Positions 1 to 64,000 of a stretch of 64,000 bases of DNA are shown here, piece after piece. The stretch's first letter is position 1, and every line of letters begins with the position of its first letter. The notes under the pieces are model-generated. The model made no database searches and was not told the DNA's origin. It worked only from the letters and a program-made list of their open reading frames with translations. The DNA lies in the IMG/VR virus record IMGVR_UViG_3300043548_000091, positions 1 to 64,000 of that record; one strand, 5' to 3'. Both the position numbers and the translations under genes were made by a program. This stretch comes from a virus.

Positions 1-1
1 G

Positions 2-67
2 GTTGCGGGCAAGCCGTTTGCCGAAATTATTCGGCGCAAGAAAGCCGACGATGCCGAGCGTCAGTAA
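2..67 (+). CDS. C-terminal end of an upstream gene, cut by the window edge
   Basis: Frame 2 is open from the first base to a TAA at 65-67 and gives a charged tail ending DDAERQ. It overlaps the next start by 17 bases, as other neighbours here do. Too little is left to assign a function. Confidence 0.5.
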   Translation, partial: VAGKPFAEIIRRKKADDAERQ

Positions 68-437
68 GAAGCAGCACAACTTCATGGCTGCGGTGGCCAA
101 GAACCCCGCGTTTGCCAAGAAGGCCGGGGTCCCGTCGAGCGTGGGACAAGATTTCCTCAACGCGGACAAGGGCCGCAAGTTTAAAGAAGGTGGCGATATG
201 AAAGAGTCCAAGGCGATGGTTAAAAAAGAAGTGTCCTTCATGAAAAAGAAGGGCGCTCCCGCATCCATGATCAAGCATGAGATGGGCGAGATGAAGGGCA
301 TGAAGAAGATGGCTGGCGGCGGCATGGCCAAGATGGGCGCTGTGCGCACCGCTGCCCCCAGCAAGGATGGCGTCGCGTCCAAGGGTAAGACCAAGGGCAA
401 GATGGTCGTCATGAAGCGCGGCGGCAAAGCCTGCTGA
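51..437 (+). CDS. small basic phage protein with SKKQHNFM N-terminus
   Basis: About 128 residues from the ATG at 51; an upstream in-frame TTG at 3 is a less likely start. The protein is rich in Lys, Met and Gly and opens with SKKQHNFMAAVAKNP, a pattern I associate with small conserved proteins of environmental phages, loosely like DUF3008. The C-terminus (SKGKTKGKMV) resembles the tails of the next two genes. It is the first of five closely packed tiny genes before the head-tail connectors. A minor virion or nucleic-acid-binding role would fit the charge, but function is unknown. Confidence 0.7.
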   Translation: MPSVSKKQHNFMAAVAKNPAFAKKAGVPSSVGQDFLNADKGRKFKEGGDMKESKAMVKKEVSFMKKKGAPASMIKHEMGEMKGMKKMAGGGMAKMGAVRTAAPSKDGVASKGKTKGKMVVMKRGGKAC

Positions 438-452
438 TCTAGGAGTAAAAAC

Positions 453-884
453 ATGGCAACTTCCGCTTTTGGTAAAGCATTCGCCGAGGCCCGCAAGTCC
501 GGCCTTAAAGAATTCGAGTTTGGTGGCAAAAAGTACAACACCAAGATGGCGAGTGACAGCGACGCGTCTTCGCCTAAAGCCGGTGTGTATGTCCCCCGCG
601 ACTCTTCCTCGCGCGCGGGCGAGCGGGCCAAATCCGAGAACTACGTTCCGCGTGATAGCGACACTATGCGCGGCCCTCGTGCCACGTCTCGTGGTTATGT
701 TGGGCGCGGCGGTATCGGTGGTGGTGCTGGACGTGGTGGTCAAGGCGGTCCGTCCGCAACGGATTTGCTGGCCGAATCGGCAGAAGATGAGCGCGCGCCG
801 ACTTTTAAGAGTGGCGGCATGACGGCCTCTAAACGTGCCGATGGTTGCGCACAGCGCGGTAAGACCAAGGGCCGAATGGTGTAA
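453..884 (+). CDS. small Gly/Ser-rich phage protein with FGKAFAEAR motif
   Basis: 143 residues; AGGAG at 441-445 lies upstream of the ATG. The N-terminus contains FGKAFAEARKSG followed by FEFGGKKYNTK, a short conserved opening seen in many phage hypothetical proteins. The middle is low-complexity with repeated YVPRDS and a Gly-rich stretch (RGGIGGGAGRGGQGG). It ends in ADGCAQRGKTKGRMV, nearly identical to the end of the next gene. Probably a minor structural or accessory protein; no enzyme motif is visible. Confidence 0.7.
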   Translation: MATSAFGKAFAEARKSGLKEFEFGGKKYNTKMASDSDASSPKAGVYVPRDSSSRAGERAKSENYVPRDSDTMRGPRATSRGYVGRGGIGGGAGRGGQGGPSATDLLAESAEDERAPTFKSGGMTASKRADGCAQRGKTKGRMV

Positions 885-886
885 CC

Positions 887-1090
887 ATGGCCACCATGAA
901 GTCCGCCAAGAAGATGTATGAGGACATGCTGACGGAGCCTGCAAAGCCGTCACTTGGCCACACCACCAAGTCGATGGACATGGCGTCCAAGATGTTCAGC
1001 GCTGAGCCTAAGAAGATGGCGGCGGGTGGATACGTCAAGGCGGCGGATGGCTGCGCGCAGCGCGGCAAGACTCGCGGAAGGATGGTGTAA
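887..1090 (+). CDS. 67-residue phage protein with the shared ADGCAQRGKT tail
   Basis: The ATG follows two bases after the previous stop, without a clear ribosome site, so translational coupling is likely. It is mostly Met/Lys-rich helix (SAKKMYEDML, SMDMASKMF) and ends in ADGCAQRGKTRGRMV. The last 15 residues differ from the preceding protein's tail at only one position (K to R), while the bodies differ. Function unknown. Confidence 0.65.
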   Translation: MATMKSAKKMYEDMLTEPAKPSLGHTTKSMDMASKMFSAEPKKMAAGGYVKAADGCAQRGKTRGRMV

Positions 1091-1092
1091 CC

Positions 1093-1377
1093 ATGATGGC
1101 CAGCCGAGGAATGGGCGCGATCGCTCCGAGCAAGATGCCCAAGGGTGTGAAAAAAGCTCGTCGCGACGACACCGACTTCACGCAGTACGCCGAGGGCGGT
1201 AACACGTCCAAGGTGAACGCGGCTGGCAACTACACCAAGCCGGGCATGCGCAAGTCGCTGTTCGAGAAGATCAAGGCGTCCGCTACGCAGGGTACTGCCG
1301 CAGGGCAGTGGTCGGCGCGCAAGGCGCAGCTTCTGGCCAAGCAGTACAAGGCCAAGGGCGGTTCGTATCGTGACTAA
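1093..1377 (+). CDS. conserved phage hypothetical protein (ASRGMGAI...SARKAQLLAKQYK)
   Basis: 94 residues beginning MMASRGMGAIAPSKMPK and ending with GQWSARKAQLLAKQYKAKGG. I recognise this pair of motifs from hypothetical proteins of environmental podoviruses. A central AGNYTKPGMRK segment is also typical. Basic, with no membrane segment. The start is two bases after the preceding stop. Function unknown. Confidence 0.7.
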   Translation: MMASRGMGAIAPSKMPKGVKKARRDDTDFTQYAEGGNTSKVNAAGNYTKPGMRKSLFEKIKASATQGTAAGQWSARKAQLLAKQYKAKGGSYRD

Positions 1378-1798
1378 GGTGTGCCGTCATTGCGAGCAGG
1401 AGAAGGATGAGGGCGATTTTTATCGCTTCTTCGACCGCTGGGCGGAAAAACATTACCTGAGCGCGCGGTGTAAGCCCTGCCATCAAGAGTACAAGCGTCA
1501 AAGCCCGACGACGCAACGAAACCGTAAAGCCGAAAAACTTCAACTGCGGTATGGTTTGACCTATGAGCAGTGGGAGGCAATGCGGGAAACGGAAGGGCAC
1601 CGTTGCATGATCTGCGGCATCACTGAGGATGAGTTAGGGAAACGCTTAGATGTTGATCACTGCCACGAGTCCGGTAAAGTTCGGGGGTTGCTGTGCAATC
1701 CTTGCAACACCATGCTCGGGCATGCGCGAGATAACGTTGCGGTGCTTGAGGCCGCAGTGAGCTATCTGAAAGAAAACGCAGGCGGGTACAAGTCGTGA
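1370..1798 (+). CDS. recombination endonuclease VII-like HNH nuclease
   Basis: 142 residues from a GTG at 1370 that overlaps the previous gene by 8 bases. Residues 5-8 and 34-37 are two CxxC pairs. The core is C79-C82, then VDHCHESGKVRGLLCNPCN with the D/H cluster at 96-99 and C109/C112, the zinc site and catalytic HNH of the T4 gp49 (endonuclease VII) family. It would resolve branched DNA during packaging or cleave DNA on entry. The N-terminal CxxC extension is seen in stand-alone phage versions. It sits oddly among small structural genes rather than replication genes. Confidence 0.88.
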   Translation: MTKVCRHCEQEKDEGDFYRFFDRWAEKHYLSARCKPCHQEYKRQSPTTQRNRKAEKLQLRYGLTYEQWEAMRETEGHRCMICGITEDELGKRLDVDHCHESGKVRGLLCNPCNTMLGHARDNVAVLEAAVSYLKENAGGYKS

Positions 1799-2028
1799 AG
1801 CAGCCGCAGCAGTCGCTCAAAGACTGGACCGCCCAAAAATGGCGGACTAAGTCTGGTAAGCCGTCATCCAAGACGGGTGAGCGATACCTGCCCGAGAACG
1901 CCATCAAAGCGCTCAGCCCTGCTGAGTACGCGGCCACAACCCGAGCCAAACGGGCGGGCAAAGCAGCGGGCAAGCAGTTTGTGGCGCAGCCTAAGACAGT
2001 CGCCAAGAAGACAGCGAGGTTTCGATAA
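1795..2028 (+). CDS. basic 77-residue phage protein, DUF5872-like
   Basis: GTG start overlapping the endonuclease stop (GTGA). Contains LKDWTAQKWRTKSGKPSSKTGERYLPE and a Lys/Ala-rich C-terminus (TRAKRAGKAAGKQF, KKTARFR). The W-x3-KW-x-TKSGKPS-x-TGERYLP pattern resembles the short DUF5872-type proteins found in phages and large viruses. Very basic, so it may bind DNA, but no role is established. Confidence 0.65.
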   Translation: MKQPQQSLKDWTAQKWRTKSGKPSSKTGERYLPENAIKALSPAEYAATTRAKRAGKAAGKQFVAQPKTVAKKTARFR

Positions 2029-2726
2029 TGGCCACTTCTGGCACCGCAACATTTAACCTCGATCTCGCGGAGATCGTGGAGGAAGCGTTCGAGCGCTGCG
2101 GTTCGGAGCTTCGCACGGGTTATGACCTCAAGACCGCTCGGCGGTCTTTGAACCTGCTGTTTGCCGACTGGGCCAACCGGGGCGTGAACATGTGGACGTT
2201 CGAGCAGGGCACCCAGACCCTGACTCCGGGCACCGCCACCTACAACCTGCCTACTGACACGGTGGACCTGTTGGAGCATGTGATCCGCACCGGTGCGGGC
2301 AACGTGGCAACGCAGGCCGACCTGACCATCACCCGGATCAGTGTTTCTACGTACGCCACGATTCCGAACAAGCTCCAGCAAGGTCGCCCTATCCAGATTT
2401 GGATCGAGCGCCTGAACACCCCGCGCTTTACTGTGTGGCCGGTGCCGGACAGCAGCCAGACCTATCAGTTGGTCTACTGGCGGCTGCGCCGTATTCAGGA
2501 CGCGGGCAACGGCACCAACACGATGGACATGCCGTTCCGGTTTCTCCCCTGCATGGTGGCGGGGCTGGCCTACTACCTGTCGATGAAGGTGCCGGGAGCC
2601 ATGGACCGCATGCAGTCCCTCAAGGCCCAGTACGACGAGGCTTGGGAGATCGCCGCCACCGAGGACCGGGAAAAGGCTGCCGTGCGCTTTGTGCCGCGCC
2701 GCCAGTACTTGGGTAGCGGCACCTAA
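2028..2726 (+). CDS. head-to-tail adaptor / tail accessory protein (P22 gp4 / T7 gp11-like)
   Basis: 232 residues; the ATG shares a base with the preceding TAA. The N-terminus (LAEIVEEAFERCGSELRTGYDLKTARRSLN) is the helix typical of adaptor proteins that dock on the portal ring, followed by beta strands and a C-terminal helical segment. Length and position near a second adaptor (3498-4205) suit a connector ring component. Family assignment is by remembered pattern rather than alignment. Confidence 0.65.
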   Translation: MATSGTATFNLDLAEIVEEAFERCGSELRTGYDLKTARRSLNLLFADWANRGVNMWTFEQGTQTLTPGTATYNLPTDTVDLLEHVIRTGAGNVATQADLTITRISVSTYATIPNKLQQGRPIQIWIERLNTPRFTVWPVPDSSQTYQLVYWRLRRIQDAGNGTNTMDMPFRFLPCMVAGLAYYLSMKVPGAMDRMQSLKAQYDEAWEIAATEDREKAAVRFVPRRQYLGSGT

Positions 2727-3115
2727 TGGCCAATCGGTTCGCCTCCGGCAAAAACGCCATCGCGATGTGCGATCGGTGCGGGCAGCGCTATAAGCTGACG
2801 GAGTTGAAGACCGAGATCATTAAAACTAAAAGGTACCAGCTTTTGGTTTGTCCCACGTGCTGGGACCCTGACCAGCCGCAGTTGCAGTTGGGCATGTATC
2901 CGGTGGACGACCCGCAGGCGCTGCGCAATCCACGTCCGGACAGCACGTATCGAATCGCGGGCACGGGCCCGGACGGCTCCACCACGGGCGGCAGCAGGAT
3001 CATTCAGTGGGGGTGGAACCCGGTGGGGGGCGCGTCGTTTTTCGATGCGGCGCTTACTCCAAACGACTTGGTTTCCACCGTGCAAATTGGTACAGTCGAG
3101 GTAGTCACGACATAA
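2726..3115 (+). CDS. zinc-ribbon phage structural protein
   Basis: 129 residues; ATG overlaps the previous stop (TAATG). Two CxxC pairs (MCDRCGQ near 15-18 and VCPTCWD near 42-45) form a probable zinc ribbon, followed by PDQPQLQLGMYPVDDPQALR and a Gly/Ser-rich beta tail. The layout resembles small head-tail junction proteins of podovirus-like environmental phages. The zinc site probably stabilises a small fold; no catalytic motif is visible. Confidence 0.7.
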   Translation: MANRFASGKNAIAMCDRCGQRYKLTELKTEIIKTKRYQLLVCPTCWDPDQPQLQLGMYPVDDPQALRNPRPDSTYRIAGTGPDGSTTGGSRIIQWGWNPVGGASFFDAALTPNDLVSTVQIGTVEVVTT

Positions 3116-3125
3116 GGAGTCGAAC

Positions 3126-3290
3126 ATGGACGCTAAAACCGCAGTGCGCAAGCACGAAAAAAACATGCACCCGGGCAAGGCCCCGACCAAAATGCGCGCC
3201 GGTGGCAAGACCAACGCCGACATGCTCAAGATGGGCCGTGGCCTTGCCAAGGTTGCGAACCAGAAGTCCCCCGGTCGAAAAGGAGCCTGA
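3126..3290 (+). CDS. 54-residue basic phage protein
   Basis: AAGGAG at 3114-3119 precedes the ATG. The product starts MDAKTAVRKHEKNMHPGK and ends MGRGLAKVANQKSPGRKGA. This is a recognisable tiny conserved phage protein, highly basic, with no transmembrane segment. It lies between connector genes and is probably a minor virion component. Function unknown. Confidence 0.7.
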   Translation: MDAKTAVRKHEKNMHPGKAPTKMRAGGKTNADMLKMGRGLAKVANQKSPGRKGA

Positions 3291-3291
3291 C

Positions 3292-3489
3292 ATGGCCACC
3301 TATCGCAACCCCACGTACAAGCCGCTGGAGCCTGCGGGCACCATGCCGGTCAAAGAAGCGCTGAGCAAGAACGTGTCTGTCGCTACTGAGCGCACGAATC
3401 CTTATCCGGAGACCAAAACCTCTGGCATCAAGATTCGTGGCACGGGTGCGGCCACCAAAGGCGTGATGGCTCGCGGCCCGATGGCTTGA
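3292..3489 (+). CDS. 65-residue phage protein of unknown function
   Basis: AAGGAG inside the end of the previous gene serves the ATG at 3292. The product runs from MATYRNPTYKPLEPAGT to GVMARGPMA and contains ETKTSGIKIRGTGAATKG, a short motif I associate with phage proteins found next to adaptors. A longer same-frame reading from 3007 only runs through neighbouring genes. No fold is recognised. Confidence 0.65.
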   Translation: MATYRNPTYKPLEPAGTMPVKEALSKNVSVATERTNPYPETKTSGIKIRGTGAATKGVMARGPMA

Positions 3490-3497
3490 GGTACTGA

Positions 3498-4205
3498 ATG
3501 AACTACGCCGAGTTGGTCACTGCAATTCAGGACTACACTGAGAACACGTTTGATTACGGGACCACCCCGTCGATCATCAACACGTTCATCAAGCAGGCCG
3601 AGCAGCGCATCTACAACTCGGTGCAGTTTCCGTCGCTGCGCAAAAACGTCACAGGATCGACGACCTCCGGGAACAAGTACCTGTCTGCCCCCACCGACTT
3701 CCTGTCGGTGTATTCGATGGCCGTCATCGACGGCACGGGCAATTACGAGTACTTGCTCAACAAGGACGTGAACTTCATCCGGCAGGCGTACCCTAACCCG
3801 GCCAGCACGGGTATTCCCAAGTACTACGCGCTGTTTGGTCCGACGACCACGGGCAGCCCCAACCCGGTGTTGACGGATGAACTGTCGTTCATCTTGGGCC
3901 CCACGCCGGACAGCCAGTACTCGGTAGAGCTTCACTACTTCTTCTACCCCGAGTCCATCACGGTGGCAGCGGACGGGCAGACTTGGCTGGGCGACAACTT
4001 TGACTCGGTGCTGCTGTATGGCTCGCTGGTCGAGGCGTACACCTACATGAAGGGCGAGACCGACATGATGGCGCTGTATGCGCAGCGGTATGCCGAAGCG
4101 CTGAATATGGCCAAGCGTCTGGGTGACGGTCTGGAGCGCAGTGATGCGTACCGCAGTGGGCAGTTCCGGGTGGCACCGCTACCGCAGAATAACGGGGTTG
4201 CCTGA
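3498..4205 (+). CDS. head-tail adaptor, SU10-type
   Basis: 235 residues starting MNYAELVTAIQDYTENTF, then a helical FIKQAEQRIYNSVQFP and NKYLSAPTDFLS. This signature is shared by short phage connector proteins grouped with the SU10 adaptor family. The C-terminus (EAYTYMKGETDMMALYAQRYAEALNMAKRL) is a long helix, fitting a ring subunit below the portal. It precedes two small beta-rich proteins and overlaps the next start by one base. Confidence 0.7.
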   Translation: MNYAELVTAIQDYTENTFDYGTTPSIINTFIKQAEQRIYNSVQFPSLRKNVTGSTTSGNKYLSAPTDFLSVYSMAVIDGTGNYEYLLNKDVNFIRQAYPNPASTGIPKYYALFGPTTTGSPNPVLTDELSFILGPTPDSQYSVELHYFFYPESITVAADGQTWLGDNFDSVLLYGSLVEAYTYMKGETDMMALYAQRYAEALNMAKRLGDGLERSDAYRSGQFRVAPLPQNNGVA

Positions 4206-4621
4206 TGGCTTTTACCGGCAACGCCACTTGCAGTGTATTCAAGCTCGGCTTGATGAAGGGCGACTTCGACTTCGATTCGGACACCTTCTACATAGCGCTG
4301 TACACCAACGCTGCGTCGTTGGGCGTGGACACCACCGAGTACACCACTGCGGGTGAGGTTGTTGCGGCGGGGTATACCGCTGGCGGCGAAGCGCTGACTG
4401 TGAGCACGACACCCGTGCTTGGCGGCACCACCGCATACATCTCGTTTTCAAACGTGTCGTGGTCAGGGGCGTTCACGGCGCGCGGTGCGTTGATCTACAA
4501 GCCCGGGACCGATGGCGCAGTGTGCGTGCTGGACTTTGGCGCGGACAAGACCTCGACGACAACTTTCACGGTGCAGTTCCCCGCTGCCACCAACACTTCG
4601 GCAATCATCAGAATCGCATAA
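4205..4621 (+). CDS. small beta-rich virion protein
   Basis: 138 residues; ATG shares a base with the adaptor stop. Pattern: GDFDFDSDTFYIALYTNAASLG, then Thr/Gly-rich strands ending TNTSAIIRIA. The DTFYIALYT motif is common in phage neck or tail-associated proteins of unknown detail. All-beta, no signal or membrane segment. Likely a tail-associated structural protein. Confidence 0.6.
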   Translation: MAFTGNATCSVFKLGLMKGDFDFDSDTFYIALYTNAASLGVDTTEYTTAGEVVAAGYTAGGEALTVSTTPVLGGTTAYISFSNVSWSGAFTARGALIYKPGTDGAVCVLDFGADKTSTTTFTVQFPAATNTSAIIRIA

Positions 4622-4630
4622 GGAGCGACC

Positions 4631-5152
4631 ATGTTCAACGAAAAAGTTAAAGCGGGTGGCGTGTTCACCGTGCAGTGTTTCGATCAAGACGGCAACCTGA
4701 AGTGGCAAGCCGAGAAGCACAACCTCGTGGTCAACGTCGGCCTCAAGGACATGAACGACAAATACTTCACCGGCAGCGCCTACACTGCTGCGTGGTACAT
4801 CGGCCTGTACGGCGCGGGCGCGTCTAACACCCCGAACGCTTCGGACACCATGTCTTCGCACGCGGGCTGGACGGAAGTCACGGCATATAGCCAATCCACC
4901 CGCCCCGCTGCCACTTTTGCTGCGGCCACTACTGCGGACCCCTCGGTCATCACCAACACCGCCTCTCCGGCAACGTTCAGCATCAACGGCACGACCACTG
5001 TCGGCGGCGCGTTCCTGACCAGCGATAACACCAAAGGCGGCTCGACGGGCATCCTGTTCTCCGCCTCGGACTTCCAGTCTCCCGGCGATCGCTCGGTGGT
5101 CAACGGTGACACGCTGACTGTGACCTACACCTTCAGCCTCGACGCTGCATAA
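4631..5152 (+). CDS. beta-rich virion protein
   Basis: 173 residues with a clear ATAAGGAG before the ATG. Opens MFNEKVKAGGVFTVQCFDQDG and has AAWYIGLYGAGAS, a phrase shared in type with the previous protein (IALYTNAAS), so the pair may be diverged relatives or stacked components. The rest is Thr/Ser/Ala-rich strands. Structural role inferred from context only. Confidence 0.6.
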   Translation: MFNEKVKAGGVFTVQCFDQDGNLKWQAEKHNLVVNVGLKDMNDKYFTGSAYTAAWYIGLYGAGASNTPNASDTMSSHAGWTEVTAYSQSTRPAATFAAATTADPSVITNTASPATFSINGTTTVGGAFLTSDNTKGGSTGILFSASDFQSPGDRSVVNGDTLTVTYTFSLDAA

Positions 5153-5161
5153 GGAGCCGAC

Positions 5162-5341
5162 ATGGCCACCGCGTTCAAGAAGGGCGACGTTGTAAAGCTG
5201 ACCACCGTGGTGCCGCAAGGCCCCGTGCTGGCTCTGCGAATGGACGACAGCGGCATCATCCAATACCTCGTGGAGTGGGTGGATGCCAATGGTGTCACGC
5301 AACAACGCTGGTTCGACGAAGACCAACTGACGGGGGCCTGA
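5162..5341 (+). CDS. DUF2158-like small protein
   Basis: 59 residues after AAGGAG. Contains FKKGDVVKLTTVVPQGP and ends VTQQRWFDEDQLTGA. The GDVVKL opening plus the closing RWFDEDQL is the signature of DUF2158 (YodC-like) small barrels. It lies between two structural proteins, so it may be a virion accessory. Biochemical role unknown. Confidence 0.65.
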   Translation: MATAFKKGDVVKLTTVVPQGPVLALRMDDSGIIQYLVEWVDANGVTQQRWFDEDQLTGA

Positions 5342-5342
5342 T

Positions 5343-5801
5343 ATGGCCTTCGTCCTTGCGGATCGAGTCCGCGAGACTACGACAACGACCGGCACCGGTA
5401 CGGTGACGCTGGCGGGGGCCGTCACGGGGTTTCAAACCTTTGCGGCTATCGGCAACGCCAACATCACCTACTACACCATCGCTGGGCAGGGCACCTCCGA
5501 GTGGGAGGTGGGCATCGGCACGTATACGTCTTCAGGCACGACGCTGTCCCGGGACACGGTGCTGGCCTCCAGCAACTCCGGCTCGCTCGTCAACTTCTCC
5601 GCTGGCACCAAGGACGTGTTCTGTGACTATCCCGCTGGTCGGGCGGTCATCGGCGGCATGGGCTACATCGAGAACGCAGCCACCATCACCACGTCTTCGA
5701 CAATCAACACGGGGAACAACGCGATCAGCGGTGGTCCGGTCACGATTTCTGCCGGGGTGTCGGTGACGGTGCCCTCCGGCTCCGTGTGGACGGTCGTCTG
5801 A
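5343..5801 (+). CDS. tail-associated structural protein with VPSGSVWTVV end
   Basis: 152 residues. MAFVLADRVRETTTTTGTG followed by TYYTIAGQGTSEWEVGIGTYTSSGTTLSRDTVLASSN is a strongly conserved opening of phage structural proteins found beside fibre genes. The C-terminus (ISAGVSVTVPSGSVWTVV) is repeated in form at the end of the protein at 6887-7477. Probably a fibre attachment or base component. The stop shares a base with the next ATG. Confidence 0.65.
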   Translation: MAFVLADRVRETTTTTGTGTVTLAGAVTGFQTFAAIGNANITYYTIAGQGTSEWEVGIGTYTSSGTTLSRDTVLASSNSGSLVNFSAGTKDVFCDYPAGRAVIGGMGYIENAATITTSSTINTGNNAISGGPVTISAGVSVTVPSGSVWTVV

Positions 5802-6886
5802 TGTTTGGCTTCTACGCGTTCTCCACAACCGCCTTCTCCGCGCTGGCGGGGAACGTGTTCACGGCTGCGGTTATCGAAAGCGCCACGGCGCAGGATGTGC
5901 AGGTTGCCAACTTGTCCGTTCCTGCCTCGGTCAGTGAGTCAGCCACAGGTTCGGACGCGACTGCTGCACGTATCACTTTTGGTACGGCTGTCTCCGAGAC
6001 TGCAACAGGTTCTGACGCGGTTGCTTCCGCTGCCACGTTTGGCGGGGTGATTGATGAGTCGGCGGCAGGCACGGATACGGTGTCGGCGGCAGCGACGTTC
6101 TTGAGTGACGTTAGCGAAACTGCCACGGGCACGGACACGGTTTCTTCCGTCCCGAACTACGCCGTCAGCGTTTCCGAGACTGCCACGGGCAGCGATGCTG
6201 TTCTGGCTGGGGCGGTGCTCACCTCGCAGATTTCCGAGACTGCCGAAGGCGTGGACTTCACGTTCACCCAACACGCTGTGTTCGGGGTGGTGGATGAGGG
6301 TGCTAGCGGCACGGACAGTGTTTCGGCAAAAGCTACGTTCCCGATGGCAGTCAGTGAGTCCGTGCAAGGGGCCGACACCATCAGCAGTGTCCCGACGTAC
6401 GCAACCCGGGTGAATGAAAGCGCGGCAGGGTCCGAGACCGTGTCCTCCGTGCCGGTTTATTCCGCCCAGATTGCTGAGTCTGCGGCGGGGATCGACGCTA
6501 CGGCGTCCAGCTTCACCTTCTTTGGCGCGGTGCTGGAGAATGCGCAGGCGGCTGACGCGGCAGCGGGGCAAGTGGCTTTTGGAGCACGAGTTGCTGAGTC
6601 GGCTACAGGCACGGATGCTATTTCTGCGGCAGCGACGTTCCCTGTGTCGGTCAACGAGTCGGCTACGGCACAAGACGCCTTTGCGGTCATCGCAGCGTTT
6701 GCTGCCCTAATTCAAGAAAACGTAAACGCGGCGGACCAGATCATGGCCCGCCTGAAATGGGAATTGATTGTCGATACCCAGAGCGCTGGATGGACCGTAA
6801 TTGATGACACTGGGCCCTCCTCGTGGCAAAATGTTTCAACCTCGGCTGACGCTGGCTGGCGCAATATCGACACGAAGGAGCCTTAA
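5801..6886 (+). CDS. repeat-built adhesin/fibre-like protein (fifteen 20-residue repeats)
   Basis: 361 residues from the ATG at 5801 that overlaps the previous TGA; an upstream in-frame GTG is less likely. Residues 22-321 form about fifteen units of 20 residues with consensus VSESATGTDTVSSAATF plus spacer. Each holds a conserved acidic-Ser/Thr-Ala core and an Asp nine to ten residues on. Two C-terminal Trp-containing segments (AGWTVIDDTGPSSWQN, AGWRNIDTKEP) close the chain. Likely an elongated virion fibre or surface array; the repeated Asp positions could bind Ca2+, which is inference. Confidence 0.7.
   Translation: MFGFYAFSTTAFSALAGNVFTAAVIESATAQDVQVANLSVPASVSESATGSDATAARITFGTAVSETATGSDAVASAATFGGVIDESAAGTDTVSAAATFLSDVSETATGTDTVSSVPNYAVSVSETATGSDAVLAGAVLTSQISETAEGVDFTFTQHAVFGVVDEGASGTDSVSAKATFPMAVSESVQGADTISSVPTYATRVNESAAGSETVSSVPVYSAQIAESAAGIDATASSFTFFGAVLENAQAADAAAGQVAFGARVAESATGTDAISAAATFPVSVNESATAQDAFAVIAAFAALIQENVNAADQIMARLKWELIVDTQSAGWTVIDDTGPSSWQNVSTSADAGWRNIDTKEP
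5864..6763 (+). repeat. tandem 60-base coding repeat, about 15 units
   Basis: The DNA under the repeat protein has an exact 60-base period with no indel between units. Units have diverged at nucleotide level but keep the GAGTC/GAGAC-GCC-ACG-GGC core. The fixed period implies structural selection on unit length. Such arrays can change copy number by recombination. Confidence 0.85.
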
Positions 6887-7477
6887 ATGCCATCCGCATA
6901 CACCTCGCTGCTTGGATTCGTGCAGCCCGTCACCGGGGAACTGACCAATACTTGGGGCACGGCGGTCAACAACCAGTTGACCCAACTGATCGAAGATTCG
7001 ATTGCCGCGACTTCCACGGCCAGCGTGACTGCTGGGGACTGGACGCTTTCTACCACTGCTGGCGGTGCTCAGAACGAAGCTCGCACAGCCATTCTGATTG
7101 CCACCGGCACGCCGGGAACTGCGCGGGTTGTTTACGCCCCCAAGCAGAGCAAGACCTACGTCGTCATCAACAACAGCGACAGCACCCTGTCGCTCAAAGG
7201 TGGCCCCGGTTCTCCGACGACCGGTATTGCGGTGGCTGCTGGGGACTCGGTGCTGGCTGCGTGGGACTCGGGCGTAGGTGACTTCGTCAAGGTAGCTGGC
7301 GGTGGCGGTGGCGCTACCGGTGGCGGTGCCAACCAAGTATTTTTTGAAAACGACCAGACGGTGACCAACAACTACACCATCCCCGGCAACAAGAACGCCG
7401 GTACGTTTGGCCCCATCACGGTGGGCAGCGGTGTGACGGTGACGGTGTCGTCCGGCGCGGTGTGGACTGTGGTCTAA
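6887..7477 (+). CDS. tail fibre-associated protein
   Basis: 196 residues opening MPSAYTSLLGFVQPVTGELTNTWG, a common beginning of phage fibre-associated proteins. A Gly-rich hinge (VAGGGGGATGGGAN) separates the N-terminal part from a C-terminal segment ending TVGSGVTVTVSSGAVWTVV, which matches the end of the protein at 5343-5801. The shared end suggests a common assembly or capping element. Structural role inferred from context. Confidence 0.65.
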   Translation: MPSAYTSLLGFVQPVTGELTNTWGTAVNNQLTQLIEDSIAATSTASVTAGDWTLSTTAGGAQNEARTAILIATGTPGTARVVYAPKQSKTYVVINNSDSTLSLKGGPGSPTTGIAVAAGDSVLAAWDSGVGDFVKVAGGGGGATGGGANQVFFENDQTVTNNYTIPGNKNAGTFGPITVGSGVTVTVSSGAVWTVV

Positions 7478-7490
7478 GGAAGGAATTGAA

Positions 7491-8150
7491 ATGCCAGTAA
7501 CGATTAACGGCTCTACCGGAATTACCGGGCCTGACGGCAGCGCATCTACGCCCTCACTTGCGGGCGGCGACTCCAACACCGGGATGTTCTTCCCCGCCGC
7601 TGACACGGTGGCTATTGCTACGGGCGGCACAGAGGCAATGCGTATTGACTCCAGCGGGAACATAACGGTTAAAGACAAAATTCAATTTGGCATTGACGCG
7701 CAGACAAACATTCAAGCGGGTGGAACAAATGATGTAGACCTTATTGTTGCGGCCGACACCAATCTTCGTTTCGAAACTTCGACAAACGAGCAGGCCCGCA
7801 TCACCTCTGCTGGTTTGTTTCAGTTCAACTCGGGTTACGGCTCAGTGGCCACGGCCTACGGCTGCCGCGCATGGGTGAACTTCAACGGAACTGGCACGGT
7901 GGCGATTCGTGCGAGCGGCAACGTGTCGAGCATTACCGATAACGGCACAGGTCAATATACCGTTAACTTAACTTCTGCCATGCCGGACGCCAACGCCGCT
8001 CCTGTTGTTTCAGCCAGTGATAACAGCCTAGGGCAAAGGGCTTCAGGTGCGCATATGGCGTCAAGCTCATCCGTTCGTGTGGGAACGTTTTATCCTGCCA
8101 TAAATTCATTTGAAGACTCGGCAGTGGTTTCTGTGGCCGTCTTCCGTTAA
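7491..8150 (+). CDS. tail fibre/spike-like protein
   Basis: 219 residues after AAGGAAGG. The N-terminus MPVTINGSTGITGPDGSAS and the following SNTGMFFPAADTVAIATGGTEAMRIDSSG are hallmark phrases of phage fibre proteins. The C-terminal 100 residues (from TAYGCRAWVNFNGTGTV) form a beta-rich tip likely to contact the receptor or the next fibre protein. Confidence 0.75.
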   Translation: MPVTINGSTGITGPDGSASTPSLAGGDSNTGMFFPAADTVAIATGGTEAMRIDSSGNITVKDKIQFGIDAQTNIQAGGTNDVDLIVAADTNLRFETSTNEQARITSAGLFQFNSGYGSVATAYGCRAWVNFNGTGTVAIRASGNVSSITDNGTGQYTVNLTSAMPDANAAPVVSASDNSLGQRASGAHMASSSSVRVGTFYPAINSFEDSAVVSVAVFR

Positions 8151-8159
8151 GGATTAATC

Positions 8160-8351
8160 ATGAACCAACGCATCATTTACCCTACTGACGATGGTGGCGT
8201 GGTGGTCATCATCCCCGCGCCAGAGTGCGGCCTGACCATCGAAGAGATTGCGGTTAAGGATGTGCCTGCGGGCAAGCCATTCAAGATCGTGGATGTGGCG
8301 AATATCCCGGCTGACCGCACGTTCCGCGCTGCATGGGAGTACCAAGCATGA
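8160..8351 (+). CDS. small fibre-cluster protein
   Basis: 63 residues preceded by AAGGATTA. MNQRIIYPTDDGGVVVIIPAPECG is a short conserved start; the middle (AVKDVPAGKPFKIVDVANIP) resembles small proteins that accompany fibre genes and may aid assembly. Its stop overlaps the next start in ATGA, so the two are probably co-translated. Confidence 0.65.
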   Translation: MNQRIIYPTDDGGVVVIIPAPECGLTIEEIAVKDVPAGKPFKIVDVANIPADRTFRAAWEYQA

Positions 8352-8587
8352 TCGTGATTAACGTCACCAAAGCTAAAGCCATCGGCCACGACATGCGTCG
8401 TGCTGCGCGTGCTGTAGAGTTTGCGCCCTACGACGACGCTATTGCGAAGCAGATTCCCGGTCAGGCAGAAGGTGCTGAAGCAGCCCGTCAGTTAATCCGT
8501 GAGAAGTATGCTGCCATCCAAACGGCGATTGATGCGGCTGTTACCCCGGATGAAATCAAGGCCGCGCTTGAAGGAGCCGCACAATGA
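8348..8587 (+). CDS. small helical fibre-cluster protein
   Basis: 79 residues; the ATG at 8348 overlaps the previous stop, and a longer in-frame start at 8333 is disfavoured. Pattern: MIVINVTKAKAIGHDMRRAARAVEFAPYDDAI, then QLIREKYAAIQTAIDAAVTPDEIK. All-helical and conserved beside fibre genes in many phages. A chaperone-like role in fibre assembly is a guess. Confidence 0.65.
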   Translation: MIVINVTKAKAIGHDMRRAARAVEFAPYDDAIAKQIPGQAEGAEAARQLIREKYAAIQTAIDAAVTPDEIKAALEGAAQ

Positions 8588-9153
8588 GCCAAGTAAAAAT
8601 TTCGGGCAACGCCTCGGGCACCGGCATCTTCACGATTGCCTCGCCCAACGGCAATACGGATCGCACGCTGACGCTGCCGGATAACACCGGCACGATCTTG
8701 ACGACTGGCACGGCAGGTGTGCCTGTGAACGGCCCGGCGTTTAGCGCTTACGCCAGCGGCGCTCAAAGTATCAATAACGCGACTGCAACAAAAATAGCCT
8801 TTCAAACTGAAGAGTTCGACACCAATAGCTGTTACGACAACGCCACGAACTATCGCTTTACGCCAACGGTTGCAGGGTATTACCAAGTCAACGCGGGCAT
8901 CAACTGGGGCGGTTGGACTTCGACTTACACGTTCATTATGGTTTATAAAAACGGTGCGGAATTAAAGCGTGGAAGTTCGGTTCCTAATAACGCAGTGGGC
9001 CTAAACAATACGATTTCTTGTCTTGTCTACCTCAATGGTTCGACAGATTACGTCGAGATTTATGGGCAGCATAACAATGGCAGCGCGCAGAGCACTTCCG
9101 CTTTCGGCCCGTCAGCGGTCTTTTTCCAGGCCTCAATGGTGAGGGGTGCATGA
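8584..9153 (+). CDS. fibre tip protein with C1q/TNF-like jelly-roll domain
   Basis: 189 residues, start overlapping the previous stop (ATGA). Residues 1-45 are a fibre stem segment (ISGNASGTGIFTIASPNGNT, then LTLPDNTGTI). Residues 50-189 show a C1q-like pattern: GPAFSAYASGAQ, IAFQTEEFDT, YRFTPTVAGYYQVNAGINW, YKNGAELKRG. C1q/TNF heads trimerise and bind ligands, so this is probably a trimeric receptor-binding tip. Confidence 0.75.
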   Translation: MSQVKISGNASGTGIFTIASPNGNTDRTLTLPDNTGTILTTGTAGVPVNGPAFSAYASGAQSINNATATKIAFQTEEFDTNSCYDNATNYRFTPTVAGYYQVNAGINWGGWTSTYTFIMVYKNGAELKRGSSVPNNAVGLNNTISCLVYLNGSTDYVEIYGQHNNGSAQSTSAFGPSAVFFQASMVRGA

Positions 9154-9314
9154 TGAGCTTGTACGACAAAATCAAGGCCTTGTATCCGCAGCTTACTGAT
9201 GCGGACTTCACGACCGTCATCACGCTGCAAAACGACAGCGATGGCCGTGGCGACTACATCGCCAAGTGGGAACACCCGACGCTTGCGCGTCCGACTGAGG
9301 AGCAACTGGCATGA
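9150..9314 (+). CDS. small fibre-cluster protein, XkdW-like
   Basis: 54 residues from ATGATG at 9150/9153, coupled to the previous gene. SLYDKIKALYPQLTDADF, LQNDSDGRGDYIAKWEH and PTEEQLA match the layout of XkdW-type short phage proteins placed next to tail fibres. No enzymatic motif. It overlaps the next start (ATGA). Confidence 0.65.
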   Translation: MMSLYDKIKALYPQLTDADFTTVITLQNDSDGRGDYIAKWEHPTLARPTEEQLA

Positions 9315-10426
9315 GCCTCGTAAAAGCAAACACCTACCAAGACGCCAGCGGCGGCAGCAATGCTGTCTTCTCCGGGGTCGCCAGCCCGCCCAACTCGATG
9401 GGGTTTCGCAACCGCATCATCAACGGCAACATGGCCATCGATCAGCGAAATGCTGGGGCGAGTGTGACGCCAACGGCAGATTCCACATATACGCTAGACC
9501 GATGGATGGCCCGCTTGGGAATTTCTTCCAAATTTTCTGTTCAGCAGAACGCTGGGTCCGTAACGCCTCCGACGGGCTTTTCCAACTATCTGGGGGTTAC
9601 GTCCCTTGCGGCCACAACTGTGGCTTCTGGTGATTATTACGGCATTCAGCAATCAATTGAAGGGTTCAATGTTTCCGATCTTGGGTGGGGCACTGCATCA
9701 GCTCAATCCGTTACGTTGTCTTTTCAGGTCAGAAGTTCTCTGACCGGCACGTTTAGCGGTGTGCTGAAAAATTCTGGTTTTAATCGTTCGTACCCGTTTA
9801 CGTTCACGATCAGCAGCGCAAACACGTGGGAAACAAAAACAATCACGATTGCCGGAGATACGTCTGGCACATGGCTGAGTAATAACGGGATAGGTATCCA
9901 AGTTATTTTTAACTTGGGTTATGGCTCATCTCTTTTAGGAACTGCGGGGGTTTGGGCGGCATCAAACTTGGGCGGTGCTACCGGCTCGGTTAACGTAGTC
10001 GGCACCAACGGAGCCACCTTCTACATCACCGGCGTCCAGCTTGAAGCTGGCACCAACGCCTCGGCCTTCGAGCAGATCGACTACGGGCGCGAGTTGATGA
10101 TGTGTCAACGGTATTTCTGCAACTCAGTCAACACAAACAACATCACTTCAGGCGGCGCCGGGTTGTTCTACGCATGGTCAACAAGCGAAGCTGGCGGTCG
10201 CGTTGGATTCCCGGTTCAAATGAGAGCAACGCCAACGATTGTGACTTACGACAACGCAGGTGCCAGCGGTAGTGGAAATATGCACAACACGGGTACTGGG
10301 GCAAACATCACTGGGGTGACTGCCGACTGGATCAATTCGGCGGCATGGACGCACATTACAAAATCTGCCGGGTGGTCAGCACAAAACATGATTGTTGCTG
10401 GCTGGACGGCTTCTGCGGAGCTATAA
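9311..10426 (+). CDS. tail fibre / receptor-binding protein
   Basis: 371 residues. RNRIINGNMAIDQRNAGASVTPTADSTYTLDRW is a very common phage fibre phrase. It is followed by a jelly-roll-like beta region (VTLSFQVRSSLTGTFSG and ITGVQLEAGTNASAFEQIDYGRELMMCQRYF), which resembles carbohydrate-binding modules. The C-terminal 95 residues form a separate tip. It is the largest protein of the first fibre cluster and a probable host-range determinant. Confidence 0.75.
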   Translation: MSLVKANTYQDASGGSNAVFSGVASPPNSMGFRNRIINGNMAIDQRNAGASVTPTADSTYTLDRWMARLGISSKFSVQQNAGSVTPPTGFSNYLGVTSLAATTVASGDYYGIQQSIEGFNVSDLGWGTASAQSVTLSFQVRSSLTGTFSGVLKNSGFNRSYPFTFTISSANTWETKTITIAGDTSGTWLSNNGIGIQVIFNLGYGSSLLGTAGVWAASNLGGATGSVNVVGTNGATFYITGVQLEAGTNASAFEQIDYGRELMMCQRYFCNSVNTNNITSGGAGLFYAWSTSEAGGRVGFPVQMRATPTIVTYDNAGASGSGNMHNTGTGANITGVTADWINSAAWTHITKSAGWSAQNMIVAGWTASAEL

Positions 10427-10427
10427 G

Positions 10428-10592
10428 ATGCCTGAATATAAACTAGCGCCAAGCACTTCATATGGCGAGTCGCAAGTCGTTATAAGACTTGCTGACTTTG
10501 CGTCCATTCCCAAAGACCCCGCCAACACCGACTATCAGGCATACCTGAAGTGGCTGGAAGAAGGCAACACCCCGCTGCCTGCTGAGGAGTAA
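10428..10592 (+). CDS. 54-residue fibre-cluster protein
   Basis: ATG at 10428, just after the fibre stop; a longer in-frame start at 10392 would overlap the fibre gene. The product (MPEYKLAPSTSYGESQVVIR...) is acidic at its end (WLEEGNTPLPAEE). Similar short proteins often follow fibre genes. Function unknown. Confidence 0.6.
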   Translation: MPEYKLAPSTSYGESQVVIRLADFASIPKDPANTDYQAYLKWLEEGNTPLPAEE

Positions 10593-10595
10593 ACC

Positions 10596-10703
10596 ATGTT
10601 GGACTGGCTGGTCTCCTTCTTGGTGGCCGCCGGTGTAGTAGCGGCTATTGTTTTGCTGGTGTACTACACAGTCCCCGTGCTCTTGGTTTTATTTCGTGGC
10701 TGA
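10596..10703 (+). CDS. 35-residue single-span membrane protein
   Basis: GAGGAG at the end of the preceding gene serves the ATG at 10596. The product is one hydrophobic helix (residues 4-33, VAAGVVAAIVLLVYY core) with a short positively charged end. It lies immediately before the lysis genes, so a holin-associated or membrane-targeting role is plausible, but its size alone proves nothing. Confidence 0.6.
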   Translation: MLDWLVSFLVAAGVVAAIVLLVYYTVPVLLVLFRG

Positions 10704-10705
10704 AC

Positions 10706-11170
10706 ATGATCGACCCCATCACCGCATTTGCCACCGCGCAAGCTGCGGTCGCGGGCATTCAAAAGGCGATAAAACTTGGCAAGGACATCAATGGCCTCGT
10801 CGGCGAGTTCGGCAAATTTTTTGATGCGCGTGATGTAGTCCAGAAGGCGGCTAACGACAACGCCAAGTCTGGCAAGTCTGACACCGGGAGGGCTATGGAA
10901 ATCGTGATGCAAGCCAACGCCCTGCGCGAAGCGGAGGAAGCGCTCAAACATCAGTTGGTCTACGGCGGATACCCCGAACTTTGGGAGATGATGCTCAAAG
11001 AACGGATGAAGATCAAACAGGCGCGGGAGAAAACCGAAAGAGCCGCCCGGATCGAACGCAAGCGTGTTGTTGCCCAGCGTCTTCTCATGGCGCAGATTGT
11101 TGGTGCAGCCATCACCGTCTGCATCCTTGGCTTCATCATCATACTCATCGTCAAGCAGGCCATGTCGTGA
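10706..11170 (+). CDS. coiled-coil membrane-anchored protein before the lysis genes
   Basis: 154 residues: MIDPITAFATAQAAVAGIQKAI, then charged helices with basic heptads (ERMKIKQAREKTERAARIERKR) and a C-terminal transmembrane helix (about 131-152, IVGAAITVCILGFIIILIV). This architecture recurs in phages next to holin and endolysin genes. It could be an inner-membrane spanin-like subunit in inverted form or a lysis regulator; the family is unnamed to me. Confidence 0.6.
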   Translation: MIDPITAFATAQAAVAGIQKAIKLGKDINGLVGEFGKFFDARDVVQKAANDNAKSGKSDTGRAMEIVMQANALREAEEALKHQLVYGGYPELWEMMLKERMKIKQAREKTERAARIERKRVVAQRLLMAQIVGAAITVCILGFIIILIVKQAMS

Positions 11171-11781
11171 GCGAAGAGAAGACGCAGATTACTGTGTTGG
11201 ATAGGGTCCTCAGTTATGTGGACTCGCCCTTCAAGCTGTTCGCCATCCTGCTGATGGCCGTCTTCACCTTCGTCGGCTACTTTGTCTGGCAAAACCAAGC
11301 GTTCCTGATTGGAGCCTACAAGGAACAGCAAAAGCTACCCAGCATCGCCGAGGACCGGGTGGAGGATGCGGCGGCGCACCTTTTTAAAAACACCGACGCT
11401 GCGGTGGTCGCCATCTTCAAGGTGAACCCCATGTTTGGCACCCGAATCCTGTATCGGGCCTACACCAAAGACGGCAGGGATAAGACGCACGAGGGATTGG
11501 ATGTGGGCCTCTTCACCAGTAATGCGGCAAACAACAGGGACGTTGTGGCGTTGATGGCAAGCGAGGTTCCATGCGGCCCTTACAAAACCGCCCAGAGCGA
11601 GATCGGGCTGTGGTATATGGAGAAGGGTATGACTTACGGGTGCCGCATCAGCGTGCCGCCGGAGCAGGGCAAGTTCGTGGGGCAGATCACGGTGGGCTGG
11701 AAGGAAGAGCCGCCGGATGTGGATCAGTATCGGGTTCTCTTGCAAATCGCCGCAACCATGTTGTCAAGGAGCAAACAGTAA
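11167..11781 (+). CDS. membrane-anchored periplasmic protein of the lysis cluster
   Basis: 204 residues from a GTG at 11167 overlapping the previous stop (GTGA); the longer reading from 10981 runs through the upstream gene. A single transmembrane helix (about 24-44, LFAILLMAVFTFVGYFVW) follows a short cytoplasmic end. The rest is a soluble domain with two Cys (PCGPYK, YGCRIS) that could pair in the periplasm. One helix plus a periplasmic sensor domain recalls T4 holin T, but there is no sequence match I recognise. Confidence 0.6.
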   Translation: MSEEKTQITVLDRVLSYVDSPFKLFAILLMAVFTFVGYFVWQNQAFLIGAYKEQQKLPSIAEDRVEDAAAHLFKNTDAAVVAIFKVNPMFGTRILYRAYTKDGRDKTHEGLDVGLFTSNAANNRDVVALMASEVPCGPYKTAQSEIGLWYMEKGMTYGCRISVPPEQGKFVGQITVGWKEEPPDVDQYRVLLQIAATMLSRSKQ

Positions 11782-12278
11782 TGGAATGGCTCAAACAAAT
11801 CGCCCCCACTGTCGCCACTGCGCTGGGCGGCCCGCTGGCAGGCATGGCAGTTTCTGCCATCTCCAAAGCTATTGGCGTGGAACCGGAGAAGGTCGGCGAC
11901 CTCATCTCCAACAACAAACTGACCGCTGAGCAGATCGCGCAGGTCAAACTGGCCGAGATCGAACTCCAAAAACAAGCGCAGGAGTTGGGCCTGAACTTCG
12001 AAAAGCTGGCGGTGGACGACCGCAAAAGCGCTCGGGATATGCAGATGGCGACCCGTTCTTGGGTTCCGCCTTTGCTTGCGGCGGCGGTGACGGTCGGGTT
12101 CTTCGGCATCCTTGTGATGATGCTGCTGGGCAAGGTGGACTCCAACAACCCGCCTATCCTGATGATGTTGGGCAGCCTCGGCACCGCGTGGACCGGCATC
12201 ATCGCGTATTATTTTGGTTCTAGCGCTGGCTCTCAGGCTAAAACTGACCTCCTATCTAAAGCACCTGCAATTAAATGA
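11781..12278 (+). CDS. holin, 3TM GTA-release type (PF11351-like)
   Basis: 165 residues; ATG shares a base with the previous TAA. N-terminal Ala/Gly-rich helix (VATALGGPLAGMAVSAIS), amphipathic QVKLAEIELQKQAQEL, the conserved DDRKSARDMQ segment and two C-terminal membrane helices (LLAAAVTVGFFGILVMMLL and a Gly/Trp helix ending YYFGSSAGSQAK). This is the layout of the 3TM holin family first described for gene transfer agent release. It precedes the endolysin directly (ATGA overlap). Confidence 0.8.
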   Translation: MEWLKQIAPTVATALGGPLAGMAVSAISKAIGVEPEKVGDLISNNKLTAEQIAQVKLAEIELQKQAQELGLNFEKLAVDDRKSARDMQMATRSWVPPLLAAAVTVGFFGILVMMLLGKVDSNNPPILMMLGSLGTAWTGIIAYYFGSSAGSQAKTDLLSKAPAIK

Positions 12279-12877
12279 TGAGCCTCGCCAACACCCTCGC
12301 CAAACTCAAGATCAGCGTTGACTGGGTCGAACCTCTGGAAGAGGTCTTCCACCGCTACGAGATCAACACCCCCGAGCGCCAAGCTGCGTTTATCGGGCAG
12401 TGCGCCCATGAGTCCATGAACTTCACCCGGTTGGAGGAGAACATGAACTACTCCGCCGAAGCGCTGATGAAGACATGGCCGAGCCGGTTCCCGACGATGG
12501 AAGTTGCCAAACAGTACGCCCGCAACCCCGAGAAAATTGCCAACAAGGTCTACGGCGGGCGCATGGGCAACGGAACCGAAGAGACCGGGGATGGTTGGCT
12601 GTACCACGGGCGCGGGCTGATCCAACTGACCGGCAAGGACAACTACACGCTGGCCGGGGACGCCTTGAACATGGACTTCCTCCATAGCCCTGACTACGTG
12701 CTGGTTCCTAAGTATGCGGCCTTGACCGCCGGGTGGTACTGGAACAAGCGCCAGCTTAATAAAGAGGCTGATGCGAAAGACTACACCGGGATGACAAAGA
12801 AGATCAACGGCGGTACCATTGGGCTAGACGACCGGATTGCGCACATCAAGCACGCGCAAGAGGTTATGACCGCATAA
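12275..12877 (+). CDS. endolysin, glycoside hydrolase family 19
   Basis: 200 residues, start overlapping the holin stop. AAFIGQCAHESMNFTRLEENMNYS contains the catalytic Glu pair (E46 and E54/55), and YHGRGLIQLTGKDNY is the substrate-groove motif of GH19 chitinase-like lysozymes. WYWNKRQLN and TKKINGG follow as expected. It cleaves the glycan backbone of peptidoglycan once the holin opens the membrane. No signal peptide, so it depends on the holin. Confidence 0.92.
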   Translation: MMSLANTLAKLKISVDWVEPLEEVFHRYEINTPERQAAFIGQCAHESMNFTRLEENMNYSAEALMKTWPSRFPTMEVAKQYARNPEKIANKVYGGRMGNGTEETGDGWLYHGRGLIQLTGKDNYTLAGDALNMDFLHSPDYVLVPKYAALTAGWYWNKRQLNKEADAKDYTGMTKKINGGTIGLDDRIAHIKHAQEVMTA

Positions 12878-12887
12878 AGGGGCTTCG

Positions 12888-15233
12888 ATGCCGCTTCAGA
12901 AAATTCTGTTCAAACCCGGCGTTAACCGCGAGAACACCCGCTACACCACGGAAGGCGGCTGGTACTCGTGTGACAAGGTGCGCTTTCGTCAAGGCACGCC
13001 TGAAAAGCTCGGCGGGTGGGAGCAGATTTCGCCGTACACCTACGAGGGCGTGTGTCGTTCGTTGTGGACTTGGGGCACGATCACCGTCCCGACGGTGCTC
13101 ACTGGAGTTGGCACCAACAAGAAGTTCTACATCGAAGAAGGTGGCGGATACAACGACATCACGCCGATCCGCGAGTATGCGGGACCTTTGAGCAATCCAT
13201 TCGTTGCCACAACGGGTTCAACCACCATTACTGTGACGGACACCGCGCATGGCTGCTCGACTGGCGACTACGTGTCTTTTATTGGTGCGCAAGCGCTGAG
13301 CACGCAGACCTTCACTCGGTCAACAGCCACTGACTTCATTCTTTCTAGCGCGCTGGCTAACAACACGCCCGTCCTTCTCTCGGTTTCCGCTGGTGGGTCT
13401 TTGCCGACCGGCTTGCTCACGGGGGTGGTCTATTACATCCGCGTGGTAGCTGGCACCACGGTGAACTTTGCCAACGTGGTGGACGGCGCGGCGATCAGCA
13501 CGTCCTCGGCAGGCTCGGGGACCTTCTCGCTGGAGGTGGACCAAGGCATCACCTCGGCGGTGCTCAACTCAAACTTCGCGGTCACGGTTGTCAACACCAA
13601 TAGCTACACGATCACGGCTTCGGTGGCAGCTACGGCCTACGATGTGGGTGGGGGTGGCACGGCAGTGCGCGCTGCCTACGAGGTGCCGGTGGGCAACGAG
13701 ACTGTTACGCCGCTCAGTGGCTGGGGCGCAGGGGCTTGGGGTAGCGGTCCGTGGGGTATTGGCACATCCACGCTGGTGGGCGCACGGCTTTGGTACCAGA
13801 ACAACTTTGGCGAAGACCTGATCTTTGGCTATCGCGGCAGCGCGTTGTATTACTGGAACGCCAAGATTGGTACGACACCTCAAGTGTTTACGGTGACGAT
13901 TGCGTCCCCGGGCGTGGTGACATTCACGAGTTCCGAGTTGGTTGACGGCACTGCTGTGGTGTTGGAGACGACGGGCGCACTGCCTACGGGCCTCACGGTG
14001 GGCACGGTCTACTACGTGGTCAACGCGGTCAGCAACGTGTGCAACTTGGCGGCAACGCCCGGCGGCGCGGCCATCACTACGACGGGTGCTCAGTCTGGCA
14101 CGCACTATGTTTCGCCGCGCGGCATCCCGGTGGCAAGTTTGGCTGGGGCGTCGGACGTGCCGGTGGTGGTCAACAACATGACGGTGTCCGACGTGAGCCG
14201 GTTCGTGTTCGCGTTTGGCTGCAACCCGCTGGGCGAGACCGAGCTTGACCCCATGCTGATCCGCTGGAGTGATCAGGAATCGGTGGTGAACTGGACCCCG
14301 GCGGCGACCAACCAAGCAGGCGGCACGCGCCTGTCCCACGGCTCCGAGATTCGCTCCCACGTGCAGACCCGACAGGAGATCGTGGTGTTCACGGACGCCT
14401 CGGTGTATTCGTTGCAGTACCTCGGGCCGCCGTTTGTCTGGGGCGCTCAACTTCTGGGCGACAACACCTCGATCGCAGGTATCAACACGGTGTCGGTGGC
14501 CTCGGGCGTCGTGTTCTGGATGGGCGTGGACAAGTTCTACCGCTACGACGGTCGGGTGCAGACGCTGCGTTGTGACTTGCGCCAGTACATCTACGGCGAC
14601 ATCAACCTTGCTCAGCAGGACCAGTTCTTCTCGGGTACCGACGAGGGCTTCAACGAGGTGTGGTGGTTCTACTGCTCGGCCAACTCCACCGTGATTGACC
14701 GCTACGTCATCTACAACTATGCCGAGGACATCTGGTACTACGGCACGATGGGGCGCACGGCGTGGATTGACTCGGGGCTGAACCTGTACCCGTTGGCTGC
14801 GACGTACTCCAACAACTTGGTGTTCCACGAACTGGGTGTTGACGACAACGTCTCGGGCACTCCGGCGGCCATCGACTCGTACATCACGTCTTCGGAGTTT
14901 GACATTCAGGATGGCCAGAACTTCGGTTTCATCTGGCGCTTGATCCCCGACATCACGTTCCGTGGCTCCACGGCGGCCAGCCCGCAAGTGACGATGACGC
15001 TGCTGCCGATGCAGAACTCCGGCTCGGGCTACAACACGCCCCCGTCCGTGGGGGGCCAAGACAGCGCGCCTGTGGTGCGTGGCGCTACAGTACCAATCGA
15101 GCAGTTCACCGGGCAGGTGTACATCCGTGTTCGCGGACGGCAGATGTCGTTCAAGGTGGCGGGCAATCAGGTGGGCCTTCAGTGGCAGCTTGGCGCGCCG
15201 CGTATCGACATCAAGCCCGACGGCAGAAGGTAA
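12888..15233 (+). CDS. tail nozzle/hub-like protein
   Basis: 781 residues after AAAGGGG. Begins MPLQKILFKPGVNRENTRYTTEGGWYSCDKVRFRQGTPEKLGGW, a hallmark of large beta-propeller tail proteins that sit where P22 gp10 or T7 gp12 would. The core includes GARLWYQNNFGEDLIFGYRGSALYYW, DASVYSLQYLGPPFVWG and DKFYRYDGRVQTL (propeller-like strands). Two inserted beta modules near residues 165-220 and 355-405 each carry a LPTGL-x2-G-x-VYY segment. Role inferred from size and style. Confidence 0.65.
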   Translation: MPLQKILFKPGVNRENTRYTTEGGWYSCDKVRFRQGTPEKLGGWEQISPYTYEGVCRSLWTWGTITVPTVLTGVGTNKKFYIEEGGGYNDITPIREYAGPLSNPFVATTGSTTITVTDTAHGCSTGDYVSFIGAQALSTQTFTRSTATDFILSSALANNTPVLLSVSAGGSLPTGLLTGVVYYIRVVAGTTVNFANVVDGAAISTSSAGSGTFSLEVDQGITSAVLNSNFAVTVVNTNSYTITASVAATAYDVGGGGTAVRAAYEVPVGNETVTPLSGWGAGAWGSGPWGIGTSTLVGARLWYQNNFGEDLIFGYRGSALYYWNAKIGTTPQVFTVTIASPGVVTFTSSELVDGTAVVLETTGALPTGLTVGTVYYVVNAVSNVCNLAATPGGAAITTTGAQSGTHYVSPRGIPVASLAGASDVPVVVNNMTVSDVSRFVFAFGCNPLGETELDPMLIRWSDQESVVNWTPAATNQAGGTRLSHGSEIRSHVQTRQEIVVFTDASVYSLQYLGPPFVWGAQLLGDNTSIAGINTVSVASGVVFWMGVDKFYRYDGRVQTLRCDLRQYIYGDINLAQQDQFFSGTDEGFNEVWWFYCSANSTVIDRYVIYNYAEDIWYYGTMGRTAWIDSGLNLYPLAATYSNNLVFHELGVDDNVSGTPAAIDSYITSSEFDIQDGQNFGFIWRLIPDITFRGSTAASPQVTMTLLPMQNSGSGYNTPPSVGGQDSAPVVRGATVPIEQFTGQVYIRVRGRQMSFKVAGNQVGLQWQLGAPRIDIKPDGRR

Positions 15234-15237
15234 GCGC

Positions 15238-16626
15238 ATGACGTTTATTGTCACGACGGACTACACGCTTGACAGAGTTGCTGCGCCCAACTTGCCGGTG
15301 GCCCCGCCGCTGTGGAACCCGCAGTATCAGGACCAGTACAGCAACGTCCTGCGCCTGTACTTCAACCGGCTGGACACCATTCTGGGACGACTCATGGCGA
15401 ACATCGACACCCTACCCGTATCCATCGGGGGCACAAACGTAGACGCTTTTGGGCGGCTGCGGGTCAGCCAGCCCTACACCCTGTTTGACAGTCAGAACCG
15501 CTACGCTGCGGACAACCAATTTGATGTAGCGACGACCGGGACGGGCACCACGACCTTTCTGTCTAACGAAGCTGCGGTCAAGATGGAAGTCACTGCGGGC
15601 GGCGTGGGGTCGGTTACCCGGCAGTCCTACCGCTCCTTTCCCTATCAACCGGGCAAGGGCCTACTGGTGCTGATGACGTTTGTGATGGACAGCAGCCAGA
15701 GCCTGAACCTCACCCAGCGAGCGGGCTACTACAACGACAACAACGGCGTGTTCTTCCAGCGGGTGGATGGAACTTACTCATTTGTGCTTCGGTCCAGTTC
15801 GACGCCTACCCCCGGCACACCCAGCGATGTGCGGACGGTCAACCAATCAAGCTGGAACGGCGACAAACTGGATGGCACCGGGGCGTCTGGGCTGACTCTT
15901 GACCCGTCCAAGGCGCAGATTTTGTGGATGGACTTTGAATGGTTGGGCGTGGGCTCCGTGCGCTGCGGCTTCATCATCAACGGCGAGTACATCGTCTGCC
16001 ACACCTTTGAGAACGCCAACGATATTACTAGTGTCTACATGACCACGGCTATCCTGCCCGTGCGTTACGAAATTAGTACTGCTACTTCGGCAGTGGCTGC
16101 TTCTATGAAGGCCATCTGCTGCTCGGTGGTCTCCGAGGGCGGCTTTGAACAAACGTCCATCGACCATGTGGCGCGGCGCACCACGATCCTGACCACCATC
16201 GGGACGACGTTCCTGCCCGTGGTCTCGATCCGGCTGGCGTCCGGGCGGACGGGCGCTGTGGTCCTGCCCAACCGGGTTCAGGTGCTGCCGACGACCAGCC
16301 AGAACTATGAGGTGGCGCTGGTCAAGAACCCCACCCTGACGGCAGCCACTTGGGCGGCTACGGTGCCTTCGGATTCCAATGTGGACTATGACGTTGCAGC
16401 CACCGCCATGACGGGGGGAACGATTGTCCAGACTGACTACGTCACGGCTTCCGGATCAGGCGGCGTCCAAGACACCAGCGCCTCCACTGGATACAACTGG
16501 GACCTTCAGTTGGGGGCTTCAATTGCCGGGACGAGCGATATCTACACGGTTGCCGTCCGAACGGTTTCTGGGGCCACCACCGGGGATGTGGTGGGCTCTC
16601 TGTCCTTTTACGACCTGACTCAGTAA
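15238..16626 (+). CDS. fibre/adhesin-like virion protein
   Basis: 462 residues from ATG 15238; the frame is open further upstream only because it overlaps the nozzle gene. An N-terminal anchor (VAPPLWNPQYQDQYSNVLRLYFNRLDTIL) is followed by DAFGRLRVSQPYTLFDSQ and QSYRSFPYQPGKGL, then GVGSVRCGFIINGEYIVCHTFENAN. These phrases recur in virion proteins of environmental podoviruses. Mostly beta; likely attached to the nozzle. Confidence 0.65.
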   Translation: MTFIVTTDYTLDRVAAPNLPVAPPLWNPQYQDQYSNVLRLYFNRLDTILGRLMANIDTLPVSIGGTNVDAFGRLRVSQPYTLFDSQNRYAADNQFDVATTGTGTTTFLSNEAAVKMEVTAGGVGSVTRQSYRSFPYQPGKGLLVLMTFVMDSSQSLNLTQRAGYYNDNNGVFFQRVDGTYSFVLRSSSTPTPGTPSDVRTVNQSSWNGDKLDGTGASGLTLDPSKAQILWMDFEWLGVGSVRCGFIINGEYIVCHTFENANDITSVYMTTAILPVRYEISTATSAVAASMKAICCSVVSEGGFEQTSIDHVARRTTILTTIGTTFLPVVSIRLASGRTGAVVLPNRVQVLPTTSQNYEVALVKNPTLTAATWAATVPSDSNVDYDVAATAMTGGTIVQTDYVTASGSGGVQDTSASTGYNWDLQLGASIAGTSDIYTVAVRTVSGATTGDVVGSLSFYDLTQ

Positions 16627-16655
16627 TTGCCTCTGAGAACCCCCCATGATACTAT
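16627..16655 (+). promoter_or_regulatory. candidate sigma-70 promoter before the ejection-protein genes
   Basis: TTGCCT at 16627-16632, a 17-base spacer and TACTAT at 16650-16655, with TG at 16647-16648 giving an extended -10. It lies in the only gap of this stretch (57 bases), directly after the previous stop and before the ATG at 16684. Spacing is optimal; activity is inferred. Confidence 0.5.
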
Positions 16656-16683
16656 CGACTAACCCCTTTCCCGTGAGGCGCTC

Positions 16684-18066
16684 ATGAGCCTGAAACTTGC
16701 CGCCCAGCACCTTGCAAGCAAGGGTCGGGGCCCTGACACCACCCTCGTTCACATGGCCCCGCAAGAAGTTGCAGGGCTTCAAGCACTGGCGCGTGCACAC
16801 GGCGGCACGCTGACCACCAACCCTGACACTGGCCTGCCTGAAGCGGGCTTTCTTAAAGCCATTCTTCCAATCGTTGCTGGTGCAGCGCTCGGCCCTGCCG
16901 GTCTTGGTTTGACTGCAATGCAAGCAGGTCTTGCAGCAGGCGCGCTGGGTACTGTTGCAACGGGCAGTTTGAAGCAGGGCCTGATGGCGGGTCTGGGCGC
17001 ATACGGTGGCGCAGGCTTGATGGGTTCGGTGATGGGCACTGGTAACGCGGCAGCAAGTGGAATGGCCGCAGGAGAAGCGGCGGGTGCAGGCGCGGCTGAA
17101 GCCGCAGCACAAATGACTCCCACTATGGGTGGCGTTGCCCCGCAAGGTATTGGTATGCCGATGTCTGCGGAAGCAGAGTTTGCTGGCACACTTTCTCCGG
17201 AAACGCAAAGTTTACTGAACCGGTACCCAGCACCAATTGCCCCTGCCGCACCTGCTGCATCGGTGACTGACCCAGTCACTCGGATGAACATGCAAGTTGC
17301 ACCGGGAGCGCCTACGGTTATGAACAGCCCCGCATACGACCCGTCGATGGGCGTGCGCACAGTGCCCTATGAGCAGATGAAAGCTGCGGGATTGGGCGAT
17401 GAGGCCATTCGACAAAGCGCTACCGAGTACGGTGCCAACATGAAAGGCTTTGCGCAGAATCCGTTCTCACAGGCCACCCAGCAGGCAATGGCAAGTCCTG
17501 TCAGCACGGGCATCAAAGCAATTGCCGACAAACCCGAGTTGTTGTTCAACAAAGAGAACCTCAAGTACGGTGCCGCTGCACTTGCGCCCGTCATGTTCCA
17601 AGAGCCGGAGAAGCGCGCTGGGTATACGGGTGGCGGACCCAACCCCTACGCGTACGAATACGATCCGGGCCGTCAGGCATACACGCCTTCGGCGGGTTCT
17701 TCGGAGCAAGCATATTTCAGGCCGCGCTACAACATGATGGCGGATGGCGGCCTTGCCGCGCTGTCTGGCGGTGGTGCCTCGCACCTTGGCGATTACTCCG
17801 ATGGTGGCCGACTGCTGCGCGGTCCCGGTGATGGCGTGAGCGATGACATCCCTGCCACGATTGCAGACAAGCGCCCGGCGCGCTTGGCCGATGGTGAGTT
17901 TGTGGTGCCCGCAAGAATTGTTTCCGAGTTGGGCAACGGCTCGACTGATGCCGGTGCACGCAAGCTCTACGCAATGATGGACCGCGTGCAGAAGAATCGC
18001 AGCAAGACTGTAGGCAAGAACAAGGTGGCGGTGGATAGCCGCTCTGAGAAGCTGCTGCCCGCATGA
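16684..18066 (+). CDS. probable ejection (internal virion) protein
   Basis: 460 residues starting MSLKLAAQHLASKGRGPDTTLVHMAPQEVAGLQALA. A long Gly/Ala-rich hydrophobic stretch at 55-145 (AGAALGPAGLGLTAMQAGLAAGALG) is followed by a Pro-rich linker. The conserved end is YSDGGRLLRGPGDGVSDDIPATI, then ADGEFVVPARIVSELG. First gene after the candidate promoter, and the first of three such proteins before the giant protein. Membrane-active segments plus position fit a protein injected with DNA. Confidence 0.6.
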   Translation: MSLKLAAQHLASKGRGPDTTLVHMAPQEVAGLQALARAHGGTLTTNPDTGLPEAGFLKAILPIVAGAALGPAGLGLTAMQAGLAAGALGTVATGSLKQGLMAGLGAYGGAGLMGSVMGTGNAAASGMAAGEAAGAGAAEAAAQMTPTMGGVAPQGIGMPMSAEAEFAGTLSPETQSLLNRYPAPIAPAAPAASVTDPVTRMNMQVAPGAPTVMNSPAYDPSMGVRTVPYEQMKAAGLGDEAIRQSATEYGANMKGFAQNPFSQATQQAMASPVSTGIKAIADKPELLFNKENLKYGAAALAPVMFQEPEKRAGYTGGGPNPYAYEYDPGRQAYTPSAGSSEQAYFRPRYNMMADGGLAALSGGGASHLGDYSDGGRLLRGPGDGVSDDIPATIADKRPARLADGEFVVPARIVSELGNGSTDAGARKLYAMMDRVQKNRSKTVGKNKVAVDSRSEKLLPA

Positions 18067-18527
18067 CGGTCCAGTACGCCATCGAAGACCCCGCGACCTT
18101 TATCGAGGAATTCAAAGTGCTCGCGCCCGCTCACTACGAAGAGTTGTGCGTGACCAAGGACTTCCCGATGGACCCGGACCTTGAGGCGTATGGCAGGCTG
18201 CATGTGGCAGGCATGCTCAAGTGTGTGACGGCGCGCGACGATGAGGAACTGGTGGGTTACGCCATCTTCATTGTTCAGCCCCATCTGCACTACAGGTCTT
18301 GCAAGACGGCATTTGAGGATTTGTATTTCCTCAAGAAGACACATCGACTGGGCCGCACGGGCATCCGGCTGTTCCAGTTCGCAGAAGAAGCGCTTCGCGC
18401 AGAAGGGGTGCACCGCATCATCTTCCACACGAAGGTGCATTTGGACAACTCGCGGCTGTTTGAGTACTTGGGCTACAAGCACACGGACAAGCTGTACACG
18501 AAAATTTTGAGTACGGAGTCAGTATGA
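18063..18527 (+). CDS. GNAT-family N-acetyltransferase
   Basis: 154 residues, start coupled to the previous stop (ATGA). The fold order is visible: EELVGYAIFIVQPHLHYRSCKTAFEDLYFLKKTHRLGRTGIRLFQFAEEALRAEG carries the acceptor strand, the R/Q-x2-G-x-G/A-like acetyl-CoA loop (HRLGRTGIRL) and the following helix, then VHLDNSRLFEYLGYKH. Placed among ejection proteins it could acetylate a virion or host protein early, or simply be a passenger. Substrate unknown. Confidence 0.78.
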   Translation: MTVQYAIEDPATFIEEFKVLAPAHYEELCVTKDFPMDPDLEAYGRLHVAGMLKCVTARDDEELVGYAIFIVQPHLHYRSCKTAFEDLYFLKKTHRLGRTGIRLFQFAEEALRAEGVHRIIFHTKVHLDNSRLFEYLGYKHTDKLYTKILSTESV

Positions 18528-19462
18528 GCTACTCACGGAAACAGCTTGAAGCGTTTGGCGAACCTCTTGGCGAGTGCGTCACGCGTAAGCGTGAGGATGG
18601 CCGTTACATCTGCGGTGGTGGCGGTAGCAGCGCGCCGCCCGAGAAAACCACGCAGGTCACGGACCTGCCGGACTGGGCCAAGCCGTCAGCGCAAAAACTG
18701 CTGGGCAAGGCCGAGGCACTCACGGACATCAACGCCAATCCGTACCAGCAGTACCGGGGCGAGCGCATCGCAGGCTTTACCCCGCTGCAACAGCAAGCGT
18801 TCACGGGTGTTTCGCAGATGGACGCGGGCCCGGAAGGTTTTGCCCGGCAGGTGGGCGGCTACATGTCGCCGTTCATGCAGAACGTGGTGGACCGCGAAAA
18901 GCTCGAAGCCGCCCGTGCTTCTCAAATGCTGGGTCAGCAGCAGCAGGCGCAGGCTACTCAGGCAGGTGCGTTTGGTGGCTATCGTGAAGGCATTCAACGT
19001 GCCGAGCGCGAGCGCGGGCTTCGCAGCCAACTGCAAGACATCCAGTCTAGGGGTCTGCAAGCCGCATACGACCGCGCAGCGGACCAGTTCCGTACCGGCA
19101 TCACGCAGGGTCTGGCCGTGGGCCAGCAGCAAGCCGCGCTGGGCAGTCAGCAACAGCAGCTTGAGCAAGGTCGCCTGAGCCAGCAGTATCAGGACTTCCA
19201 GAACCAGCAGCGCTTCCCGTACCAGCAGTTGGAGTTCATGTCCAACATCCTGCGCGGCACCCCCATGGGCTCGGTGCAGAGCCTGTATAACCCGACGCCC
19301 ACTTTCGGTTCGCAACTGATTGGCGCGGGCACTGCTGCGCTGGGTGCGTCTCGTCTGCTCGGGGCCAAGGAAGGCGGCATTATGGACGCAGAGGTCAAAC
19401 CTGCGAAGAAGAAAAAAGGCAAGCCTGCGGGCCTTGCCGAACTGGCCATGACCAAGATTTGA
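18524..19462 (+). CDS. Gln-rich internal virion protein
   Basis: 312 residues, start overlapping the acetyltransferase stop. LPDWAKPSAQKLLGKAEALTD, then YQQYRGERIAGFTPLQQQAF, and a long Gln/Ala helix region around 120-240 (GQQQQAQATQAGAFGGYREGIQ). Ends with a Lys-rich tail (KPAKKKKGKPAGL). This recurring phage protein is usually next to ejection proteins, and the helical Gln-rich body fits a core or channel component. Role inferred. Confidence 0.6.
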   Translation: MSYSRKQLEAFGEPLGECVTRKREDGRYICGGGGSSAPPEKTTQVTDLPDWAKPSAQKLLGKAEALTDINANPYQQYRGERIAGFTPLQQQAFTGVSQMDAGPEGFARQVGGYMSPFMQNVVDREKLEAARASQMLGQQQQAQATQAGAFGGYREGIQRAERERGLRSQLQDIQSRGLQAAYDRAADQFRTGITQGLAVGQQQAALGSQQQQLEQGRLSQQYQDFQNQQRFPYQQLEFMSNILRGTPMGSVQSLYNPTPTFGSQLIGAGTAALGASRLLGAKEGGIMDAEVKPAKKKKGKPAGLAELAMTKI

Positions 19463-19472
19463 GGGCCGCGCC

Positions 19473-21143
19473 ATGATGAACATCGAGCAGATCACCGCCC
19501 GGCTGGCCAAGCTGCCGGACCAAGCCTTGCAGCAGTATGCTGCGATGCACAAGAACGACCCCTACATCATTGCGCTGGCGGTCTCCGAGTCCAACCGTCG
19601 CAAGCAGATGCGCCAAGCCGCGCAGGGTGCGCAAGGCGAGATGGAGCAGCCCACGGTCGTGGACCAAGACATTGCCGAGATGGCTCCGGCCCCTGTTGCG
19701 CCGCAGCAAATGATGCCCGAGGACACTGGGATTGCGCAGCTTCCCGTGGGCGAGATGGAGTTTGCCGGTGGCGGCATCGTGGCGTTCGCTGACGGCGGCG
19801 ACGTGGAGCGGTATCAAAGCTCGGGGCTGGTGCAGCCGCAGCAACGCCCCGGGGAGAGCTTTGAAGACTTCCGTCGTCGGGCTTTTCAAGAGTCGTTGCT
19901 TGCAGAGCAGGCACGGCGACAGCGAGAGTACGAAGCCGCAGAAGCTGCGCGTCAGCGCGTGTTGGCGGAGCGAGGCGGTTCGGCTATTCCGCCCAGCCCC
20001 TATGGCATTCAGCGCGGGCCGTTGGTTCCTTCGGGAGTTACACCCGTGCCCGTGGCAACGCCCGCAGCCGCAACGTCAACTGCGCCTCAACCGGTGCGCA
20101 CGCCTGACCCGATGACGGCAGCGCAACCCACGACTAGCACCTACACCCGCACTGGCGGTGACCCGGGCCCCGGGCGCAGGCCGGAAGCTCCCACGACTGC
20201 GCGCGCCGAAGTTGACGCTGCGGGCACCACCCCTGCACGCACTGGGGTTCCCGGCATGGACGTTGGCCGAATGGTTCGCGATGCGTTGACCGCCGCAGGT
20301 CAAGAGAAAAACCCGTTTGCCACTGACCTGAAAGAAATTGGCGAGGCCAAAGTTCGCGCCAAGGAGGAAGAGGTCAAAGGGCTGGAGGCAATTCAGAAAC
20401 AGTTTGCCGACATCTACAAGGGCCGCAAGGAGCGCCTTGACACTCGCGAAGGCGAGCTTGGCAAGATGAAGGACCAGCAACAAGGGCTGGCGTTGCTGCA
20501 AGCGGGCGCGGCGATGATGACCACCACCGGTGGTATCGGCAAAGCGCTGGGCAAAGGCGTGCAGGTGGGCTCCGAGCAGTACGCTGCTGGGCTGGAGAAG
20601 CTGCAAGCGGCCAAGGACAAGATTGTCGAAGCGCGCGATCGGCTGGAGGAAATTGAAGCCCAGCGCAACGAGTTGTCTGCCCGCGAATTGAACCGCGCCC
20701 GTAACGAGGTCAAACAGACCGGCATTTCTGCCCGAGAAGACTTGGTCAAGTCGAACATGCAGATGTACGGCGTCAACCGCGAGACCGCCATGAAAATGGT
20801 GGACATGCAGGTCCGTGTCGGCACGACGCAAATGGAGATCGCCAGCCGTGAGCGCGTGGCTGCCACGTCGGCTGCTGCGGCAGCCCGTAACCCACAGCTT
20901 GAAGTGCTGCGCGCAATCACCAGCGATCCGAAACTACTGCAAACCTACCAAGCCATGCACGGCTCCAAGTCGAGCATCATGGATGAGTACACTAAATTTC
21001 TTAAAGAGAACCCGACGCTTATGGGCGACGAGCAAAAGGCGCTGGCAGCGTTCTTGCGGGCAAAAGGTGTGTTGGGCGGTATGGGTGCGAGTGCACCCGC
21101 TGCTGGGCAAGGTGGCGGAACCGTGTTGCCTCGTAAGGATTAA
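19473..21143 (+). CDS. internal virion / ejection protein with coiled coils
   Basis: 556 residues from ATG 19473 (a second ATG follows). MNIEQITARLAKLPDQALQQYAAMHKNDPYI is a well-conserved start. A Pro/Thr-rich linker (about 180-260) leads to long charged coiled coils (KVRAKEEEVKGLEAIQKQFADIYKGRKERLD) around a Gly/Ala segment (GLALLQAGAAMMTTTGGIGKALG) reminiscent of ejection-protein membrane segments. Ends just before a promoter- and hairpin-containing gap. Confidence 0.6.
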   Translation: MMNIEQITARLAKLPDQALQQYAAMHKNDPYIIALAVSESNRRKQMRQAAQGAQGEMEQPTVVDQDIAEMAPAPVAPQQMMPEDTGIAQLPVGEMEFAGGGIVAFADGGDVERYQSSGLVQPQQRPGESFEDFRRRAFQESLLAEQARRQREYEAAEAARQRVLAERGGSAIPPSPYGIQRGPLVPSGVTPVPVATPAAATSTAPQPVRTPDPMTAAQPTTSTYTRTGGDPGPGRRPEAPTTARAEVDAAGTTPARTGVPGMDVGRMVRDALTAAGQEKNPFATDLKEIGEAKVRAKEEEVKGLEAIQKQFADIYKGRKERLDTREGELGKMKDQQQGLALLQAGAAMMTTTGGIGKALGKGVQVGSEQYAAGLEKLQAAKDKIVEARDRLEEIEAQRNELSARELNRARNEVKQTGISAREDLVKSNMQMYGVNRETAMKMVDMQVRVGTTQMEIASRERVAATSAAAAARNPQLEVLRAITSDPKLLQTYQAMHGSKSSIMDEYTKFLKENPTLMGDEQKALAAFLRAKGVLGGMGASAPAAGQGGGTVLPRKD

Positions 21144-21155
21144 GCTGCGTACAAT
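21126..21155 (+). promoter_or_regulatory. candidate promoter for the giant gene
   Basis: TTGCCT at 21126-21131 (inside the end of the preceding gene) and TACAAT at 21150-21155, spacer 18. The -35 hexamer is identical to that of the candidate at 16627. A start site would fall near 21162, at the hairpin described next. Inferred. Confidence 0.4.
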
Positions 21156-21159
21156 CTAA

Positions 21160-21190
21160 GCGCTGTCTGCCCGGCCCAGACAGCGCATTT
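21160..21190 (+). terminator. hairpin with short T-run before the giant gene
   Basis: Perfect 10-base stem: GCGCTGTCTG at 21160-21169 pairs with CAGACAGCGC at 21177-21186 around a 7-base loop, followed by ATTTTCT. It can end transcripts of the ejection genes, although the T-run is short. If the promoter just upstream is real, the same hairpin would form the 5' end of the giant mRNA instead. Confidence 0.6.
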
Positions 21191-21217
21191 TCTCAGGCCG
21201 ACACAATTCGACTCGCT

Positions 21218-24200
21218 ATGGCACAGTACATCACGCTCCCCAACGGTAGTTTGTTTGAAATCCGGAAAGGCGAGTCGCGAGAAACTGCCCTTGCCAAAGC
21301 GATCGAGCAGTACCCTGAAGCGTTTGGATTCGGCCCGCAAAAAGCTGCGGAGCAGCCGCAGTCTGGCTTCACCCCCGCGCTCAAGTCTGGCTACTCCGAA
21401 CTGAAGTCGGGCATCGCCGCCCTTGCCGGACGTACCGGCATCATGGACCAAGAAGCGGCGGAGAAGTACATCAAAGAGCAGGAGGCGTACCAGCAGCGCA
21501 CCTTCAAGCCCACCGCCACCTTTGGTGAAGCGCCTGTCACCAAGACTCTGGAACTGCTGGGCGGTTCGTTGCCGTATATGGCAGCGCCGGTGGTTGCTGG
21601 CGGCGCTGTGGCGCTGACGCCTTTGACGGGTACTGCCGCCACCATTGCTGGACTTGGCGCAGCAGGCGCGGCGTCTGCCGGACAGTTCACGGGCTCCAAC
21701 CTGCGCAGGCAGATGGAGGAAGGCAAGGCCCTTGGGGAAACTGAACTGGGCGCTGCTGCTGCCGCCGCGCTTCCGCAGGCCGCGCTGGACATGGTCAGCT
21801 TCCGCATGATCCCCGGCATCCGCCAGCTTTTCACCACGGCAGGCAAAGAGATCGCCCCGGCAGCCGCCAAGCGCATCGCCGAGCAAGGCGTCAAGGATAT
21901 TGCCAAGGACTACACGCTTGCCACCGGCAAGGCCATGACCGCCGAAGGTCTGACCGAAGCTGGCCAACAAGTTCTGGAGCGGATGCAGGCAGGCTTGAGC
22001 CTGACCGATGAAAAGGCCCGTTCCGAGTACATCGACAGCCTGATTGGTGGCGCGGTGCTGGGTGGCGTGTTGTCGCCCGCTGGCCGCTATGTGGAGCGTC
22101 GAGGCGAAGCAGCCAAGCAAGAAGCCGAGCGCCTGCAAAAGGCGCAGGAAGTGCGCGCTCAGGAAGAGGCACGTCGTGCTTCTCCGGAAGGGCAGGCCGC
22201 GTTTGTCCAAGACTACGACGCCCGATCTGCGCGGCTGACCGAACTCAAGGCGGTGCCCAAGCCCGGCAAAGACGCCACTCCTTTAGAGCGCGCCGAATAC
22301 GCGGAAGTCAAAAAGGAGCGCGCCAAACTTGAGGCCCAGTTGACCCGAGACGCCTCCGCGTACAAGACGGCCAAAGCTGCTGTGCAGCAGGCCATGCGCA
22401 CCGATCCGGAGGCAGCAGCCAAGCTGGCGGAAATCGAGGGTACGGCCACCGCCGACGCCCAGACCCAGCCCTATTTTGTTGAGCCCCAAGGCACGCTGCC
22501 CGGCATGGAGGCTGTGCCCTCGGCGGCTGCGCCCGCCGCCGAGGCGGAGTTTGTGGACTACGCGTCCCAGATTCGCAACCTCGAAGGCAGGCTGGACGAC
22601 CTGCGCACGCAGGCCCAGAGCACCACATCGCTGGACGAAAAGCTGGCATTGAACCAGCAGTACGAGAAGATTAAAGCCGCGCTGCGTGACGCGGAGTTGG
22701 CCAAGAAGGAACAGGACAAGGCCGCCGCCGGGCCCGAGGGCAAGATTGCTGCACTGCGCAAACGCATGGTCAAGGCGGAGGAAGATGGCGACATCACCGC
22801 ACAGGCGCGCATTGCCACGCAACTCAAGGAACTGGGCGTCACCGACCTGAGCGAAGTCGCCGCGCCGGAGCAGGGCACGATCCCGCTGGCCCCGTTCAAG
22901 ACCAAGGTTGAGGACCGCGCAGCCTACGCCGCCCGGGTGTTCCAGCCCGGCGCAGCCGACATCGAGGCGCAGGAACAAGAAGCGTTGGTGGAGGCCGAAC
23001 GGCAGCGGGAAGAGGCGGTCAAAGAGGCTGAGCGCGAGCGCAAGATTGCTCCCGAAGTTGTTGCACTGCGGCGCATCAAAGAAGCACAACGCCCTGTTTT
23101 TGCTGAAGGTGTGCAGCGTCAAGGCCAAGTCTCTGGCATGGTGGATAAGATTGTCGATGCCGCTTTGCGTACCGACGGTAAGGCCCCCGGACGGGTGATT
23201 TCCGGTGTGGCCCCCACGGATGTCAGCAAGGCCGACGCTCTTCGTGGTCAGCTTGCACTGGCGCGCGCTACGGACAACCGCCCCCGGGCGCAGGAGATCA
23301 TCGAGCAACTCAAGGCCATCGGAGAGTCCGAGGCCGACACGGGTGGTGACATCGAGGCAGGCCAGACGGTCAAAAAAGCCGGGGTTGAGGGCCGTCTGTC
23401 GGCTCAAACCATCATGGACAACCGCGTCACGCGCATGTCCCAGTCCCAAATGGCCGCCTTCAACAAGCTGGCCGACTACGTGCAGACCGTGCGGGAGGGT
23501 GACCAAAACGTCGCCGAGGCCAAGAAGCAGACCCTGCGCGACGCTGCCGAGCGCCTGAAAGACACCATCGTCGGGCTGGCGCTCAACGAGATGGACGCCC
23601 GCCGTGCGCAGGCCGGGCTGCCCGAACTGACCACGGAGAAGAAGCTGCTGGCGGTCAGCCGCCTGAACGGTGTGCTGAACGAAATGATTACTCGCGGAGC
23701 GGGGGTTTTTTCGCCGGAAGAAAAGGCGGCGACGCGCGGCACTTTGGTCCTTGGCAGCGCCGCGCCGCAGGGCGGTCAGAAGTCTGTGCGCGTCAACACG
23801 CCGTTCGACGACAAAGCGGCACAGGCGCAAGCGGCGCTAGAAGCTGCTGAAAAAGATGCAGCACCCAAGCTATCCGCCGCTAGAGCGCGGCGTGAAGAAC
23901 TGCGGGAACAACTGGCGCAGCCCAACGCCGATCAACGCGCTTTGGAACAGGCGTTAACTTACGATCCCGTGCTCAAAGATGCCGATGCCGCAGAACGCGC
24001 TGTGCAGGCGGCCCGACAAGCGCTGGCGGTTGTCAAACAGCAGCAACGCGAGTTCCTGTCTCGTAAGGGCAACCAGCCTGCGGGTGGTCCGGGCATGTTC
24101 AACAACTTCACGGCAGCCGCCAATGCGCTTCGTGCCCAGATGCGCAACGTGATTGACGAGGTCGGCGAGATCAAGGCCCCCGAGCCCCGCAAGGCTCCCC

Positions 24201-27200
24201 CGCTCAAGCCTCGCGTTTCCAACGAACTGCGCATGATGTTTCAAGGGCAGGAGCGCCCGGTCAATGAGCAGTTTGACGCCGCGTTTGACCGCGCCAAGTC
24301 CGATGAAGACTACCGCACGCTCAAAGAAATCCAGCGCGTGTACGGCAAGCTGTCTGATGCTGCCCGCGAAGAAGCTGTGGCGCAGGTGCGCCGCGTCGAG
24401 ACCGGCCAGCCGCTGGAGGTTCGTGGGGCCCTGAAAGACGAGCTTGCCGATCTGGCACGCGCCGGACAAAGCGATCAGGGGCAAGCCGAGATGTTCACGG
24501 GCGAGGACGAGCGCAGCATCTCCCGCGCCACGACTGCCAACTTCATGCGGTTCCTTAACAGCGCGGAAGTCAAGAAGCGCCGAATGCAGATCGACGAGGC
24601 GCGCAAGCAGGCCGAGTTCCAAGCCAAGCGCGCCGCCACGATTCAGAAGAAGATTGACGAGGAAGAGAAGAAGCAGCAGGACATGCTGGACAAGCTGGAG
24701 ATTGCCAAGAACAAGTCTCCGGTTGAAGCCGCGCGTGAGCGCCTTGCGTCCGTCACCGACAAAAACAAAGAGGCCGTTGCGCTGGCCAAACAGATTAATT
24801 CTCAACGCACGGTAATACGCATTCGTATGGCGTCCATGGTGCGCCAGATTTCCGACGCGTTGGATAAAGCCAAGAAGAAAGAAGCCGAGATTGAAGACCT
24901 TGTCGGCTACATCTTTAAGGAAGCCACGCTTGACCCCAATAACGCTGAGTATCAAAAGCGTCTAGGGGAGTTCTTGGATCAGCAGACTGCTGCGGCCAAG
25001 GCGGTTGAGTCTGTGGAGAAGGCGCTGGAGAAGGCCCGGGCCACCCAGACTCGCGTCATTGAGGACCATGCCAAAGACACGATCGACAACGCGCTGATCA
25101 GCGAAGGAGCCAAAGCCCAGCGCAAGATCGACAAGGCGGAGCAGGAACTCAAGGCCGCGCAGGAAGAAGAGGCTGGCGCACAGCGCCGCCTTGATGCTGT
25201 GCGCCAAGACATCAAGCCCCCGCGTCCCCAGACCCCCGCTGAAAAACTTGCCGAGCTGCCTGTCGAAGGCGTCACCCGCGTCTACCGCGACACGTCCGCG
25301 CCCGAGGTGCGGGCTAAGGTTGCTGCACTGCGCAAGACCATTGGCAAAGCCGAAGAGGCGCACGCCAAGGCCATGGAAAGCGGCGACGAAAAGGCGATGG
25401 AAGAGTCTATCAAGGCGATTGAGTCCGCGTACGACAAGATGTACGAGATTCTGGCTAACGCACCGGTCCGCCGCGAAGCGCAAATGTCGGCAGAAGAAGC
25501 CCGGGCATTTGAGGAATACGAAGCCGCACAGCGCGCGACGGTTGAGAAGACCATCAAACTTTTCCAAGAGAAGGCGGGCATCCCCCCGCTTAAGCTGACT
25601 GAGCGCCGAACTGTGGCGTCGGTCAAGAACGTCAAGACCGGGCGCGTCGAGACGCAGATCAAGAAGGAGTCGGTCGCGCAGCAGGAGAAGCGCGTCAAGG
25701 AAGAAGCTGTCACCGGCAAGTACCCGGCTCGTGCGCTGGAGGAGTTGGCCAAGGCCCGCGCTGAACTGAAGACGGTGCAGGACCAGATCGCCTATATCGA
25801 CGCCAATCCCGCAGCGCCGCGCAGCGAGGCCAAGGCACGTCAGACCGCAGCCCGCACCGCCGCTGTTGCCAAGCGCAAGGCGCTGGAGGCCAAGGTTGCC
25901 AACCTAACCAAGGCTCAGAAGGAAGTAGTGGCCGAGGCCCGTGTTGAGAAGGAGGCCGAGAAAGCGCTCAAGAAAGAGCGCCGCCGGATGCTGCGCGAGG
26001 ATGAATATGAGTTTTCTCGCGGTGCCGCCACCGAAGGCCAGACGGTTGCGCAACTTGAAAAAGCGCTCGATCGGGCTATTGGCGAGAAAGGGTTGGCTGC
26101 TCGGCGCATCAAGTTGTTTAGCTCAGTTGCTGATTTTTTTGCCTCCAAGGAAGCGTACGACTACGAGGGCGCAGACATTCCGTCCGACGCCAAGGCTTTT
26201 GTCAATCCGAAAAACGGCGACGTGTTTATGTTCGCCAACAACATTGCGGCAGACGAGTCCGTTGGCGTACTGCTACACGAGGTTGGGGTCCACATTGGCT
26301 TCAGAAAACTTTTTAGTGCCGCAAAGTTCAACGCGCTTGTGCAGTCGGTTAAAAACTGGGCTGCGCAAAAAGACGGGTCTTTGGAATCCAAGATTGCGCA
26401 ACGCGCGCTTGCGCGAGTTAAAGCGGCTGAAACTTCTGCGGAGCAATTTGATGAGGAGTTGTTGGCGTACGCGGTAGAAGAAGCCGTGAAAGCTGGTGTC
26501 AGTCCTTCTGCTTTAAAAAATGGCAGCCCTATTCAAAATTGGCTGCAACTTGTACTGGCGGCGTTGCGCAATGCCCTAACTGCGTTCGGCATCAATCCGA
26601 ACAAACTCACGTCTGGCGATCTGGTCAACATGGCCTACGGCGCGGCACAGCTTGAAATTCGTGGCACTTGGCACGGCAGTGACGCTAAATTTACCGCCTT
26701 TGATAGCAAGAAAGCAGGAGCAGGGGAGGGCGCGTTTGATCGGCGTTTTGACGGAACCAATAACTTAGGGCCCGGGCCATACACCACGCCGCAGCAAGAG
26801 TACGCAGAGTACTACCAGTATGCGGTACCGTTTGGTAAAGCTGCAAACGCAACCGGTTACGGTGACCGCAGCTATCAAGACTATCGCGCCTTGGATGAGC
26901 GCTTTATGGGGGCAAACAACGCCGAACTTACGCCTGACGAGCTACAGGCTAAGTTTGAATCGCGTTTGCTGAACGCCTATCTTAGAGGTGTTAATGCGGG
27001 AGAAAGCCTAAACCCCACACAAAACACGTCCGCGCAAAAACTGCTGGAGAAATTGACCGCTTCCGTTCGCACGCCTGCTGAGCAGGCAGCGGTAGCCACG
27101 CTGTCTTTGAATAATTTGCGTGGGCTTTCTGAGCGCCCGCCTATGGGCACCCTGTACCGGGCTTTGGATGACATGCCGCGTTCTCAAATTTACGAAGTAA

Positions 27201-30100
27201 ATGCGATGCACACGGTGGGTGACCGGCCAGAAATTGACGCGTTGCTCAAAAAGTACGGAAACGAATATGACGTAGCGCAGGCAAAGGACGAGGGGCGTTA
27301 CGCAGGCAACAGTTTGTTTTTCAAAATGCGGCGGGAGCTTGGCGTTGATAAAACTTTGCAGCTTCTTAAAAAGGCTGGCATCAACGCAATTGAACAGAAC
27401 GCTGAGCGCAGATATGTGGAGCGAGCTTACATCGGGCAAGCCCCAGAAATTATTCCGTTGACAGAAACGCCTGTTGGCTTGTCCAAAGCCGAAGGTCGTC
27501 CCGGCACCGGAACGTTACTGTTCTCAAAAGCCCGTTACGCCAACCCGGAGATGGAGCGTTTCGGGCAGGACACCGACAGGGTGGTGGCCAAGCAGCGCGG
27601 TACGTGGGAGAAAGTCAAGGCCAACACCACCGGGCTGGCTTTTGCCACGCAGTTGGTGGACCGCTTTGCCGGGTTCGAGCGGCTGGCCAAGTACATGGAC
27701 AGCCTCAAAGGCTCCCAGATGCTGTACTACCTGCGCATGTACGACCAGCGCATGAACTTCGTGTCGCAGGCTGTTGGCAACGGCGCGCCCCAGATCGTGG
27801 AGAAGACCCGCGCTGATGGCCGCAAGGAGTACGTGATCGAAGCCAAGGACGGCGCGAACATCAAGAACGTGGTGCAGATTTTGTCCAAGGCGCAGCCGAT
27901 GGTAGGCAACGCCGAGGCGGTAAACCGCACGTTCACGATGTACCTTGCCGCGCTGCGTGCGCAGCGTGTCGGCTTGGCCGCGCTGAACTTTGGCGGTGAT
28001 GTGACGCAGGACATGCTCGACAACGCGATCAACTTGGTCGAGCGCACGCCGGGCTTGAAAGAAATCTTCGACAACGCCCGCAACGAGTACAACGCCTACA
28101 ACCGCGACCTCATGAAGTTCTTGGCGTCCACGGGCGCGATCTCGGAGGAGTTGGCTAACCGGCTGGCGGCCACCAACGACTACATCCCGTTCTATCGAGA
28201 ACAAAACGGCAACGCCATGCTGATCATTGGCGGCGAGAACCCGATCCGGATTGGCAACATTGCTGATCAGCCGTACCTGCAAGAACTGGTGGGCGGCGAC
28301 ACGGCCATCCTCGACTTCATGACCTCCAGCGTGCAGAACACCAACATGCTGATGGACATGGGCCTGCGCAACCTGTCCACCAAGAACGCCGTGTTCGAGT
28401 TGGTGAACCTGAACGCCGCCAAGATCGTGAAGAAGGCCGACGGCCCGGACGTGGTGCGGTTCAAGGTGGACGGTGAGGACCGCTACGCCGTGCTGGATAC
28501 CGAGACCGTGACGATTGGCGGCGAGCGCTTTAGCACGGGCGTACCCGCTGAACTGCTGGTCAAGGGCATGGAGGGCATTCCCACCCAGATGCCTGCCTTG
28601 ATGCGCCTGATGGCTGTGCCCGCGCAGTTGCTGCGCAAGGCCGTGACGCTGTCGCCCATGTACATGGCCAAGCAGTTGTTCCGTGACTCGTTGGCGGCAC
28701 CGATTGTGTCGGGCGCGAACTTCACCCCGGTGTTTGGTGCCATCCGCCAGATCAACGGCGCGGCGGGCAAGACGCTGGAGGAGCGCGGCATCACGGGCGG
28801 TCAGTACATGTCCGGCACCAGCGAAGACATCACCAAGATTCTGCGCGACATCGCCACCGGCAAGCCCGGCTTCATGACGGCCATCGGCAAGCTGGAGGCG
28901 CTGGGGATGAAGGCGGACTCGCTGACCCGCCGCGCCCAGTACAACAGCTACATTGCGCAGGGCATGTCCGAGATGGAGGCCACGCTGATGGCGCTGGAGT
29001 CCATGAACTTCAACAAGCGCGGGGCGTCGCCCAGCGTGCACATGGCCAACTCGCTGATCCCGTTCTTCAACGCCCAGATTCAGGGCTTGAATGTGCTGTA
29101 CAAGGCGTTCACGGGCCAGATGCCGTTCAACGACAAGCTGAAAGTCCAGCAGAAGCTGTTGATGCGCGGGGCCATGATCGCGGCGGTCTCCCTGATCTAC
29201 GCCGCCATGATGGAGGACGACGAGGCGTACAAGAACGCCACGCCCGATCAGAAGTATGGCAACTGGTTTGTGCGCATCCCCGGCTTTGACGAGCCTGTGC
29301 GTCTGCCTGTGCCATTTGAAATCGGCTACATCTTCAAGGGCATCCCCGAGGCGCTGTACAACACGATGACCACGGAGAACGGCGGCGAGGAAGCGGTCAA
29401 GGCATTCCGCCAGATTCTGCTCCAGACCATCCCCGGCGGCTCCAGCTACGGCATCCCGCAGGCGCTCAAGCCTGCCATCGAGGCGGGGCTGGGCAAGTCG
29501 TTCTACACCGGACGGGACATCCTGTCGGCCCGCGAGAAGGAGTTGCTGCCAGAGGAGCAGTTCCGTGCCAACACGGCGGAGGTTTCCAAGGCGCTGGGCA
29601 AAGAGCTTGGCTTCTCCCCGATCATCTTCGAGAGCTTGGTGCGGGGCTACACCGGCACGCTGGGTCTGGCCTTCCTGCACACGCTCAGTCTGGGTGCACC
29701 GAAGTCCGAGTCGCCGGAGGCTGCCGTCAAGCGCCTGTCGGATTACCCCCTCGTGGGCGGTTCCTTCCAGCCCAACGACGCAGGCGGCATCTCCAACGCT
29801 GTCTACGAGCGGTTCAACGAGGACATCAAGGTGCGCAACAGCTTCCAGAAAATGCTGGGCGAAGGGCGCACGGCGGAAGCCAACGAACTGCTACAGCGTC
29901 GGGGCAACGAGATCATGGAGGCCGAGATCGGCGACGTGTTCAAGACGAACATGACCAAGCTGACCCAAGCCGAGCGTGCGATCGCCGCCTCGAACCTGTC
30001 GCCGGAAGAAAAGCGTGCCAAGCTGGATGAAATCCGCCGGATCAAGACGGGTCTTGCCCAGACCTTGCGCGAGGCGGCAGATAGAACCAGACCCCAGTGA
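21218..30100 (+). CDS. giant polyvalent virion protein with ART and LPD38-like domains
   Basis: 2,960 residues, the largest gene. Order: N-terminal domain (1-100); Gly/Ala hydrophobic segment (about 108-165); long charged coiled coils (270-1600); a segment with LLHEVGVHIGF (H1687, E1688, H1692), metallopeptidase-like but with HExxxH spacing; an ART-PolyVal-like ADP-ribosyltransferase (about 1817-2075) opening with W1818-H-G and including PYTTPQQEYAEYYQY; a helical part; and an LPD38-like region (about 2460-2700: LLRKAVTLSPMYMAKQLFRDS, FFNAQIQGLNVLYKAFTG). Such polyvalent proteins are thought to be packaged and injected to act on host targets. The C-terminus overlaps a gene on the other strand by 59 bases. 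Confidence 0.8.
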   Translation: MAQYITLPNGSLFEIRKGESRETALAKAIEQYPEAFGFGPQKAAEQPQSGFTPALKSGYSELKSGIAALAGRTGIMDQEAAEKYIKEQEAYQQRTFKPTATFGEAPVTKTLELLGGSLPYMAAPVVAGGAVALTPLTGTAATIAGLGAAGAASAGQFTGSNLRRQMEEGKALGETELGAAAAAALPQAALDMVSFRMIPGIRQLFTTAGKEIAPAAAKRIAEQGVKDIAKDYTLATGKAMTAEGLTEAGQQVLERMQAGLSLTDEKARSEYIDSLIGGAVLGGVLSPAGRYVERRGEAAKQEAERLQKAQEVRAQEEARRASPEGQAAFVQDYDARSARLTELKAVPKPGKDATPLERAEYAEVKKERAKLEAQLTRDASAYKTAKAAVQQAMRTDPEAAAKLAEIEGTATADAQTQPYFVEPQGTLPGMEAVPSAAAPAAEAEFVDYASQIRNLEGRLDDLRTQAQSTTSLDEKLALNQQYEKIKAALRDAELAKKEQDKAAAGPEGKIAALRKRMVKAEEDGDITAQARIATQLKELGVTDLSEVAAPEQGTIPLAPFKTKVEDRAAYAARVFQPGAADIEAQEQEALVEAERQREEAVKEAERERKIAPEVVALRRIKEAQRPVFAEGVQRQGQVSGMVDKIVDAALRTDGKAPGRVISGVAPTDVSKADALRGQLALARATDNRPRAQEIIEQLKAIGESEADTGGDIEAGQTVKKAGVEGRLSAQTIMDNRVTRMSQSQMAAFNKLADYVQTVREGDQNVAEAKKQTLRDAAERLKDTIVGLALNEMDARRAQAGLPELTTEKKLLAVSRLNGVLNEMITRGAGVFSPEEKAATRGTLVLGSAAPQGGQKSVRVNTPFDDKAAQAQAALEAAEKDAAPKLSAARARREELREQLAQPNADQRALEQALTYDPVLKDADAAERAVQAARQALAVVKQQQREFLSRKGNQPAGGPGMFNNFTAAANALRAQMRNVIDEVGEIKAPEPRKAPPLKPRVSNELRMMFQGQERPVNEQFDAAFDRAKSDEDYRTLKEIQRVYGKLSDAAREEAVAQVRRVETGQPLEVRGALKDELADLARAGQSDQGQAEMFTGEDERSISRATTANFMRFLNSAEVKKRRMQIDEARKQAEFQAKRAATIQKKIDEEEKKQQDMLDKLEIAKNKSPVEAARERLASVTDKNKEAVALAKQINSQRTVIRIRMASMVRQISDALDKAKKKEAEIEDLVGYIFKEATLDPNNAEYQKRLGEFLDQQTAAAKAVESVEKALEKARATQTRVIEDHAKDTIDNALISEGAKAQRKIDKAEQELKAAQEEEAGAQRRLDAVRQDIKPPRPQTPAEKLAELPVEGVTRVYRDTSAPEVRAKVAALRKTIGKAEEAHAKAMESGDEKAMEESIKAIESAYDKMYEILANAPVRREAQMSAEEARAFEEYEAAQRATVEKTIKLFQEKAGIPPLKLTERRTVASVKNVKTGRVETQIKKESVAQQEKRVKEEAVTGKYPARALEELAKARAELKTVQDQIAYIDANPAAPRSEAKARQTAARTAAVAKRKALEAKVANLTKAQKEVVAEARVEKEAEKALKKERRRMLREDEYEFSRGAATEGQTVAQLEKALDRAIGEKGLAARRIKLFSSVADFFASKEAYDYEGADIPSDAKAFVNPKNGDVFMFANNIAADESVGVLLHEVGVHIGFRKLFSAAKFNALVQSVKNWAAQKDGSLESKIAQRALARVKAAETSAEQFDEELLAYAVEEAVKAGVSPSALKNGSPIQNWLQLVLAALRNALTAFGINPNKLTSGDLVNMAYGAAQLEIRGTWHGSDAKFTAFDSKKAGAGEGAFDRRFDGTNNLGPGPYTTPQQEYAEYYQYAVPFGKAANATGYGDRSYQDYRALDERFMGANNAELTPDELQAKFESRLLNAYLRGVNAGESLNPTQNTSAQKLLEKLTASVRTPAEQAAVATLSLNNLRGLSERPPMGTLYRALDDMPRSQIYEVNAMHTVGDRPEIDALLKKYGNEYDVAQAKDEGRYAGNSLFFKMRRELGVDKTLQLLKKAGINAIEQNAERRYVERAYIGQAPEIIPLTETPVGLSKAEGRPGTGTLLFSKARYANPEMERFGQDTDRVVAKQRGTWEKVKANTTGLAFATQLVDRFAGFERLAKYMDSLKGSQMLYYLRMYDQRMNFVSQAVGNGAPQIVEKTRADGRKEYVIEAKDGANIKNVVQILSKAQPMVGNAEAVNRTFTMYLAALRAQRVGLAALNFGGDVTQDMLDNAINLVERTPGLKEIFDNARNEYNAYNRDLMKFLASTGAISEELANRLAATNDYIPFYREQNGNAMLIIGGENPIRIGNIADQPYLQELVGGDTAILDFMTSSVQNTNMLMDMGLRNLSTKNAVFELVNLNAAKIVKKADGPDVVRFKVDGEDRYAVLDTETVTIGGERFSTGVPAELLVKGMEGIPTQMPALMRLMAVPAQLLRKAVTLSPMYMAKQLFRDSLAAPIVSGANFTPVFGAIRQINGAAGKTLEERGITGGQYMSGTSEDITKILRDIATGKPGFMTAIGKLEALGMKADSLTRRAQYNSYIAQGMSEMEATLMALESMNFNKRGASPSVHMANSLIPFFNAQIQGLNVLYKAFTGQMPFNDKLKVQQKLLMRGAMIAAVSLIYAAMMEDDEAYKNATPDQKYGNWFVRIPGFDEPVRLPVPFEIGYIFKGIPEALYNTMTTENGGEEAVKAFRQILLQTIPGGSSYGIPQALKPAIEAGLGKSFYTGRDILSAREKELLPEEQFRANTAEVSKALGKELGFSPIIFESLVRGYTGTLGLAFLHTLSLGAPKSESPEAAVKRLSDYPLVGGSFQPNDAGGISNAVYERFNEDIKVRNSFQKMLGEGRTAEANELLQRRGNEIMEAEIGDVFKTNMTKLTQAERAIAASNLSPEEKRAKLDEIRRIKTGLAQTLREAADRTRPQ

Positions 30101-30251
30101 GGCCGTCCTTGATGCAAGGCACCGCCTTGATACGGAGCCGCTGACCTACCGCAGCGCGTAGCCCGAGTTCCCGGGCTTTCTCCGTATCAAGGGCGGGCAC
30201 AAAGAAGCCTTCACCCGGCTTGAGGTGCGACCACGGGTAGTTGATTCGCAT
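30042..30251 (-). CDS. 69-residue conserved phage protein at the convergent junction
   Basis: RINYPWSHLKPGEGFFVPALDTEKARELGL and CIKDGLTGVWFY match a recurring phage hypothetical protein with the INYPWS-L-PG-GFFVP signature. The start lies inside the end of the primase-helicase gene (40-base overlap), so the two are probably co-translated. The 3' end overlaps the giant gene tail antisense. It contains a large inverted repeat. Function unknown; the small beta fold resembles DNA mimics only superficially. Confidence 0.7.
   Translation of the reverse strand: MRINYPWSHLKPGEGFFVPALDTEKARELGLRAAVGQRLRIKAVPCIKDGLTGVWFYLPPRARSGQDPS
30126..30191. repeat. 12-base inverted repeat at the convergent gene ends
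   Basis: CTTGATACGGAG at 30126-30137 is the exact reverse complement of 30180-30191, with 42 bases between. Inside lies a smaller hairpin, GCCCG (30161-30165) with CGGGC (30172-30176), followed by TTTCT on the + strand, which could terminate the late transcript. All of it also codes for the small - strand protein. Confidence 0.6.
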
Positions 30252-33153
30252 CTATCTCGTCCGAGCGTCGGCTGATGTGCATGACGTTCACGCGCATCGT
30301 GGGGCCGTTGGTTTTGGACAGCATGTCCTTCTTCACGTAGGACACCCGGAACATCTTCTCAAGCTGCGCCTTGAAGTCCGCGTACCCGAAGGACATGGAC
30401 ACGCAGTGCTGCTTGAGCAGTTGCTCTTCGATGAAGTACTCGGTGTAGCCTTCTTGCAGGGTGTTGTGCTCGATGCGGCCCAGCACCTTCGTGCGGGTGA
30501 TCGACTTGTCCACCGTGCTGCCATCGCCCCAACTGCTCATCAGGCTGCGCCCGCCGTCGGTCTTCCACAGCACCACGAAGCCGCCGTAGTTGTCGCGGGT
30601 GTAGGCGTTCAGGACATCCTCCGCCGTGCGCACGCTGCGCCGCATCACGCCACGAGCCCGGGCCACGAGTTCCTTGAGCGCTTCGAGCACGCCTTTGACC
30701 GGGACCGTCAGGATGTTTGCGTACTTAGGACCTAGCAGGATAGCTGCCGAGATGATCTCCGTGCAGCCCGTGTGCCAGTAGCGCTCCTCGTCGGTGAACT
30801 CCATCTCGTCTTTCAGGCGCGCATGAACCCTGCGCACGGTTTCTGCGCATACGTCTTGGTTGCGGACCATCCAGCGAACCCACGCCTCTCCGGCCACGCC
30901 GTAGTTGGTCTTGATCAGCTTGAGCGCCTCGCGCTCCTCGTCCGTCCATTGCAGCGGCTTGTTGGGCGTCCACTCCAGCAGGCGCAGCAGTTCCCCGTTG
31001 GAGGAGTGCTTGCGTGCGCCCGACATGTAGTCCGTCAGGTGCGTGTTGGAGGTCATGGTGCAGGTGAGCTTCCAGATCGAGTTGTTCACCCGCTCCTTGT
31101 TCGCGCCCGACTCCATGCGCTCCTTGCCTTGGCCTTCGGTCAGGTCGAAGATGAACGCCGGGGCCCACTCCATGTTGTCCCGCGCCTTGGCCGTGATCTC
31201 GTCGATCAGCAGCGGCATCGAGTTCAGGAGGCCCGCCCTTTGCTGCATCGCAACAGGAGAAGTGCCTTTGCCCGTGCGGTAGTGGATCGGGTGGCCCCAG
31301 ACCCCGGCCTTGGCCGACAGCGTGAGCGACTTGCCCGTGCCCGACTCGGTGGAGCCGATGTGCCAGACGAACCCCTCGTACTCGGTGAAGCGCATGAGCG
31401 GGCAGCCGAAGCTGTCCAGACACACCGCCAGCATCGTGTACATCTTCCGGTGGATCATCAACTCCCAGTACTGCCGCCAGTTCTCCAGCGAGCCCTTGGA
31501 CGCGGTGTTCTTGTTGATGTTCTCCAGCCCGGGCATGGGCACCCGCAACTCGCGCCCATCAGGGGTGAACACCCGGTAGTTGTAGACGAAGCTGCCGTTG
31601 GGCTGCCAGCCGCATTGCAGAGGCACGTCCACCGCCTTCTTGGTCAGCGACGCCTCCTCGACGCAGGCCCGCACGTAATCAAAAAGGTTTGCATCGTTGC
31701 CCTTGCCGAAGCTGGCGATGATGTTCTGGCTGGCGAGGAACTTGACCGTCTCCTCCTTGGACACCACGCACTTGGATGGCATCGTGATGTTTTTCGCGCC
31801 GTCGGGACGCACCGCCACGAGGTGCACGGCGTAGTCTTCTTCCTGCTTGAGCATGTCCACGACGAACAGGTCGTAGGCCAGAATCTGCACCTGCTTCTTG
31901 GACTTGGAGCCGTCCTCGCCCTCGATCATCCGCTCGGCGTACACGCCGCCGTTGTGGCCGTAGGAGAAGCCCCGGGGAGGGCTGGGCCGCTTGACGACCC
32001 CATGGGGGAGCGCCTCGTCTGCCTCCAGCGCCTCGTCCACCGGGTCCTCGTACTCGAACTCCGCCTCGACATCCTCGGGCGGAGCTACAGAAATAAGTTT
32101 CTCAGTGTTGTCGGTCTTGACTTCCCGGCCAAGCGCCAGCGGGTTGGTGATCTTGTTGAAGTGGGGGCACCCTGAGCACACGCCCGGGTTCTCGCTGTCC
32201 ATCTTCAGGCAGGGGTAGGGCCCCTTGATGTCGCGCAGCTTCTCGCGCATGCGCTGCTCGGGATACGGGTGCAGTTCGCTCAGCCACACCGACCAGTCGT
32301 CGCCGTCCTCGCACACCTTGGTCCACGACAGCAACCCGCGCCAGATGGGTTCGAGGCCGTCTTCCTTGGGGTTGTCGATGTAGGCTTTAAGTTGTGCACA
32401 GCCGGTGCCCGCCATCGTGCGGTCGTAGATCGGCTCGAACAGGGTCACGCTGTTTTGCAGCAGCTTGATCTGGGTGGTCCCCGGCTTGCGCGTAGGGCGC
32501 ACACCTTGCAGCGGTGCGTCTACCTTAGCCACGAACTCGGGCTTGAGCTTGTCCTTGATGAACGCCTCGAAGGCCGCGAACTCGAAGGTGCCGCCAGCGC
32601 CAAGGAACTTCACCTCCCGGGGCGTGCCGTACTTCTTCTTGTGGTTGCGCGTGCCCGGAACCCGCAGCACCCGGGACACGTCTGCCGTGACGTTCATGTC
32701 GATGCGCAGCCCCTCCTGCTTGCACAGGCGCTTGAAGTTCTCGGCAACAGGTTTCCAAGTGGCAACAGGCAGAGTCTCGGTCAGCGGCCAGTAGACGTGC
32801 AGTCCCCCGCCCGACCCAACGAACCACGGCGTGCCCAGCGCGTCCATGCCAGTCTTTTGCATGAACTCGGACAGCGCAGCGGCAGCTTCCTTCTTGGAGG
32901 CGTACCCGTCCATGTCGATGAACATCGACCGGATGTGACGTGCGTTCGTGCCCTCACGGCTGCCTTCCTCGGCAAACGTCGCCAGCGCGAAGTAGATGTC
33001 GTAGTTCGCCGCGTTCCACGCGTCGATGTGGGGGATCAGGTCTTCAAGATTCTCCTCATAGCGGTGCTCCTTTTTATTACTTAGTTCCGCCGCGCAGTAG
33101 TACCCGTGACCCGGGGATGGCAGAACCGCCGCTAAGAAATCCAGCGGTGTCAT
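30211..33153 (-). CDS. primase-helicase (AEP-like primase plus DUF927 helicase)
   Basis: 980 residues; GAGG upstream of the ATG. The N-terminal part has the archaeo-eukaryotic primase acidic pair in MFIDMDGY (D80, D82), SGGGLHVYW near 115-122 and a DVSRVLRVPGTRNHKKK segment. A Cys cluster (CLKMDSENPGVCSGCPHF) links it to a DUF927-type superfamily 3-like helicase with Walker A GSTESGTGKS (K608), PLLIDEITAKARDN (Walker B) and SGARKHSSNGELLRLLEW. It should prime and unwind DNA at the phage fork, next to the family A polymerase. Confidence 0.88.
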   Translation of the reverse strand: MTPLDFLAAVLPSPGHGYYCAAELSNKKEHRYEENLEDLIPHIDAWNAANYDIYFALATFAEEGSREGTNARHIRSMFIDMDGYASKKEAAAALSEFMQKTGMDALGTPWFVGSGGGLHVYWPLTETLPVATWKPVAENFKRLCKQEGLRIDMNVTADVSRVLRVPGTRNHKKKYGTPREVKFLGAGGTFEFAAFEAFIKDKLKPEFVAKVDAPLQGVRPTRKPGTTQIKLLQNSVTLFEPIYDRTMAGTGCAQLKAYIDNPKEDGLEPIWRGLLSWTKVCEDGDDWSVWLSELHPYPEQRMREKLRDIKGPYPCLKMDSENPGVCSGCPHFNKITNPLALGREVKTDNTEKLISVAPPEDVEAEFEYEDPVDEALEADEALPHGVVKRPSPPRGFSYGHNGGVYAERMIEGEDGSKSKKQVQILAYDLFVVDMLKQEEDYAVHLVAVRPDGAKNITMPSKCVVSKEETVKFLASQNIIASFGKGNDANLFDYVRACVEEASLTKKAVDVPLQCGWQPNGSFVYNYRVFTPDGRELRVPMPGLENINKNTASKGSLENWRQYWELMIHRKMYTMLAVCLDSFGCPLMRFTEYEGFVWHIGSTESGTGKSLTLSAKAGVWGHPIHYRTGKGTSPVAMQQRAGLLNSMPLLIDEITAKARDNMEWAPAFIFDLTEGQGKERMESGANKERVNNSIWKLTCTMTSNTHLTDYMSGARKHSSNGELLRLLEWTPNKPLQWTDEEREALKLIKTNYGVAGEAWVRWMVRNQDVCAETVRRVHARLKDEMEFTDEERYWHTGCTEIISAAILLGPKYANILTVPVKGVLEALKELVARARGVMRRSVRTAEDVLNAYTRDNYGGFVVLWKTDGGRSLMSSWGDGSTVDKSITRTKVLGRIEHNTLQEGYTEYFIEEQLLKQHCVSMSFGYADFKAQLEKMFRVSYVKKDMLSKTNGPTMRVNVMHISRRSDEIDANQLPVVAPQAG

Positions 33154-33171
33154 TCAGAATCCTCGGGTTAT

Positions 33172-33330
33172 TTATTTCAGGTCGTCTGCAAGATGTTCGC
33201 CGTCCAGCGCGCGCACGAAGCGCTCTACTAATTCCTTGATCCACTCAGGGGGCACCTTGTCGAAGCCCATGATGTACATGTACCGCAGGAGTTCTCGGTT
33301 CGTCAGGTTGTGTGGTTGAATGCCTTGCAT
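33172..33330 (-). CDS. 52-residue conserved small protein
   Basis: GGAG upstream of ATG 33330, which lies inside the end of the HTH gene. The product contains LTNRELLRYMYIMG, VPPEWIKELVERFVRALDG and ends LADDLK. The LTNRELLRY opening is common in small early phage proteins. Helical; function unknown. Confidence 0.65.
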   Translation of the reverse strand: MQGIQPHNLTNRELLRYMYIMGFDKVPPEWIKELVERFVRALDGEHLADDLK

Positions 33331-33581
33331 GCTTTGCTCCAAGCGTCGTCGGCGGTGCTCGACGAACGAAGAATTGTTAGAAGGTCCGTGACGGCTGGGC
33401 GGTAGGCAACGAACACTTCGCCGCCCTCGAACCAGTTGTAGACCGTCTGCCGGGACGCCCCGGTCAGCTTGGCGATCTTCGTCACAGGGAAGTCGAGGTG
33501 CACGGCCCAGCGCCCAAGCTGGTTGCCCAGCGTCTTGGGGGCCTTCTTGACCGTCTCGACGGTTTGAGTTGAGTAGGACAT
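33303..33581 (-). CDS. small HTH DNA-binding regulator
   Basis: 92 residues. Residues 31-52 (FPVTKIAKLTGASRQTVYNWFEGG) form a Cro/XRE-type helix-turn-helix; a short C-terminal helix (VTDLLTILRSS) could dimerise it. No strong ribosome site before the ATG, so expression may be low. It is the only clear transcription regulator in the window and the best candidate to bind one of the palindromes noted here, which is inference. Confidence 0.75.
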   Translation of the reverse strand: MSYSTQTVETVKKAPKTLGNQLGRWAVHLDFPVTKIAKLTGASRQTVYNWFEGGEVFVAYRPAVTDLLTILRSSSTADDAWSKACKAFNHTT

Positions 33582-33639
33582 GGTTTAGGTGGGGGTACTC
33601 GCTGCGTCCGACGGGTGCTGATCTCCCGCATCACTTTGA

Positions 33640-33662
33640 GGAGGGGAACAACAATACCCTCC
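33640..33662. promoter_or_regulatory. small inverted repeat upstream of the regulator
   Basis: GGAGGG at 33640-33645 and CCCTCC at 33657-33662 with 11 bases between, in the 130-base gap upstream of the HTH gene on the - strand. It could be an autoregulatory operator. The gap also holds a 34-codon - strand reading frame with no convincing ribosome site, which I do not call. Confidence 0.25.
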
Positions 33663-33711
33663 CTTGCCGTCAGCCCGGCGATCCGGCATCCGCTTTCCCC
33701 CCGAACTCCTT

Positions 33712-34671
33712 TTACTCGTCGTCCCAGTCGTCCACCATGGACGCAAGGCTGGCTTTGGCAGCGGGCACGGCGGAGGGCTTCTTCTCCTCCTTGCGCACCA
33801 CGGGCTCCTCGACTTCCTCCACAGGCTCAGCCTTGGCCTTGGCCTTCTTGGGCGGCGGGGCGGGGGCTTCGTCTTCTTCAGCAGGCGCTTCCACCTTGGC
33901 CTTGGCGCGCGGCGCAGTGCCCTCAAGGGGGGCCGCGATCTTGGGCACGCCGTCCATCTTGGCCACCGTCATGGTGATTGCCTTGAGCGCTTCGCCGGAC
34001 TTGGCTTTCTCTTGGCAGATGTCGTACTCGCCGTCGGTCAGGAAGCGCATGGCCTTGAACAGCAGCTTGGGGGACTCGCTGGAGGTGTCGAACTTCAGGC
34101 GCGTGATCACGTCCGTCGGGTCGATGTTCTGGGCAGCCAGCCACTGGGCGTAGGCTTTCAGGGGGCGCTTGTCACCGTCTTCCTTGCCGAAGATCGAGGT
34201 TGCGGGCAGGGCCAGTTGCAGCACGTCGCCTTCCACATCGTTGGCCAGCACCACAGCAAGACGCTGCTGGTAGCGGCAGGCGCGGGAGTTTCCGTTGCCA
34301 GACCCGGCGATGTTCTGCGGGCACTCGTCGCACTTGGACGCTTGCTTCTTCTCGCTGTCCGGGCTCGGGGTCACGCCGTCGGCGGACCAGCAGTCGGGCG
34401 CACCCACATCACCTGCGTCGAACTTCTTGGCGTAGAACACGCGGTTCACGGTGGGCGCGGCGTTGACCACAACCACGTCCAGATGGCGGTCCTCGATGCT
34501 GGCAATCTCCTTGCCGCCGGACAGCAGACGGAACACGCCGCCCTTGATCGAGATGCGCTTGCTGCTGCCGCCACTGCCACCTGCGAGGGCCTTGGCTACA
34601 TCGGACAGGCCGCCCCGACGCTTGACGAAATCCGGCACTTGGCTCGGGTTGAACAGGGTCACATTGCTCAT
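33712..34671 (-). CDS. probable ssDNA-binding protein with acidic tail
   Basis: 319 residues after AAAGGAGCAAGCA. The N-terminal core is beta-rich (ISIKGGVFRLLSGGKEIA, LDVVVVNAAPTVNRVFY) with a putative zinc loop (SKCDECPQN, then ACRYQQ). Then comes a disordered Ala/Pro/Lys/Glu region and a strongly acidic end, SMVDDWDDE. The acidic Trp-containing tip is typical of single-strand binding proteins that recruit polymerase or helicase. Early position and size agree; the family is not named to me. Confidence 0.6.
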   Translation of the reverse strand: MSNVTLFNPSQVPDFVKRRGGLSDVAKALAGGSGGSSKRISIKGGVFRLLSGGKEIASIEDRHLDVVVVNAAPTVNRVFYAKKFDAGDVGAPDCWSADGVTPSPDSEKKQASKCDECPQNIAGSGNGNSRACRYQQRLAVVLANDVEGDVLQLALPATSIFGKEDGDKRPLKAYAQWLAAQNIDPTDVITRLKFDTSSESPKLLFKAMRFLTDGEYDICQEKAKSGEALKAITMTVAKMDGVPKIAAPLEGTAPRAKAKVEAPAEEDEAPAPPPKKAKAKAEPVEEVEEPVVRKEEKKPSAVPAAKASLASMVDDWDDE

Positions 34672-34687
34672 TGCTTGCTCCTTTCAG

Positions 34688-34918
34688 TTACTGTTGCTGG
34701 GCGGCGCGAAGTTGGGCCTGCCGTTCATAAAGCGCGCCAAGATGCTTGGCGAACATGCTTGCGGAGTAGTCCTTTGGAATGCCTACCCATTCCGCCGTCA
34801 CCGCATACAAAAACACACTGGCTTGCATCAGGTCTTCCGATGTTGCGTTACGGGCGCGGGCGGCTTCCACCATCCCGTCAACCACGCTTTGCACTTTTTC
34901 GACTTCTTCGTCGGTCAT
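34688..34918 (-). CDS. 76-residue helical protein
   Basis: AAGGAGCAAGCA leader identical to that of the neighbouring SSB-like gene. The product (MTDEEVEKVQSVVDGMVEAARARN, YERQAQLRAAQQQ) is all-helical and acidic then Gln-rich. No known family; probable accessory early protein. Confidence 0.65.
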   Translation of the reverse strand: MTDEEVEKVQSVVDGMVEAARARNATSEDLMQASVFLYAVTAEWVGIPKDYSASMFAKHLGALYERQAQLRAAQQQ

Positions 34919-34928
34919 TGCTTGCTCC

Positions 34929-35378
34929 TTACTTGGTTGGTTTGCGAACAGAAATCTGATACTCCGTCACGGAGTTCAACCCAGCGGGCACGACGCCGGG
35001 GTTTTCTTCTAGGAAGGTTGCCATGTTGGTCTGCGCGATGCGCTTCTCCAGCAGGTCAATCGCATCGTGCTTCTTGATGAACTCCTTGAGGGAGTCCCAG
35101 TCCTGCGTCTGGTACCGCGTCTTGGTAGACAGCACCACAGTGCCGTTGTCAGTGCGCACCGAGTTGACGCCCATGACGAGCATCTGGTCCTTCAGTGCGT
35201 TCTTGACCGCGTCCTGCTGGCGCTTGATCTCCTCGACCTTTGAGTCGTACTCGGTGGTCAGGCGCTGGATTTCGGCAGCCATCTTGCGATACACGCGGGC
35301 CAGCTTGTCCATGGGGACAGCGACCAGCGCGGGCTCTTCTTTCGAGGAGGGTGACTCCTCATCATCGACATCACTCAT
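34929..35378 (-). CDS. Gp157-like early phage protein
   Basis: 149 residues from the ATG at 35378, with GGAG seven bases upstream; an in-frame ATG at 35390 overlaps that ribosome site and is less likely. After an acidic end (MSDVDDEESPSSKEE) there is a coiled-coil (YRKMAAEIQRLTTEYDSKVEEIKRQQ) and a conserved beta region (TRYQTQDWDSLKEFIKKHDAIDLLEKRIAQTN). This order resembles siphophage Gp157-type proteins. Role unknown, possibly nuclease inhibition or DNA metabolism. Confidence 0.6.
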   Translation of the reverse strand: MSDVDDEESPSSKEEPALVAVPMDKLARVYRKMAAEIQRLTTEYDSKVEEIKRQQDAVKNALKDQMLVMGVNSVRTDNGTVVLSTKTRYQTQDWDSLKEFIKKHDAIDLLEKRIAQTNMATFLEENPGVVPAGLNSVTEYQISVRKPTK

Positions 35379-35416
35379 TGCGTTCTCCATTGGTTTTGTT
35401 TTGTCTAGGGTTTGAC

Positions 35417-35444
35417 ATGCTACATGAAAATTCGGTCAGTGCAA
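35417..35444 (-). promoter_or_regulatory. candidate leftward promoter
   Basis: On the - strand, TTGCAC (35444-35439), a 16-base spacer and TAGCAT (35422-35417) precede the Gp157-like gene in a 75-base gap after the SNF2 helicase. Spacing and -35 are good, -10 is imperfect. Confidence 0.3.
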
Positions 35445-35453
35445 CTCCTTCCT

Positions 35454-37016
35454 TCACAAATTTTTTATCTCGCTGTCGAACATGCCGACGAGCAGCGCGT
35501 GGTCGTTTACTTTGGTGTTCATGGCCTTGAACAACTTCTTCTCGATGGGGCTCGACTCGATGTGCACAACCGTGACCTTGTCGGAGTCTTGACCTTTGCG
35601 GTCGGCGCGTGCTATGCACTGCGTGTACATCTCGACGCTCATCAGCGGGCCATAGAACACAACTGTGTCGGCAGCAGTCAGGGTAATCCCGTGTGCCGTG
35701 GCTTGGGGCTGCATCACCAGCACGCGGATCGTGTCCGTGGTCTGGAAGTCGTTGATGATCTTGCCGCGCTTGTTGGCCGCCACGTCGCCGTGAATTGTGT
35801 CCACGCCGATGCCCTGCTTTTGAAGGTGCGCCACGATGGTGTCGATGCTGGAGCGAAACAGCGCGAAGATGATGACTTTGCGGGACGTTTCCTCTAGCAC
35901 CTCATCCAGCACGTTCAAGCGCGGGGCCGCATCGAACTCCACCACCTCCTTGTCGTCGGTGTAGGCAGCGCCGCAGGAGATTTGCAGCAACTTGTTTACG
36001 GCAACTCCGGCATTGACCGCGCTGATCGTCTCGCCCGCTGCGCGCACCAGCATCTGCTCCTTGAGCAGTTTGTAGTATTTGTTTTGCTGCGGGGTCATCG
36101 GCACCTCGCGGGTCACCGTCACCACCGGGGGCAGGTCCAGACACTGCGCCTTGGTAAAGCGCACGGCAGGTTGCAGCGCAGTAAAAACGGTGGCCGTCGC
36201 GTCAGCCTTGGGGGCCCACTTGAACATGCTGATCTTGTTCATGACTTTGTCGCGCCACGCCGTGTAGAACTTCGGGACGCCGCCGGGGTTCACCAGCTTG
36301 GCCAAGCCGTACGCATCCACCGGAGACTGCGAGGCCGGGGTGCCCGTCATCATCCACAGGTAGGTCTCGGGGCGGATGATCGAGGCCAGCGCCTTCCAGC
36401 GGCGGGTCTGCGGGTTCTTGTAGGCGTTGGCTTCATCGACGATCACGAGGTCGAACCGCCCATCGTTTTGAATCTCCTGCGCAATCAGGTTCAGCCCGTC
36501 GTAGTTGGTGATGACGATCTCGTAGTCCTTCTGGATCATCTCGATGCGCCGTGCAGCTTGCGCATGGTGGGCCACAACGGCGGAGCGATGAATGATTGAC
36601 TGGTTGATGTCGCCCATCCACGCGGACTGCATGATCGACAGCGGGCACAGGATCAGCACCCGGCGCACGTCGCCGCGCTTCATCAGGTAGTCGGCTGCCC
36701 AGAGGGCGGACAGCGTCTTGCCCGTGCCGGGGTCGTTGAAACAAAACGCGCGGCGGTACAGCGTGAGGAACGAGGCGGTCTCGATCTGGTGCTGCATGGG
36801 CTTGAAGCGCCCGGGCCAGTCGTAGCGTTTGGTGATGGGGCTGGGGGCGTTCTTCACGCCGAGGTTGCGCAGCACCCGCGTTTCATCGAGGCCCCAGTAC
36901 ACGGCGATCTCGTACGTGCCGTTGTCCTCGGAGAGGACTTTGTGCTTGGGGATGACTTGGTACTTGCCGGGGTTGCGCGTGCGCAGCACCAGCGCTTTGT
37001 TGTCAACGATTTGCAA
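35454..37016 (-). CDS. SNF2-family DEAD/DEAH helicase
   Basis: 520 residues from TTG 37016, supported by GGAG seven bases upstream and overlap with the previous gene. Q-like lead-in (FKPMQHQIETASF), Walker A DPGTGKT (95-101), LILCPLS, Walker B VDEAN (D194), MTGTPASQSP (motif III), then a C-terminal helicase half with KVIIFALFRSS, GDVAANKRGKIINDF and IARADRKGQ (motif VI). SNF2 translocases in phages act in replication, recombination or removal of DNA-bound proteins. Confidence 0.9.
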   Translation of the reverse strand: MQIVDNKALVLRTRNPGKYQVIPKHKVLSEDNGTYEIAVYWGLDETRVLRNLGVKNAPSPITKRYDWPGRFKPMQHQIETASFLTLYRRAFCFNDPGTGKTLSALWAADYLMKRGDVRRVLILCPLSIMQSAWMGDINQSIIHRSAVVAHHAQAARRIEMIQKDYEIVITNYDGLNLIAQEIQNDGRFDLVIVDEANAYKNPQTRRWKALASIIRPETYLWMMTGTPASQSPVDAYGLAKLVNPGGVPKFYTAWRDKVMNKISMFKWAPKADATATVFTALQPAVRFTKAQCLDLPPVVTVTREVPMTPQQNKYYKLLKEQMLVRAAGETISAVNAGVAVNKLLQISCGAAYTDDKEVVEFDAAPRLNVLDEVLEETSRKVIIFALFRSSIDTIVAHLQKQGIGVDTIHGDVAANKRGKIINDFQTTDTIRVLVMQPQATAHGITLTAADTVVFYGPLMSVEMYTQCIARADRKGQDSDKVTVVHIESSPIEKKLFKAMNTKVNDHALLVGMFDSEIKNL

Positions 37017-37446
37017 GGACGTTCTCCACGTTTTCTTTCAGGCGGACCCAGCCGTTGTATTCCTCAAATAGTTCTGCTTTCAGCAAGCGTCGCAGACCGT
37101 CGATATAAAAGGGGTCGTCGTTGGGGGCTATCGGTGCGTCGGCTTCAACCCACTGGTCGCCGTGTTTGATCTGCCACATGGTCACAAGCTGCGACAGCGG
37201 GATTTGAAATGCTTCGCGGCTATTGGGGTTGAAGCGCTCTTTCTTTTGCTGCCCGTACCCCCCGAGAGTTCCCGGCGAGGAGTTCATGTTCATCGCTGCC
37301 GAGTTCATCGCTATTTGGTTAAGCGCTTGCTGCTCCCGCGCTCTCATCTTCTGGTATTCAATCTCTTGCTGCATCTTCAGCAACTGAAGGTGCTCTTCGT
37401 AGTCAAGCCTGTGTTGCTTCTGCGTTTTGTTTTCAAAAATTGCCAT
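37003..37446 (-). CDS. 147-residue helical early protein
   Basis: ATG 37446 with GGAG just upstream; longer in-frame starts reach 37560 without support. Gln/Met-rich coiled coil (FENKTQKQHRLDYEEHLQLLKMQQEIEYQKMRAREQ) then a compact C-terminal part (LVTMWQIKHGDQWVEA, FYIDGLRRLLKAELFEEYNGWVRLKENV). The W-x-KHGDQWV part is echoed in the next gene (WLTKYGTDWVD), so the two may share a small domain. Confidence 0.65.
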   Translation of the reverse strand: MAIFENKTQKQHRLDYEEHLQLLKMQQEIEYQKMRAREQQALNQIAMNSAAMNMNSSPGTLGGYGQQKKERFNPNSREAFQIPLSQLVTMWQIKHGDQWVEADAPIAPNDDPFYIDGLRRLLKAELFEEYNGWVRLKENVENVLANR

Positions 37447-37465
37447 CGCTTTCTCCTTCATTGTT

Positions 37466-37831
37466 TTACTCCGGCATGCGGCACACGTACCGCGCTCTGT
37501 CAGTGAGGTAGTGCACCTCCAACTCGCTGAGCGAGCGAAGGCGCTTGTAGACCCGGCCATAGAACGCGTCGTCCATCACGTCCGAGATGTCCACCCAGTC
37601 GGTGCCGTACTTTGTCAGCCACAAGTTGACGAGTGTCTCAACCTTGCTGTTGAACACGTCGCTGTTGAGGTCGGCCATGTTCACCTTGTCTGCGTCCGTG
37701 ATGACGCCGCCCGGTGCGTGGATGGTGCCTGTGTTGCCGAATGGTCCGCCCGAATGGCTGGGGTTGTAGATGTATGGGCCGCCCGGCGCAACGGTTGTGT
37801 CGGTGACGATGGTGTGGAAGCTGTTGCTCAT
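37466..37831 (-). CDS. 121-residue early protein sharing a KYGTDWV motif
   Basis: The ATG overlaps the stop of the upstream HNH gene (ATGA). The N-terminal half is Gly/Thr-rich and possibly disordered; the C-terminal half (LVNLWLTKYGTDWVDISDVMDDAFYGRVYKRLRSL) parallels the neighbour at 37003-37446, suggesting duplication of a small domain. Unknown function. Confidence 0.6.
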   Translation of the reverse strand: MSNSFHTIVTDTTVAPGGPYIYNPSHSGGPFGNTGTIHAPGGVITDADKVNMADLNSDVFNSKVETLVNLWLTKYGTDWVDISDVMDDAFYGRVYKRLRSLSELEVHYLTDRARYVCRMPE

Positions 37832-38088
37832 TTCACCGAGTGGTCCTTGTTGCGCTTGTACGAGCGATTGGCGCTGGCGGGCACCGCCTTGAGGTTGTTG
37901 CGCGTCGTTGCTCCACCCTTGGACAGCGGCTTCTTGTGGTCAACGTCCTTGCCGTCGCCCTTGTGCACAACGCCTTCGCGCTCCAGCATGGCTCGGGCTT
38001 TGTTGCGTGCGGCTCGACGCTTCTTGACCTCGGGCTTCTGGTCGTAGGCGGGGTAGGCTTCGCGGTCAGCGGGGTTCTTGTAGGGCAT
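37828..38088 (-). CDS. HNH-type endonuclease-like protein
   Basis: 86 residues from ATG 38088 (AAGGAG upstream). After a basic N-terminus, KDVDHKKPLSKGGATTRNNLKAV carries the D-H of an HNH core and the usual N-L; the last His is in KRNKDH. No zinc Cys pairs, as in the compact HNH versions. Could process DNA at packaging or recombination. Confidence 0.75.
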   Translation of the reverse strand: MPYKNPADREAYPAYDQKPEVKKRRAARNKARAMLEREGVVHKGDGKDVDHKKPLSKGGATTRNNLKAVPASANRSYKRNKDHSVK

Positions 38089-38269
38089 GGTCTTGCTCCT
38101 TGCGGGTTTTGAAATGTTTAATCGCATCATCCAGTTGGTCGATTTGCTCCAACCGTATGGTGTCCATGATGTTGAACGCGCCAGCGCGCATGTTGCCTTG
38201 CGTCATCTTCCACAACTTATCGCGGGCTTCTTGTAGCGTAGCAACGACTACGTCGTACTCCTCTTCCAT
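38066..38269 (-). CDS. 67-residue helical protein
   Basis: GAGGAG precedes the ATG. EEEYDVVVATLQEARDKLWKMTQ and LEQIDQLDDAIKHFKTRKEQ predict two long helices. Overlaps the HNH start by 23 bases. No recognised family. Confidence 0.6.
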   Translation of the reverse strand: MEEEYDVVVATLQEARDKLWKMTQGNMRAGAFNIMDTIRLEQIDQLDDAIKHFKTRKEQDHALQEPR

Positions 38270-38278
38270 CGCGGCTCC

Positions 38279-38944
38279 TCAATGTTTCGGATTAAATTCA
38301 CAACCAGTCACCTGACACCAGCGGCACAGGGGGGTCTGGTTAGGGTTCCACACGCCAGTCTCGTGGCACTGTTCGATGCGGGCCGTGCGCTCGCGGTATT
38401 TCCACCACGCCTGATCCTTCTGGTCGCGCTCCATCTGCATCTTCACCATCGAGTTCTTGACGATGAACATCAGCGCCGAGTTGACCTTGCGGATGTGCGG
38501 GTAGTGCTCGAAGACCATGATCGACATCAGCACCAACTGGTCCCGGTCGGGGTACTTGTCGTTGCCCGTCTTGTAGTCCACCACCCACGCCGTGAGGTTC
38601 TCGTCGTCAAGGATCAAGAGGTCGGCGATGCCGCGCACCCACACGTTGGGGGCAAACCAATCGACAGGCTTGAGGTCTGCATCCAGCGCCATCTGCTGCT
38701 CGGCCAGCTTGCGCCCGGGCTTCTTGATCAGCGCGTCGGCGATCTCCTTGAACTGCGAGTGCTCAGGCGGTAGCGGCTTGCCGTCACGAACGTACAACTC
38801 CAACGACTCGTGGACCTGATTGCCGTAGCGCGTTGCCTCGGTCTCTTGGAACGGGTAGTTCTTGAGCACCTTGACCTCGTGATACCGCCGCTGGCAGCCC
38901 TCGAAGTCTTTCAAGGAGGAGTGTGACCAAGCTGTTTTTTTCAT
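38279..38944 (-). CDS. PD-(D/E)XK exonuclease, Cas4/RecB-like
   Basis: 221 residues, start in ATGA overlap with the preceding gene's stop. SHSSLKDFEGCQRRYH (C17), GNQVHESLE (H45), GIADLLI (D108) and VVDYKTGN (D123, K125) give the PD-(D/E)XK nuclease core. Four Cys near the C-terminus (EQCHETG, LCRWCQVTGCEF) with C17 could hold an iron-sulfur cluster as in Cas4/AddB. Likely DNA end resection in replication or recombination. Confidence 0.83.
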   Translation of the reverse strand: MKKTAWSHSSLKDFEGCQRRYHEVKVLKNYPFQETEATRYGNQVHESLELYVRDGKPLPPEHSQFKEIADALIKKPGRKLAEQQMALDADLKPVDWFAPNVWVRGIADLLILDDENLTAWVVDYKTGNDKYPDRDQLVLMSIMVFEHYPHIRKVNSALMFIVKNSMVKMQMERDQKDQAWWKYRERTARIEQCHETGVWNPNQTPLCRWCQVTGCEFNPKH

Positions 38945-39132
38945 GCGCTTTTGGAAAGGAGTTGCAGGGCTTCTTCTCTGGTTTCGGCGTACAGGGTATC
39001 CACAGCCCACTCGTCGTGCAGGCGCGAAAAGTGCCACGCAGTGCCGTCACGCACCACATGCCACCCAGCGTACTCGGCCAGCATGGCGATGGCGTCGTCG
39101 TCCCACTCAGAACTTGGCGCTGTGGATTGCAT
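38941..39132 (-). CDS. 63-residue small protein
   Basis: ATG 39132, AGAGG nine bases upstream, inside the end of the metallopeptidase gene; a start at 39162 is possible. MQSTAPSSEWDDDAIAMLAEYAGWHVVRDG, then DTLYAETREEALQLL. Its stop couples to the nuclease. Unknown; small alpha/beta fold. Confidence 0.55.
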   Translation of the reverse strand: MQSTAPSSEWDDDAIAMLAEYAGWHVVRDGTAWHFSRLHDEWAVDTLYAETREEALQLLSKSA

Positions 39133-39406
39133 CGTTGAGCCTCTTGGAGAACTTCTCGACAAACTCTTCGTTGGGGGCCAGCGGGTGCTTCATGTCATGC
39201 AGGATGGCGTGGGTCAACTCGTGCCAGAAGGTGTGCGCCATGACGCGCTTGGACACGGGCTTGTCAGTGTAGGGCTCACGCTTGGACACGTAGATGCGGG
39301 CGCTCTCGTAGTTGATGCCGCCGTAGTGGTGGCGGTTGATGGCGTACATGGGCGTTAGCACGGTGTACTTGGTGCGCCCCACCTTGATTTGTTTTGGTAT
39401 CTCCAT
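39107..39406 (-). CDS. small HExxH metallopeptidase-like protein
   Basis: 99 residues, TAAGGAGAAGCA leader. WHELTHAILHDM (H62, E63, H66) is a canonical zinc site, preceded by a beta-rich N-terminus (IKVGRTKYTVLTPM). The third ligand may be a later Glu (NEEF). Similar short proteins occur in phage early regions, perhaps cleaving a host factor, as for IrrE/SprT-like peptidases; target unknown. Confidence 0.75.
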   Translation of the reverse strand: MEIPKQIKVGRTKYTVLTPMYAINRHHYGGINYESARIYVSKREPYTDKPVSKRVMAHTFWHELTHAILHDMKHPLAPNEEFVEKFSKRLNDAIHSAKF

Positions 39407-39415
39407 TGCTTCTCC

Positions 39416-41386
39416 TTAGTTCTTGGCTAGGCCATATCGGCGGTGTGCGCCACCGTCAGCGGCCAGAGGTATCCCCGGCATGTAACTCGGCTCCATGGTC
39501 ATTCGCGCCAAGACCCAAGTCTTAGCGTCGGCGACCTCTTCATCAGGCACAACTGCAATCAGTTCGTCATGCACTGTGCCTGCTATGGGGTACTTCTTGT
39601 TCACCCGTAGCATCCCATCCGTCATCACGATCCGCGCCGTGCCCTGCACCACGTTGTTCGTGATCTTCCCCGGGTACAGCTTGGTCTCGTCCGCACCGTA
39701 CACCCACTGCAACTGCTTAGTGTCTTTGTCCTTGACTTGCCGCAGGTTCGGGTACAGGAGCCGCATGCCGTTGGGCAATACGATCTCCTCCTTTTTGAAG
39801 GTGAGGCATTTATACACGACCTCTTCGCCGCCGACAAGGCTCTTCAACAGAAGCTGCCCCATCAGTTCCCAGAAGGCCACCACGGGCCACGCCGTGGCGC
39901 GGTAGATGTCGATGATCCGCTTGGCCGCCACGCAGTGCGTGAGCAACTCCTCGTCAGTGCAGGTGTGCGGGATGTCCAGCATCTTCTGCACGTTCTCCTC
40001 CTTGGACAGGAAGCGCTCGACGTACTCGCGGTTCACCCCCAGCTTTTGTGCAAACGGCTTGTCGTAGCGCACGGGCGGGGCCCCGAGGAAGCCAACGAGA
40101 AGCTGCGCGGCAAAGCTCGCCCAGCCAAGGCCGTACCCGCACCCGAGCAACGCGCTCTTGGCCGACTGCCGCAGGTCTGGGTGGGTCTCCTTGGTCATGC
40201 CCGGGATGCCGAACATCTGCGCGCCGAACTGGGCGTAGGCATCCTGCCCCGACTTGAAGATGTTAAGAAGTTCGTCGTAGTCGGCCAGCCATGCCAGCAC
40301 CCGGGGCTCGATCTGGGACAGGTCGCCCACCACCAACTGGTGCCCCTCGGGGGCCATGATCGCCTTGCGCAGGAACGAGCCGCGCTTCAAGTTCTGCATG
40401 TTGATGGCGCTCCCCTTGGAGGCGGTCCACCGCCCGGACAGCGCGCCGTAGTAGGACAGCGGCACGGGCAGCTTGCCGCGCCGGGAGATGTCTAGGAATC
40501 GCTGGGCCCGGGTTCGCTCGGTTGTGGACTTAACCTTGAGCCGCGCCTCGCATAGGAGCGCCACGTCCTCGTTGGACCCGTTAAGTAGTGCCTGAAAGAG
40601 GGCGTCGTTTTTCGCCAGCGCAAGGGTCTTCTTGCCAGTTGTCCGACTAATCTTTGTAGGCGGCTCAACCCCAAGCGCGTGGAGCGCTTGTGCAAACTTT
40701 GGGTTCGACGCCAGAACAGCCTCGTCCACGCCGAGCTTTTGTAAGAGTCCTTCACGTTTCGTCTTCTCCTCAACAAGGGCGTTCTCCAGCATGTCGGAGT
40801 CAAGCTCCAGCAGCGGGCGGGTGTACATCTTGAGCGTCATGTCGATCAGGCGTAGCTCGCTCTTGGGGTAGCCCGCGCTCAGTCGCTTGAATATTTCTTC
40901 ACATAGAAAGACATCGTGCTTGCAGTACTCCGCAAGTTCTCCCTCAATCTGATGATCCAGTTCACTGAGTCCATCAGTACTGTGTACGGCTCGCCCTTTT
41001 TCGGGAAGACCAAAATCTCCTGCGAGTTTGGCAAGGGAATTGCCAACCTCCACGCCGCGTAAAGCTCGCGCCATTGATAGCGTGTCGAAGATGAATGCTG
41101 GTACAACCCCGTAGTGCCACCCCAATATGGAAACGTCGAATTGGGCGTTATGCGCAAGGACGGCGGTTCGTCCCCAGTCGATTCCAGAAACGTACTCAGG
41201 TATGTCATCTCCTCGAACCCATCGAATGGGGTCAGCGCTTCCAAACTCGTGTACGCAGAAACCGAATGCCTTGAATCGGGGATCACGGATGTACTCCTCA
41301 GTGGTCAGCTTCGACAGGGTGTAGTCCGCCTTCGACCAGCGCGTCTCGAAGTCAATCGCTAGGATGCGGTCAAACGGTGCACTCAA
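39416..41386 (-). CDS. family A DNA polymerase with 3'-5' exonuclease
   Basis: 656 residues from TTG 41386, GGGAG upstream and overlap with the previous stop. Exo I LAIDFETRW (D12, E14), Exo II LAHNAQFDVSILG, Exo III YCKHDVF. Polymerase motif A VVGDLSQIEPRVLAW (D355), motif B RQSAKSALLGCGYGLG, motif C GTVHDELIAVV (H606-D607-E608). Compact, like other phage PolA proteins without the 5' nuclease. The replicative polymerase; primase and helicase are at 30211-33153. Confidence 0.95.
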   Translation of the reverse strand: MSAPFDRILAIDFETRWSKADYTLSKLTTEEYIRDPRFKAFGFCVHEFGSADPIRWVRGDDIPEYVSGIDWGRTAVLAHNAQFDVSILGWHYGVVPAFIFDTLSMARALRGVEVGNSLAKLAGDFGLPEKGRAVHSTDGLSELDHQIEGELAEYCKHDVFLCEEIFKRLSAGYPKSELRLIDMTLKMYTRPLLELDSDMLENALVEEKTKREGLLQKLGVDEAVLASNPKFAQALHALGVEPPTKISRTTGKKTLALAKNDALFQALLNGSNEDVALLCEARLKVKSTTERTRAQRFLDISRRGKLPVPLSYYGALSGRWTASKGSAINMQNLKRGSFLRKAIMAPEGHQLVVGDLSQIEPRVLAWLADYDELLNIFKSGQDAYAQFGAQMFGIPGMTKETHPDLRQSAKSALLGCGYGLGWASFAAQLLVGFLGAPPVRYDKPFAQKLGVNREYVERFLSKEENVQKMLDIPHTCTDEELLTHCVAAKRIIDIYRATAWPVVAFWELMGQLLLKSLVGGEEVVYKCLTFKKEEIVLPNGMRLLYPNLRQVKDKDTKQLQWVYGADETKLYPGKITNNVVQGTARIVMTDGMLRVNKKYPIAGTVHDELIAVVPDEEVADAKTWVLARMTMEPSYMPGIPLAADGGAHRRYGLAKN

Positions 41387-41670
41387 TTCAATCTCCCGCA
41401 GTCAGGCGCTTCGGCCTTTAATAGTTCTTCGTGTAGCGGCATGGCGGTGTGCAGCATGCCGTTGGCCTCGTACTCGTCCGCGTTGATGCGAACAATCGTC
41501 TGGCTGTCAGCGTCGCAGAAGATCAGCACGCCCTTGACGGTGGAGTCCCGGCGGTACAACTTGGAGAGAAGCGGCAGCAGCGAAGCGAAGCTGGCTTGCG
41601 CCGACTCGTCCATGTGCTTCACGTCCTCGGTCAGGTCAGCCATGCACTTGGCAGCGAGTTTAGGGTCCAT
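41383..41670 (-). CDS. 95-residue early protein
   Basis: AAGGA before ATG 41670. An N-terminal helical part (ECMADLTEDVKHMDESAQASF-like charged helices) is followed by VKGVLIFCDADSQTIVRINADEYEANG, a beta-hairpin-like segment. Its stop overlaps the polymerase start (TTGA), so it is expressed with the polymerase. Function unknown. Confidence 0.65.
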   Translation of the reverse strand: MDPKLAAKCMADLTEDVKHMDESAQASFASLLPLLSKLYRRDSTVKGVLIFCDADSQTIVRINADEYEANGMLHTAMPLHEELLKAEAPDCGRLN

Positions 41671-41971
41671 GTTTTATTTCCTTGAGCGTTTTGATGAGCG
41701 GCTGGAGTTCGTGCAGGTTGGTCTCCCGCAAGACGATGGCCACGCCGCCGCTGTCCACGATGCGGGTGATGTTGTCGTCCTGCAAGGCCGTGGTCTTGCC
41801 CTTGCCTGCCTTGGCCTCGATGGCGAGGAAGCAGCCGTTCACGCAGCACAGGAAGTCAGGCACGCCCGAGTTGCCGTAGCCCGTGCCAATCGGCATCGCG
41901 TAGTACACGCCGTGCGCATCGAGGATGGCGCGGATTTGCTTCTTGACTTTCGCTTCTGGTGTGGCTGCCAT
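41660..41971 (-). CDS. VRR-NUC nuclease
   Basis: 103 residues from ATG 41971 with GGAG upstream; the longer frame to 42010 is unsupported. ATPEAKVKKQIRAIL, GNSGVPDFL (D39), LAIEAKAGKGKTT (E52, K54) and a following Gln form the PD-(D/E)XK core of the virus-type replication-repair nuclease (VRR-NUC) family. It would cut branched or nicked DNA in replication. Confidence 0.9.
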   Translation of the reverse strand: MAATPEAKVKKQIRAILDAHGVYYAMPIGTGYGNSGVPDFLCCVNGCFLAIEAKAGKGKTTALQDDNITRIVDSGGVAIVLRETNLHELQPLIKTLKEIKHGP

Positions 41972-41972
41972 G

Positions 41973-42407
41973 TCAGGGCTCCGCGTGAAAACGATACCAA
42001 GTGCCGTCATACGTGACGTACCCCGATACCGTCTTCATGCCTTCGTTGCGGATTCGGTTCCCGTACACCATCTGCCAGTCAACAGCAGCCACCTCATCAA
42101 ACGTGAAGAACGGCTCGCTGCGGTAGTTCCGCATGAACTCGTCAAGCTCGTCGCCTTTCAAGTACTTGAACTGGCCCTCGTCCTCGATCATCACGCCGTT
42201 GCGGCGCAGCGTGTTGTATTTGTCGCTGGCGTCTATCCGGTCTTTGGCGATCTTGGTGACGTGGGCTAGCTCGTCTTTCTTCAGCCTGTACAGGTCGGCC
42301 GTGTCTTGGAGCGCCACTTCAAGCTCCTTGACCCGCGCCTGTAGGCGCTGGATGTCGCTGTATCGCTTGCCGCGTTCAAGCGGTTTCTTTTTCCATTCTG
42401 CTGTCAT
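41973..42407 (-). CDS. coiled-coil early protein
   Basis: 144 residues from ATG 42407 after a TGGAGAACCAACA leader. A long central coiled coil (YSDIQRLQARVKELEVALQDTADLYRLKKDEL) is flanked by a beta-rich C-terminus (MKTVSGYVTYDGTWYRFHAEP). The longer frame to 42485 has no ribosome site. Function unknown. Confidence 0.65.
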   Translation of the reverse strand: MTAEWKKKPLERGKRYSDIQRLQARVKELEVALQDTADLYRLKKDELAHVTKIAKDRIDASDKYNTLRRNGVMIEDEGQFKYLKGDELDEFMRNYRSEPFFTFDEVAAVDWQMVYGNRIRNEGMKTVSGYVTYDGTWYRFHAEP

Positions 42408-42472
42408 TGTTGGTTCTCCATTAAAAGTGGGGGGATGTGTAGATTCAGCGCCCCCCGCCGCTGTAACTTGGA

Positions 42473-42517
42473 GTGAGTAGGACATACTTCAGTAAGCAGT
42501 CGGCTTGCCCTACTCAC
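42473..42517. repeat. 9-base inverted repeat in a 172-base gap
   Basis: GTGAGTAGG at 42473-42481 and CCTACTCAC at 42509-42517 with 27 bases between. The gap 42408-42579 has no convincing gene; its only long - strand frame is Cys- and His-rich nonsense ending at the next start. The repeat may be a recognition site or an mRNA hairpin. Confidence 0.4.
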
Positions 42518-42579
42518 CAACGCGCAGTCGCATCTACAAGGCTCGTGCGCATGGACCAACGTGTGCCGACAGTTGACTC

Positions 42580-42747
42580 TTAGAAAGGCGCAGCGGGCAG
42601 GTCGGGCTTCTTCGGCTGCGTGCGCTTGCGGTTGATCTTTTCCAACAGCTTCGCGTCCACACGATCGAAGGGCCACCACGTTCCTGCCATCACCTGCTCC
42701 TCAACGCTTTTCTTTTCCGAGATTTTGCTTGTAAAACGCTTGACCAT
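42580..42747 (-). CDS. 55-residue early protein
   Basis: ATG 42747 shares a base with the stop of the zinc-ribbon gene. Product MVKRFTSKISEKKSVEEQ, then MAGTWWPFDRVDAKLLEKINRKR and a Pro-rich end. An internal ATG at the MAGTWW position has GAGGAG upstream and could be the main start (36 residues). Unknown. Confidence 0.5.
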   Translation of the reverse strand: MVKRFTSKISEKKSVEEQVMAGTWWPFDRVDAKLLEKINRKRTQPKKPDLPAAPF

Positions 42748-42929
42748 CAAGCAGGCTTTCGTATTGCTCGGCGCGTCCAGCACGCGGCGCACAACCATTT
42801 GGTTGCGGACATCTGCACGCCGCCCTCCGGGGGCGTATCTCTCTGACACTTGTTGCACAGTCGCAGCGGATGCTGGGGCTGGGTGCTGGACGACTTTGGC
42901 AAAACAAGTTGCTGACTGACAAAGCTCAT
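42747..42929 (-). CDS. zinc-ribbon mini-protein
   Basis: 60 residues, start in ATGA overlap with the upstream gene. LCNKCQRDT and WLCAACWTRR give two CxxC knuckles about 25 residues apart, a treble-clef or ribbon that may bind nucleic acid or a protein partner. Overlapping longer frames (42580-42858, 42701-42922) are shadows. Confidence 0.7.
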   Translation of the reverse strand: MSFVSQQLVLPKSSSTQPQHPLRLCNKCQRDTPPEGGVQMSATKWLCAACWTRRAIRKPA

Positions 42930-43276
42930 TTTTTTAACACCTTTACTTTTCTGTACGACTTGACCCCCGCCCGGGTGGCGATGGTGCTGATCATGTTGTC
43001 GCTCAAGCCGAACTCCGCCGCCACGACGGCGTGCTTGACGCCCTGCTTGAGCAGGGCAACTATTTTCTCATTGCGTCGAGTCAGCGCCACCCGCTTGGCA
43101 ATCGTGTCGCTGTGCGGGAACAGGTACTTTTTGATGGTCTTGGTCATCCCATCGTCGATCTCGTACGTGGAGAAGCGGTGCTTGCAGTGCAGGCACTGAC
43201 GCCGACGGCGCAGGAAAGTCTCGATCATTCGCGTATCCAACACCGTCGTGTCCCGCCCGCACTTAGTGCAATTCAC
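42926..43276 (-). CDS. zinc-ribbon/HTH protein, NrdR-like N-terminus
   Basis: 116 residues from GTG 43276 with GGAG six bases upstream (an upstream TTG is less likely). NCTKCGRDTTVLDTR and FLRRRRQCLHCKHRFSTYE reproduce the NrdR-type zinc ribbon (C-x2-C, RRRR-x-C-x2-C-x2-RF). A C-terminal helix-turn-helix (LLKQGVKHAVVAAEFGLSDNMISTIATRAG) replaces the ATP-cone. Probably a DNA-binding regulator or a nucleic-acid adaptor. Confidence 0.7.
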   Translation of the reverse strand: MNCTKCGRDTTVLDTRMIETFLRRRRQCLHCKHRFSTYEIDDGMTKTIKKYLFPHSDTIAKRVALTRRNEKIVALLKQGVKHAVVAAEFGLSDNMISTIATRAGVKSYRKVKVLKK

Positions 43277-43367
43277 GCTCGCTCCACCACAACACGACAC
43301 CAAGGGCCCCGATCAGCACCACGCAGATGGCAAGCAGCAGAAGGACTAGGAAGAAGGTCAGAGTCAT
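43263..43367 (-). CDS. 34-residue membrane peptide
   Basis: ATG 43367 overlaps the previous stop (ATGA). Nearly all hydrophobic (FFLVLLLLAICVVLIGALGVVLWW) with a charged SERELH tail. Could be an early membrane regulator or accidental; the coupling argues it is translated. Confidence 0.55.
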   Translation of the reverse strand: MTLTFFLVLLLLAICVVLIGALGVVLWWSERELH

Positions 43368-43525
43368 GCGAGCGCCTTTATTTTTTCGGCCAACACCCTG
43401 ATGTACTCGCGTGCTTGTTCGACAGGCACTTCGGCGTGATAGAAAATCAGCGCCGCTTCCACAAGTTTCGGGCTTTGCGGGGTGTTGGTGAACACGGCCC
43501 ACAGGTACTCTCGTTTTGCGCTCAT
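43364..43525 (-). CDS. 53-residue helical protein
   Basis: GGAGG six bases before the ATG, which overlaps the previous stop. SAKREYLWAVFTNTPQSPKLVEAAL, then EQAREYIRVLAEKIK. Alpha/beta mini-fold, no family. One of a run of small early proteins joined by overlaps. Confidence 0.6.
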   Translation of the reverse strand: MSAKREYLWAVFTNTPQSPKLVEAALIFYHAEVPVEQAREYIRVLAEKIKALA

Positions 43526-43752
43526 TCCAAACCTCCGTACATTGACCACTCCCTAGCCTTCTCCACCATGAACAGCCCCTCGGCCCGGGTCATCTTGGAT
43601 GAGCGCACGAACAGTTCGCCCTCCCAGTCGTAGGCGATGATCATCACATCGCTCAGGCCACCATCCTCACACATATCCAGTGCCGACTTAAGCGCCTGCT
43701 CTGGGGTGTAGTTCACGCTGGCTGGCAGATGGGTTACTTTCTCGTTGTTCAT
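43522..43752 (-). CDS. 76-residue early protein
   Basis: ATG 43752 shares a base with the preceding TGA. NNEKVTHLPASVNYTPEQALKSALDMCEDG and DVMIIAYDWEGELFVRSSKMTRAEGLFMVEKAREWS: the small alpha/beta protein pattern seen in phage early regions (GELFVRSSKMT). The longer frame to 44076 is an unsupported extension. Confidence 0.65.
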   Translation of the reverse strand: MNNEKVTHLPASVNYTPEQALKSALDMCEDGGLSDVMIIAYDWEGELFVRSSKMTRAEGLFMVEKAREWSMYGGLE

Positions 43753-43889
43753 CAGTACCCCCACCGGATGCGAAAGCACACCAGATAGAGGTGCAGGACA
43801 AACTCGTTGCCGCCGCTGAAAAACCCCACGGCAAAGCACGGCCACAGGCGCGGGAAAAACTCGGTGGTCAGGTGCAAACTTTTTCTCAT
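43752..43889 (-). CDS. 45-residue aromatic membrane-associated protein
   Basis: AAAGGAGAAGGT precedes the ATG. Product MRKSLHLTTEFFPRLWPCFAV, then GGNEFVLHLYLVCFRIRWGY: aromatic-rich with two short hydrophobic stretches and two Cys. Tight overlap with both neighbours (ATGA before, TGATG after) argues it is real. Function unknown. Confidence 0.6.
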   Translation of the reverse strand: MRKSLHLTTEFFPRLWPCFAVGFFSGGNEFVLHLYLVCFRIRWGY

Positions 43890-44257
43890 ACCTTCTCCTT
43901 TGCTGCGGCGATGGCAGCGAGAACCAAATCACGCCGCACGTTTTCTTCATGTTCGTCGCTGTTGTATTTGCGGTTCGTAAACCCATCGCTCCAGCAAGAT
44001 GCAACCATGCTCTCCAGCGCCTCCAGCAGTTGCGCGTTGAGCCGCTTGGCCTCGCCATACGCTTCCAGCTTTTCAATCTGAGGCGTCGCCATTCGGTTCA
44101 CCGCCTTGTCCACGCTGGACTGCATCTGCTTTTGCATGCCGTCGATAAATCCGCGTTCATATTCAGCGCTGGCATTCAGGGGCCGCTTTACGTTTTCACG
44201 CTCGCAGCCGCTACGTTTGCAAAATCCCCCACACGATGAGCATTGACGTTCAGTCAT
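43886..44257 (-). CDS. Cys-rich/helical early protein
   Basis: 123 residues. An N-terminal Cys cluster (QCSSCGGFCKRSGC) may bind zinc, followed by long helices (MQKQMQSSVDKAVNRMATPQIEKLEAYGEAKRL, LEALESMVAS). ATG 44257 overlaps the upstream gene by 8 bases; its own stop couples to the next ATG. No known family. Confidence 0.6.
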   Translation of the reverse strand: MTERQCSSCGGFCKRSGCERENVKRPLNASAEYERGFIDGMQKQMQSSVDKAVNRMATPQIEKLEAYGEAKRLNAQLLEALESMVASCWSDGFTNRKYNSDEHEENVRRDLVLAAIAAAKEKV

Positions 44258-44615
44258 ACCCCACCCCCGGGTCAGGCATCGTTACCTCCGCGACGTAGAT
44301 TGGGCGCGCCGTGTCCTGTTCTGGTTGTGGAAACGCTCTTGCTCCTTCTGAACCACAAGCAGGACACTCAAAATACTGCCAACCTTTTAGGGACAATCTT
44401 TCGGCGTGCTCCTGCTTCTCGGCCTGCTCGCCTTTCATCCCATCGCTAGCCGCAGCAAAGGCTTCCTCTGCGCGTTGGATGCGCTCGGCCTGCTCAATGG
44501 CGAGGCGCAGGGCGGTGATGGCGTCCATTCCTTGATTCACAAAGTCTTGGTCGCTCATCTCGTTGGTCAGGTCGATCAGCGCCTCCAGCGCTTGCTTCAT
44601 GGCGTCGATGCTCAT
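44250..44615 (-). CDS. helical early protein with a Cys pair
   Basis: 121 residues. MSIDAMKQALEALIDLTNEMSD and AITALRLAIEQAERIQRAEEAF form helices; CPACGSEG near residue 85 may be a zinc knuckle. Similar 'ALRLAIEQAE' helical proteins are common in early phage regions. Function unknown. Confidence 0.6.
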   Translation of the reverse strand: MSIDAMKQALEALIDLTNEMSDQDFVNQGMDAITALRLAIEQAERIQRAEEAFAAASDGMKGEQAEKQEHAERLSLKGWQYFECPACGSEGARAFPQPEQDTARPIYVAEVTMPDPGVGYD

Positions 44616-44710
44616 CCCAGCACCTCATAAAGCAAAAGGCCCACCGCCACCACGACCAGCCAGAACTTCAGGTTGAACAGGAAGTCCGCACGCTTTTCGT
44701 CTTCGTTCAT
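44612..44710 (-). CDS. 32-residue single-span membrane protein
   Basis: GAGGGAAC upstream of the ATG and ATGA overlaps at both ends. NEDEKRADFLFN is charged and polar, then KFWLVVVAVGLLLYEVLG spans the membrane. One of several micro-proteins here. Confidence 0.6.
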   Translation of the reverse strand: MNEDEKRADFLFNLKFWLVVVAVGLLLYEVLG

Positions 44711-44952
44711 TGTTCCCTCGCTTTCAGCATCGCGTCGGCCATTTCATACGCAGTTAACGCAGTGAACTTCGTTGCCGCCATGTCATTCGTGGTGTGTTCA
44801 GCTACAGCCTCTCGCCAGTCTGCGCTACTGATCAGTCCCTGCATCGCCTTGGCCGCGAAGTAGTCGCGCAGGGTCATGCCTTCTTCATTCACCATCACCT
44901 TCCGTTCAAGGTCATACGCCTCACACGGAAAAGCCGGGCCCCCGGTACTCAT
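44707..44952 (-). CDS. conserved small phage protein (GMTLRDYFAAKAM)
   Basis: 81 residues with STGGPAFPCEAYDL and EEGMTLRDYFAAKAMQGL, then a helix ending AYEMADAMLKAREQ. This conserved early phage protein (GGPAFP...MTLRDYFAA...DAML) is recognised from many tailed phages, but its role is not known. Start overlaps the upstream stop. Confidence 0.8.
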   Translation of the reverse strand: MSTGGPAFPCEAYDLERKVMVNEEGMTLRDYFAAKAMQGLISSADWREAVAEHTTNDMAATKFTALTAYEMADAMLKAREQ

Positions 44953-45152
44953 TTCACCCTCCGCACGGCAGGCTCCCAGTGGGTCTCGGGCACGCGCTCA
45001 GGTGGGGGCGGGGTCATCTTCTCGCTGGGCGGTGTCCAGCCAAACCTGCGCCACGTAGCCTGCACGTCAGCGCCACGCTGATAGCTGAACTTGATGTCGG
45101 TCACGCGCACGCTGGGCATGGTCAGGCTGGGGTGATGCGTTTCTTTGGTCAT
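44949..45152 (-). CDS. 67-residue early protein
   Basis: AAAGGAAAGCGCC before the ATG; stop overlaps the next gene (ATGA). SVRVTDIKFSYQRGADVQATWRRFGWTPPS with a Pro-rich, basic end. The FGWTPPSE part is seen in other small phage proteins. Function unknown. Confidence 0.6.
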   Translation of the reverse strand: MTKETHHPSLTMPSVRVTDIKFSYQRGADVQATWRRFGWTPPSEKMTPPPPERVPETHWEPAVRRVK

Positions 45153-45164
45153 GGCGCTTTCCTT

Positions 45165-46067
45165 TCAGTTGAAAATCTTCTGGAGTTCTTCGTACACGGC
45201 CTTGGCCTGAATGACGGACAACCCGTTGAGCACATCAGTCGGGGACCACGCGCCGGGCGCGGGGCGCAACACCAGCGAAGGCGCATTCTCCTCCACCATG
45301 GGCTTGCTGCGCCGCACAACTTTCATCTGCTTGCGCTGCGCCCTACGCGCAGCCTTCTCCTCCTGCAAGCGCTGTTGCTGCTTCCTGAACGCGCTGGGGG
45401 ACTTGAGCGGTTGGTACTCAGCGACGATTGTGCGCATCCCTTTGGAGTCTCCTTCGGCTGCACCCTGCGCCAGCATCGAGGCGAGGATCGAACTGACCGA
45501 GGTGCGGTTGAACCCCTTGGCCTCCAGCGCGCGGATGGTCTCCATGCGTGTGCATCCGGGGTTGTCGCGCACGTAGTTGAAGGTCTCGCGAGACACGTTG
45601 TTGGTGGGTGCGAACAGATGTTTCATTGGTTTCTCCTTGGGTTGCGTGGTTGCGGTTTCAGTGATGACGGCTGCGCCGCCTTCGTCGTCCCAGTCTGCCG
45701 GGATGGCAGGCTGGTTTAGGGTCGCCTCGGGGAGAGGCATCACGCTTTTTTGCGCGAGCGCAGATTGCAAAGCGTCTTGTAAAGAAGGCATGACCGTTCC
45801 TTTCTCTTTGGTCTGGGTAAGTTGTTTAATGTGGGCGACCCACTCAGCGATCTCGTGCTTGCGATACAGCGGGACGTTGCGTTTGCCACAGCGCAGTACG
45901 GGGGCGGGGGCTCCAGAGTGCTGATGCGCCATGCGCCCGTACCACTGCGGGGTTACCCCCGCTGCCTCGCAGCACTCTCTGAGGTTGAACAAGGGCGAGT
46001 GTTTGATGCCCGCCTCCTTGTCTGCCAGCCTGCGGTAGTGCATGGCAGCAATAGACTCGTATTTCAC
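45165..46067 (-). CDS. two-HTH early regulator-like protein with internal start
   Basis: 300 residues from GTG 46067 (AAAGGAG upstream). N-terminal part is MerR/winged-helix-like (SPLFNLRECCEAAGVTPQWYGRMA); C-terminal part has a second winged helix (NYVRDNPGCTRMETIRALEAKGFNRTSVSSILASML) and a basic tail. An in-frame ATG at 45626 (MKHLFAPTN) is preceded by AAGGAGAAACCA, the leader used for many neighbours, so a 153-residue short product is likely too. A further in-frame ATG at 45791 has AAAGGA. Possible fusion of once separate genes. Confidence 0.65.
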   Translation of the reverse strand: MKYESIAAMHYRRLADKEAGIKHSPLFNLRECCEAAGVTPQWYGRMAHQHSGAPAPVLRCGKRNVPLYRKHEIAEWVAHIKQLTQTKEKGTVMPSLQDALQSALAQKSVMPLPEATLNQPAIPADWDDEGGAAVITETATTQPKEKPMKHLFAPTNNVSRETFNYVRDNPGCTRMETIRALEAKGFNRTSVSSILASMLAQGAAEGDSKGMRTIVAEYQPLKSPSAFRKQQQRLQEEKAARRAQRKQMKVVRRSKPMVEENAPSLVLRPAPGAWSPTDVLNGLSVIQAKAVYEELQKIFN

Positions 46068-46086
46068 ATATCACTCCTTTCGCAGG

Positions 46087-46959
46087 TCAGAAACTGAACT
46101 TATCGAGGATTGCATCGACGTTCTTCTTCACGTCGTCACGGACAGCGGCGTTCTTGCGTAGCTCTGTGGGGGACACGTTGCACAGAAGCTGCTCCAACTG
46201 GCTGCGCGTGGACTCAAGGTCGGCATCCCCGGTGACGTTCAGCGCCTTGGTCATGTCGCACAACTCCAGCGCACCCTCGACGAGCGAGTCGTGGAACTTG
46301 CGGGGCTTGGCCTCACCCGCCACGTAGTCGGTGGTCAGGCGGTCGGACATGCGCTTCAAGTGATCCCCGAGGCGCTTGCGCACATCGGCCATGGCTTGCT
46401 CCACTCGCTCGTCGGCAAGGCGTTGCAGCTTGGCTTTGATGTCGTCCATGGCTGCGTTGCCTACGTCAATCCTAAAATCTCCCGCCGTCGGCACAGGCAT
46501 GTAGTTCACCCGGAAGCTGAACTTGGTCATGATCTCGTTCTGCGAGGGATAGTCGTCGCGCTTGAACATGTCGCCCAGCGCCATCGCCTGTGCCGTGATC
46601 AGCGTCGGGTAGATGGTCACGAAGTTCTTGACCAAGTCCTCGAACTCTTGCTCAAGCTCGTTCATCTTGGTGGCGAACTTCTCGAAGTTGATGGTGGGCA
46701 GCAGGCGCAGCCCCGAGTCGGACCACGGCAGGGTGTTGTCGTACACGTACTGGCGAGCACGACCGATCATGGACTGGATGACCTCCAGTTCGTTGCGACC
46801 TGCCAGCAGGTGCTTGTTGACGCGGGCTGCGTCCTTGGCCCCGGCACGCTTGGCCGTGACGACTTCCTCGGTTGCGCCCTTGTCGAGCTTGCGTGCGGTC
46901 CACACACTGGCGTTGAATTCTGCGAGCATGGCGCAGGTGTCGATGTTGTAACGGGTCAT
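46087..46959 (-). CDS. DUF3150-like protein of the MoxR/VWA module
   Basis: 290 residues after AAAGGAGAACCAACC. Charged helical protein with SVWTARKLDKGATEEVV, AGRNELEVIQSMIGRARQYVYDNTLPWSDSGLRLLPT and FEKFATKMNELEQEFEDLV. The length and the TLPW-D-G-RLLP pattern resemble DUF3150 proteins, which in phages tend to sit beside MoxR-type ATPase and VWA genes, as here. Function unknown; probably a partner or substrate of that machine. Confidence 0.7.
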   Translation of the reverse strand: MTRYNIDTCAMLAEFNASVWTARKLDKGATEEVVTAKRAGAKDAARVNKHLLAGRNELEVIQSMIGRARQYVYDNTLPWSDSGLRLLPTINFEKFATKMNELEQEFEDLVKNFVTIYPTLITAQAMALGDMFKRDDYPSQNEIMTKFSFRVNYMPVPTAGDFRIDVGNAAMDDIKAKLQRLADERVEQAMADVRKRLGDHLKRMSDRLTTDYVAGEAKPRKFHDSLVEGALELCDMTKALNVTGDADLESTRSQLEQLLCNVSPTELRKNAAVRDDVKKNVDAILDKFSF

Positions 46960-46980
46960 GGTTGGTTCTCCTTTGGTTGA

Positions 46981-48171
46981 TCAAGCGGTAATGCGCAGCA
47001 CCTTGCCGCGCTGGGGGACGAAGTCGTCGTTCTCCACTACACCCCAGAGCACAGGCAACTCGGGCAAGCGATACTCGGACTCGATGTAGCCGTCGGTCAG
47101 CATGATGACTGCCTTGGGCTTGTATTGCTTCTCAGCAATGTAGTCAGCGACGCACGACACAGTAGTGCCGCCGCCACCCTTGGGGCTCATGAGGTCCCCG
47201 ATCTTGTCGAACTGGTCAGGCGCGAACTCTTGGTCACCCGCCACGCTGGTGTCCCACCACAGCACACGAACCTTCTCGGGCTTGGCGTGCTGGCAGACAC
47301 GGGCAATCTCGCCGAACACGATGGGGTAGGCCCAGTGCATGGAGCCGGACGTGTCACACGCCACGATGATCTCGCCCACGTTCTCGTCGAAGTGGGACGG
47401 CATGATGAACCCCGAGGCAAGCATGCGGCGGTTGGGAGGACAGAAGCGCGAGTTCTCATCGCCCTTGCACACGTTGTTGATGAAGTCCGTGAGTGCGTCC
47501 TTCCAGTTGGTGCGCCGCTCAGCCATGGTGCCGAAGATGTCCTTGCCACCCTCCTTGTCCCCGCGCAGCTTGCGCGAGAGCAACTCGCCTTGGCGGTTGG
47601 CATCGTCGATCATCTTCTCCAGCTTCTCACGCGCCTCGACGGGTAGCTCCTCGGGGGACATCTGGTGCTCGTCCATCGGGTCGCCCTGCCCGGACTGCTG
47701 CTCGGGGTTGTCCTTGGCATCTTGGAGCAACGCGTGCAGCACCTGCGGGAAGGACATGCCCTCGTACTTGGCATCCACCAGCGGCGGGACCTTGGTCGGG
47801 CGCTCGACGAACTTGAACTCGGGGTCAAGCTCCTCGATCATGGCGTTGACCACATAGTCCGCTGCCATGTTGGATAGCTGGCCGTGCTTCTTAAACAGGT
47901 CAACGTAGTAGGGCAGCACGCAGTGCTTGAGCGCCACATGGAAGTTCTCGTGCAGCACGAGGTAGCGCAGTTGCTTGCGCGTCATGTCGCCGATGAACTC
48001 GGCACCATACAGCTTGTCCTTGCCGTTGGTGCACGCCGTCGGGATGGCGGGCGATGTCTCGGACTTACCCATGGCGATAACGCCAGCAAGACGCGAGAAC
48101 TGAGGGTGGCGCATGCAGTCGATGTTGGCTGCTTGAATGCGCTGGTTGGGTGTCAGCTTGTCGAAGCTCAT
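46981..48171 (-). CDS. VWA/metallopeptidase-like partner of the MoxR ATPase
   Basis: 396 residues from ATG 48171 (leader AAAGGAGAACCAACC); the longer frame to 48288 is unsupported. N-terminal putative metallopeptidase domain of the DUF2201 type with VLHENFHVALKH (H74, E75, H78). C-terminal von Willebrand A-like domain with MIDAS residues in CDTSGSMH (D273, S275, S277), GGTTV and LTDGY (D360). Metal-dependent adhesion plus a peptidase-like site suits a protein remodelled by the neighbouring AAA+ protein. Confidence 0.85.
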   Translation of the reverse strand: MSFDKLTPNQRIQAANIDCMRHPQFSRLAGVIAMGKSETSPAIPTACTNGKDKLYGAEFIGDMTRKQLRYLVLHENFHVALKHCVLPYYVDLFKKHGQLSNMAADYVVNAMIEELDPEFKFVERPTKVPPLVDAKYEGMSFPQVLHALLQDAKDNPEQQSGQGDPMDEHQMSPEELPVEAREKLEKMIDDANRQGELLSRKLRGDKEGGKDIFGTMAERRTNWKDALTDFINNVCKGDENSRFCPPNRRMLASGFIMPSHFDENVGEIIVACDTSGSMHWAYPIVFGEIARVCQHAKPEKVRVLWWDTSVAGDQEFAPDQFDKIGDLMSPKGGGGTTVSCVADYIAEKQYKPKAVIMLTDGYIESEYRLPELPVLWGVVENDDFVPQRGKVLRITA

Positions 48172-48509
48172 GGTTGGTTCTCCTTTGGTATTGACGTGGG
48201 GTCCCACTCGGATGGGTGGAACAACTCCCTGTGGTCGGCGTTGCGCCGCGTGAACTCGAACTCCCCCACCCCATACTGCATAGCCCACAGGTGGGCCATG
48301 TTCTCTAGGATGGTGGCGTGGTCGTGGTTGTAGTCGTGATGATCAGAGCGCGCCAGCAGGAACGTGCGCTTGGACTTGATACCCGTGTACCCACAGACCG
48401 AGAGCACGATCCACGCCTTTTGCTTCCAGACCGAACCGCGCAGGACGATCTCGCCCTTGCGATTCAGGCACAACGGATGCAGCGGCTTGATGAACCGGAG
48501 GTTGTTCAC
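48168..48509 (-). CDS. small protein between MoxR and VWA genes
   Basis: 113 residues from a GTG overlapping the ATPase stop (GTGA). Beta-rich N-terminus (VNNLRFIKPLHPLCLNRKG, GSVWKQKAWIVLSVCGY), then HHDYNHDHATILENM and a Trp-containing end. His/Asp cluster could bind metal. Its stop overlaps the VWA start, so all three are translated together. Confidence 0.6.
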   Translation of the reverse strand: MNNLRFIKPLHPLCLNRKGEIVLRGSVWKQKAWIVLSVCGYTGIKSKRTFLLARSDHHDYNHDHATILENMAHLWAMQYGVGEFEFTRRNADHRELFHPSEWDPTSIPKENQP

Positions 48510-49633
48510 TTGGTGCTGAAGAAAATCTTGTGAGCAGCCAGCATCTTGCCGAAGTTGGCCAGCGTCACATAGATGGCAGTGCGCGAGGACTGCGCCACTG
48601 TGTTGCAGAAGATCGACTGAATCTCTGCCTTCATGCGCCACACATACTCGACGATCTTCTCTGCGTCCTCGCGGTTGTCACAGCGGGAGACGAACTGGAA
48701 AATCTGCACAAGCTGTGCGGTGGGGTTGTCAGACAGCGGCGCAGTGGCAGGGTCCTTGAGCACGCGGTCATACGAGCAGATGTCACGACCGAAGCGAACG
48801 AACGCCGACAGGTTCTGCGCTGCCACCTCACCGATAGCGCCAGCGATAGCCGACTCCAACGTGTCGTCGTCGAGCACGCCATCACCCTCCTGCAAGATGT
48901 CCGACGCTGCCACAAGGGAGCGAGGCGTGACGTAGGCCGTGGCAGTCGAGCGAGGGTTGAAGATCATGCCGTTGTCCTTGGACAAGTCCTTGCCCTCGAA
49001 CTTGCCGCCCTTCTCGTAGTCGAGGAACGAATCAAAGATTTGCGGGTAGCTGTTGGCAAAGGCGATGATCGACGCGTTGAGACCGCGCGGGATGGCGAAG
49101 TTGTTGACCCACTCCTCCATGGTGGGCTTGCGCATCTTGACGAAAACCAAACGATTCCTGAGATGCGCCTGAATCGAATCGCCCAGACCCTCGATGGCGA
49201 GGTTGGTAAAGCACACCACAGTGCTGCCCTCGGGCATGTGGAAGTTGCCGACACGACGCTCGTAGACGACGGGAGCCAGCACGTTCTTGATGAACTGCGG
49301 AGCCTTGGCAATCTCATCGAGACCCACGAGGATCGGCTTGCTGCCGTTGACCCCGAGTTGGTTGTGCTTGCTCACACCGAAGCGCTCGTTGGGTAGCTCA
49401 CGCGAGACGCCGTTCTCAGTGTCGAGGCAAGGCATCCACACCGAGCCATCAGAGAGTTGCGTGCAGTCAACCGGATCGACAGCGATGTGGTCAGCGAACT
49501 TGGGGCTCGCCTTGAGGGCGTGGAACAGCGCGGTCTTGCCGATGCCGTTCTCACCCTCGACGATGATGGTGCGCTTGTGGCCCACAGCGGCGATGAGGGC
49601 GACGACTTGGGAAAAGGAAAGAAGTTTTGACAT
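48506..49633 (-). CDS. MoxR-type AAA+ ATPase
   Basis: 375 residues from ATG 49633 (CGGAG upstream; in-frame 49651 less likely). Walker A VEGENGIGKT (27-34), Walker B ILVGLDEIA (D106, E107), and a second region with VVCFTNLAIEGLG (sensor 1), NRLVFVKMRKP and TPRSLVAASDIL (sensor 2 area). MoxR ATPases usually activate VWA proteins or remodel complexes; the VWA gene is two genes downstream. Promoter and palindrome lie in its 5' leader. Confidence 0.87.
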   Translation of the reverse strand: MSKLLSFSQVVALIAAVGHKRTIIVEGENGIGKTALFHALKASPKFADHIAVDPVDCTQLSDGSVWMPCLDTENGVSRELPNERFGVSKHNQLGVNGSKPILVGLDEIAKAPQFIKNVLAPVVYERRVGNFHMPEGSTVVCFTNLAIEGLGDSIQAHLRNRLVFVKMRKPTMEEWVNNFAIPRGLNASIIAFANSYPQIFDSFLDYEKGGKFEGKDLSKDNGMIFNPRSTATAYVTPRSLVAASDILQEGDGVLDDDTLESAIAGAIGEVAAQNLSAFVRFGRDICSYDRVLKDPATAPLSDNPTAQLVQIFQFVSRCDNREDAEKIVEYVWRMKAEIQSIFCNTVAQSSRTAIYVTLANFGKMLAAHKIFFSTK

Positions 49634-49666
49634 GTTGAATCTCCGTTGCAAAAAATGTTTGTAGAT

Positions 49667-49689
49667 GTTGCGGACACAGTGTCCGCAAC
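49667..49689. repeat. palindrome copy 1 (core GCGGACA-N3-TGTCCGC)
   Basis: Perfect 11-base arms (GTTGCGGACAC and GTGTCCGCAAC) around a single A. On the - strand it starts 14 bases downstream of the candidate -10 at 49703, so it would lie at the start of the MoxR transcript. Operator or leader hairpin. Confidence 0.75.
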
Positions 49690-49702
49690 TTGTTGTGGTG
49701 TC

Positions 49703-49731
49703 AGTATAGCTGTGTGTCTAGTGTTGGACAA
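49703..49731 (-). promoter_or_regulatory. candidate promoter for the MoxR operon
   Basis: On the - strand TTGTCC (49731-49726), a 17-base spacer and TATACT (49708-49703), a good sigma-70 match. It lies in the 112-base gap upstream of the ATPase gene, directly before palindrome copy 1. Confidence 0.6.
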
Positions 49732-49745
49732 CTCCTTTCTGTGGG

Positions 49746-50705
49746 TTACTGAGTGTGGATATTGCTTAGAACTAATTGTTCACGGCGAGGGAATTGCGGG
49801 TACTCCGTGTACCCATTGGTTCGATCTAACACCAGCGCCTGCTGCACCTTGGCCCATACCGCCTGAATCAGTTGCGCCTCAGTGATCGGCGCGATGTCGT
49901 CGTACGTGGGGTCTTGGCGGTTGCCCCACTGCAAGAAGCCCTTCTCCACCGCACGTCGGCTGGCGATGCTGTCGAACACTGACTCGGCCAAGTCCATGAA
50001 GGTCTCGACCTCACCCTCTGCGGGCTGGATGCCAAGCACGAGGGAGTTGTGCAGGTCGCGCAGCGTGTCCACTTGCGGCGTGTAGAGGTTGATCCCCCGG
50101 AAGATTTGCCCCGTCGAGCGGTCGAACGCCACGCGCTCAACGAACTGCGGTATCTGCATGGCTGCCAGCGTGAACAGCGGGTCGAACAGCTTGCGTGCCT
50201 CGGCCCGTGCCTTCTTGTCCTCGGGGCTGCTGACCTTGCGATAGATGCGCGTGTGCCGGGACTTACCCACCATGAGGGCGTTGCCCGGCGTGAACCATGC
50301 TTGGACAGAGAAGGGCATGCCCGGCTCGATAGCGCGGGTTGTGACCGGCATGATCACCTCCTCGCCACTGGTGGTGCGCACACGGCAGATGTCACTGACA
50401 CCCAGCACGTCCCACATGAACCCCTTGCTGGTCTGCGAGCCGTCGCCTTGGTACTCACGCAACTCGTTGCCCTCGGCGTCGGGCTTGTGAAAGCGCGCCA
50501 TCACTGTGCTGTACAGCACGAGGTCGTATGACTCGCCGTTGTCATTCTTTTCTATGCGGTAGTGGTACGAGCTTGTGTCCTTGAGTGGGCGCTGGCTGCT
50601 GTGCCACTTGCGCGAACGTGGGGGCAGCTTGGTCTTCTCGAAGTAGGCGTGTGCCTGTGCGTAGTTGTGGATGCTGGGCAGCACCCAAGTTTTTCCTGCA
50701 AACAT
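49746..50705 (-). CDS. 319-residue early protein of unknown function
   Basis: AAGGAGAACCAACT leader. MFAGKTWVLPSIHNYAQAHAYFEKTKLPPRSRKW, a beta-rich middle (YDLVLYSTVMARFHKP) and a helical C-terminus (DPLFTLAAMQIPQFVERVAFD, TLRDLHNSLVLG). No enzymatic motif is recognised. It lies just upstream of the MoxR operon, so it may belong to the same process. Probably soluble. Confidence 0.6.
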   Translation of the reverse strand: MFAGKTWVLPSIHNYAQAHAYFEKTKLPPRSRKWHSSQRPLKDTSSYHYRIEKNDNGESYDLVLYSTVMARFHKPDAEGNELREYQGDGSQTSKGFMWDVLGVSDICRVRTTSGEEVIMPVTTRAIEPGMPFSVQAWFTPGNALMVGKSRHTRIYRKVSSPEDKKARAEARKLFDPLFTLAAMQIPQFVERVAFDRSTGQIFRGINLYTPQVDTLRDLHNSLVLGIQPAEGEVETFMDLAESVFDSIASRRAVEKGFLQWGNRQDPTYDDIAPITEAQLIQAVWAKVQQALVLDRTNGYTEYPQFPRREQLVLSNIHTQ

Positions 50706-50731
50706 AGTTGGTTCTCCTTCACTGGTTGGGG

Positions 50732-51385
50732 TTAAACAATCTTGCCGTTCTCATCGAAGCGCCACTCGTTGGCCTCGGCCATCTCGACGAAGTAGTCGTA
50801 GCTGATCTCGTACTCGTACTCGGACAGGATGCGGTCGTACAGTTCGTCGGCGTACTTGCGCGCCTCGTTTGCCAGCCATATCTCCAGCATGTCGAGCAGG
50901 GACTCGTAGTCGATGGCCTCCAGCAGCGCACGCACGCTGGCACCTTGCAGTGGGCTGTCCACGTCGATCGTGACGTGGTGCCCGATGTCACACGCATCGA
51001 CCGAGGCGAGTGGGTCTATCTCCATGATCCCGGAGTTCACCGAGCGCCAGCCCTTGTAGCTGACCAGCGCCGTCATATCGCCCCACCCATCACGGCACAA
51101 CTCGCGCACGATCATGTACTGCGGCTGCTGCGGGTGGTCGTCCTTCATGTGGTAGTCGAGGAACTCGGGGATTCTTATGAGGCCCGCCCATGCAGCGCCA
51201 TCGCTTTGCGAGAAGCCCAGTGACCAGCGCACATCCTCGATCTCGAAGCCGCGCTCCACGCCCTGCTCCTTGAAGTCGTCGATCGCCCAGTCAGGGGAGA
51301 AGTCCATGTTTGCCTGCCAGTCGAGCATTGCTCTGTCTTTGGCTTGGTTGGATAGCTCGTCGAAGGTGTAGGTTTTGTCGGTCAT
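50732..51385 (-). CDS. 217-residue acidic early protein
   Basis: TAGGAGACAGC before the ATG. TYTFDELSNQAKDRAMLDWQANMDFSPDW and a strongly acidic C-terminus (YADELYDRILSEYEYEISYDYF). The TFDELS-x-QAKDRA opening is seen in other phage early proteins of unknown role. Net negative charge might mimic DNA, which is only speculation. Confidence 0.65.
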   Translation of the reverse strand: MTDKTYTFDELSNQAKDRAMLDWQANMDFSPDWAIDDFKEQGVERGFEIEDVRWSLGFSQSDGAAWAGLIRIPEFLDYHMKDDHPQQPQYMIVRELCRDGWGDMTALVSYKGWRSVNSGIMEIDPLASVDACDIGHHVTIDVDSPLQGASVRALLEAIDYESLLDMLEIWLANEARKYADELYDRILSEYEYEISYDYFVEMAEANEWRFDENGKIV

Positions 51386-51393
51386 GCTGTCTC

Positions 51394-51669
51394 CTAGTTG
51401 GCGGTGTCGTTGTCACGCATGGTTTGCAGCGTGAGGTACTTGTCGAGCGTCTCCTGCGAGATGAGCTTGATGCTGGGGATGTGGCGCTTGACCTCGAACG
51501 GCAAGAACTTGGCGTCGTACTGGCAGTCGGTGCCGTAGAAGCCTTTGTCCTTTCCCTTCCACTCGGTCTCCACGACAACAGCCCCGGCCAGCGCCTTGAG
51601 TAGCTTGTCGATCTGTGCGGGGGTCAGCCACATCTCGTTGTTGTTGATGTTCAGTGCAAATTTAGCCAT
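51394..51669 (-). CDS. 91-residue early protein
   Basis: AAGGAGAACCAACC leader before ATG 51669. MAKFALNINNNEMWLTPAQIDKLLKAL is followed by a beta hairpin and an acidic-helical end. The longer frame to 51846 is the translation of the small membrane gene's neighbourhood and is not supported. Unknown. Confidence 0.65.
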   Translation of the reverse strand: MAKFALNINNNEMWLTPAQIDKLLKALAGAVVVETEWKGKDKGFYGTDCQYDAKFLPFEVKRHIPSIKLISQETLDKYLTLQTMRDNDTAN

Positions 51670-51706
51670 GGTTGGTTCTCCTTGAGGTTGCGGTTGATGG
51701 TCGGCG

Positions 51707-51862
51707 CTATGCGCGCCAGAGGAACACGTCGAGCAGGACGACGATGATTGCGGCTGCGTAGGCGAAGGGCAGTGCATATGCGGACAAAGTGTCCGCAAGT
51801 TGTTGCCTCCACGAGTAAAGCCGAATAGGTTTCGCAATAGTTTCACGCTTGGCCTTTCTCAC
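51707..51862 (-). CDS. 51-residue membrane protein carrying palindrome copy 2
   Basis: GTG start at 51862 overlapping the upstream stop (GTGA). MRKAKRETIAKPIRLYSWRQQ is basic, then LADTLSAYALPFAYAAAII, VVLLDVFLWRA with one membrane helix (about 30-49). The palindrome GCGGACA-N3-TGTCCGC codes for the LADTLSA part. The overlap suggests it is translated; the palindrome makes it odd. Confidence 0.55.
   Translation of the reverse strand: MRKAKRETIAKPIRLYSWRQQLADTLSAYALPFAYAAAIIVVLLDVFLWRA
51779..51797. repeat. palindrome copy 2
   Basis: TGCGGACA (51779-51786), AAG, TGTCCGCA (51790-51797). It is inside the small membrane gene. Flanked by CAAC on one side as in copies 1 and 4. Confidence 0.75.
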
Positions 51863-52401
51863 ACGCTGATCTCCACAGTGGCCGTCGCATTCTGAAGCAG
51901 GTTGTTGACCTCGTCGGACAGGTGCTCGCCCAAGTAGTCGCCGACCATCTCCCCCACAGCGTCGCGGTCGAGTGCGTTGCGCTCAAGGTCTTCCACGTCT
52001 GACGACAGGCGGTCCAGCGTGCGGTCGTAGTCGTCGTACTGCTCATGGTCGTAGCTGCGCTCGTGGTCGTCCATGCGCTGGTTGATTAGCTCGATGATCT
52101 TGTCCGTGGTTGTCTCGTCGAGCAAGCGCATCGTGGCTGCGTTCTCCACAAGTGCGGCAAAGCGCTGCTCCACCATGCGGTTGATGATCGGCATCAACCC
52201 ACCCATCAGCGCCATGGCCAGCGTGGTCACATCGTCTGCGGGGGTTAGGGTTTTCTGCTCGGGTGTGGGAGCGGGTGTGGGAGCGGGGGCAGGGGTGGGG
52301 GTGAGGTTCATGGCTTGGTTCTCCTGTGCTTGGGCGTCTGCTTCGATCAGCGCTGCGATCTCGGCGGGGTTGGTGGTGATGGTTACGTTGATGTCGTTCA
52401 T
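51859..52401 (-). CDS. 180-residue early protein with Pro/Thr linker
   Basis: ATG 52401 with leader AAGGAGAAACCAACC. MNDINVTITTNPAEIAALIEADAQAQ, a Pro-Thr linker (TPTPAPAPTPAPTPEQ), a hydrophobic patch (TTLAMALMGGLMPIINRM) and an acidic helical domain (MDDHERSYDHEQYDDYDRTLDRLSSDVEDLER). A start at 52530, coupled in ATGA with the upstream gene, would add 43 residues in frame; both could be made. Unknown. Confidence 0.65.
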   Translation of the reverse strand: MNDINVTITTNPAEIAALIEADAQAQENQAMNLTPTPAPAPTPAPTPEQKTLTPADDVTTLAMALMGGLMPIINRMVEQRFAALVENAATMRLLDETTTDKIIELINQRMDDHERSYDHEQYDDYDRTLDRLSSDVEDLERNALDRDAVGEMVGDYLGEHLSDEVNNLLQNATATVEISV

Positions 52402-52526
52402 GGTTGGTTTCTCCTTCAAGGTTAAAAGTGCCAAGCGCACCATGCGCCGGGCATCGGGTTTGCTGGCGAACCAGCGGGATAGTGGACGAGAGTCGTCCTG
52501 TAACAGGCCCGGGGGCCATCCGGTTT

Positions 52527-52793
52527 TCATGTAAAGAACTCGTCGATCAACTGTCCGGCTACCTGCACCCCCTCGCTGTCGTAAGCGCCGAACTTGCTGT
52601 ACTGGTTGAGGATGTCAGCGATGGCTGGCACTGCCTCGTCCTTCGGTGGGTTGTTGTTCAGGATGTTCTCGATCTTCTCGTTCATCTCGAACGCAGCCAT
52701 GTCTCGCTTCGGGTCATCGTCATCCCCGTACAGTTGCCAGTCATTGGCGGTCAGTCCGATGCGAATCTTCTTGGTGATGTACACGTTTCTCAT
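52527..52793 (-). CDS. 88-residue acidic early protein
   Basis: ATG 52793 overlaps the upstream stop (ATGA). Product MRNVYITKKIRIGLTANDWQLYGDDDDPKRDMAAF, then a helix-rich half ending VAGQLIDEFFT. Unknown function; the stop couples to a frame that continues into the next gene. Confidence 0.65.
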   Translation of the reverse strand: MRNVYITKKIRIGLTANDWQLYGDDDDPKRDMAAFEMNEKIENILNNNPPKDEAVPAIADILNQYSKFGAYDSEGVQVAGQLIDEFFT

Positions 52794-53143
52794 TTGAGTT
52801 CCTCCGGGATTTCAACTTCGTCGCCCAGTTGCGACATGACGTAGCAGCGCATGGCTGCGATGAGTTGCGGCCTGCCTTTCTGGTTGTAGGGCACAGACAC
52901 TTCACACACGGACGACCCCTCGACACGCGTGGCGATCCACTGCACCGCGACTCGGTACTCCAGTTGAATGCACTCGCGCTCGATGATCGGCCCGCCTTGC
53001 GCCCAGTTGGACGATGGCGACCACCCGTTTTCTGTCCATCGGGTTTCTAGCTGCCCCTTGACCAGACTAACTTCTTCGTTCTCACACTTCGCCACCGCCC
53101 AGTCGAGGGCGGCTCCGGTTAGGTCTACTGTTTTGATTTTCAC
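52790..53143 (-). CDS. DUF2591-like phage protein
   Basis: 117 residues from GTG 53143 after AAGGAGAACCAAC. MKIKTVDLTGAALDWAVAKCE and SNWAQGGPIIERECIQLEY, then a VEIPEELK end, are characteristic of DUF2591 (small protein family of tailed phages). No enzymatic role is known. Palindrome copy 3 and a hairpin lie just upstream. Confidence 0.82.
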   Translation of the reverse strand: MKIKTVDLTGAALDWAVAKCENEEVSLVKGQLETRWTENGWSPSSNWAQGGPIIERECIQLEYRVAVQWIATRVEGSSVCEVSVPYNQKGRPQLIAAMRCYVMSQLGDEVEIPEELK

Positions 53144-53161
53144 GTTGGTTCTCCTTGGTTT

Positions 53162-53183
53162 GCCGGGATGGAACCGTCCCGGC
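53162..53183. repeat. small hairpin next to palindrome copy 3
   Basis: GCCGGGA (53162-53168) and TCCCGGC (53177-53183) with 8 bases between, in the 5' leader of the DUF2591 gene. Stable, GC-rich; could occlude or expose the ribosome site. Confidence 0.4.
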
Positions 53184-53190
53184 GGCGGCT

Positions 53191-53209
53191 TGCGGACAAA
53201 ATGTCCGCG
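53191..53209. repeat. palindrome copy 3
   Basis: GCGGACA (53192-53198), AAA, TGTCCGC (53202-53208). It sits 10 bases after the stop of the upstream gene at 53219 and about 50 bases before the DUF2591 start. Confidence 0.7.
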
Positions 53210-53218
53210 AGTTCGCGG

Positions 53219-54217
53219 TTAAAAGCTCGACCAGTCGTCGTCGGCTGAACTGGTTTGGCGGGAAGAAGGAAGCATGACCGTTCCCTTTTCTTCTTTCGTC
53301 ATCTCGACTGACTGGTCGGCTTTTATTTCAGTCAAGGGCTTGGCTGTGCTGGCATTCTTGTGGGGGGACTGCTCCCATAGCAGGGGCATGCGCGAGCGAT
53401 ACCCGCCCTGCATCCACGACCCGGCCCGGTGCAGCCGGGCGAGGTTGTCCTTCTCGTCCTGCGTGAGCAGTTCAAACCACAGTCCTTGCGGCTCGGCAGG
53501 GATGCGCTCACGCAGCGTGCCGTCCTCGATATATTGGTCAAGGCGCTGGCGAGTTAGGCGCAGCAAGGCTTCGCGCTTGACGTAGTAGTCGCCATCCTCG
53601 TCGGTCTTGAAGGCGAACGAGCGGGTGTTGGTGGTCGTATCGACGAACGCCGTGTGCTTCTTGAACACCTTGGCCACAGTCTCCAGCCCGTTGGTGATGG
53701 AGGTGCGGTAGGCCCCGATCAGGGTCGGCGCTTCCCTTTTCGCCGCCTTGCGCTTGGCGCGCCGCGCGTTGGAGAGTCGGCAGGCGTCGCACAGCTTGTG
53801 CGTGATGAGTTGTGAGGTGTCCTCGGCCCACCCGTTGCGTCGTTTCTGGGCGAGCGTGGGCTTGGCCTTGAAGACCTCTTCGAGCTTCTCCTCGTAGCAC
53901 TTGGCGCACACCCGGTGTCCGTCCTTGAAGACCTTGGGCAGGGGTCGGCGCTTGCCTTCCGGTAAGTACCAGCCATGGGTCTGCGCCGCCTTTACCAGCA
54001 GCTTGTGCACCTTGTCGCCTCGGAACTCATCCACGCCACGATGGGCCAGCAGGTGCACTGCGTCGAGGGTGTCCTTGAATGAGCGGTAGCGTGGCGTGTC
54101 GCTGCTACCCGTGAGGCCCTTGCGAAGTTCGGCTTCTATTTGTGTCAACGACCAAGGCATGGCGAGTGCCCACGGGCGGGGCTTGAACTCGGGGTAGGTC
54201 AGTTTGCGTCCAGTCAT
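53219..54217 (-). CDS. 332-residue zinc-ribbon early protein
   Basis: AGGAG before the ATG. Basic N-terminus (MTGRKLTYPEFKPRPWALAMPWSL), two Cys pairs (VCAKCYEEK and LCDACRL) for one zinc ribbon, a long basic helix (ARRAKRKAAKRE), and a beta/helix half (RLTRQRLDQYIEDGTL). It ends in an acidic DDDWSSF tip after an internal in-frame ATG (53275) with AAGGGAACGGTC upstream, the same leader as inside the 45165-46067 gene. Nucleic-acid-binding role likely; family unknown. Confidence 0.65.
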   Translation of the reverse strand: MTGRKLTYPEFKPRPWALAMPWSLTQIEAELRKGLTGSSDTPRYRSFKDTLDAVHLLAHRGVDEFRGDKVHKLLVKAAQTHGWYLPEGKRRPLPKVFKDGHRVCAKCYEEKLEEVFKAKPTLAQKRRNGWAEDTSQLITHKLCDACRLSNARRAKRKAAKREAPTLIGAYRTSITNGLETVAKVFKKHTAFVDTTTNTRSFAFKTDEDGDYYVKREALLRLTRQRLDQYIEDGTLRERIPAEPQGLWFELLTQDEKDNLARLHRAGSWMQGGYRSRMPLLWEQSPHKNASTAKPLTEIKADQSVEMTKEEKGTVMLPSSRQTSSADDDWSSF

Positions 54218-54259
54218 TCGGTGCTCCTAGAGGGTTGGTGAGTGAAATACACGCCCGAT

Positions 54260-54287
54260 TGTCCACTAGTGTCCACGTGATGTCCAC
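54260..54287. repeat. three phased TGTCCAC iterons
   Basis: TGTCCAC at 54260-54266, 54270-54276 and 54281-54287, same orientation, spaced 10 and 11 bases, that is one DNA turn apart. Flanking CCCGA (54254) and TCGGG (54291) are roughly symmetric. Pattern typical of protein-binding iterons. Confidence 0.6.
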
Positions 54288-54600
54288 TAATTCGGGAGTG
54301 AAGGGTGGGCTCGGGGGCCGCATGAATACTGGGGTTCGGGGCATTCGACACCAATAAAGAAGGTTTTGGCATACAACTAACCCCGCTGGATAGGGGAGGA
54401 CGAAGACGAGTCAACCCACAAGAATATTTGCTTACTCATATATTTACTCCCCTTTCTATATATATAAGTAATTCTGTAAATGTGTATATATTGGTGTCGA
54501 AAGTGGACAGCGTGAGGATTGGCGCGGGTTGCGGGCCTACGCTTCGCTTCCGAATTAGTGGGTATGCGCCGGACAAAAGGCTGTGCAACTTGTTGTGGAG

Positions 54601-54627
54601 AACTGGCGGACATGGTGTCCGCCAGTT
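54601..54627. repeat. palindrome copy 4 (longest)
   Basis: AACTGGCGGACA (54601-54612), TGG, TGTCCGCCAGTT (54616-54627): 12-base perfect arms. It lies 10 bases after the stop of the gene at 54637-54846. Confidence 0.8.
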
Positions 54628-54636
54628 GCCTTGTGC

Positions 54637-54846
54637 CTACCGGAACAGCTTGCCTTGCTTGAGGGGGCGCACGTATTGAATGAACTCACTCCATTCTTGG
54701 TCGCGTGCCTTTGCCTCTTCGAGGATGCGCTGCTTGTTGGCTCGGTCGGCAGCGATGCGGACGTAGTCTTCGCGTAACTCAACCAGTCGTGCCAGTGAGG
54801 CGGGCTTGATTGACTTGTGGATGGCGTAGCGGTTGGTCTTGGACAT
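54637..54846 (-). CDS. 69-residue helical early protein
   Basis: AAGGAGCCCCC before the ATG. MSKTNRYAIHKSIKPASLARLVELREDY, then charged helices (RANKQRILEEAKARDQEWSEF). Basic then acidic, all-helical; no family. First of four genes just left of the control region's early promoter. Confidence 0.65.
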   Translation of the reverse strand: MSKTNRYAIHKSIKPASLARLVELREDYVRIAADRANKQRILEEAKARDQEWSEFIQYVRPLKQGKLFR

Positions 54847-54855
54847 GGGGGCTCC

Positions 54856-54930
54856 TTACTTGATGATGATGGCAACGCAGGTGAAGAACAGGAGGAGGAA
54901 CAGGCAAGCGCCAGCGGAGATGTGTTTCAT
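54856..54930 (-). CDS. 24-residue hydrophobic micro-protein
   Basis: AAAGGAG before the ATG at 54930. The product is one hydrophobic helix (SAGACLFLLLFFTCVAIII) with a Lys end. A short membrane peptide near the left edge of the regulatory region could act as a toxin-like or signalling element, but only position and the ribosome site support it. Confidence 0.5.
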   Translation of the reverse strand: MKHISAGACLFLLLFFTCVAIIIK

Positions 54931-54942
54931 GGGTTACTCCTT

Positions 54943-55113
54943 TCAGTGGTTGTCGTACAGGGCGATCTGGGTTTCGCCGCGCCACAGTTCTACGCGGCGG
55001 TAGGCTGCGGTCAGGGCGTTGAACAGGGTGTAGGCGTCGTACTCGGTTCGGGCGAAGAACTCCTGATCGAGACCGGCGTTGTGGATGCGAAGGGTGAAGG
55101 GGAGGGATTTCAT
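54943..55113 (-). CDS. 56-residue early protein
   Basis: ATG 55113 after TAGGAGTTCCAACC, a variant of the common leader; longer in-frame starts reach 55206 without support. MKSLPFTLRIHNAGLDQEFFA and a Trp/Arg-rich end (VELWRGETQIALYDNH). Small beta fold, unknown. Confidence 0.6.
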   Translation of the reverse strand: MKSLPFTLRIHNAGLDQEFFARTEYDAYTLFNALTAAYRRVELWRGETQIALYDNH

Positions 55114-55187
55114 GGTTGGAACTCCTAGGTTGGACAGGGAAAGAAACAGCGGCCCGGGCTCCCCCGTGCGCCGCCACGAAAAAACTC

Positions 55188-55204
55188 GCGGACAAGTTGT
55201 CCGC
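55188..55204 (-). terminator. palindrome copy 5 with T-run (terminator-like)
   Basis: GCGGACA (55188-55194), AGT, TGTCCGC (55198-55204). On the - strand the stem extends to about 10 pairs (counting one G-T) and is followed by TTTTTT (55185-55180). Unlike the other copies this one has the form of a rho-independent terminator for the gene at 55221-55604. Confidence 0.65.
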
Positions 55205-55220
55205 AAGACGTTGCCAGGAA

Positions 55221-55604
55221 CTACTGAGCAGCGAGCTTGGACTTGAAGCTGCGCTTCTGACCCGCCGTGAGCTTGGCGAAGTCAGCCAGCAACTTCTCCA
55301 CGGGATCGGCTGCGCGGGCTGCGTTGATCTTGGGCTGCTTGGCGGGCAGGTCAGCCTTGGGGAAGCACACCTGAAGCACGCGGTTCATGGCTCGCTCGGC
55401 TGCGCTGTCACGCGGCAGCATCAGGCCACGCTGACCCTCCGTGATCTTGGCCCCGTACTTCTTGCTGGCCCACTCCATGGCAAGTGGCCGAGCGGTGGCC
55501 CGGTCGCCTACACCTAGTGCGAGCAGTTGCTGAGCGAAATCCAGTTGCGCGCCGTCAACGGCAGCGAAGACAGCGAAGACGGCGGCTTTGTTGAAGGTAG
55601 ACAT
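55221..55604 (-). CDS. 127-residue early protein, first gene of the leftward operon
   Basis: ATG 55604 with GGAG upstream. MSTFNKAAVFAVFAAVDGAQLDFAQQLLALG then basic helical segments (WASKKYGAKITEGQRGLMLPRDS, KLTAGQKRSFKSKLAAQ). First product expected after the promoter at 55682. Possibly a host-takeover protein; no family recognised. Confidence 0.65.
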   Translation of the reverse strand: MSTFNKAAVFAVFAAVDGAQLDFAQQLLALGVGDRATARPLAMEWASKKYGAKITEGQRGLMLPRDSAAERAMNRVLQVCFPKADLPAKQPKINAARAADPVEKLLADFAKLTAGQKRSFKSKLAAQ

Positions 55605-55617
55605 GAGTTGAATCTCC

Positions 55618-55646
55618 AAAAGAAAAGCCCAGCGAACTGGCCGGGC
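55618..55646 (-). terminator. leader hairpin with T-run (attenuator-like)
   Basis: GCCC..GGGC and two inner pairs at 55627-55646 form a 7-pair stem (one G-T) with a 6-base loop, followed on the - strand by TTTTC. It lies between the candidate promoter and the first early gene, so early transcripts must pass it. Terminator, attenuator or antitermination site. Confidence 0.6.
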
Positions 55647-55681
55647 GACAGATCGGTGCAGACCCCTGAACCGATGCCTCT

Positions 55682-55709
55682 ATTGTATCACTGAGACGTT
55701 TCAGAGAAC
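55682..55709 (-). promoter_or_regulatory. leftward extended -10 promoter
   Basis: On the - strand TGATACAAT (extended -10, core 55687-55682). The -35 (around 55704-55709) is weak. Start near 55675, leader of about 70 bases to ATG 55604 containing a hairpin. Best candidate for the main early promoter. Confidence 0.55.
55691..55704. promoter_or_regulatory. near-palindromic operator in the promoter spacer
   Basis: CTGAGACGTTTCAG, a 14-base palindrome with one mismatched pair, centred between the -35 and -10 of the leftward promoter. A dimeric repressor could block it there; the HTH protein at 33303 is a candidate. Confidence 0.45.
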
Positions 55710-55874
55710 CATTGACAGCCAGTTGCAGACCCCACCATGGGGTGGGAGCCCGTATATGAGCGGGGCGTGGCGACGTGACATGAACACTGTTCCACATCGA
55801 CACCCAATACTTTGTAATCCTTTTGTACAACAGCCCGGCAGTAACACTTTTGGGGAAGGGTGGTAAATCCAGAA

Positions 55875-55898
55875 TTTGGCCCCCACGCCAAAATTTTT
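55875..55898 (+). terminator. terminator-like hairpin, + strand
   Basis: TTTGGC (55875-55880) and GCCAAA (55887-55892), 6-base loop, followed by ATTTTT. Weak but typical in form. Nothing obvious is transcribed rightward from before it except promoters on the early side. Confidence 0.4.
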
Positions 55899-55935
55899 CA
55901 AAAAATCCAGAAAACCTGTGTCAAACGCCAGACAC

Positions 55936-55965
55936 AAAAAAGCCCCCGGCTGTTACACCGGGGGC
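55936..55965 (-). terminator. strong leftward terminator upstream of the packaging genes
   Basis: GCCCCCGG (55942-55949) and CCGGGGGC (55958-55965) with an 8-base loop. On the - strand the stem is followed by six T (55941-55936). It faces leftward transcription from the late side, though genes to its right are on the + strand: an insulator against antisense transcripts entering the early region. Confidence 0.75.
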
Positions 55966-56015
55966 GAAGCAATGGAGATAGCAATGACAACCGCTTGCGC
56001 AGCCGTCGGGAAGCA

Positions 56016-56723
56016 GTGTACATTTCGGGCAACGAGGTTACAAGGCCCCGCGCCTACCTACGCAAAATGCTGGAACACTTGGTGCACTTTAATCCGGAAG
56101 TATCACCGCCCGGGCCCATGACAGCGCTGGATGACGCCAGCGTGCAGGATTTGCTGTCGGCCAAGATCGCCACGTCCGACTGGCTGGAAGAAATTGGCGC
56201 GCCTCCGGATGAAGAGGTGGACGCCCAGATCGAGAAGGCCCACGCCAGAAAAGCGTTTGGGGCCCTGACCACCCAGACGGACACGCTGGAGCAAAAGGCG
56301 GCCATCGCCACCTTGAAGACGCCCGAGGCCGTGCGCCACATCACGGGCATGCTCACCGCCTACGACTGGGAGTTCATCGAGCAGGCCAAGGAGCTTCGCG
56401 GCTACACGGTGGCCAAGATCGTTGAGGAAACGACCAACACCAACCCCAACATCCGCTTGAAAGCGCTCCAACTGCTGGGCAAGGTCACCGAGGTGGGCCT
56501 GTTCACCGAGCAGATTCAGGTCAAAACCGCCCCCGCCAGCGACGCCGAACTCGATGCACGCATCAAGGAGAAGCTGGGCAAGTTCATGGGGGTCATCGAC
56601 GTGGTCGATGTGTACACGGAACCCGAAAAAACAGACACGTCGGACCCGACCTGTACAGAAAACGGCGAAAACTCGACGGATATAGGTGAAAACCCTGACC
56701 AGCCTGACCAAACTGGAGCTTGA
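56016..56723 (+). CDS. terminase small subunit
   Basis: 235 residues from GTG 56016, or 218 from ATG 56067. A frame open from 55860 continues upstream of it, and a competing ATG at 55984 (GGAG upstream) lies in another frame. Conserved TerS content: helical REYLRK-like segment, DALTTQTDTLEQKAAIATLKTPEAVRHITGMLTAYDWEFIEQAKELRGYTVAKI and an acidic C-terminus. It overlaps the large subunit by 38 bases. TerS would recognise pac/cos DNA and start packaging. Confidence 0.75.
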   Translation: MYISGNEVTRPRAYLRKMLEHLVHFNPEVSPPGPMTALDDASVQDLLSAKIATSDWLEEIGAPPDEEVDAQIEKAHARKAFGALTTQTDTLEQKAAIATLKTPEAVRHITGMLTAYDWEFIEQAKELRGYTVAKIVEETTNTNPNIRLKALQLLGKVTEVGLFTEQIQVKTAPASDAELDARIKEKLGKFMGVIDVVDVYTEPEKTDTSDPTCTENGENSTDIGENPDQPDQTGA

Positions 56724-58218
56724 AGCCCTCCAAAAGGCGCTCCCGCACATGAGTGCGGTGGAGAAGGCTGAGCTTTTGGCGGACCTTGAGGAGCGCGAGA
56801 AGCGCGCACGCCTTGCGGCGGCCCAAGACAACATGCTGGGCTTTGCCACGTCGGTGTATCCGGGCTTCAAGATCGGCCCACACCACAAGAAGCTGGCCAA
56901 AATCTTCACGGACGTGATTGAGGGCAAGAAAAAGCGTGTGATCATCAACATCGCGCCTCGTATGGGCAAGTCGGAGTTCTCCAGCTACTTGTTCCCCGCG
57001 TATTTCCTCGGCAAGTACCCCCAAAAGAAGATCATCATGGGCACGCACACGGCGGGCCTGTCCGAGGACTTCGGTCGTCGCATCCGAAACTTGCTGGATA
57101 CGGAGGAGTACCGTGAAATCTTCCCCGCAACTGTGGTTGCTGACGACCAGAAGGCTGCTGGCAAGTGGTCTACGTCGGTTGGTGGCCAGTATTACGCAGC
57201 CGGTGTGGGAGGTGCCCTTGCGGGTCGCGGCGCTGATCTGTTTGTTATTGATGACCCCCATAGCGAACAAGACGTTAAAACAAATTCCAGACTAGCCTTC
57301 GACACCGCGTGGTCGTGGTTCCAGACAGGCCCCTTGCAGCGCCTGATGCCGGGGGGCGCGATCATTATCATCATGACGCGCTGGTCCCTCTTGGACCTCA
57401 CAGGCAAGCTGATCGACTACCAGATCAAGAACCCCGAGAGCATCCCGTGGGAGATCGTCGAACTGCCTGCGATCCTCAACGAAGGCACCGAGAACGAGAA
57501 GAGCCTGTGGCCCGAGCAGTGGCCGCTGACCAGCCTGAAAGCCACAAAGGCCAGCTTGGACCCCAAGTACTGGAACGCCCAGTACATGCAGCAACCCACG
57601 AGCGACAACAGCGCGATCGTCAGCAGGAAGCACTGGCGCATCTGGGAGGGCGACGAGCCGCCGCCTTGCGAGTACGTGATCCAGTCGTGGGACACGGCGT
57701 TCGAGACCAAGAACAATTCCGACTACAGCGCCTGTACAACGTGGGGCGTCTGGTACAACGAGGAAGAGGGCAACAGCCCGCAGGTAATCCTTTTGGATGC
57801 GTTCAAGGCGCGCATGGCGTTCCCGGAGTTGAAGGAAACGGCGCACAAGCACTACAAGGAATGGGACCCCGACGCGTTCATCGTGGAAAAGAAAGCCGCT
57901 GGCGCGCCGCTGATCCAAGAGCTTCGGGCGATGGGCATCCCGGTGCAGGAGTTTTCACCGAGCCGGGGAAATGACAAAATGGTGCGGCTTAATGCAGTCG
58001 CAGACCTCTTCACGTCTGGGAAAGTGTGGGCACCGGACACGCGCTGGGCGCGTGAAGTGATTGAGGAAGTGGCGTCTTTTCCTGTTGGCGAGCACGACGA
58101 CTTTGTGGACACGACAACGCAGGCCCTGCTGCGTTACCGCCAAGGCGGGTTCATCAGTCTGGATACCGACGAGCAGGAAGACCGCTTTTTTCAGCGGCGA
58201 CGCGCGGCTTATTACTAA
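56686..58218 (+). CDS. terminase large subunit
   Basis: 510 residues from GTG 56686 (GGTG/AGG-like site upstream, inside TerS). ATPase: IAPRMGKSE (K95, Walker A), LFVIDDPH (D189-D190, Walker B), IIIMTRWS. Nuclease: QSWDTAF (D336), IVEKKAAGAPL, EHDDFVDTTTQAL (D471/D472, D475). This is the Terminase_6-type motor that packages DNA through the portal encoded next. Confidence 0.95.
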   Translation: MKTLTSLTKLELEALQKALPHMSAVEKAELLADLEEREKRARLAAAQDNMLGFATSVYPGFKIGPHHKKLAKIFTDVIEGKKKRVIINIAPRMGKSEFSSYLFPAYFLGKYPQKKIIMGTHTAGLSEDFGRRIRNLLDTEEYREIFPATVVADDQKAAGKWSTSVGGQYYAAGVGGALAGRGADLFVIDDPHSEQDVKTNSRLAFDTAWSWFQTGPLQRLMPGGAIIIIMTRWSLLDLTGKLIDYQIKNPESIPWEIVELPAILNEGTENEKSLWPEQWPLTSLKATKASLDPKYWNAQYMQQPTSDNSAIVSRKHWRIWEGDEPPPCEYVIQSWDTAFETKNNSDYSACTTWGVWYNEEEGNSPQVILLDAFKARMAFPELKETAHKHYKEWDPDAFIVEKKAAGAPLIQELRAMGIPVQEFSPSRGNDKMVRLNAVADLFTSGKVWAPDTRWAREVIEEVASFPVGEHDDFVDTTTQALLRYRQGGFISLDTDEQEDRFFQRRRAAYY

Positions 58219-58227
58219 GGATAAAAG

Positions 58228-60699
58228 ATGGCTACCAACATCGACAAGGCACTGTTTCAATCCCCCGTTGGCATAGCCGACGATGCCGAAGGCATCGAAC
58301 CGATTGAAATCGAGATCGTGGACCCGGAGGCAGTGCACATCGAGGCAGGCGATTTGGAGATCGACATCGAGAAAAAAGCGCCCTCCGTCGAAGACTTTGA
58401 CGCCAACCTTGCCGAGTTCCTAGACGAAGGCGCGATCCAGACGATGGCCAGTGATCTGGCCAGTGACATCGACAACGACAAGAACTCACGCAAGGAGTGG
58501 GAGAAGGCGTATGTCACGGGGTTGAAACTGCTGGGGCTGCAAATTGAGGAGCGCACGGAGCCGTGGGACGGCGCGTCGGGCGTGTTCCATCCGATGCTCA
58601 CCGAGGCGGTGGTGAAGTTCCAGAGCGAGACGATCACCGAGACGTTCCCTGCGCAGGGGCCCGTGAAGACCAAGATCGTGGGCAAGCAGACCCCGGCCAA
58701 GCAGGAAGTGGCAGTGCGCGTCCAAGAGGACATGAACTACCAGTTGACCGAGAAGATGCAGGAGTTCCGCCCGGAGCACGAGCGGATGCTGTGGTCGCTG
58801 CCTGCCACCGGCAGCGCGTTCAAGAAGGTCTACTACGATCCGAACCTTGGCCGTCAGGTGTCGATGTTCATCCCGGCAGAGGACATCCTGCTGCCGTATG
58901 GCACGTCGGACATCATGACGTGCTACCGCGTATCGCACGTGATGCGCAAGACCGAGAACGACATCAAGAAGCTGCAAGCGGCAGGCTTTTATCGCGACTG
59001 CGACATCGGCACGCCCGACAAGCACATCGACGCGATCAACCAAGCCAAGGACAAGGAGACGGGGTTCGCCGACCTTAACGACGATCGGTTCACGCTGATC
59101 GAGTCGCACGTGGACCTGTGCATCAAGGAAGACCCGCTGTGCATCCGCGACGAGGATGGTGAGCCCGCAGGCATTGCGCTGCCGTACGTGGTGACATTCA
59201 TCCGTGGCACGAACACCGTGCTGGCCATCCGCAGGAACTGGAAAGAAGACGACGAACTGCACTTGAAGCGCCAGCACTTCGTCCACTACCAATACATCCC
59301 CGGCTTCGGTGCCTACGGCTTTGGCCTGTTCCATCTGATCGGCGGCTTCGCCAACTCGGCTACCAGCCTGATGCGTCAACTGATCGACGCTGGCACCCTG
59401 AGCAACCTGCCCGGGGGCTTGAAGAGTCGCGGATTAAGAATTAAAGGAGATGACACTCCGATCGCCCCGGGTGAGTTCCGTGATGTGGACATCGGCTCTG
59501 GCGCGCTGCGCGACAACATCCTGCCGCTCCCGTACAAGGAGCCTAGCGCCACGCTGTACAACCTGCTCAACACCGTGGTCGAGGAAGGCCGCAGGTTTGC
59601 GGCCACGGCAGACGTGAAGGTGGCGGACATGTCCGCGCAGGCACCGGTGGGCACGACGCTGGCCCTGCTGGAGCGACAACTCAAAGTCCTCACCGCCGTC
59701 CAAGCGCGGGTGCACTACGCGCTCAAGCAAGAGTTGCAGCTTCTCAAAGGCATCATCCGTGACTACACGGACGACGAGTACAGCTACGAGCCTGACGCGG
59801 ACAAGGACGAGGGCGACATGCGCCGCGTCAAGAAGTCGGACTACGACATCGTCGAGGTGATCCCGGTCTCGGACCCCAACGCAGCAACCATGAGCCAGCG
59901 GCTGGTGCAGTACCAAGCCGTCATTCAGCTTTCTCAGACTGCGCCGGACATCTACAACCTGCCGCAGCTTCATCGCGGGATGCTTGAAGTCCTCGGGATC
60001 AAAAATGCCGACAAGCTCATCCCGCTGCCCGAGGACCAGAAACCGAAGGACCCGGTCACCGAGAACATGAACGTGCTCAAGGGCGAGCCGCTCAAGGCGT
60101 TCCAGTATCAGGACCACGAGTCGCACATCCGGGTGCACATGTCGGCCATGCAGGACCCGATCGTGATGCAGTTGATCGGACAGAACCCCCGCGCTGGGCA
60201 GATTCAGGCAGCCATGATGGCGCACATCGCCGAGCACGTGGGCTTTGGCTATCGCCAAAAGATCGAGCAGCAGTTGGGTATGCCCCTGCCGCCGCAAGAC
60301 GAGAAGCTGCCTCCGCAGATGGAGTTGGCCCTCTCGCAGATGATGGCGCAGGCCGCGCAGCAGGTCCTCCAGCAGAACCAAGCCGCAGCCGCCCAGCAGC
60401 AAGCACAGCAGCAGGCGCAGGACCCGGTCTTGCAGATGCAGCAGCAAGAACTTCAAATCCGCGCCCAAGAAGTGGCGATCAAGGACAAGAAGGTCGCAGC
60501 AGATGCCGCCGCCAAGGCAGACGAATTGGCGCTCAAGGAAAAGCAACTCCAGATCGACGCAGCCTTCAAGGCTGACAAGCTCGAAGCCGACCAAGAACGA
60601 GACGGTGTCCGCATGGGCATCGACATCGCCAAGAGCAAGGCGCAAGCCGCGCAATCCCGTGCGAAAGCACAACAACCCGGAGGTAATCGCAACCAATGA
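58228..60699 (+). CDS. portal protein
   Basis: 823 residues, AAGGATAAAAG before the ATG. EWEKAYVTGLKLLGLQIEERTEPWDGASGVFHPMLTEAVVKFQSE and GTPDKHIDAINQAKD belong to the portal family of large podovirus-type portals. FHLIGGFANSATSLMRQLIDAGTLSNLPGG is the crown/wing part. A long Gln/Ala coiled C-terminus (about 700-820) is a barrel-like extension. It precedes a GroES-like gene, scaffold and capsid. Confidence 0.9.
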   Translation: MATNIDKALFQSPVGIADDAEGIEPIEIEIVDPEAVHIEAGDLEIDIEKKAPSVEDFDANLAEFLDEGAIQTMASDLASDIDNDKNSRKEWEKAYVTGLKLLGLQIEERTEPWDGASGVFHPMLTEAVVKFQSETITETFPAQGPVKTKIVGKQTPAKQEVAVRVQEDMNYQLTEKMQEFRPEHERMLWSLPATGSAFKKVYYDPNLGRQVSMFIPAEDILLPYGTSDIMTCYRVSHVMRKTENDIKKLQAAGFYRDCDIGTPDKHIDAINQAKDKETGFADLNDDRFTLIESHVDLCIKEDPLCIRDEDGEPAGIALPYVVTFIRGTNTVLAIRRNWKEDDELHLKRQHFVHYQYIPGFGAYGFGLFHLIGGFANSATSLMRQLIDAGTLSNLPGGLKSRGLRIKGDDTPIAPGEFRDVDIGSGALRDNILPLPYKEPSATLYNLLNTVVEEGRRFAATADVKVADMSAQAPVGTTLALLERQLKVLTAVQARVHYALKQELQLLKGIIRDYTDDEYSYEPDADKDEGDMRRVKKSDYDIVEVIPVSDPNAATMSQRLVQYQAVIQLSQTAPDIYNLPQLHRGMLEVLGIKNADKLIPLPEDQKPKDPVTENMNVLKGEPLKAFQYQDHESHIRVHMSAMQDPIVMQLIGQNPRAGQIQAAMMAHIAEHVGFGYRQKIEQQLGMPLPPQDEKLPPQMELALSQMMAQAAQQVLQQNQAAAAQQQAQQQAQDPVLQMQQQELQIRAQEVAIKDKKVAADAAAKADELALKEKQLQIDAAFKADKLEADQERDGVRMGIDIAKSKAQAAQSRAKAQQPGGNRNQ

Positions 60700-60890
60700 T
60701 CCAAGACTTCGCACGCGTACTGCGCGAGAAGATACGCACCGACATGAACAACTACGCCGATGACTTGGCGGGGGGTTCGTGCCGCTCTTTCGATGAATAT
60801 CAAAAACTCTGCGGTGTGATTCAAGGTCTCGCCGTCGCAGAGCGCCATCTACTTGACCTTGCAGAGAAAGTTGAGCAATCCGATGAGTGA
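60696..60890 (+). CDS. 64-residue conserved helical protein
   Basis: ATG overlaps the portal stop (ATGA). MIQDFARVLREKIRTDMNNYADDLAGGSCRSFDEYQKLCGVIQGL and ERHLLDLAEKVEQSD form a small helical protein that recurs after portals in environmental phages. It may be a portal-associated or scaffolding helper. Function unknown. Confidence 0.65.
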   Translation: MIQDFARVLREKIRTDMNNYADDLAGGSCRSFDEYQKLCGVIQGLAVAERHLLDLAEKVEQSDE

Positions 60891-61317
60891 ATCAGGTCTG
60901 ATCCTGCCCCCGGGCATTTCGCTGCCCCAAGCCATCCAACCCCAAGACACGCAAAACGAAGCTGCTCCCGCCGAGGAGAAAGCCAAGTCGCTGCCCGAGC
61001 CCACGGGTTGGAAAATTCTGTGCGTTGTGCCGGACGTTTCTCAGACGTTTGAGAACTCCGAGATCATCAAAGCCGACCAGTTCATGAAGCAAGAGGAGCA
61101 CGCGACGACGGTGCTGTTCGTGCTCAAGGTGGGCCCCGACGCATACAAAGACACCGCCAAGTTTCCTTCCGGCGCATGGTGCAAGGAAGGCGACTTCGTT
61201 CTCGTTCGGACTTATTCCGGTACGAGGTTCAAGATTTTCGGCAAGGAATTCAGGCTCCTGAACGACGACCAAGTCGATGCCGTTGTAGAAGACCCGCGCG
61301 GCCTGACGCGCGCCTGA
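60883..61317 (+). CDS. GroES-like co-chaperonin
   Basis: 144 residues. A disordered N-terminus (about 45 residues) is followed by PTGWKILCVVPDVSQTF, a mobile-loop-like region, VLFVLKVGPDAYKD, WCKEGDFVLVRTYSGTRFKIFGKEFRLLNDDQVDAVVEDPRG. The GD-F-V-L-x-x-Y-S-G-T-x-x-K-I-x-G-x-E-x-x-L-L pattern is that of Cpn10/GroES barrels. It would cap the host GroEL to fold the phage capsid protein, as phage T4 gp31 does. Confidence 0.7.
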   Translation: MSESGLILPPGISLPQAIQPQDTQNEAAPAEEKAKSLPEPTGWKILCVVPDVSQTFENSEIIKADQFMKQEEHATTVLFVLKVGPDAYKDTAKFPSGAWCKEGDFVLVRTYSGTRFKIFGKEFRLLNDDQVDAVVEDPRGLTRA

Positions 61318-61327
61318 AGGAGTAGAA

Positions 61328-62326
61328 ATGTCCGGATACAAATTCCCTGACGAGCAAGAAGCCGACGACAAGAACATCGTCGCCGCTGGCGACGACAACG
61401 GGGAGGAGAGCAACGAGGTCAAGGTTGGAGTCAGCGCTGATGGCGATGACGTTGAAATCGAGATCGTTGATGACACCCCTCCCCAAGACCGTGGGCGCAA
61501 GCCGCTGGAGCGTGAGGTCAACGACCCCACCGAGGAAGAAATCGACGGCTACTCCGAGGGCGTGAAAAAGCGCATCAAGGAACTGACGCACGCGCGGCAT
61601 GACGAGCGCCGCGCCAAGGAAGCGCTGCTGCGGGAGAAACAGGAGCTTGAACGCATCGCCCAGTTGATGGTCGAGGAAAACAAGAAACTAAAGCAGTACG
61701 TGCAGACCGGCACCGAGCAATACGTTGCTTCGCAGGTGCAGGTGGCCGAGAACGAAGTCGATAAGGCCAAGGCTGCCCTCAAGGCGGCCACGGAATCGTT
61801 TGACACGGAAGCCATCATCGCGGCCCAAGAGGCGCTGATGGAGGCCAAGTTCAAGGTGCAGAGCGCAAAATCTTTTAAGCCTGCCCCTTTACAAGAAGAA
61901 ACCGTTGAGGTAAAAACTCCTCAAAATTCGGACCCGGCTCCCGAACTGGACCAAAAGACCCTGAACTGGCAGGCAAAAAACCAGTGGTTCGGTGCTCCGG
62001 GATACGAGGAATTAACCAGCTTCGCACTGGGGCTGCACCAAAAACTAGTGACATCGGGGGTTGACCCCCGCTCGGATGAGTACTTCGAGAGAATCGACTC
62101 TCGCATAAAGGATAAGTTTCCCGAAGTTTTCGGGGAGCCTAAGTCCCAGCCGAAATCCGGCGATGGCTCCAGAAAGCCTACGACGGTTGTTGCCCCGGCG
62201 AGTCGCTCGACGGGTGCAAAGAAAATCCAACTGACTCCGACCCAGATCGCTCTGGCAAAGAAATTTGGACTGACCCCGCAGCAATACGCTGCTCAAGTAG
62301 CAAAACTGGAGAAATCGAATGGCTGA
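61328..62326 (+). CDS. capsid scaffolding protein
   Basis: 332 residues after GAAGGAGTAGAA. Acidic N-terminus (DEQEADDKNIVAAGDDNGEE), long central coiled coil (EGVKKRIKELTHARHDERRAKEALLREKQELERIAQ) and a helical C-terminus (KIQLTPTQIALAKKFGLTPQQYAAQVAKLEKS) that should bind the coat protein. Position before the head genes agrees with a scaffold. Confidence 0.8.
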   Translation: MSGYKFPDEQEADDKNIVAAGDDNGEESNEVKVGVSADGDDVEIEIVDDTPPQDRGRKPLEREVNDPTEEEIDGYSEGVKKRIKELTHARHDERRAKEALLREKQELERIAQLMVEENKKLKQYVQTGTEQYVASQVQVAENEVDKAKAALKAATESFDTEAIIAAQEALMEAKFKVQSAKSFKPAPLQEETVEVKTPQNSDPAPELDQKTLNWQAKNQWFGAPGYEELTSFALGLHQKLVTSGVDPRSDEYFERIDSRIKDKFPEVFGEPKSQPKSGDGSRKPTTVVAPASRSTGAKKIQLTPTQIALAKKFGLTPQQYAAQVAKLEKSNG

Positions 62327-62777
62327 AGTTAACGCCCGGACCCCTCGCGACCTCGCGTCGCGCGAAAAATCTGCACGCGCGGTCTATCAACCGCCAAGTG
62401 CACTGCCCGATCCGACCCCCGAGCCGGGGTACGTGTACCGCTGGATTGCGACGCACGTCCTTGGTGAGGCCCAGAACGTCAACGTGTCCAACAAGATGCG
62501 TGAAGGCTGGGAGCCGGTGAAGGCCGTGGATCATCCGGAACTGATGCTGGAAGGCAATGCGAAGACCGGGAACGTCGAAATCGGCGGCCTGATGCTTTGC
62601 AAGATGCCTCGGGAGCGTGCGCAAGCGCGTGACGAGTATTACGCCGCCCAGAACCGGGCCCAGATGGAATCCGTGGACAACAACTTTATGCGAAACAATG
62701 ACCCGCGTATGCCGCTGTTCGCCGACCGCAAGTCGTCGGCCAGTCGCGGAAACGGGTTTGGTTCTGGTTCCAAGTAA
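62319..62777 (+). CDS. 152-residue head-associated protein
   Basis: Start inside the scaffold end (8-base overlap). PPSALPDPTPEPGYVYRWIATHVLGEAQNVNVSNKMREGW and LMLCKMPRERAQARDEYYAAQNRAQME appear in virion proteins located between scaffold and capsid genes. Possibly a scaffold-linked or decoration protein. Confidence 0.65.
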   Translation: MAEVNARTPRDLASREKSARAVYQPPSALPDPTPEPGYVYRWIATHVLGEAQNVNVSNKMREGWEPVKAVDHPELMLEGNAKTGNVEIGGLMLCKMPRERAQARDEYYAAQNRAQMESVDNNFMRNNDPRMPLFADRKSSASRGNGFGSGSK

Positions 62778-62791
62778 CTCAGGAGTATTAA

Positions 62792-63412
62792 ATGGCTTCC
62801 ACCGCTTCTCCCTACGGCTTTCGAGCCGTAAATGAACTGGGCGGCCTACCGTACGCCGGTAGCACCCGCACGTTCCTCATCAACCCCGCTGGCTACGCCA
62901 ACAACATCTTCAATGGTTCCATTGTTTTTGTTGGTTCGGACGGCTATCTGCAACTGGTGACCGGTACCGGCGCTGACGGCACGACCAACTCGTTCCCCGG
63001 CAACGGCACTCTGACCGGCGCTGTGGGCGTGTTTGTGGGTTGCTCCTACTACAACGCCCAAGGTCAACTGATCTTCTCGCAGTACTACCCGGCCAACACG
63101 ACCGGCGTGGTTCAAGCGATGGTGATCGACGACGACCGCACCGTGTTCCAAGTGCAGGCCGCTGGTACGATTTCCCAGACCGAACTGGGCAACAACGTCT
63201 ACCTGAACGCTGCCCAGAGCACCAGCACGGGTTCGACCCAGACCGGCAACAGCAACACCGCTGTGAACGCCACCGCCATCACCACCACCGCTGCTTTCCG
63301 CATCGTTGGTTTTGTCGAAAGCACCACCTCCACCGTGGGTGACGCTTACACCGACATTCTGGTGAAGTTCAACCCCGGCTATCACAGCTACAGCAACGCT
63401 GTTGGCCTGTAA
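62792..63412 (+). CDS. head decoration-type protein
   Basis: 206 residues, CAGGAGTATTAA before ATG. MASTASPYGFRAVNELGG, repeated Gly/Thr-rich strands and a conserved AGTISQTELGNNVYLNAAQS, with DILVKFNPGYHSYS at the end. Located just before the capsid gene; small beta-rich proteins like this often decorate or reinforce the shell. Confidence 0.65.
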   Translation: MASTASPYGFRAVNELGGLPYAGSTRTFLINPAGYANNIFNGSIVFVGSDGYLQLVTGTGADGTTNSFPGNGTLTGAVGVFVGCSYYNAQGQLIFSQYYPANTTGVVQAMVIDDDRTVFQVQAAGTISQTELGNNVYLNAAQSTSTGSTQTGNSNTAVNATAITTTAAFRIVGFVESTTSTVGDAYTDILVKFNPGYHSYSNAVGL

Positions 63413-63425
63413 GGAGTAATACAAA

Positions 63426-64000
63426 ATGGCTATCTCTCGTGCACAGCTACTCAAAGAACTCCTGCCCGGCCTGAATGCGCTGTTCGGTATGGAATACGCC
63501 CGTTACGGCGAAGAGCACAAGGAAATCTACGAGACCGAGAAGTCCGAGCGTAGCTTCGAAGAGGAGACCAAGCTCTCCGGCTTCGGCGCTGCCCCGGTCA
63601 AGAACGAAGGCTCCGCGATCGCCTACGACAACGCGCAGGAAGCGTTCACCGCCCGCTACACCCACGAGACCATCGCTCTGGGCTTCTCGATCACCGAGGA
63701 AGCGGTCGAAGACAACCTGTACGACAGCCTGTCGGCCCGCTACACCAAGGCTCTGGCTCGCGCCATGGCCTACACCAAGCAGGTCAAGGCCGCGTCGGTC
63801 CTGAACAACGGTTTCAGCCAGAGCTACCTCGGTGGCGACGGCGTCTCCCTGTTCGGCGTGAACTCTTCGGGCACCCGCGTTGGCCATCCGCTGGTTGGCG
63901 GCGGCCAGAACTACAACAGCCCGACCACTGGTGTCGATCTGAACGAGACCTCGCTGGAAAACGCCACGATTCAAATCGCTGCGTGGACCGACGAACGTGG
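63426..64000 (+). CDS. major capsid protein, N-terminal part, cut by the window
   Basis: AAGGAGTAATACAAA precedes ATG 63426; the frame stays open for 191 codons to the edge. MAISRAQLLKELLPGLNALFGMEYARYGEEHKEIYETEKSERSFEEETKLSGFG and YDNAQEAFTARYTHETIALGFSITEEAVEDNLYDSL (E-loop and N-arm style) belong to the phage major capsid family (HK97 fold). The most abundant virion protein; co-chaperonin and scaffold are encoded upstream. Confidence 0.9.
   Translation, partial: MAISRAQLLKELLPGLNALFGMEYARYGEEHKEIYETEKSERSFEEETKLSGFGAAPVKNEGSAIAYDNAQEAFTARYTHETIALGFSITEEAVEDNLYDSLSARYTKALARAMAYTKQVKAASVLNNGFSQSYLGGDGVSLFGVNSSGTRVGHPLVGGGQNYNSPTTGVDLNETSLENATIQIAAWTDER

Follow-up and report, generated by a model that had tools for sequence, protein, structure and literature searches.

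A divergent ADP-ribosyltransferase domain, likely of the ART-PolyVal kind, exchanged as a cassette within a giant polyvalent phage protein

Genome setting of the polyvalent protein gene

The window analysed here comprises 64,000 nucleotides and lies entirely within the virus record IMGVR_UViG_3300043548_000091, which is 65,619 bases (65.6 kb) long. The final gene of its plus-strand late operon is an uninterrupted open reading frame encoding a protein of 2,960 aa (Table 1), full-length relatives of which range from 2,700 to 3,430 aa in IMG/VR. On the same strand the gene is preceded by endolysin, virion structural and ejection-protein genes, while the terminase and portal genes are located at 56.7-60.7 kb. 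As is typical of polyvalent proteins, several unrelated effector domains are combined in one polypeptide, namely an ADP-ribosyltransferase (ART) and an LPD38 domain besides a peptidase-like domain recognised by motif only, and the gene is positioned among late virion genes.

Table 1. Features of the polyvalent protein gene and its surroundings in the window.
Feature	Position	Strand	Evidence
DNA ejection protein match, 312-aa gene upstream of the polyvalent protein gene	18524..19462	+	phrog_4287, E 2.4e-12
Polyvalent protein gene, 2,960 aa	21218..30100	+	uninterrupted ORF; LPD38 and PHROG C-terminal matches; full-length IMG/VR relatives
Putative zincin-like metallopeptidase domain, HEXXXH variant	26018..26650	+	motif only
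Divergent ART-PolyVal-type ADP-ribosyltransferase domain, window-type (H-Y-E), residues 1816-2090	26663..27487	+	PF18760 placement; A1-A6 alignments; hhalign; AF2/BFVD
His1819 (W-H-G, strand 1)	26672..26674	+	invariant, 45 aligned relatives
Tyr1855 (G-x-G-P-Y, strand 2)	26780..26782	+	invariant, 45 aligned relatives
Glu2068 (Y-V-E-R-A-Y-I, last core strand), candidate third catalytic residue	27419..27421	+	invariant, all window-type members
C-terminal virion-type module, residues 2262-2960, with LPD38 at 2668-2846	28001..30097	+	Pfam, PHROG, BLASTP

The region immediately upstream of the ART domain is probably a zincin-like peptidase of the HEXXXH form, a variant which has been described for the peptidases of polyvalent proteins (PMC5512222). 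Within and beyond its H1687-E-V-G-V-H1692 motif the residues H1687, E1688 and H1692 as well as E1747, E1754 and E1755 are invariant among 23 family members. Since no Pfam or other library model matches this region, the peptidase assignment is made at the level of the motif.

Near the N-terminus of the polyvalent protein, residues ~115-160 (encoded within 21218-22400, +) form a hydrophobic Ala/Gly-rich stretch that could be membrane- or channel-related. The N-terminal part around these residues is well conserved, with up to 47% identity among relatives.

A GNAT acetyltransferase gene (18063-18527, +; Pfam Acetyltransf_1, E 3e-7) immediately precedes the ejection-type genes. An acetyltransferase is also encoded at the equivalent position in Burkholderia phage JC1, and a GNAT gene adjoins a head-closure or stabilization gene in several Vibrio and other phages. 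The encoded protein is possibly a conserved virion-modifying enzyme. The 556-aa late protein encoded at 19473-21143 (+), for which neither a Pfam nor a PHROG match was obtained, corresponds in its position to the virion-associated gp68 of JC1.

Identification and family placement of the likely ART domain

An earlier note, made from the sequence alone, had proposed an ART domain at 26660-27430 on account of its W-H-G start and the segment PYTTPQQEYAEYYQY. Both are located as proposed, with W-H-G at residues 1818-1820 (window 26669-26677) and PYTTPQQEYAEYYQY at residues 1854-1868 (from window 26777), and the proposed borders are nearly exact when compared with the domain in Table 1, the last core strand of which (YVERAYI) extends over 27413-27433.

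The Pfam family PF18760 (ART-PolyVal), when searched across the whole record, found a single place, 26669-26818 (+), with a weak score (E 0.041, 10.2 bits) below the curated cut-off of 31.2 bits, and Pfam scans of the protein, the segment or the domain alone did not report ART-PolyVal. As the score lies below the cut-off, the domain was placed in the family by transitivity, as a divergent relative.

This placement relies on a sister set of proteins that share the flank GDLVNxAYG...GTWHG with the window type in the same slot and continue in an ART-PolyVal-like manner (GTWHGTGxxFxxFDxxYMGSGEGAQxFGWGTYRA ... NYVDFxDK). The slot domain was the sole place found by PF18760 in six of the seven genomes tried (E 1e-4 to 0.08); the seventh, L013, carries the window type and gave no match. 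Further relatives exceed the PF18760 cut-off (L206 with 54.8 bits and L166 with 32.3 bits), and in the superset A6 of 45 sequences PF18760 was the commonest Pfam match (20 members; next family, four).

An hhalign comparison of the window-type with the sister-type profile gave an E value of 8e-32 over the full length, the strongest common stretch being the N-terminal flank that ends in GTWHG. When the WHG flank was removed the match had an E value of 6e-9, compared with 0.07 for a reversed profile and 0.03 for the best of 30 column shuffles. The C-terminal half alone did not match the sister set significantly (E 0.01).

No ART was found when the domain or its profile was searched directly against Pfam and the PDB sequences, and a tblastn search of the domain against 50,697 phage records returned no match. 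With A6 the top PDB-sequence match was a heme oxygenase (E 0.002); it falls mostly within a helical insert and was regarded as a chance match. The same applies to AraA_central at domain residues 180-246 (E 0.003, below the cut-off), since it was obtained for a single member only. A scan of bacterial genomes yielded one locus, which was spurious (a short ORF matching over 31 residues only).

The region 26660-27430 is thus likely to encode a divergent member of the ART-PolyVal kind of ADP-ribosyltransferase domains. The type suggested by the earlier note is supported by same-slot relatives above the cut-off and by the profile match, as well as by the structural model and the invariant residues His1819 and Tyr1855 described below.

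Predicted structure

AlphaFold2 (AF2) with the A6 alignment produced a confident model (pLDDT 88, pTM 0.77) with strands at WHG, PYTT, GTLYRAL, NAIEQN and YVERAY in the expected strand order. An initial model built from close relatives alone was of low confidence (pLDDT 65) and gave no match in a fold search. A Foldseek search against BFVD revealed 13 matches at E <= 1e-3, the best at probability 1.00. The matches at ranks 2 and 3 are named ART-PolyVal-like and one other is a large polyvalent protein; TM-scores to the viral matches were moderate (0.36-0.43 over the query).

In the PDB no ART structure was matched by the model at any useful score. The structure prediction called for by the earlier note gave a confident model with ART-PolyVal-named matches in BFVD, but with no ART in the PDB. 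A large helical insert that splits the small ART core may explain the missing PDB match, which nevertheless counts as evidence not in favour of the ART identity.

Predicted active-site residues

His on strand 1 and Tyr on strand 2 (predicted strands E2-6 and E40-42) are both present in the window domain, and it is these residues that are conserved and not those of an R-S-E active site of the T4 Alt type. In canonical ART-PolyVal domains His and Tyr are accompanied by an Asp in strand 5 (H-Y-D; PMC5512222). This strand reads N-[YIL]-V-x-F-x-D in the fetched relatives, whereas the window subfamily reads Y-[VIT]-E-R-A-[YF]-I. The subfamily has also lost the FLDxxSR motif before strand 5 and contains 8 extra residues between GEG and GPY. 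Due to the replacement of the strand-5 motif we consider the domain a variant related to ART-PolyVal rather than a canonical member. Of the key NAD-binding residues, on which the earlier note had made its claim depend, only a part is thus retained: His and Tyr are invariant, whereas the subfamily lacks the canonical Asp of strand 5 and has an invariant Glu close to its place.

In the hhalign register Glu2068 aligns with the x of N-Y-V-x-F, which is Asp in the sister set. In a motif-based alternative register it is opposite the N, the position at which PARP enzymes have their catalytic Glu. Judging from the aligned sequences, the triad is likely to be H-Y-E instead of the published H-Y-D, whichever register applies.

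Conservation and exchange of ART forms

The window-type domain was found at 20 IMG/VR loci (some of them duplicates) with identities of 47-61%, and H1819, Y1855, E2059 and E2068 are invariant among them. In the superset A6, His and Gly of WHG, both Phe of FxxF, GEG, Gly and Tyr of GxGxY and a further Tyr 11 residues beyond GxGxY are invariant in all 45 sequences. The dN/dS ratios of ~0.09-0.23, obtained for pairs with unsaturated synonymous change, show that the domain is kept under strong purifying selection.

At two loci, L006 (IMGVR_UViG_3300008266_000920) and L009 (IMGVR_UViG_3300008339_000954), the ART-bearing frame is shorter (~1,700 aa). In L006 a stop codon was detected upstream, inside a region that is continuous in L005. 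The shorter frames may reflect a split gene, a frameshift or an assembly error.

The 190 residues upstream of the ART, the ART itself and ~420 residues downstream of it were compared among 47 distinct proteins. L022 and L043, which carry different ART forms in the same slot, share 77% identity upstream and 71% downstream, but only 30% in the ART; similarly, L013 and L036 are 88% identical downstream and differ in their ART form. Mapped onto the downstream-module tree, the ART form has to change 8 times, with 7 of the changes forced by well-supported branches, and the upstream tree requires 4 changes, 2 of which are forced. As both trees were built quickly and include some long branches, the counts are approximate. 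The protein of the window itself groups with window-type proteins in its upstream part and with sister-type proteins (L078, L080) in its downstream part. This split grouping and the changes on the trees indicate that the ART moves as a cassette together with part of the upstream flank. The two ART forms have thus changed places at least 7 times on the downstream-module tree, and the ART is a swappable cassette.

Tentatively, and with some doubt on our part, these observations could be extended to a distinct H-Y-E class of virion-delivered ARTs which has repeatedly traded places with the H-Y-D class in a fixed slot of the polyvalent protein, the effector being swapped and the delivery protein kept. 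If so, a swap of the effector would presumably also swap the host target, comparable to polymorphic toxins exchanging their tips. Of most interest here are the likely switch to another catalytic acid and the fact that two ART forms replace each other in a single slot. Near-identical downstream modules with either ART form imply natural phage pairs that differ mainly in the injected effector, and such pairs make the targets of the effectors, and their role in early success against host defences, directly testable.

The C-terminal module and probable packaging into the virion

The C-terminal module contains an LPD38 domain (Pfam, E 4e-30) and matches phrog_9854 (E 2e-31), and the latter is also matched by gp69 of JC1. 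According to a BLASTP comparison the C-termini of both proteins share 22% identity (E 2e-7). Mass spectrometry of CsCl-purified virions identified JC1 gp69 by 51 unique peptides, and its LPD38 domain covers residues 4195-4401 of 4,515 aa (PMC9144972). Each of the two is the giant last protein of its virion module, their C-terminal modules are homologous, and LPD38 stops 114 residues short of the C-terminus in both. JC1 gp69 is a DarB-like protein with lytic transglycosylase, methylase and helicase parts and without a reported ART, and in this as well as in its length it differs from the window protein. Apart from JC1, no LPD38 protein was found by that name in the searched literature on virions.

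The gene order is also similar in JC1 and the window (acetyltransferase, a protein of 312-332 aa, a protein of 510-556 aa, giant protein). However, this similarity is only suggestive, since the small upstream proteins have no detectable similarity to JC1 gp63, gp64 and gp68. The polyvalent ejection-type protein described in the earlier note agrees with the position of the gene at the end of the late operon and with the homology of its LPD38 module to the virion-associated gp69. Based on this homology, the gene order and the neighbouring ejection-protein match, it is plausible and reasonable to assume, by analogy, that the 2,960-aa protein is packaged and ejected.

Proposed function and alternative explanations

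We consider it probable that the polyvalent ejection protein, with a divergent ART of the ART-PolyVal kind inside it, is packaged, ejected and ADP-ribosylates a host macromolecule. The 2,960-aa protein would be synthesised late in infection, together with the capsid proteins, and its C-terminal module with LPD38 would bring it into the virion. At infection it would be ejected with or ahead of the DNA, and the HEXXXH peptidase-like domain may release the ART by cutting, as in the published model of polyvalent proteins. His1819 and Tyr1855 would then hold NAD+, with Glu2068, in view of its conservation, as the likely catalytic acid, and the ART would modify a host macromolecule by ADP-ribosylation ahead of any phage gene expression. 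Its target may differ between phages, since cassette exchange replaces one ART form by another that is sharply different. To name RNA polymerase as the target would be speculation by analogy with T4 Alt.

That the domain is not an ART at all, but an unrelated virion domain following a common W-H-G flank, seems very improbable. The weak direct Pfam score, the missing PDB match and the concentration of the strongest similarity in the N-terminal flank would fit such a domain, but they are opposed by the collinear match past the flank, by the GxGxY motif (strand 2, Tyr) invariant in 45 sequences and by the structural matches to ART-PolyVal proteins. An ART fold that is catalytically dead or altered, and serves as a module binding NAD+ or ADP-ribose or as a structural spacer, would account for the loss of the strand-5 Asp motif, as both N-Y-V-x-F-x-D and FLDxxSR are missing throughout the subfamily. 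We nevertheless regard it as rather unlikely, because no window-type member deviates at His, Tyr or the alternative acid Glu2068, and because strong purifying selection acts on the domain; moreover, this form and the canonical form replace one another in the same slot, which suggests a comparable function.

Given an active enzyme, host proteins need not be its substrate. The ART superfamily includes NADases as well as DNA-modifying enzymes such as DarT (PMC9503650), and the domain might consume NAD+ as an NADase or modify nucleic acid, RNA or a small molecule. This appears unlikely considering that the Tox-ART-HYD2 or polyvalent clade has been placed with protein-modifying ARTs (PMC5512222). 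The location of the gene in the late operon, and thus its presumably late expression, would be compatible with an ART whose action falls late in infection, within the producing cell or against components of the virion (e.g. in superinfection control), and not on entry. We regard such a late role as quite unlikely, since the C-terminal module is shared with the virion-packaged JC1 gp69, and in its architecture the protein corresponds to the polyvalent proteins, for which injection has been proposed (PMC5512222). An ART delivered on entry remains the preferred explanation.

Comparison with known systems

Among described domains, the window domain most resembles ART-PolyVal (PF18760; Tox-ART-HYD2 clade, Iyer et al. 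2017, PMC5512222) in the order of its motifs (WHG, FxxFD, GEG, GxGxY, followed by the GxLxR and GI strands), in the kind of polyvalent host protein, in the transitive profile match and in the structural match to named members. It deviates in its score below the Pfam cut-off, the longer spacing between GEG and GPY, the loss of FLDxxSR and the replacement of N-Y-V-x-F-x-D by Y-V-E-R-A-Y-I. In the literature searched no assay of any polyvalent-protein ART was found, and such ARTs are predicted ones.

If our interpretation is right, the domain would work like T4 Alt, a virion-packaged ART injected with the DNA. However, T4 Alt belongs to the R-S-E clade outside the polyvalent proteins (PMC5512222), whereas the window domain is of the H-Y type and part of a polyvalent protein. 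An ART and a metallopeptidase are also combined in one giant virion protein in the N4-like virion RNA polymerases with ART (Roseovarius Plymouth podovirus 1; PMC5512222). Unlike these, the 2,960-aa protein gave no Pfam or PHROG match to an RNA-polymerase domain.

A further phage compared is Phage DSL-LC04 (OR003939.1). Its set of virion genes includes, close to the equivalent end, a gene for a 'DNA transfer protein' of ~1,068 aa instead of one for a giant polyvalent protein. The virion protein encoded at 15079-16626 (+) in the window shares ~66% identity with its counterpart in DSL-LC04, which is a lake phage with Gammaproteobacteria given as its host.

Follow-up and report, generated by a model that had tools for sequence, protein, structure and literature searches.

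A repeated early-region palindrome and the variable domain of the first early gene product diverge together in related phages

In a group of related phages, a short palindromic motif repeated in the early operon and one domain of a phage-encoded protein, the product of the first early gene, diverge together. The sites recur at similar places, their arms change from one palindrome class to another, and the first early gene is the only one of ten gene clusters tested that covaries with the class beyond overall relatedness. We propose, with a probability of roughly 0.6, that this gene encodes a dimeric, autoregulating regulator that would block early transcription, with the palindromes as its stoperator-like operators in DNA.

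The stretch of DNA used for the present analysis, called the window below, comprises 64,000 nt of a record of 65,619 bases. A sequence scan has recovered five exact 17-mers of the form GCGGACA-N3-TGTCCGC, all in the leftward early operon and within 5.6 kb. The copies (palindromic and therefore listed without strand) and the genes concerned are as follows.

48506-49633, minus strand, ATPase gene (phrog_1297), the anchor used to find relatives
49670-49686, palindrome copy 1, exact 17-mer in the ATPase leader
51707-51862, minus strand, putative 51-aa ORF from the ORF list, containing copy 2
51780-51796, palindrome copy 2, exact 17-mer inside the putative 51-aa ORF
53192-53208, palindrome copy 3, exact 17-mer flanked by a 332-aa gene and a NinX-like gene
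54606-54622, palindrome copy 4, exact 17-mer with extended symmetry at 54601-54627
55188-55204, palindrome copy 5, exact 17-mer, terminator-like, with TTTTTT on the minus strand
55221-55604, minus strand, candidate regulator gene (127 aa) with a variable N-terminal domain and a conserved C-terminal tail, covarying with the palindrome class

The five copies of the original prediction are genuine, exact and well beyond chance. A scan for the core with up to two mismatches, which had been suggested as a check, gives only these five in the window, since one or two mismatches add no further site; exactly three mismatches add nine, and the 14 sites with three or fewer compare with a mean of 6.12 and a maximum of 12 in 100 shuffles. 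When 6-base arms with gaps of 0-8 were scanned, the palindrome family consisted of the five copies, and no family larger than two was found in five block shuffles. The copies had been described as lying soon after a stop codon or in a leader, and this agrees with distances from the preceding stop of 16, 14, 10, 62 and 59 nt for copies 5, 4, 3, 2 and 1, respectively; by ORF coordinates, copy 1 also precedes the ATPase start codon by 36 nt. Copy 2, assigned to a small membrane gene, does overlap the 51-aa ORF, while the ORF itself is only putative. The outer symmetry (AACT before and AGTT after the core) is complete only in copy 4, the other copies showing part of it, and it is the most frequent flank among the sites of relatives. 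Separately, a spacer-less version, GCGGACATGTCCGC, is present at 59623 within the portal gene.

Relatives were taken from the best 80 of 138 ATPase loci, 54 of which were put by hand into 12 classes, giving 55 genomes together with the window; the unclassed 26 are 25 loci with less than 5 kb upstream, plus L134. Among these 80 loci, 44 extend 6 kb or more upstream, and every one of these 44 relatives has its own repeated palindrome in similar gaps, 43 of them found by exact 6-base arms (at least two copies) and L134 only with one mismatch allowed. In the same 80 loci there are 13 arm sequences in all, the 13th being GTGCGAC-N5 with six copies in L134. A further arm sequence, CCGACA-N3, occurs in L253-L255 and has been left unclassed. 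The class labels of L150, L151 and L156 each rest on one site, and L156 is probably mislabelled because it also carries a class-E site. Absence of conservation in relatives had been named as a result that would speak against a functional motif; the arm sequence itself is indeed absent from most relatives, while the same arrangement is present with different arms.

Arms are constant within one genome and spacers vary, taking only n or n+1 within a class and ranging from 1 to 6 across classes (including N2 in two classes). Each genome has several short, genome-specific sites, mainly in gaps; their placements recur, and many relatives carry a copy in frame within the regulator gene. The 55 genomes contain 199 exact own-class sites and five foreign ones, the latter in L158, L161, L203 and L156. 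Own-class sites more than 100 bp past the regulator gene number 130 of the 199, and none was found past the ATPase start in 386 kb of these genomes. A scan of IMG/VR for the 17-mer returned at least 120 stretches, and multi-copy contigs were given weight because, by a rough estimate, single matches there are largely due to chance. Searches of 19 records, 49-67 kb long and possibly incomplete, gave no match to either integrase family (PF00589 and PF00239); these phages look non-temperate.

Covariation with the class was measured as a partial r controlling for three conserved genes. The ten clusters tested exclude clusters 0 and 3 (alternative-frame ORFs in the ATPase and VWA genes), and rarer genes lie outside the set. 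Two permutation tests were used; in the larger one, 29 of 40 genomes were kept after removal of near-identical ones, and it was run without L150, L151, L156, L202, L211, L138, L139 and L136, while L134 is in no covariation test. For the N-terminal domain of the candidate regulator, the partial r is 0.65 (0/999 permutations) and 0.66 (0/1999), and it is 0.62 when the stretch coded by the palindrome is removed. The C-terminal tail does not covary with the class (0.03 and -0.03), and the nine other clusters range from -0.28 to 0.13, clusters 5 (r 0.13, 102/1999) and 6 (r 0.10, 140/1999) coming nearest to the effect in the 1999-permutation test. With arm mismatch in place of class, the value for the N-terminal domain is 0.36 (1/999).

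The same pattern is visible in pairwise comparison. At ATPase identities of 0.90-0.97, identity of the N-terminal domain is 0.83 within a class (29 pairs) and 0.24 between classes (28 pairs), these pairs not being independent of one another. An exception is L203, which has class-A arms and a class-H-like N-terminal domain (0.56 to L210). Class changes number 11 on the tree of the N-terminal domain, the minimum for 12 classes, versus 13-15 on six other gene trees, all of them quick trees built with no mixture model; cluster 11 covers 31 genomes (10 changes).

The 127-aa protein has no family match by sequence in Pfam, PHROGs or PDB. Two AlphaFold models were made, one of the window protein, which is mediocre (pLDDT 79.4, pTM 0.58), and one of a second-type regulator; Foldseek found no PDB match at E <=0.001 for either, and none in BFVD for the second type. 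Structural matches of the window model, which bear on a possible winged-helix fold of the N-terminal domain, are weak, with 1t6s at the top (Z 3.3, rmsd 3.7, 61 aligned) and MarR and MntR proteins at E of about 1. For the second-type regulator, the best match is a designed protein (Z 5.0), KH (RNA-binding) domains reach Z 3.7, and no winged-helix match dominates. Elsewhere in the window, a giant protein of 2960 aa (21218-30100) has LPD38 as its only Pfam match.

The Planktothrix phage Pag-Yong1 (OL906435, 65,014 bp) offers a named counterpart. Its layout is similar and includes ATPase and VWA genes, and its first early gene carries the same tail, matched at E 7.2e-9 by a profile from which Pag-Yong1 had been left out. 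It contains 37 copies of GGTTCAG-N-CTGAACC at up to two mismatches (17 exact, 16 with one and 4 with two), and their placement relative to genes is valid up to 50.6 kb. Pag-Yong1 differs from the phages above in its spacer of 1, in having far more sites, some among structural genes, in an unrelated N-terminal part and in the presence of a second related gene. Its counterparts are annotated as hypothetical proteins. Three other named relatives have neither palindrome repeats nor the tail match. A tail-peptide search of named phages gave no match and was insensitive, because it missed even Pag-Yong1.

Two further features of the window bear on how the sites may work.

49703-49731, minus strand, sigma-70-like promoter TTGTCC-17-TATACT upstream of copy 1, a 9/12 consensus match only
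55627-55646, minus strand, possible attenuator in the regulator-gene leader, a hairpin with TTTTCTTTT after it

The first is in line with the promoter that had been noticed just ahead of copy 1. Across relatives, sites show no excess of -10 elements ahead of them (7/120 versus 13.1 in shuffles), and promoter-associated operators in general were rejected for this reason.

That the palindrome is the binding site of one dimeric protein, as first suggested from the sequence, is well supported: constant arms with variable spacers, class-specific arms at similar places and a domain that tracks the arms all point to one phage-encoded reader, probably a dimer that would bind DNA. The variable N-terminal domain would read the 7-bp half-sites, and the conserved C-terminal tail would presumably have a constant task, either holding the dimer together or contacting the transcription machinery. 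Since sites lie after its gene (in relatives often inside it as well) and in further operon gaps, mostly off promoters, the regulator would most likely restrict transcription of its own gene and of the early genes behind it. It would do so by stopping the elongating polymerase, in the way that mycobacteriophage repressors act at stoperators, and by preventing initiation from the promoter ahead of copy 1. We infer repression of this kind, with early shut-off as its outcome.

An unlikely alternative is that the same protein binds the palindromes as RNA hairpins in early mRNA, close to ribosome-binding sites or message ends, controlling translation, RNA stability or termination. All five window copies fold as RNA (z -2.5 to -5.1), and at least four T in +4..+9 are found on the sense strand at 46/120 sites versus 13/120 on the mirror side (30/93 versus 13/93 without the sites in or after the regulator gene). 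The lack of -10 enrichment, the weak KH-like matches and nine Pag-Yong1 sites located 17-28 nt ahead of the next start codon also fit. With classes pooled, outer pairs match above shuffles (-1/+1 in 64/120 versus 40.3, and -3/+3 in 70/120 versus 39.7), an excess that may be explained by class make-up. In class A, however, 17/41 sites have a Watson-Crick pair directly flanking the core, versus 17.8 in shuffles, which shows no covariation, while pairs -2 and -3 give 28 versus 23.6 and 22 versus 17.1 of 41. Moreover, spacers keep to n or n+1 and include N2 and, in Pag-Yong1, N1, whereas an RNA loop could vary more. Promoter hairpins such as those used by the N4 virion RNA polymerase, with a 7-bp stem and a 3-nt loop, were also considered and set aside as improbable: the loop would have to stay at 3 nt, but related phages have spacers of 1, 2 and 4-6.

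It is improbable that the first-gene protein reads the sites in a ParB-like manner as a centromere, replication or packaging signal rather than for gene control. Dispersed palindromes with a cognate protein would suit a role in segregation or genome marking, as would the lack of promoter enrichment, but the sites are restricted to early gaps and the regulator gene, none being found past the ATPase start in the 386 kb covered, and the site directly after the regulator stop often has a T-run (14/16 unique sites). Still less probable is a host DNA-binding protein as the reader, with the first-gene protein covarying for another reason such as linkage. Sites 1 and 2 are in or beside the regulator gene, so recombination could carry both along; yet most sites lie well past the gene, the intervening clusters do not covary, and a host reader would not account for as many as 13 different arm sequences among phages so closely related. 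A mobile hairpin repeat, also raised in the original prediction, or a set of ordinary intrinsic terminators is hardly credible, since the T-run reported for copy 5, present on the transcribed strand and giving it and its counterparts a terminator-like form, is lacking after the stem in the other four window copies, terminators do not need a common arm sequence, and flanks differ among copies (diverging beyond the palindrome in the window and fading about 4-8 bp out in relatives) while positions recur.

Several known repeat systems can be compared with the proposed operators. Cluster A mycobacteriophages (L5, Bxb1) have many genome-specific stoperators, with motif and repressor distances described as correlated (PMC6550527), and their stoperators are asymmetric and orientated (PMC4351075, PMC6550527); repressors in this cluster have their HTH at the N-terminus, and integration or partition genes are present in the phages. 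Common to both are several genome-specific gap sites and a phage protein diverging with the motif. The sites here differ in being palindromic, with only the flanking T-rich side asymmetric; the protein has no known family, an integrase was not found in the 19 records, and divergence with the sites is limited to the N-terminal domain. In Cluster O (Corndog), a 17-bp repeat TGTTCGG-N3-CCGAACA occurs in 34 copies, spread genome-wide with many in leftward-operon gaps, in phages that are not obviously temperate (PMC4351075). Its authors suggested dimeric regulatory proteins and thought transcriptional regulation unlikely, and the passages on these repeats name no cognate protein (PMC4351075). The window palindrome is likewise 7-3-7 with constant arms and a variable centre in a leftward operon, while its copies are confined to 5.6 kb rather than genome-wide. 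Nostoc cyanophages A-1 and N-1 have 43 and 21 motifs, typically between ORFs, with stoperators as one suggestion (PMC4916379), but these are asymmetric and, as described there, without a protein link. Start-Associated Sequences of Cluster K are restricted to the non-structural half (PMC3203893) and differ in being non-palindromic and typically 3-7 bp from start codons.

In the literature searched, with subscription journals and preprints mostly outside its scope, no report of this palindrome-regulator system and no paper on Pag-Yong1 were found. Unexplained palindrome repeats such as those of Corndog lacked a cognate protein, and the covariation presented here names a candidate. Because at least 13 natural arm sequences are available, most with matching proteins, the function of such repeats becomes directly testable, and a natural set of orthogonal regulator-operator pairs is on offer. 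The fast turnover of specificity suggests selection for escape from the regulator of a related phage in the same cell. We tentatively raise the possibility, at present the less probable view, that this private and rapidly re-coded repressor-operator code of apparently lytic freshwater phages serves as repressor-based superinfection immunity. The code would combine a conserved tail, an exchangeable N-terminal domain that reads DNA and operators across many early gaps. If it acts in this way, the regulator of a resident phage would shut down superinfecting phages that share its class, as in temperate-phage immunity, and specificity would diversify under selection for escape. This suggests that immunity-like diversification is perhaps not limited to temperate phages; it is as if related phages keep changing both the lock and the key of a private switch.

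A motif scan found five exact copies of GCGGACA-N3-TGTCCGC in the window and none differing from it by one or two bases across its 64 kb, which bears out the claim of five real copies. The whole-genome scan of the core proposed with the original prediction, run on the source record (IMG/VR virus, 65,619 bases), returned the same five. Leftward genes span roughly 30 kb to 55.6 kb, and the virion genes, terminase and portal among them, point rightward; copies 5, 4, 3, 2 and 1 lie 16, 14, 10, 62 and 59 nt past the stops of predicted leftward ORFs. The promoter claimed upstream of copy 1 and the T-run claimed at copy 5 are both present, as listed.

49670-49686: copy 1, in the ATPase gene leader, below a sigma-70-like promoter
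51780-51796, 53192-53208, 54606-54622: copies 2, 3 and 4
55188-55204: copy 5, with TTTTTT on the transcribed strand
48506-49633 (-): ATPase gene
55221-55604 (-): first early gene, candidate regulator
55942-55965 (-): between the leftward early genes and the rightward terminase side, a strong hairpin that resembles a terminator, with TTTTTT after it
59623-59636: spacer-less GCGGACATGTCCGC inside the portal gene, by chance or as a weak extra site
21218-30100 (+): giant 2960-aa gene, LPD38 domain at residues 2668-2846 (the annotation of the Planktothrix phage Pag-Yong1 includes a "large polyvalent protein" of 2.8 kaa)

Relatives were gathered with the ATPase protein (48506-49633), using the best 80 of 138 loci (72-100% identity). 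The original prediction had named lack of conservation in relatives as evidence against it, and this applies to the arm sequence and not to the arrangement: GCGGACA arms occur in a minority of these 80 loci, whereas all 44 whose sequence extends 6 kb or more upstream of the ATPase have a repeated palindrome of their own, 43 by exact arms and the 44th (L134) as six copies of GTGCGAC-N5 in the same arrangement once one mismatch is permitted. The other families, found by a search for any repeated palindrome, are GGGAACA-N3, ATGGACA-N3, AGGTGCA-N3, GTGAGAC-N5/6, GCTGACA-N3, ACAGACA-N3, GCAGACA-N3, GTGGTCA-N2, GTGGAGA-N2, AGTATCA-N3 and GGGTTA-N4. The palindromes turn up repeatedly within or ahead of the regulator gene, shortly past its stop and in gaps further downstream, and many relatives have an in-frame copy inside the regulator gene itself. 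Across 55 genomes, exact sites of the genome's own class (arm-sequence type; class A has GCGGACA arms) number 199. Of these, 130 are over 100 bp past the regulator gene and none is past the ATPase start; another five exact sites belong to a foreign class. The commonest flanks are ACTY and RAGT (43-80% per position, 120 unique sites). Foreign-class sites beside the own set, possibly relics of recombination, and an extra copy with a 4-base spacer common to five class-A relatives are as follows.

Foreign-class sites: L203, -2748; L158, -2468 and -47; L161, -2975
4-base-spacer copy, relative to the ATPase start: L181, -1810; L184, -1799; L193, -1813; L194, -1817; L201, -1816

The comparison took in ten gene clusters that occur across classes and lie within 8 kb; two more of similar spread, clusters 0 and 3, were omitted as alternative-frame ORFs lying in the ATPase and VWA genes. 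With three conserved genes controlled for and near-identical genomes removed, a single cluster tracked class: the operon's first gene (cluster 10, window 55221-55604), with a partial correlation of 0.64 (0/999 permutations), or 0.62 without the palindrome-coded stretch and everything before it. The nine others gave -0.28 to 0.10. The N-terminal part of cluster 10 gave 0.65, and its C-terminal part does not follow class (0.03, 311/999 permutations). When few-site genomes were dropped, the N-terminal part gave 0.66 (0/1999 permutations), the C-terminal part -0.03 and the other clusters -0.27 to 0.13. On quick trees, class changes numbered 11 for the N-terminal part, the minimum for 12 classes (38 genomes), 13 to 15 for six other genes (38 genomes, one tree 37), and 10 for cluster 11 (31 genomes). 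At ATPase identity of 90-97%, N-terminal domain identity was 83% within class (29 pairs) versus 24% between classes (28 pairs), the pairs being non-independent. One exception, L203, has class A arms and a regulator closest to class H. We conclude, at a probability of roughly 0.85, that the palindrome and the first early gene form a pair.

The window's regulator protein had no Pfam or PHROGs match at E 1 or better, and four relatives of other types had weak matches alone, under cut-offs where these exist. The best E was 0.16 in a PDB sequence search, and tblastn against 50,697 phage records gave none at E 0.1. Two regulator alignments, one of 46 sequences (A3) and one of 10 from classes B, E, I and J (A2), have in common only the tail (46 columns, 98.1%). 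Two predicted structures have the same layout of three helices, beta hairpin, helix, linker and two tail helices; the model of the window's protein weakly resembles winged-helix proteins (Z 3.3), and that of a second type resembles a designed protein (Z 5.0), with KH domains as further, weak matches.

A trans-acting reader is needed because the arms are identical within one genome. Exact-arm spacers have length n, and three classes also have n+1 (counts for n and n+1: 38 and 5 in A, 16 and 9 in E, 7 and 1 in F); the core-bounding pair in class A has no covariation (17/41 vs 17.8 in shuffles). Both are as expected for a DNA dimer. Counted against this are the outer three pairs, matching in 64, 70 and 70 of 120 sites with classes pooled versus 40, 53 and 40 in shuffles, the possible RNA folding of each copy, T-rich sequence 3' of sites on the sense strand (46/120 vs 13/120), and no enrichment of -10 elements upstream of sites (7/120 vs 13.1 in shuffles). 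On balance, DNA-level repression or roadblock by the candidate regulator seems rather probable, and action like that of stoperators, the repressor sites of Cluster A mycobacteriophages, would fit best, as a roadblock inside the operon together with autoregulation.

IMG/VR holds at least 120 stretches with GCGGACA-N3-TGTCCGC, several with two to five copies; the nearest relative among the matches listed, contig 3300008110_000047, keeps both arms of copy 3 (spacer AAA vs GGT). In three contigs of uncertain kinship to the window, the palindrome occupies the spacer of a sigma-70-like promoter (TTGCAC- or TTCACA..TATAAT-like), a classic operator position.

L005: 4123 and 4703
L034: 4639 and 5185
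L035: 3934 and 4495

Nine AT-rich contigs (35-37% GC; L006, L016, L027, L031, L038, L049, L055, L062, L070) have a single palindrome adjoining an A- or T-run, looking like an ordinary terminator.

In Pag-Yong1 (OL906435), GGTTCAG-N-CTGAACC occurs at 37 sites with up to two mismatches (0 or 1 in five mononucleotide shuffles); 17 of the sites are exact, and nine stand 17-28 nt ahead of the next leftward gene's start. The first early gene of Pag-Yong1 (38932-39495, minus strand) encodes a protein that is unrelated in its N-terminal part and has the same tail as the regulator (hhalign E 1.5e-7; 7.2e-9 with a profile made without it). A second gene directly upstream of its ATPase gene, L288 32003-32842 (-), is 39% identical to the first early protein, tail region included, and is possibly a second regulator. 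Pag-Yong1, MinM2 (OQ594354) and Pra-JY27 (PP438419) are all 65,014 bp with an identical first early protein and differ in stated cyanobacterial host; a bacterium accompanying the cyanobacteria may be the real host. In DSL-LC04, HTVC027P and 023Pt_psg01, no tail match was found and no palindrome family exceeded two copies, the same as in shuffles.

Searches for tyrosine integrase and serine resolvase domains found neither in 19 possibly incomplete records (49-67 kb; the window's and 18 relatives), and a pattern search for close ATPase relatives in the genomes of bacteria and archaea, 84,980 species in all, gave none. The window's phage and its relatives look non-temperate. Sites and reader are reported to diverge together in Cluster A immunity as well, where C-terminal differences matter too (PMC6550527). 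The repeats of Corndog, a Cluster O mycobacteriophage, have the same geometry as the window's palindrome and are described as having no known function (PMC4351075). The original finding is real and broader than the sequence alone could show, and immunity between lytic phages is a tentative reading of it, on the doubtful side.
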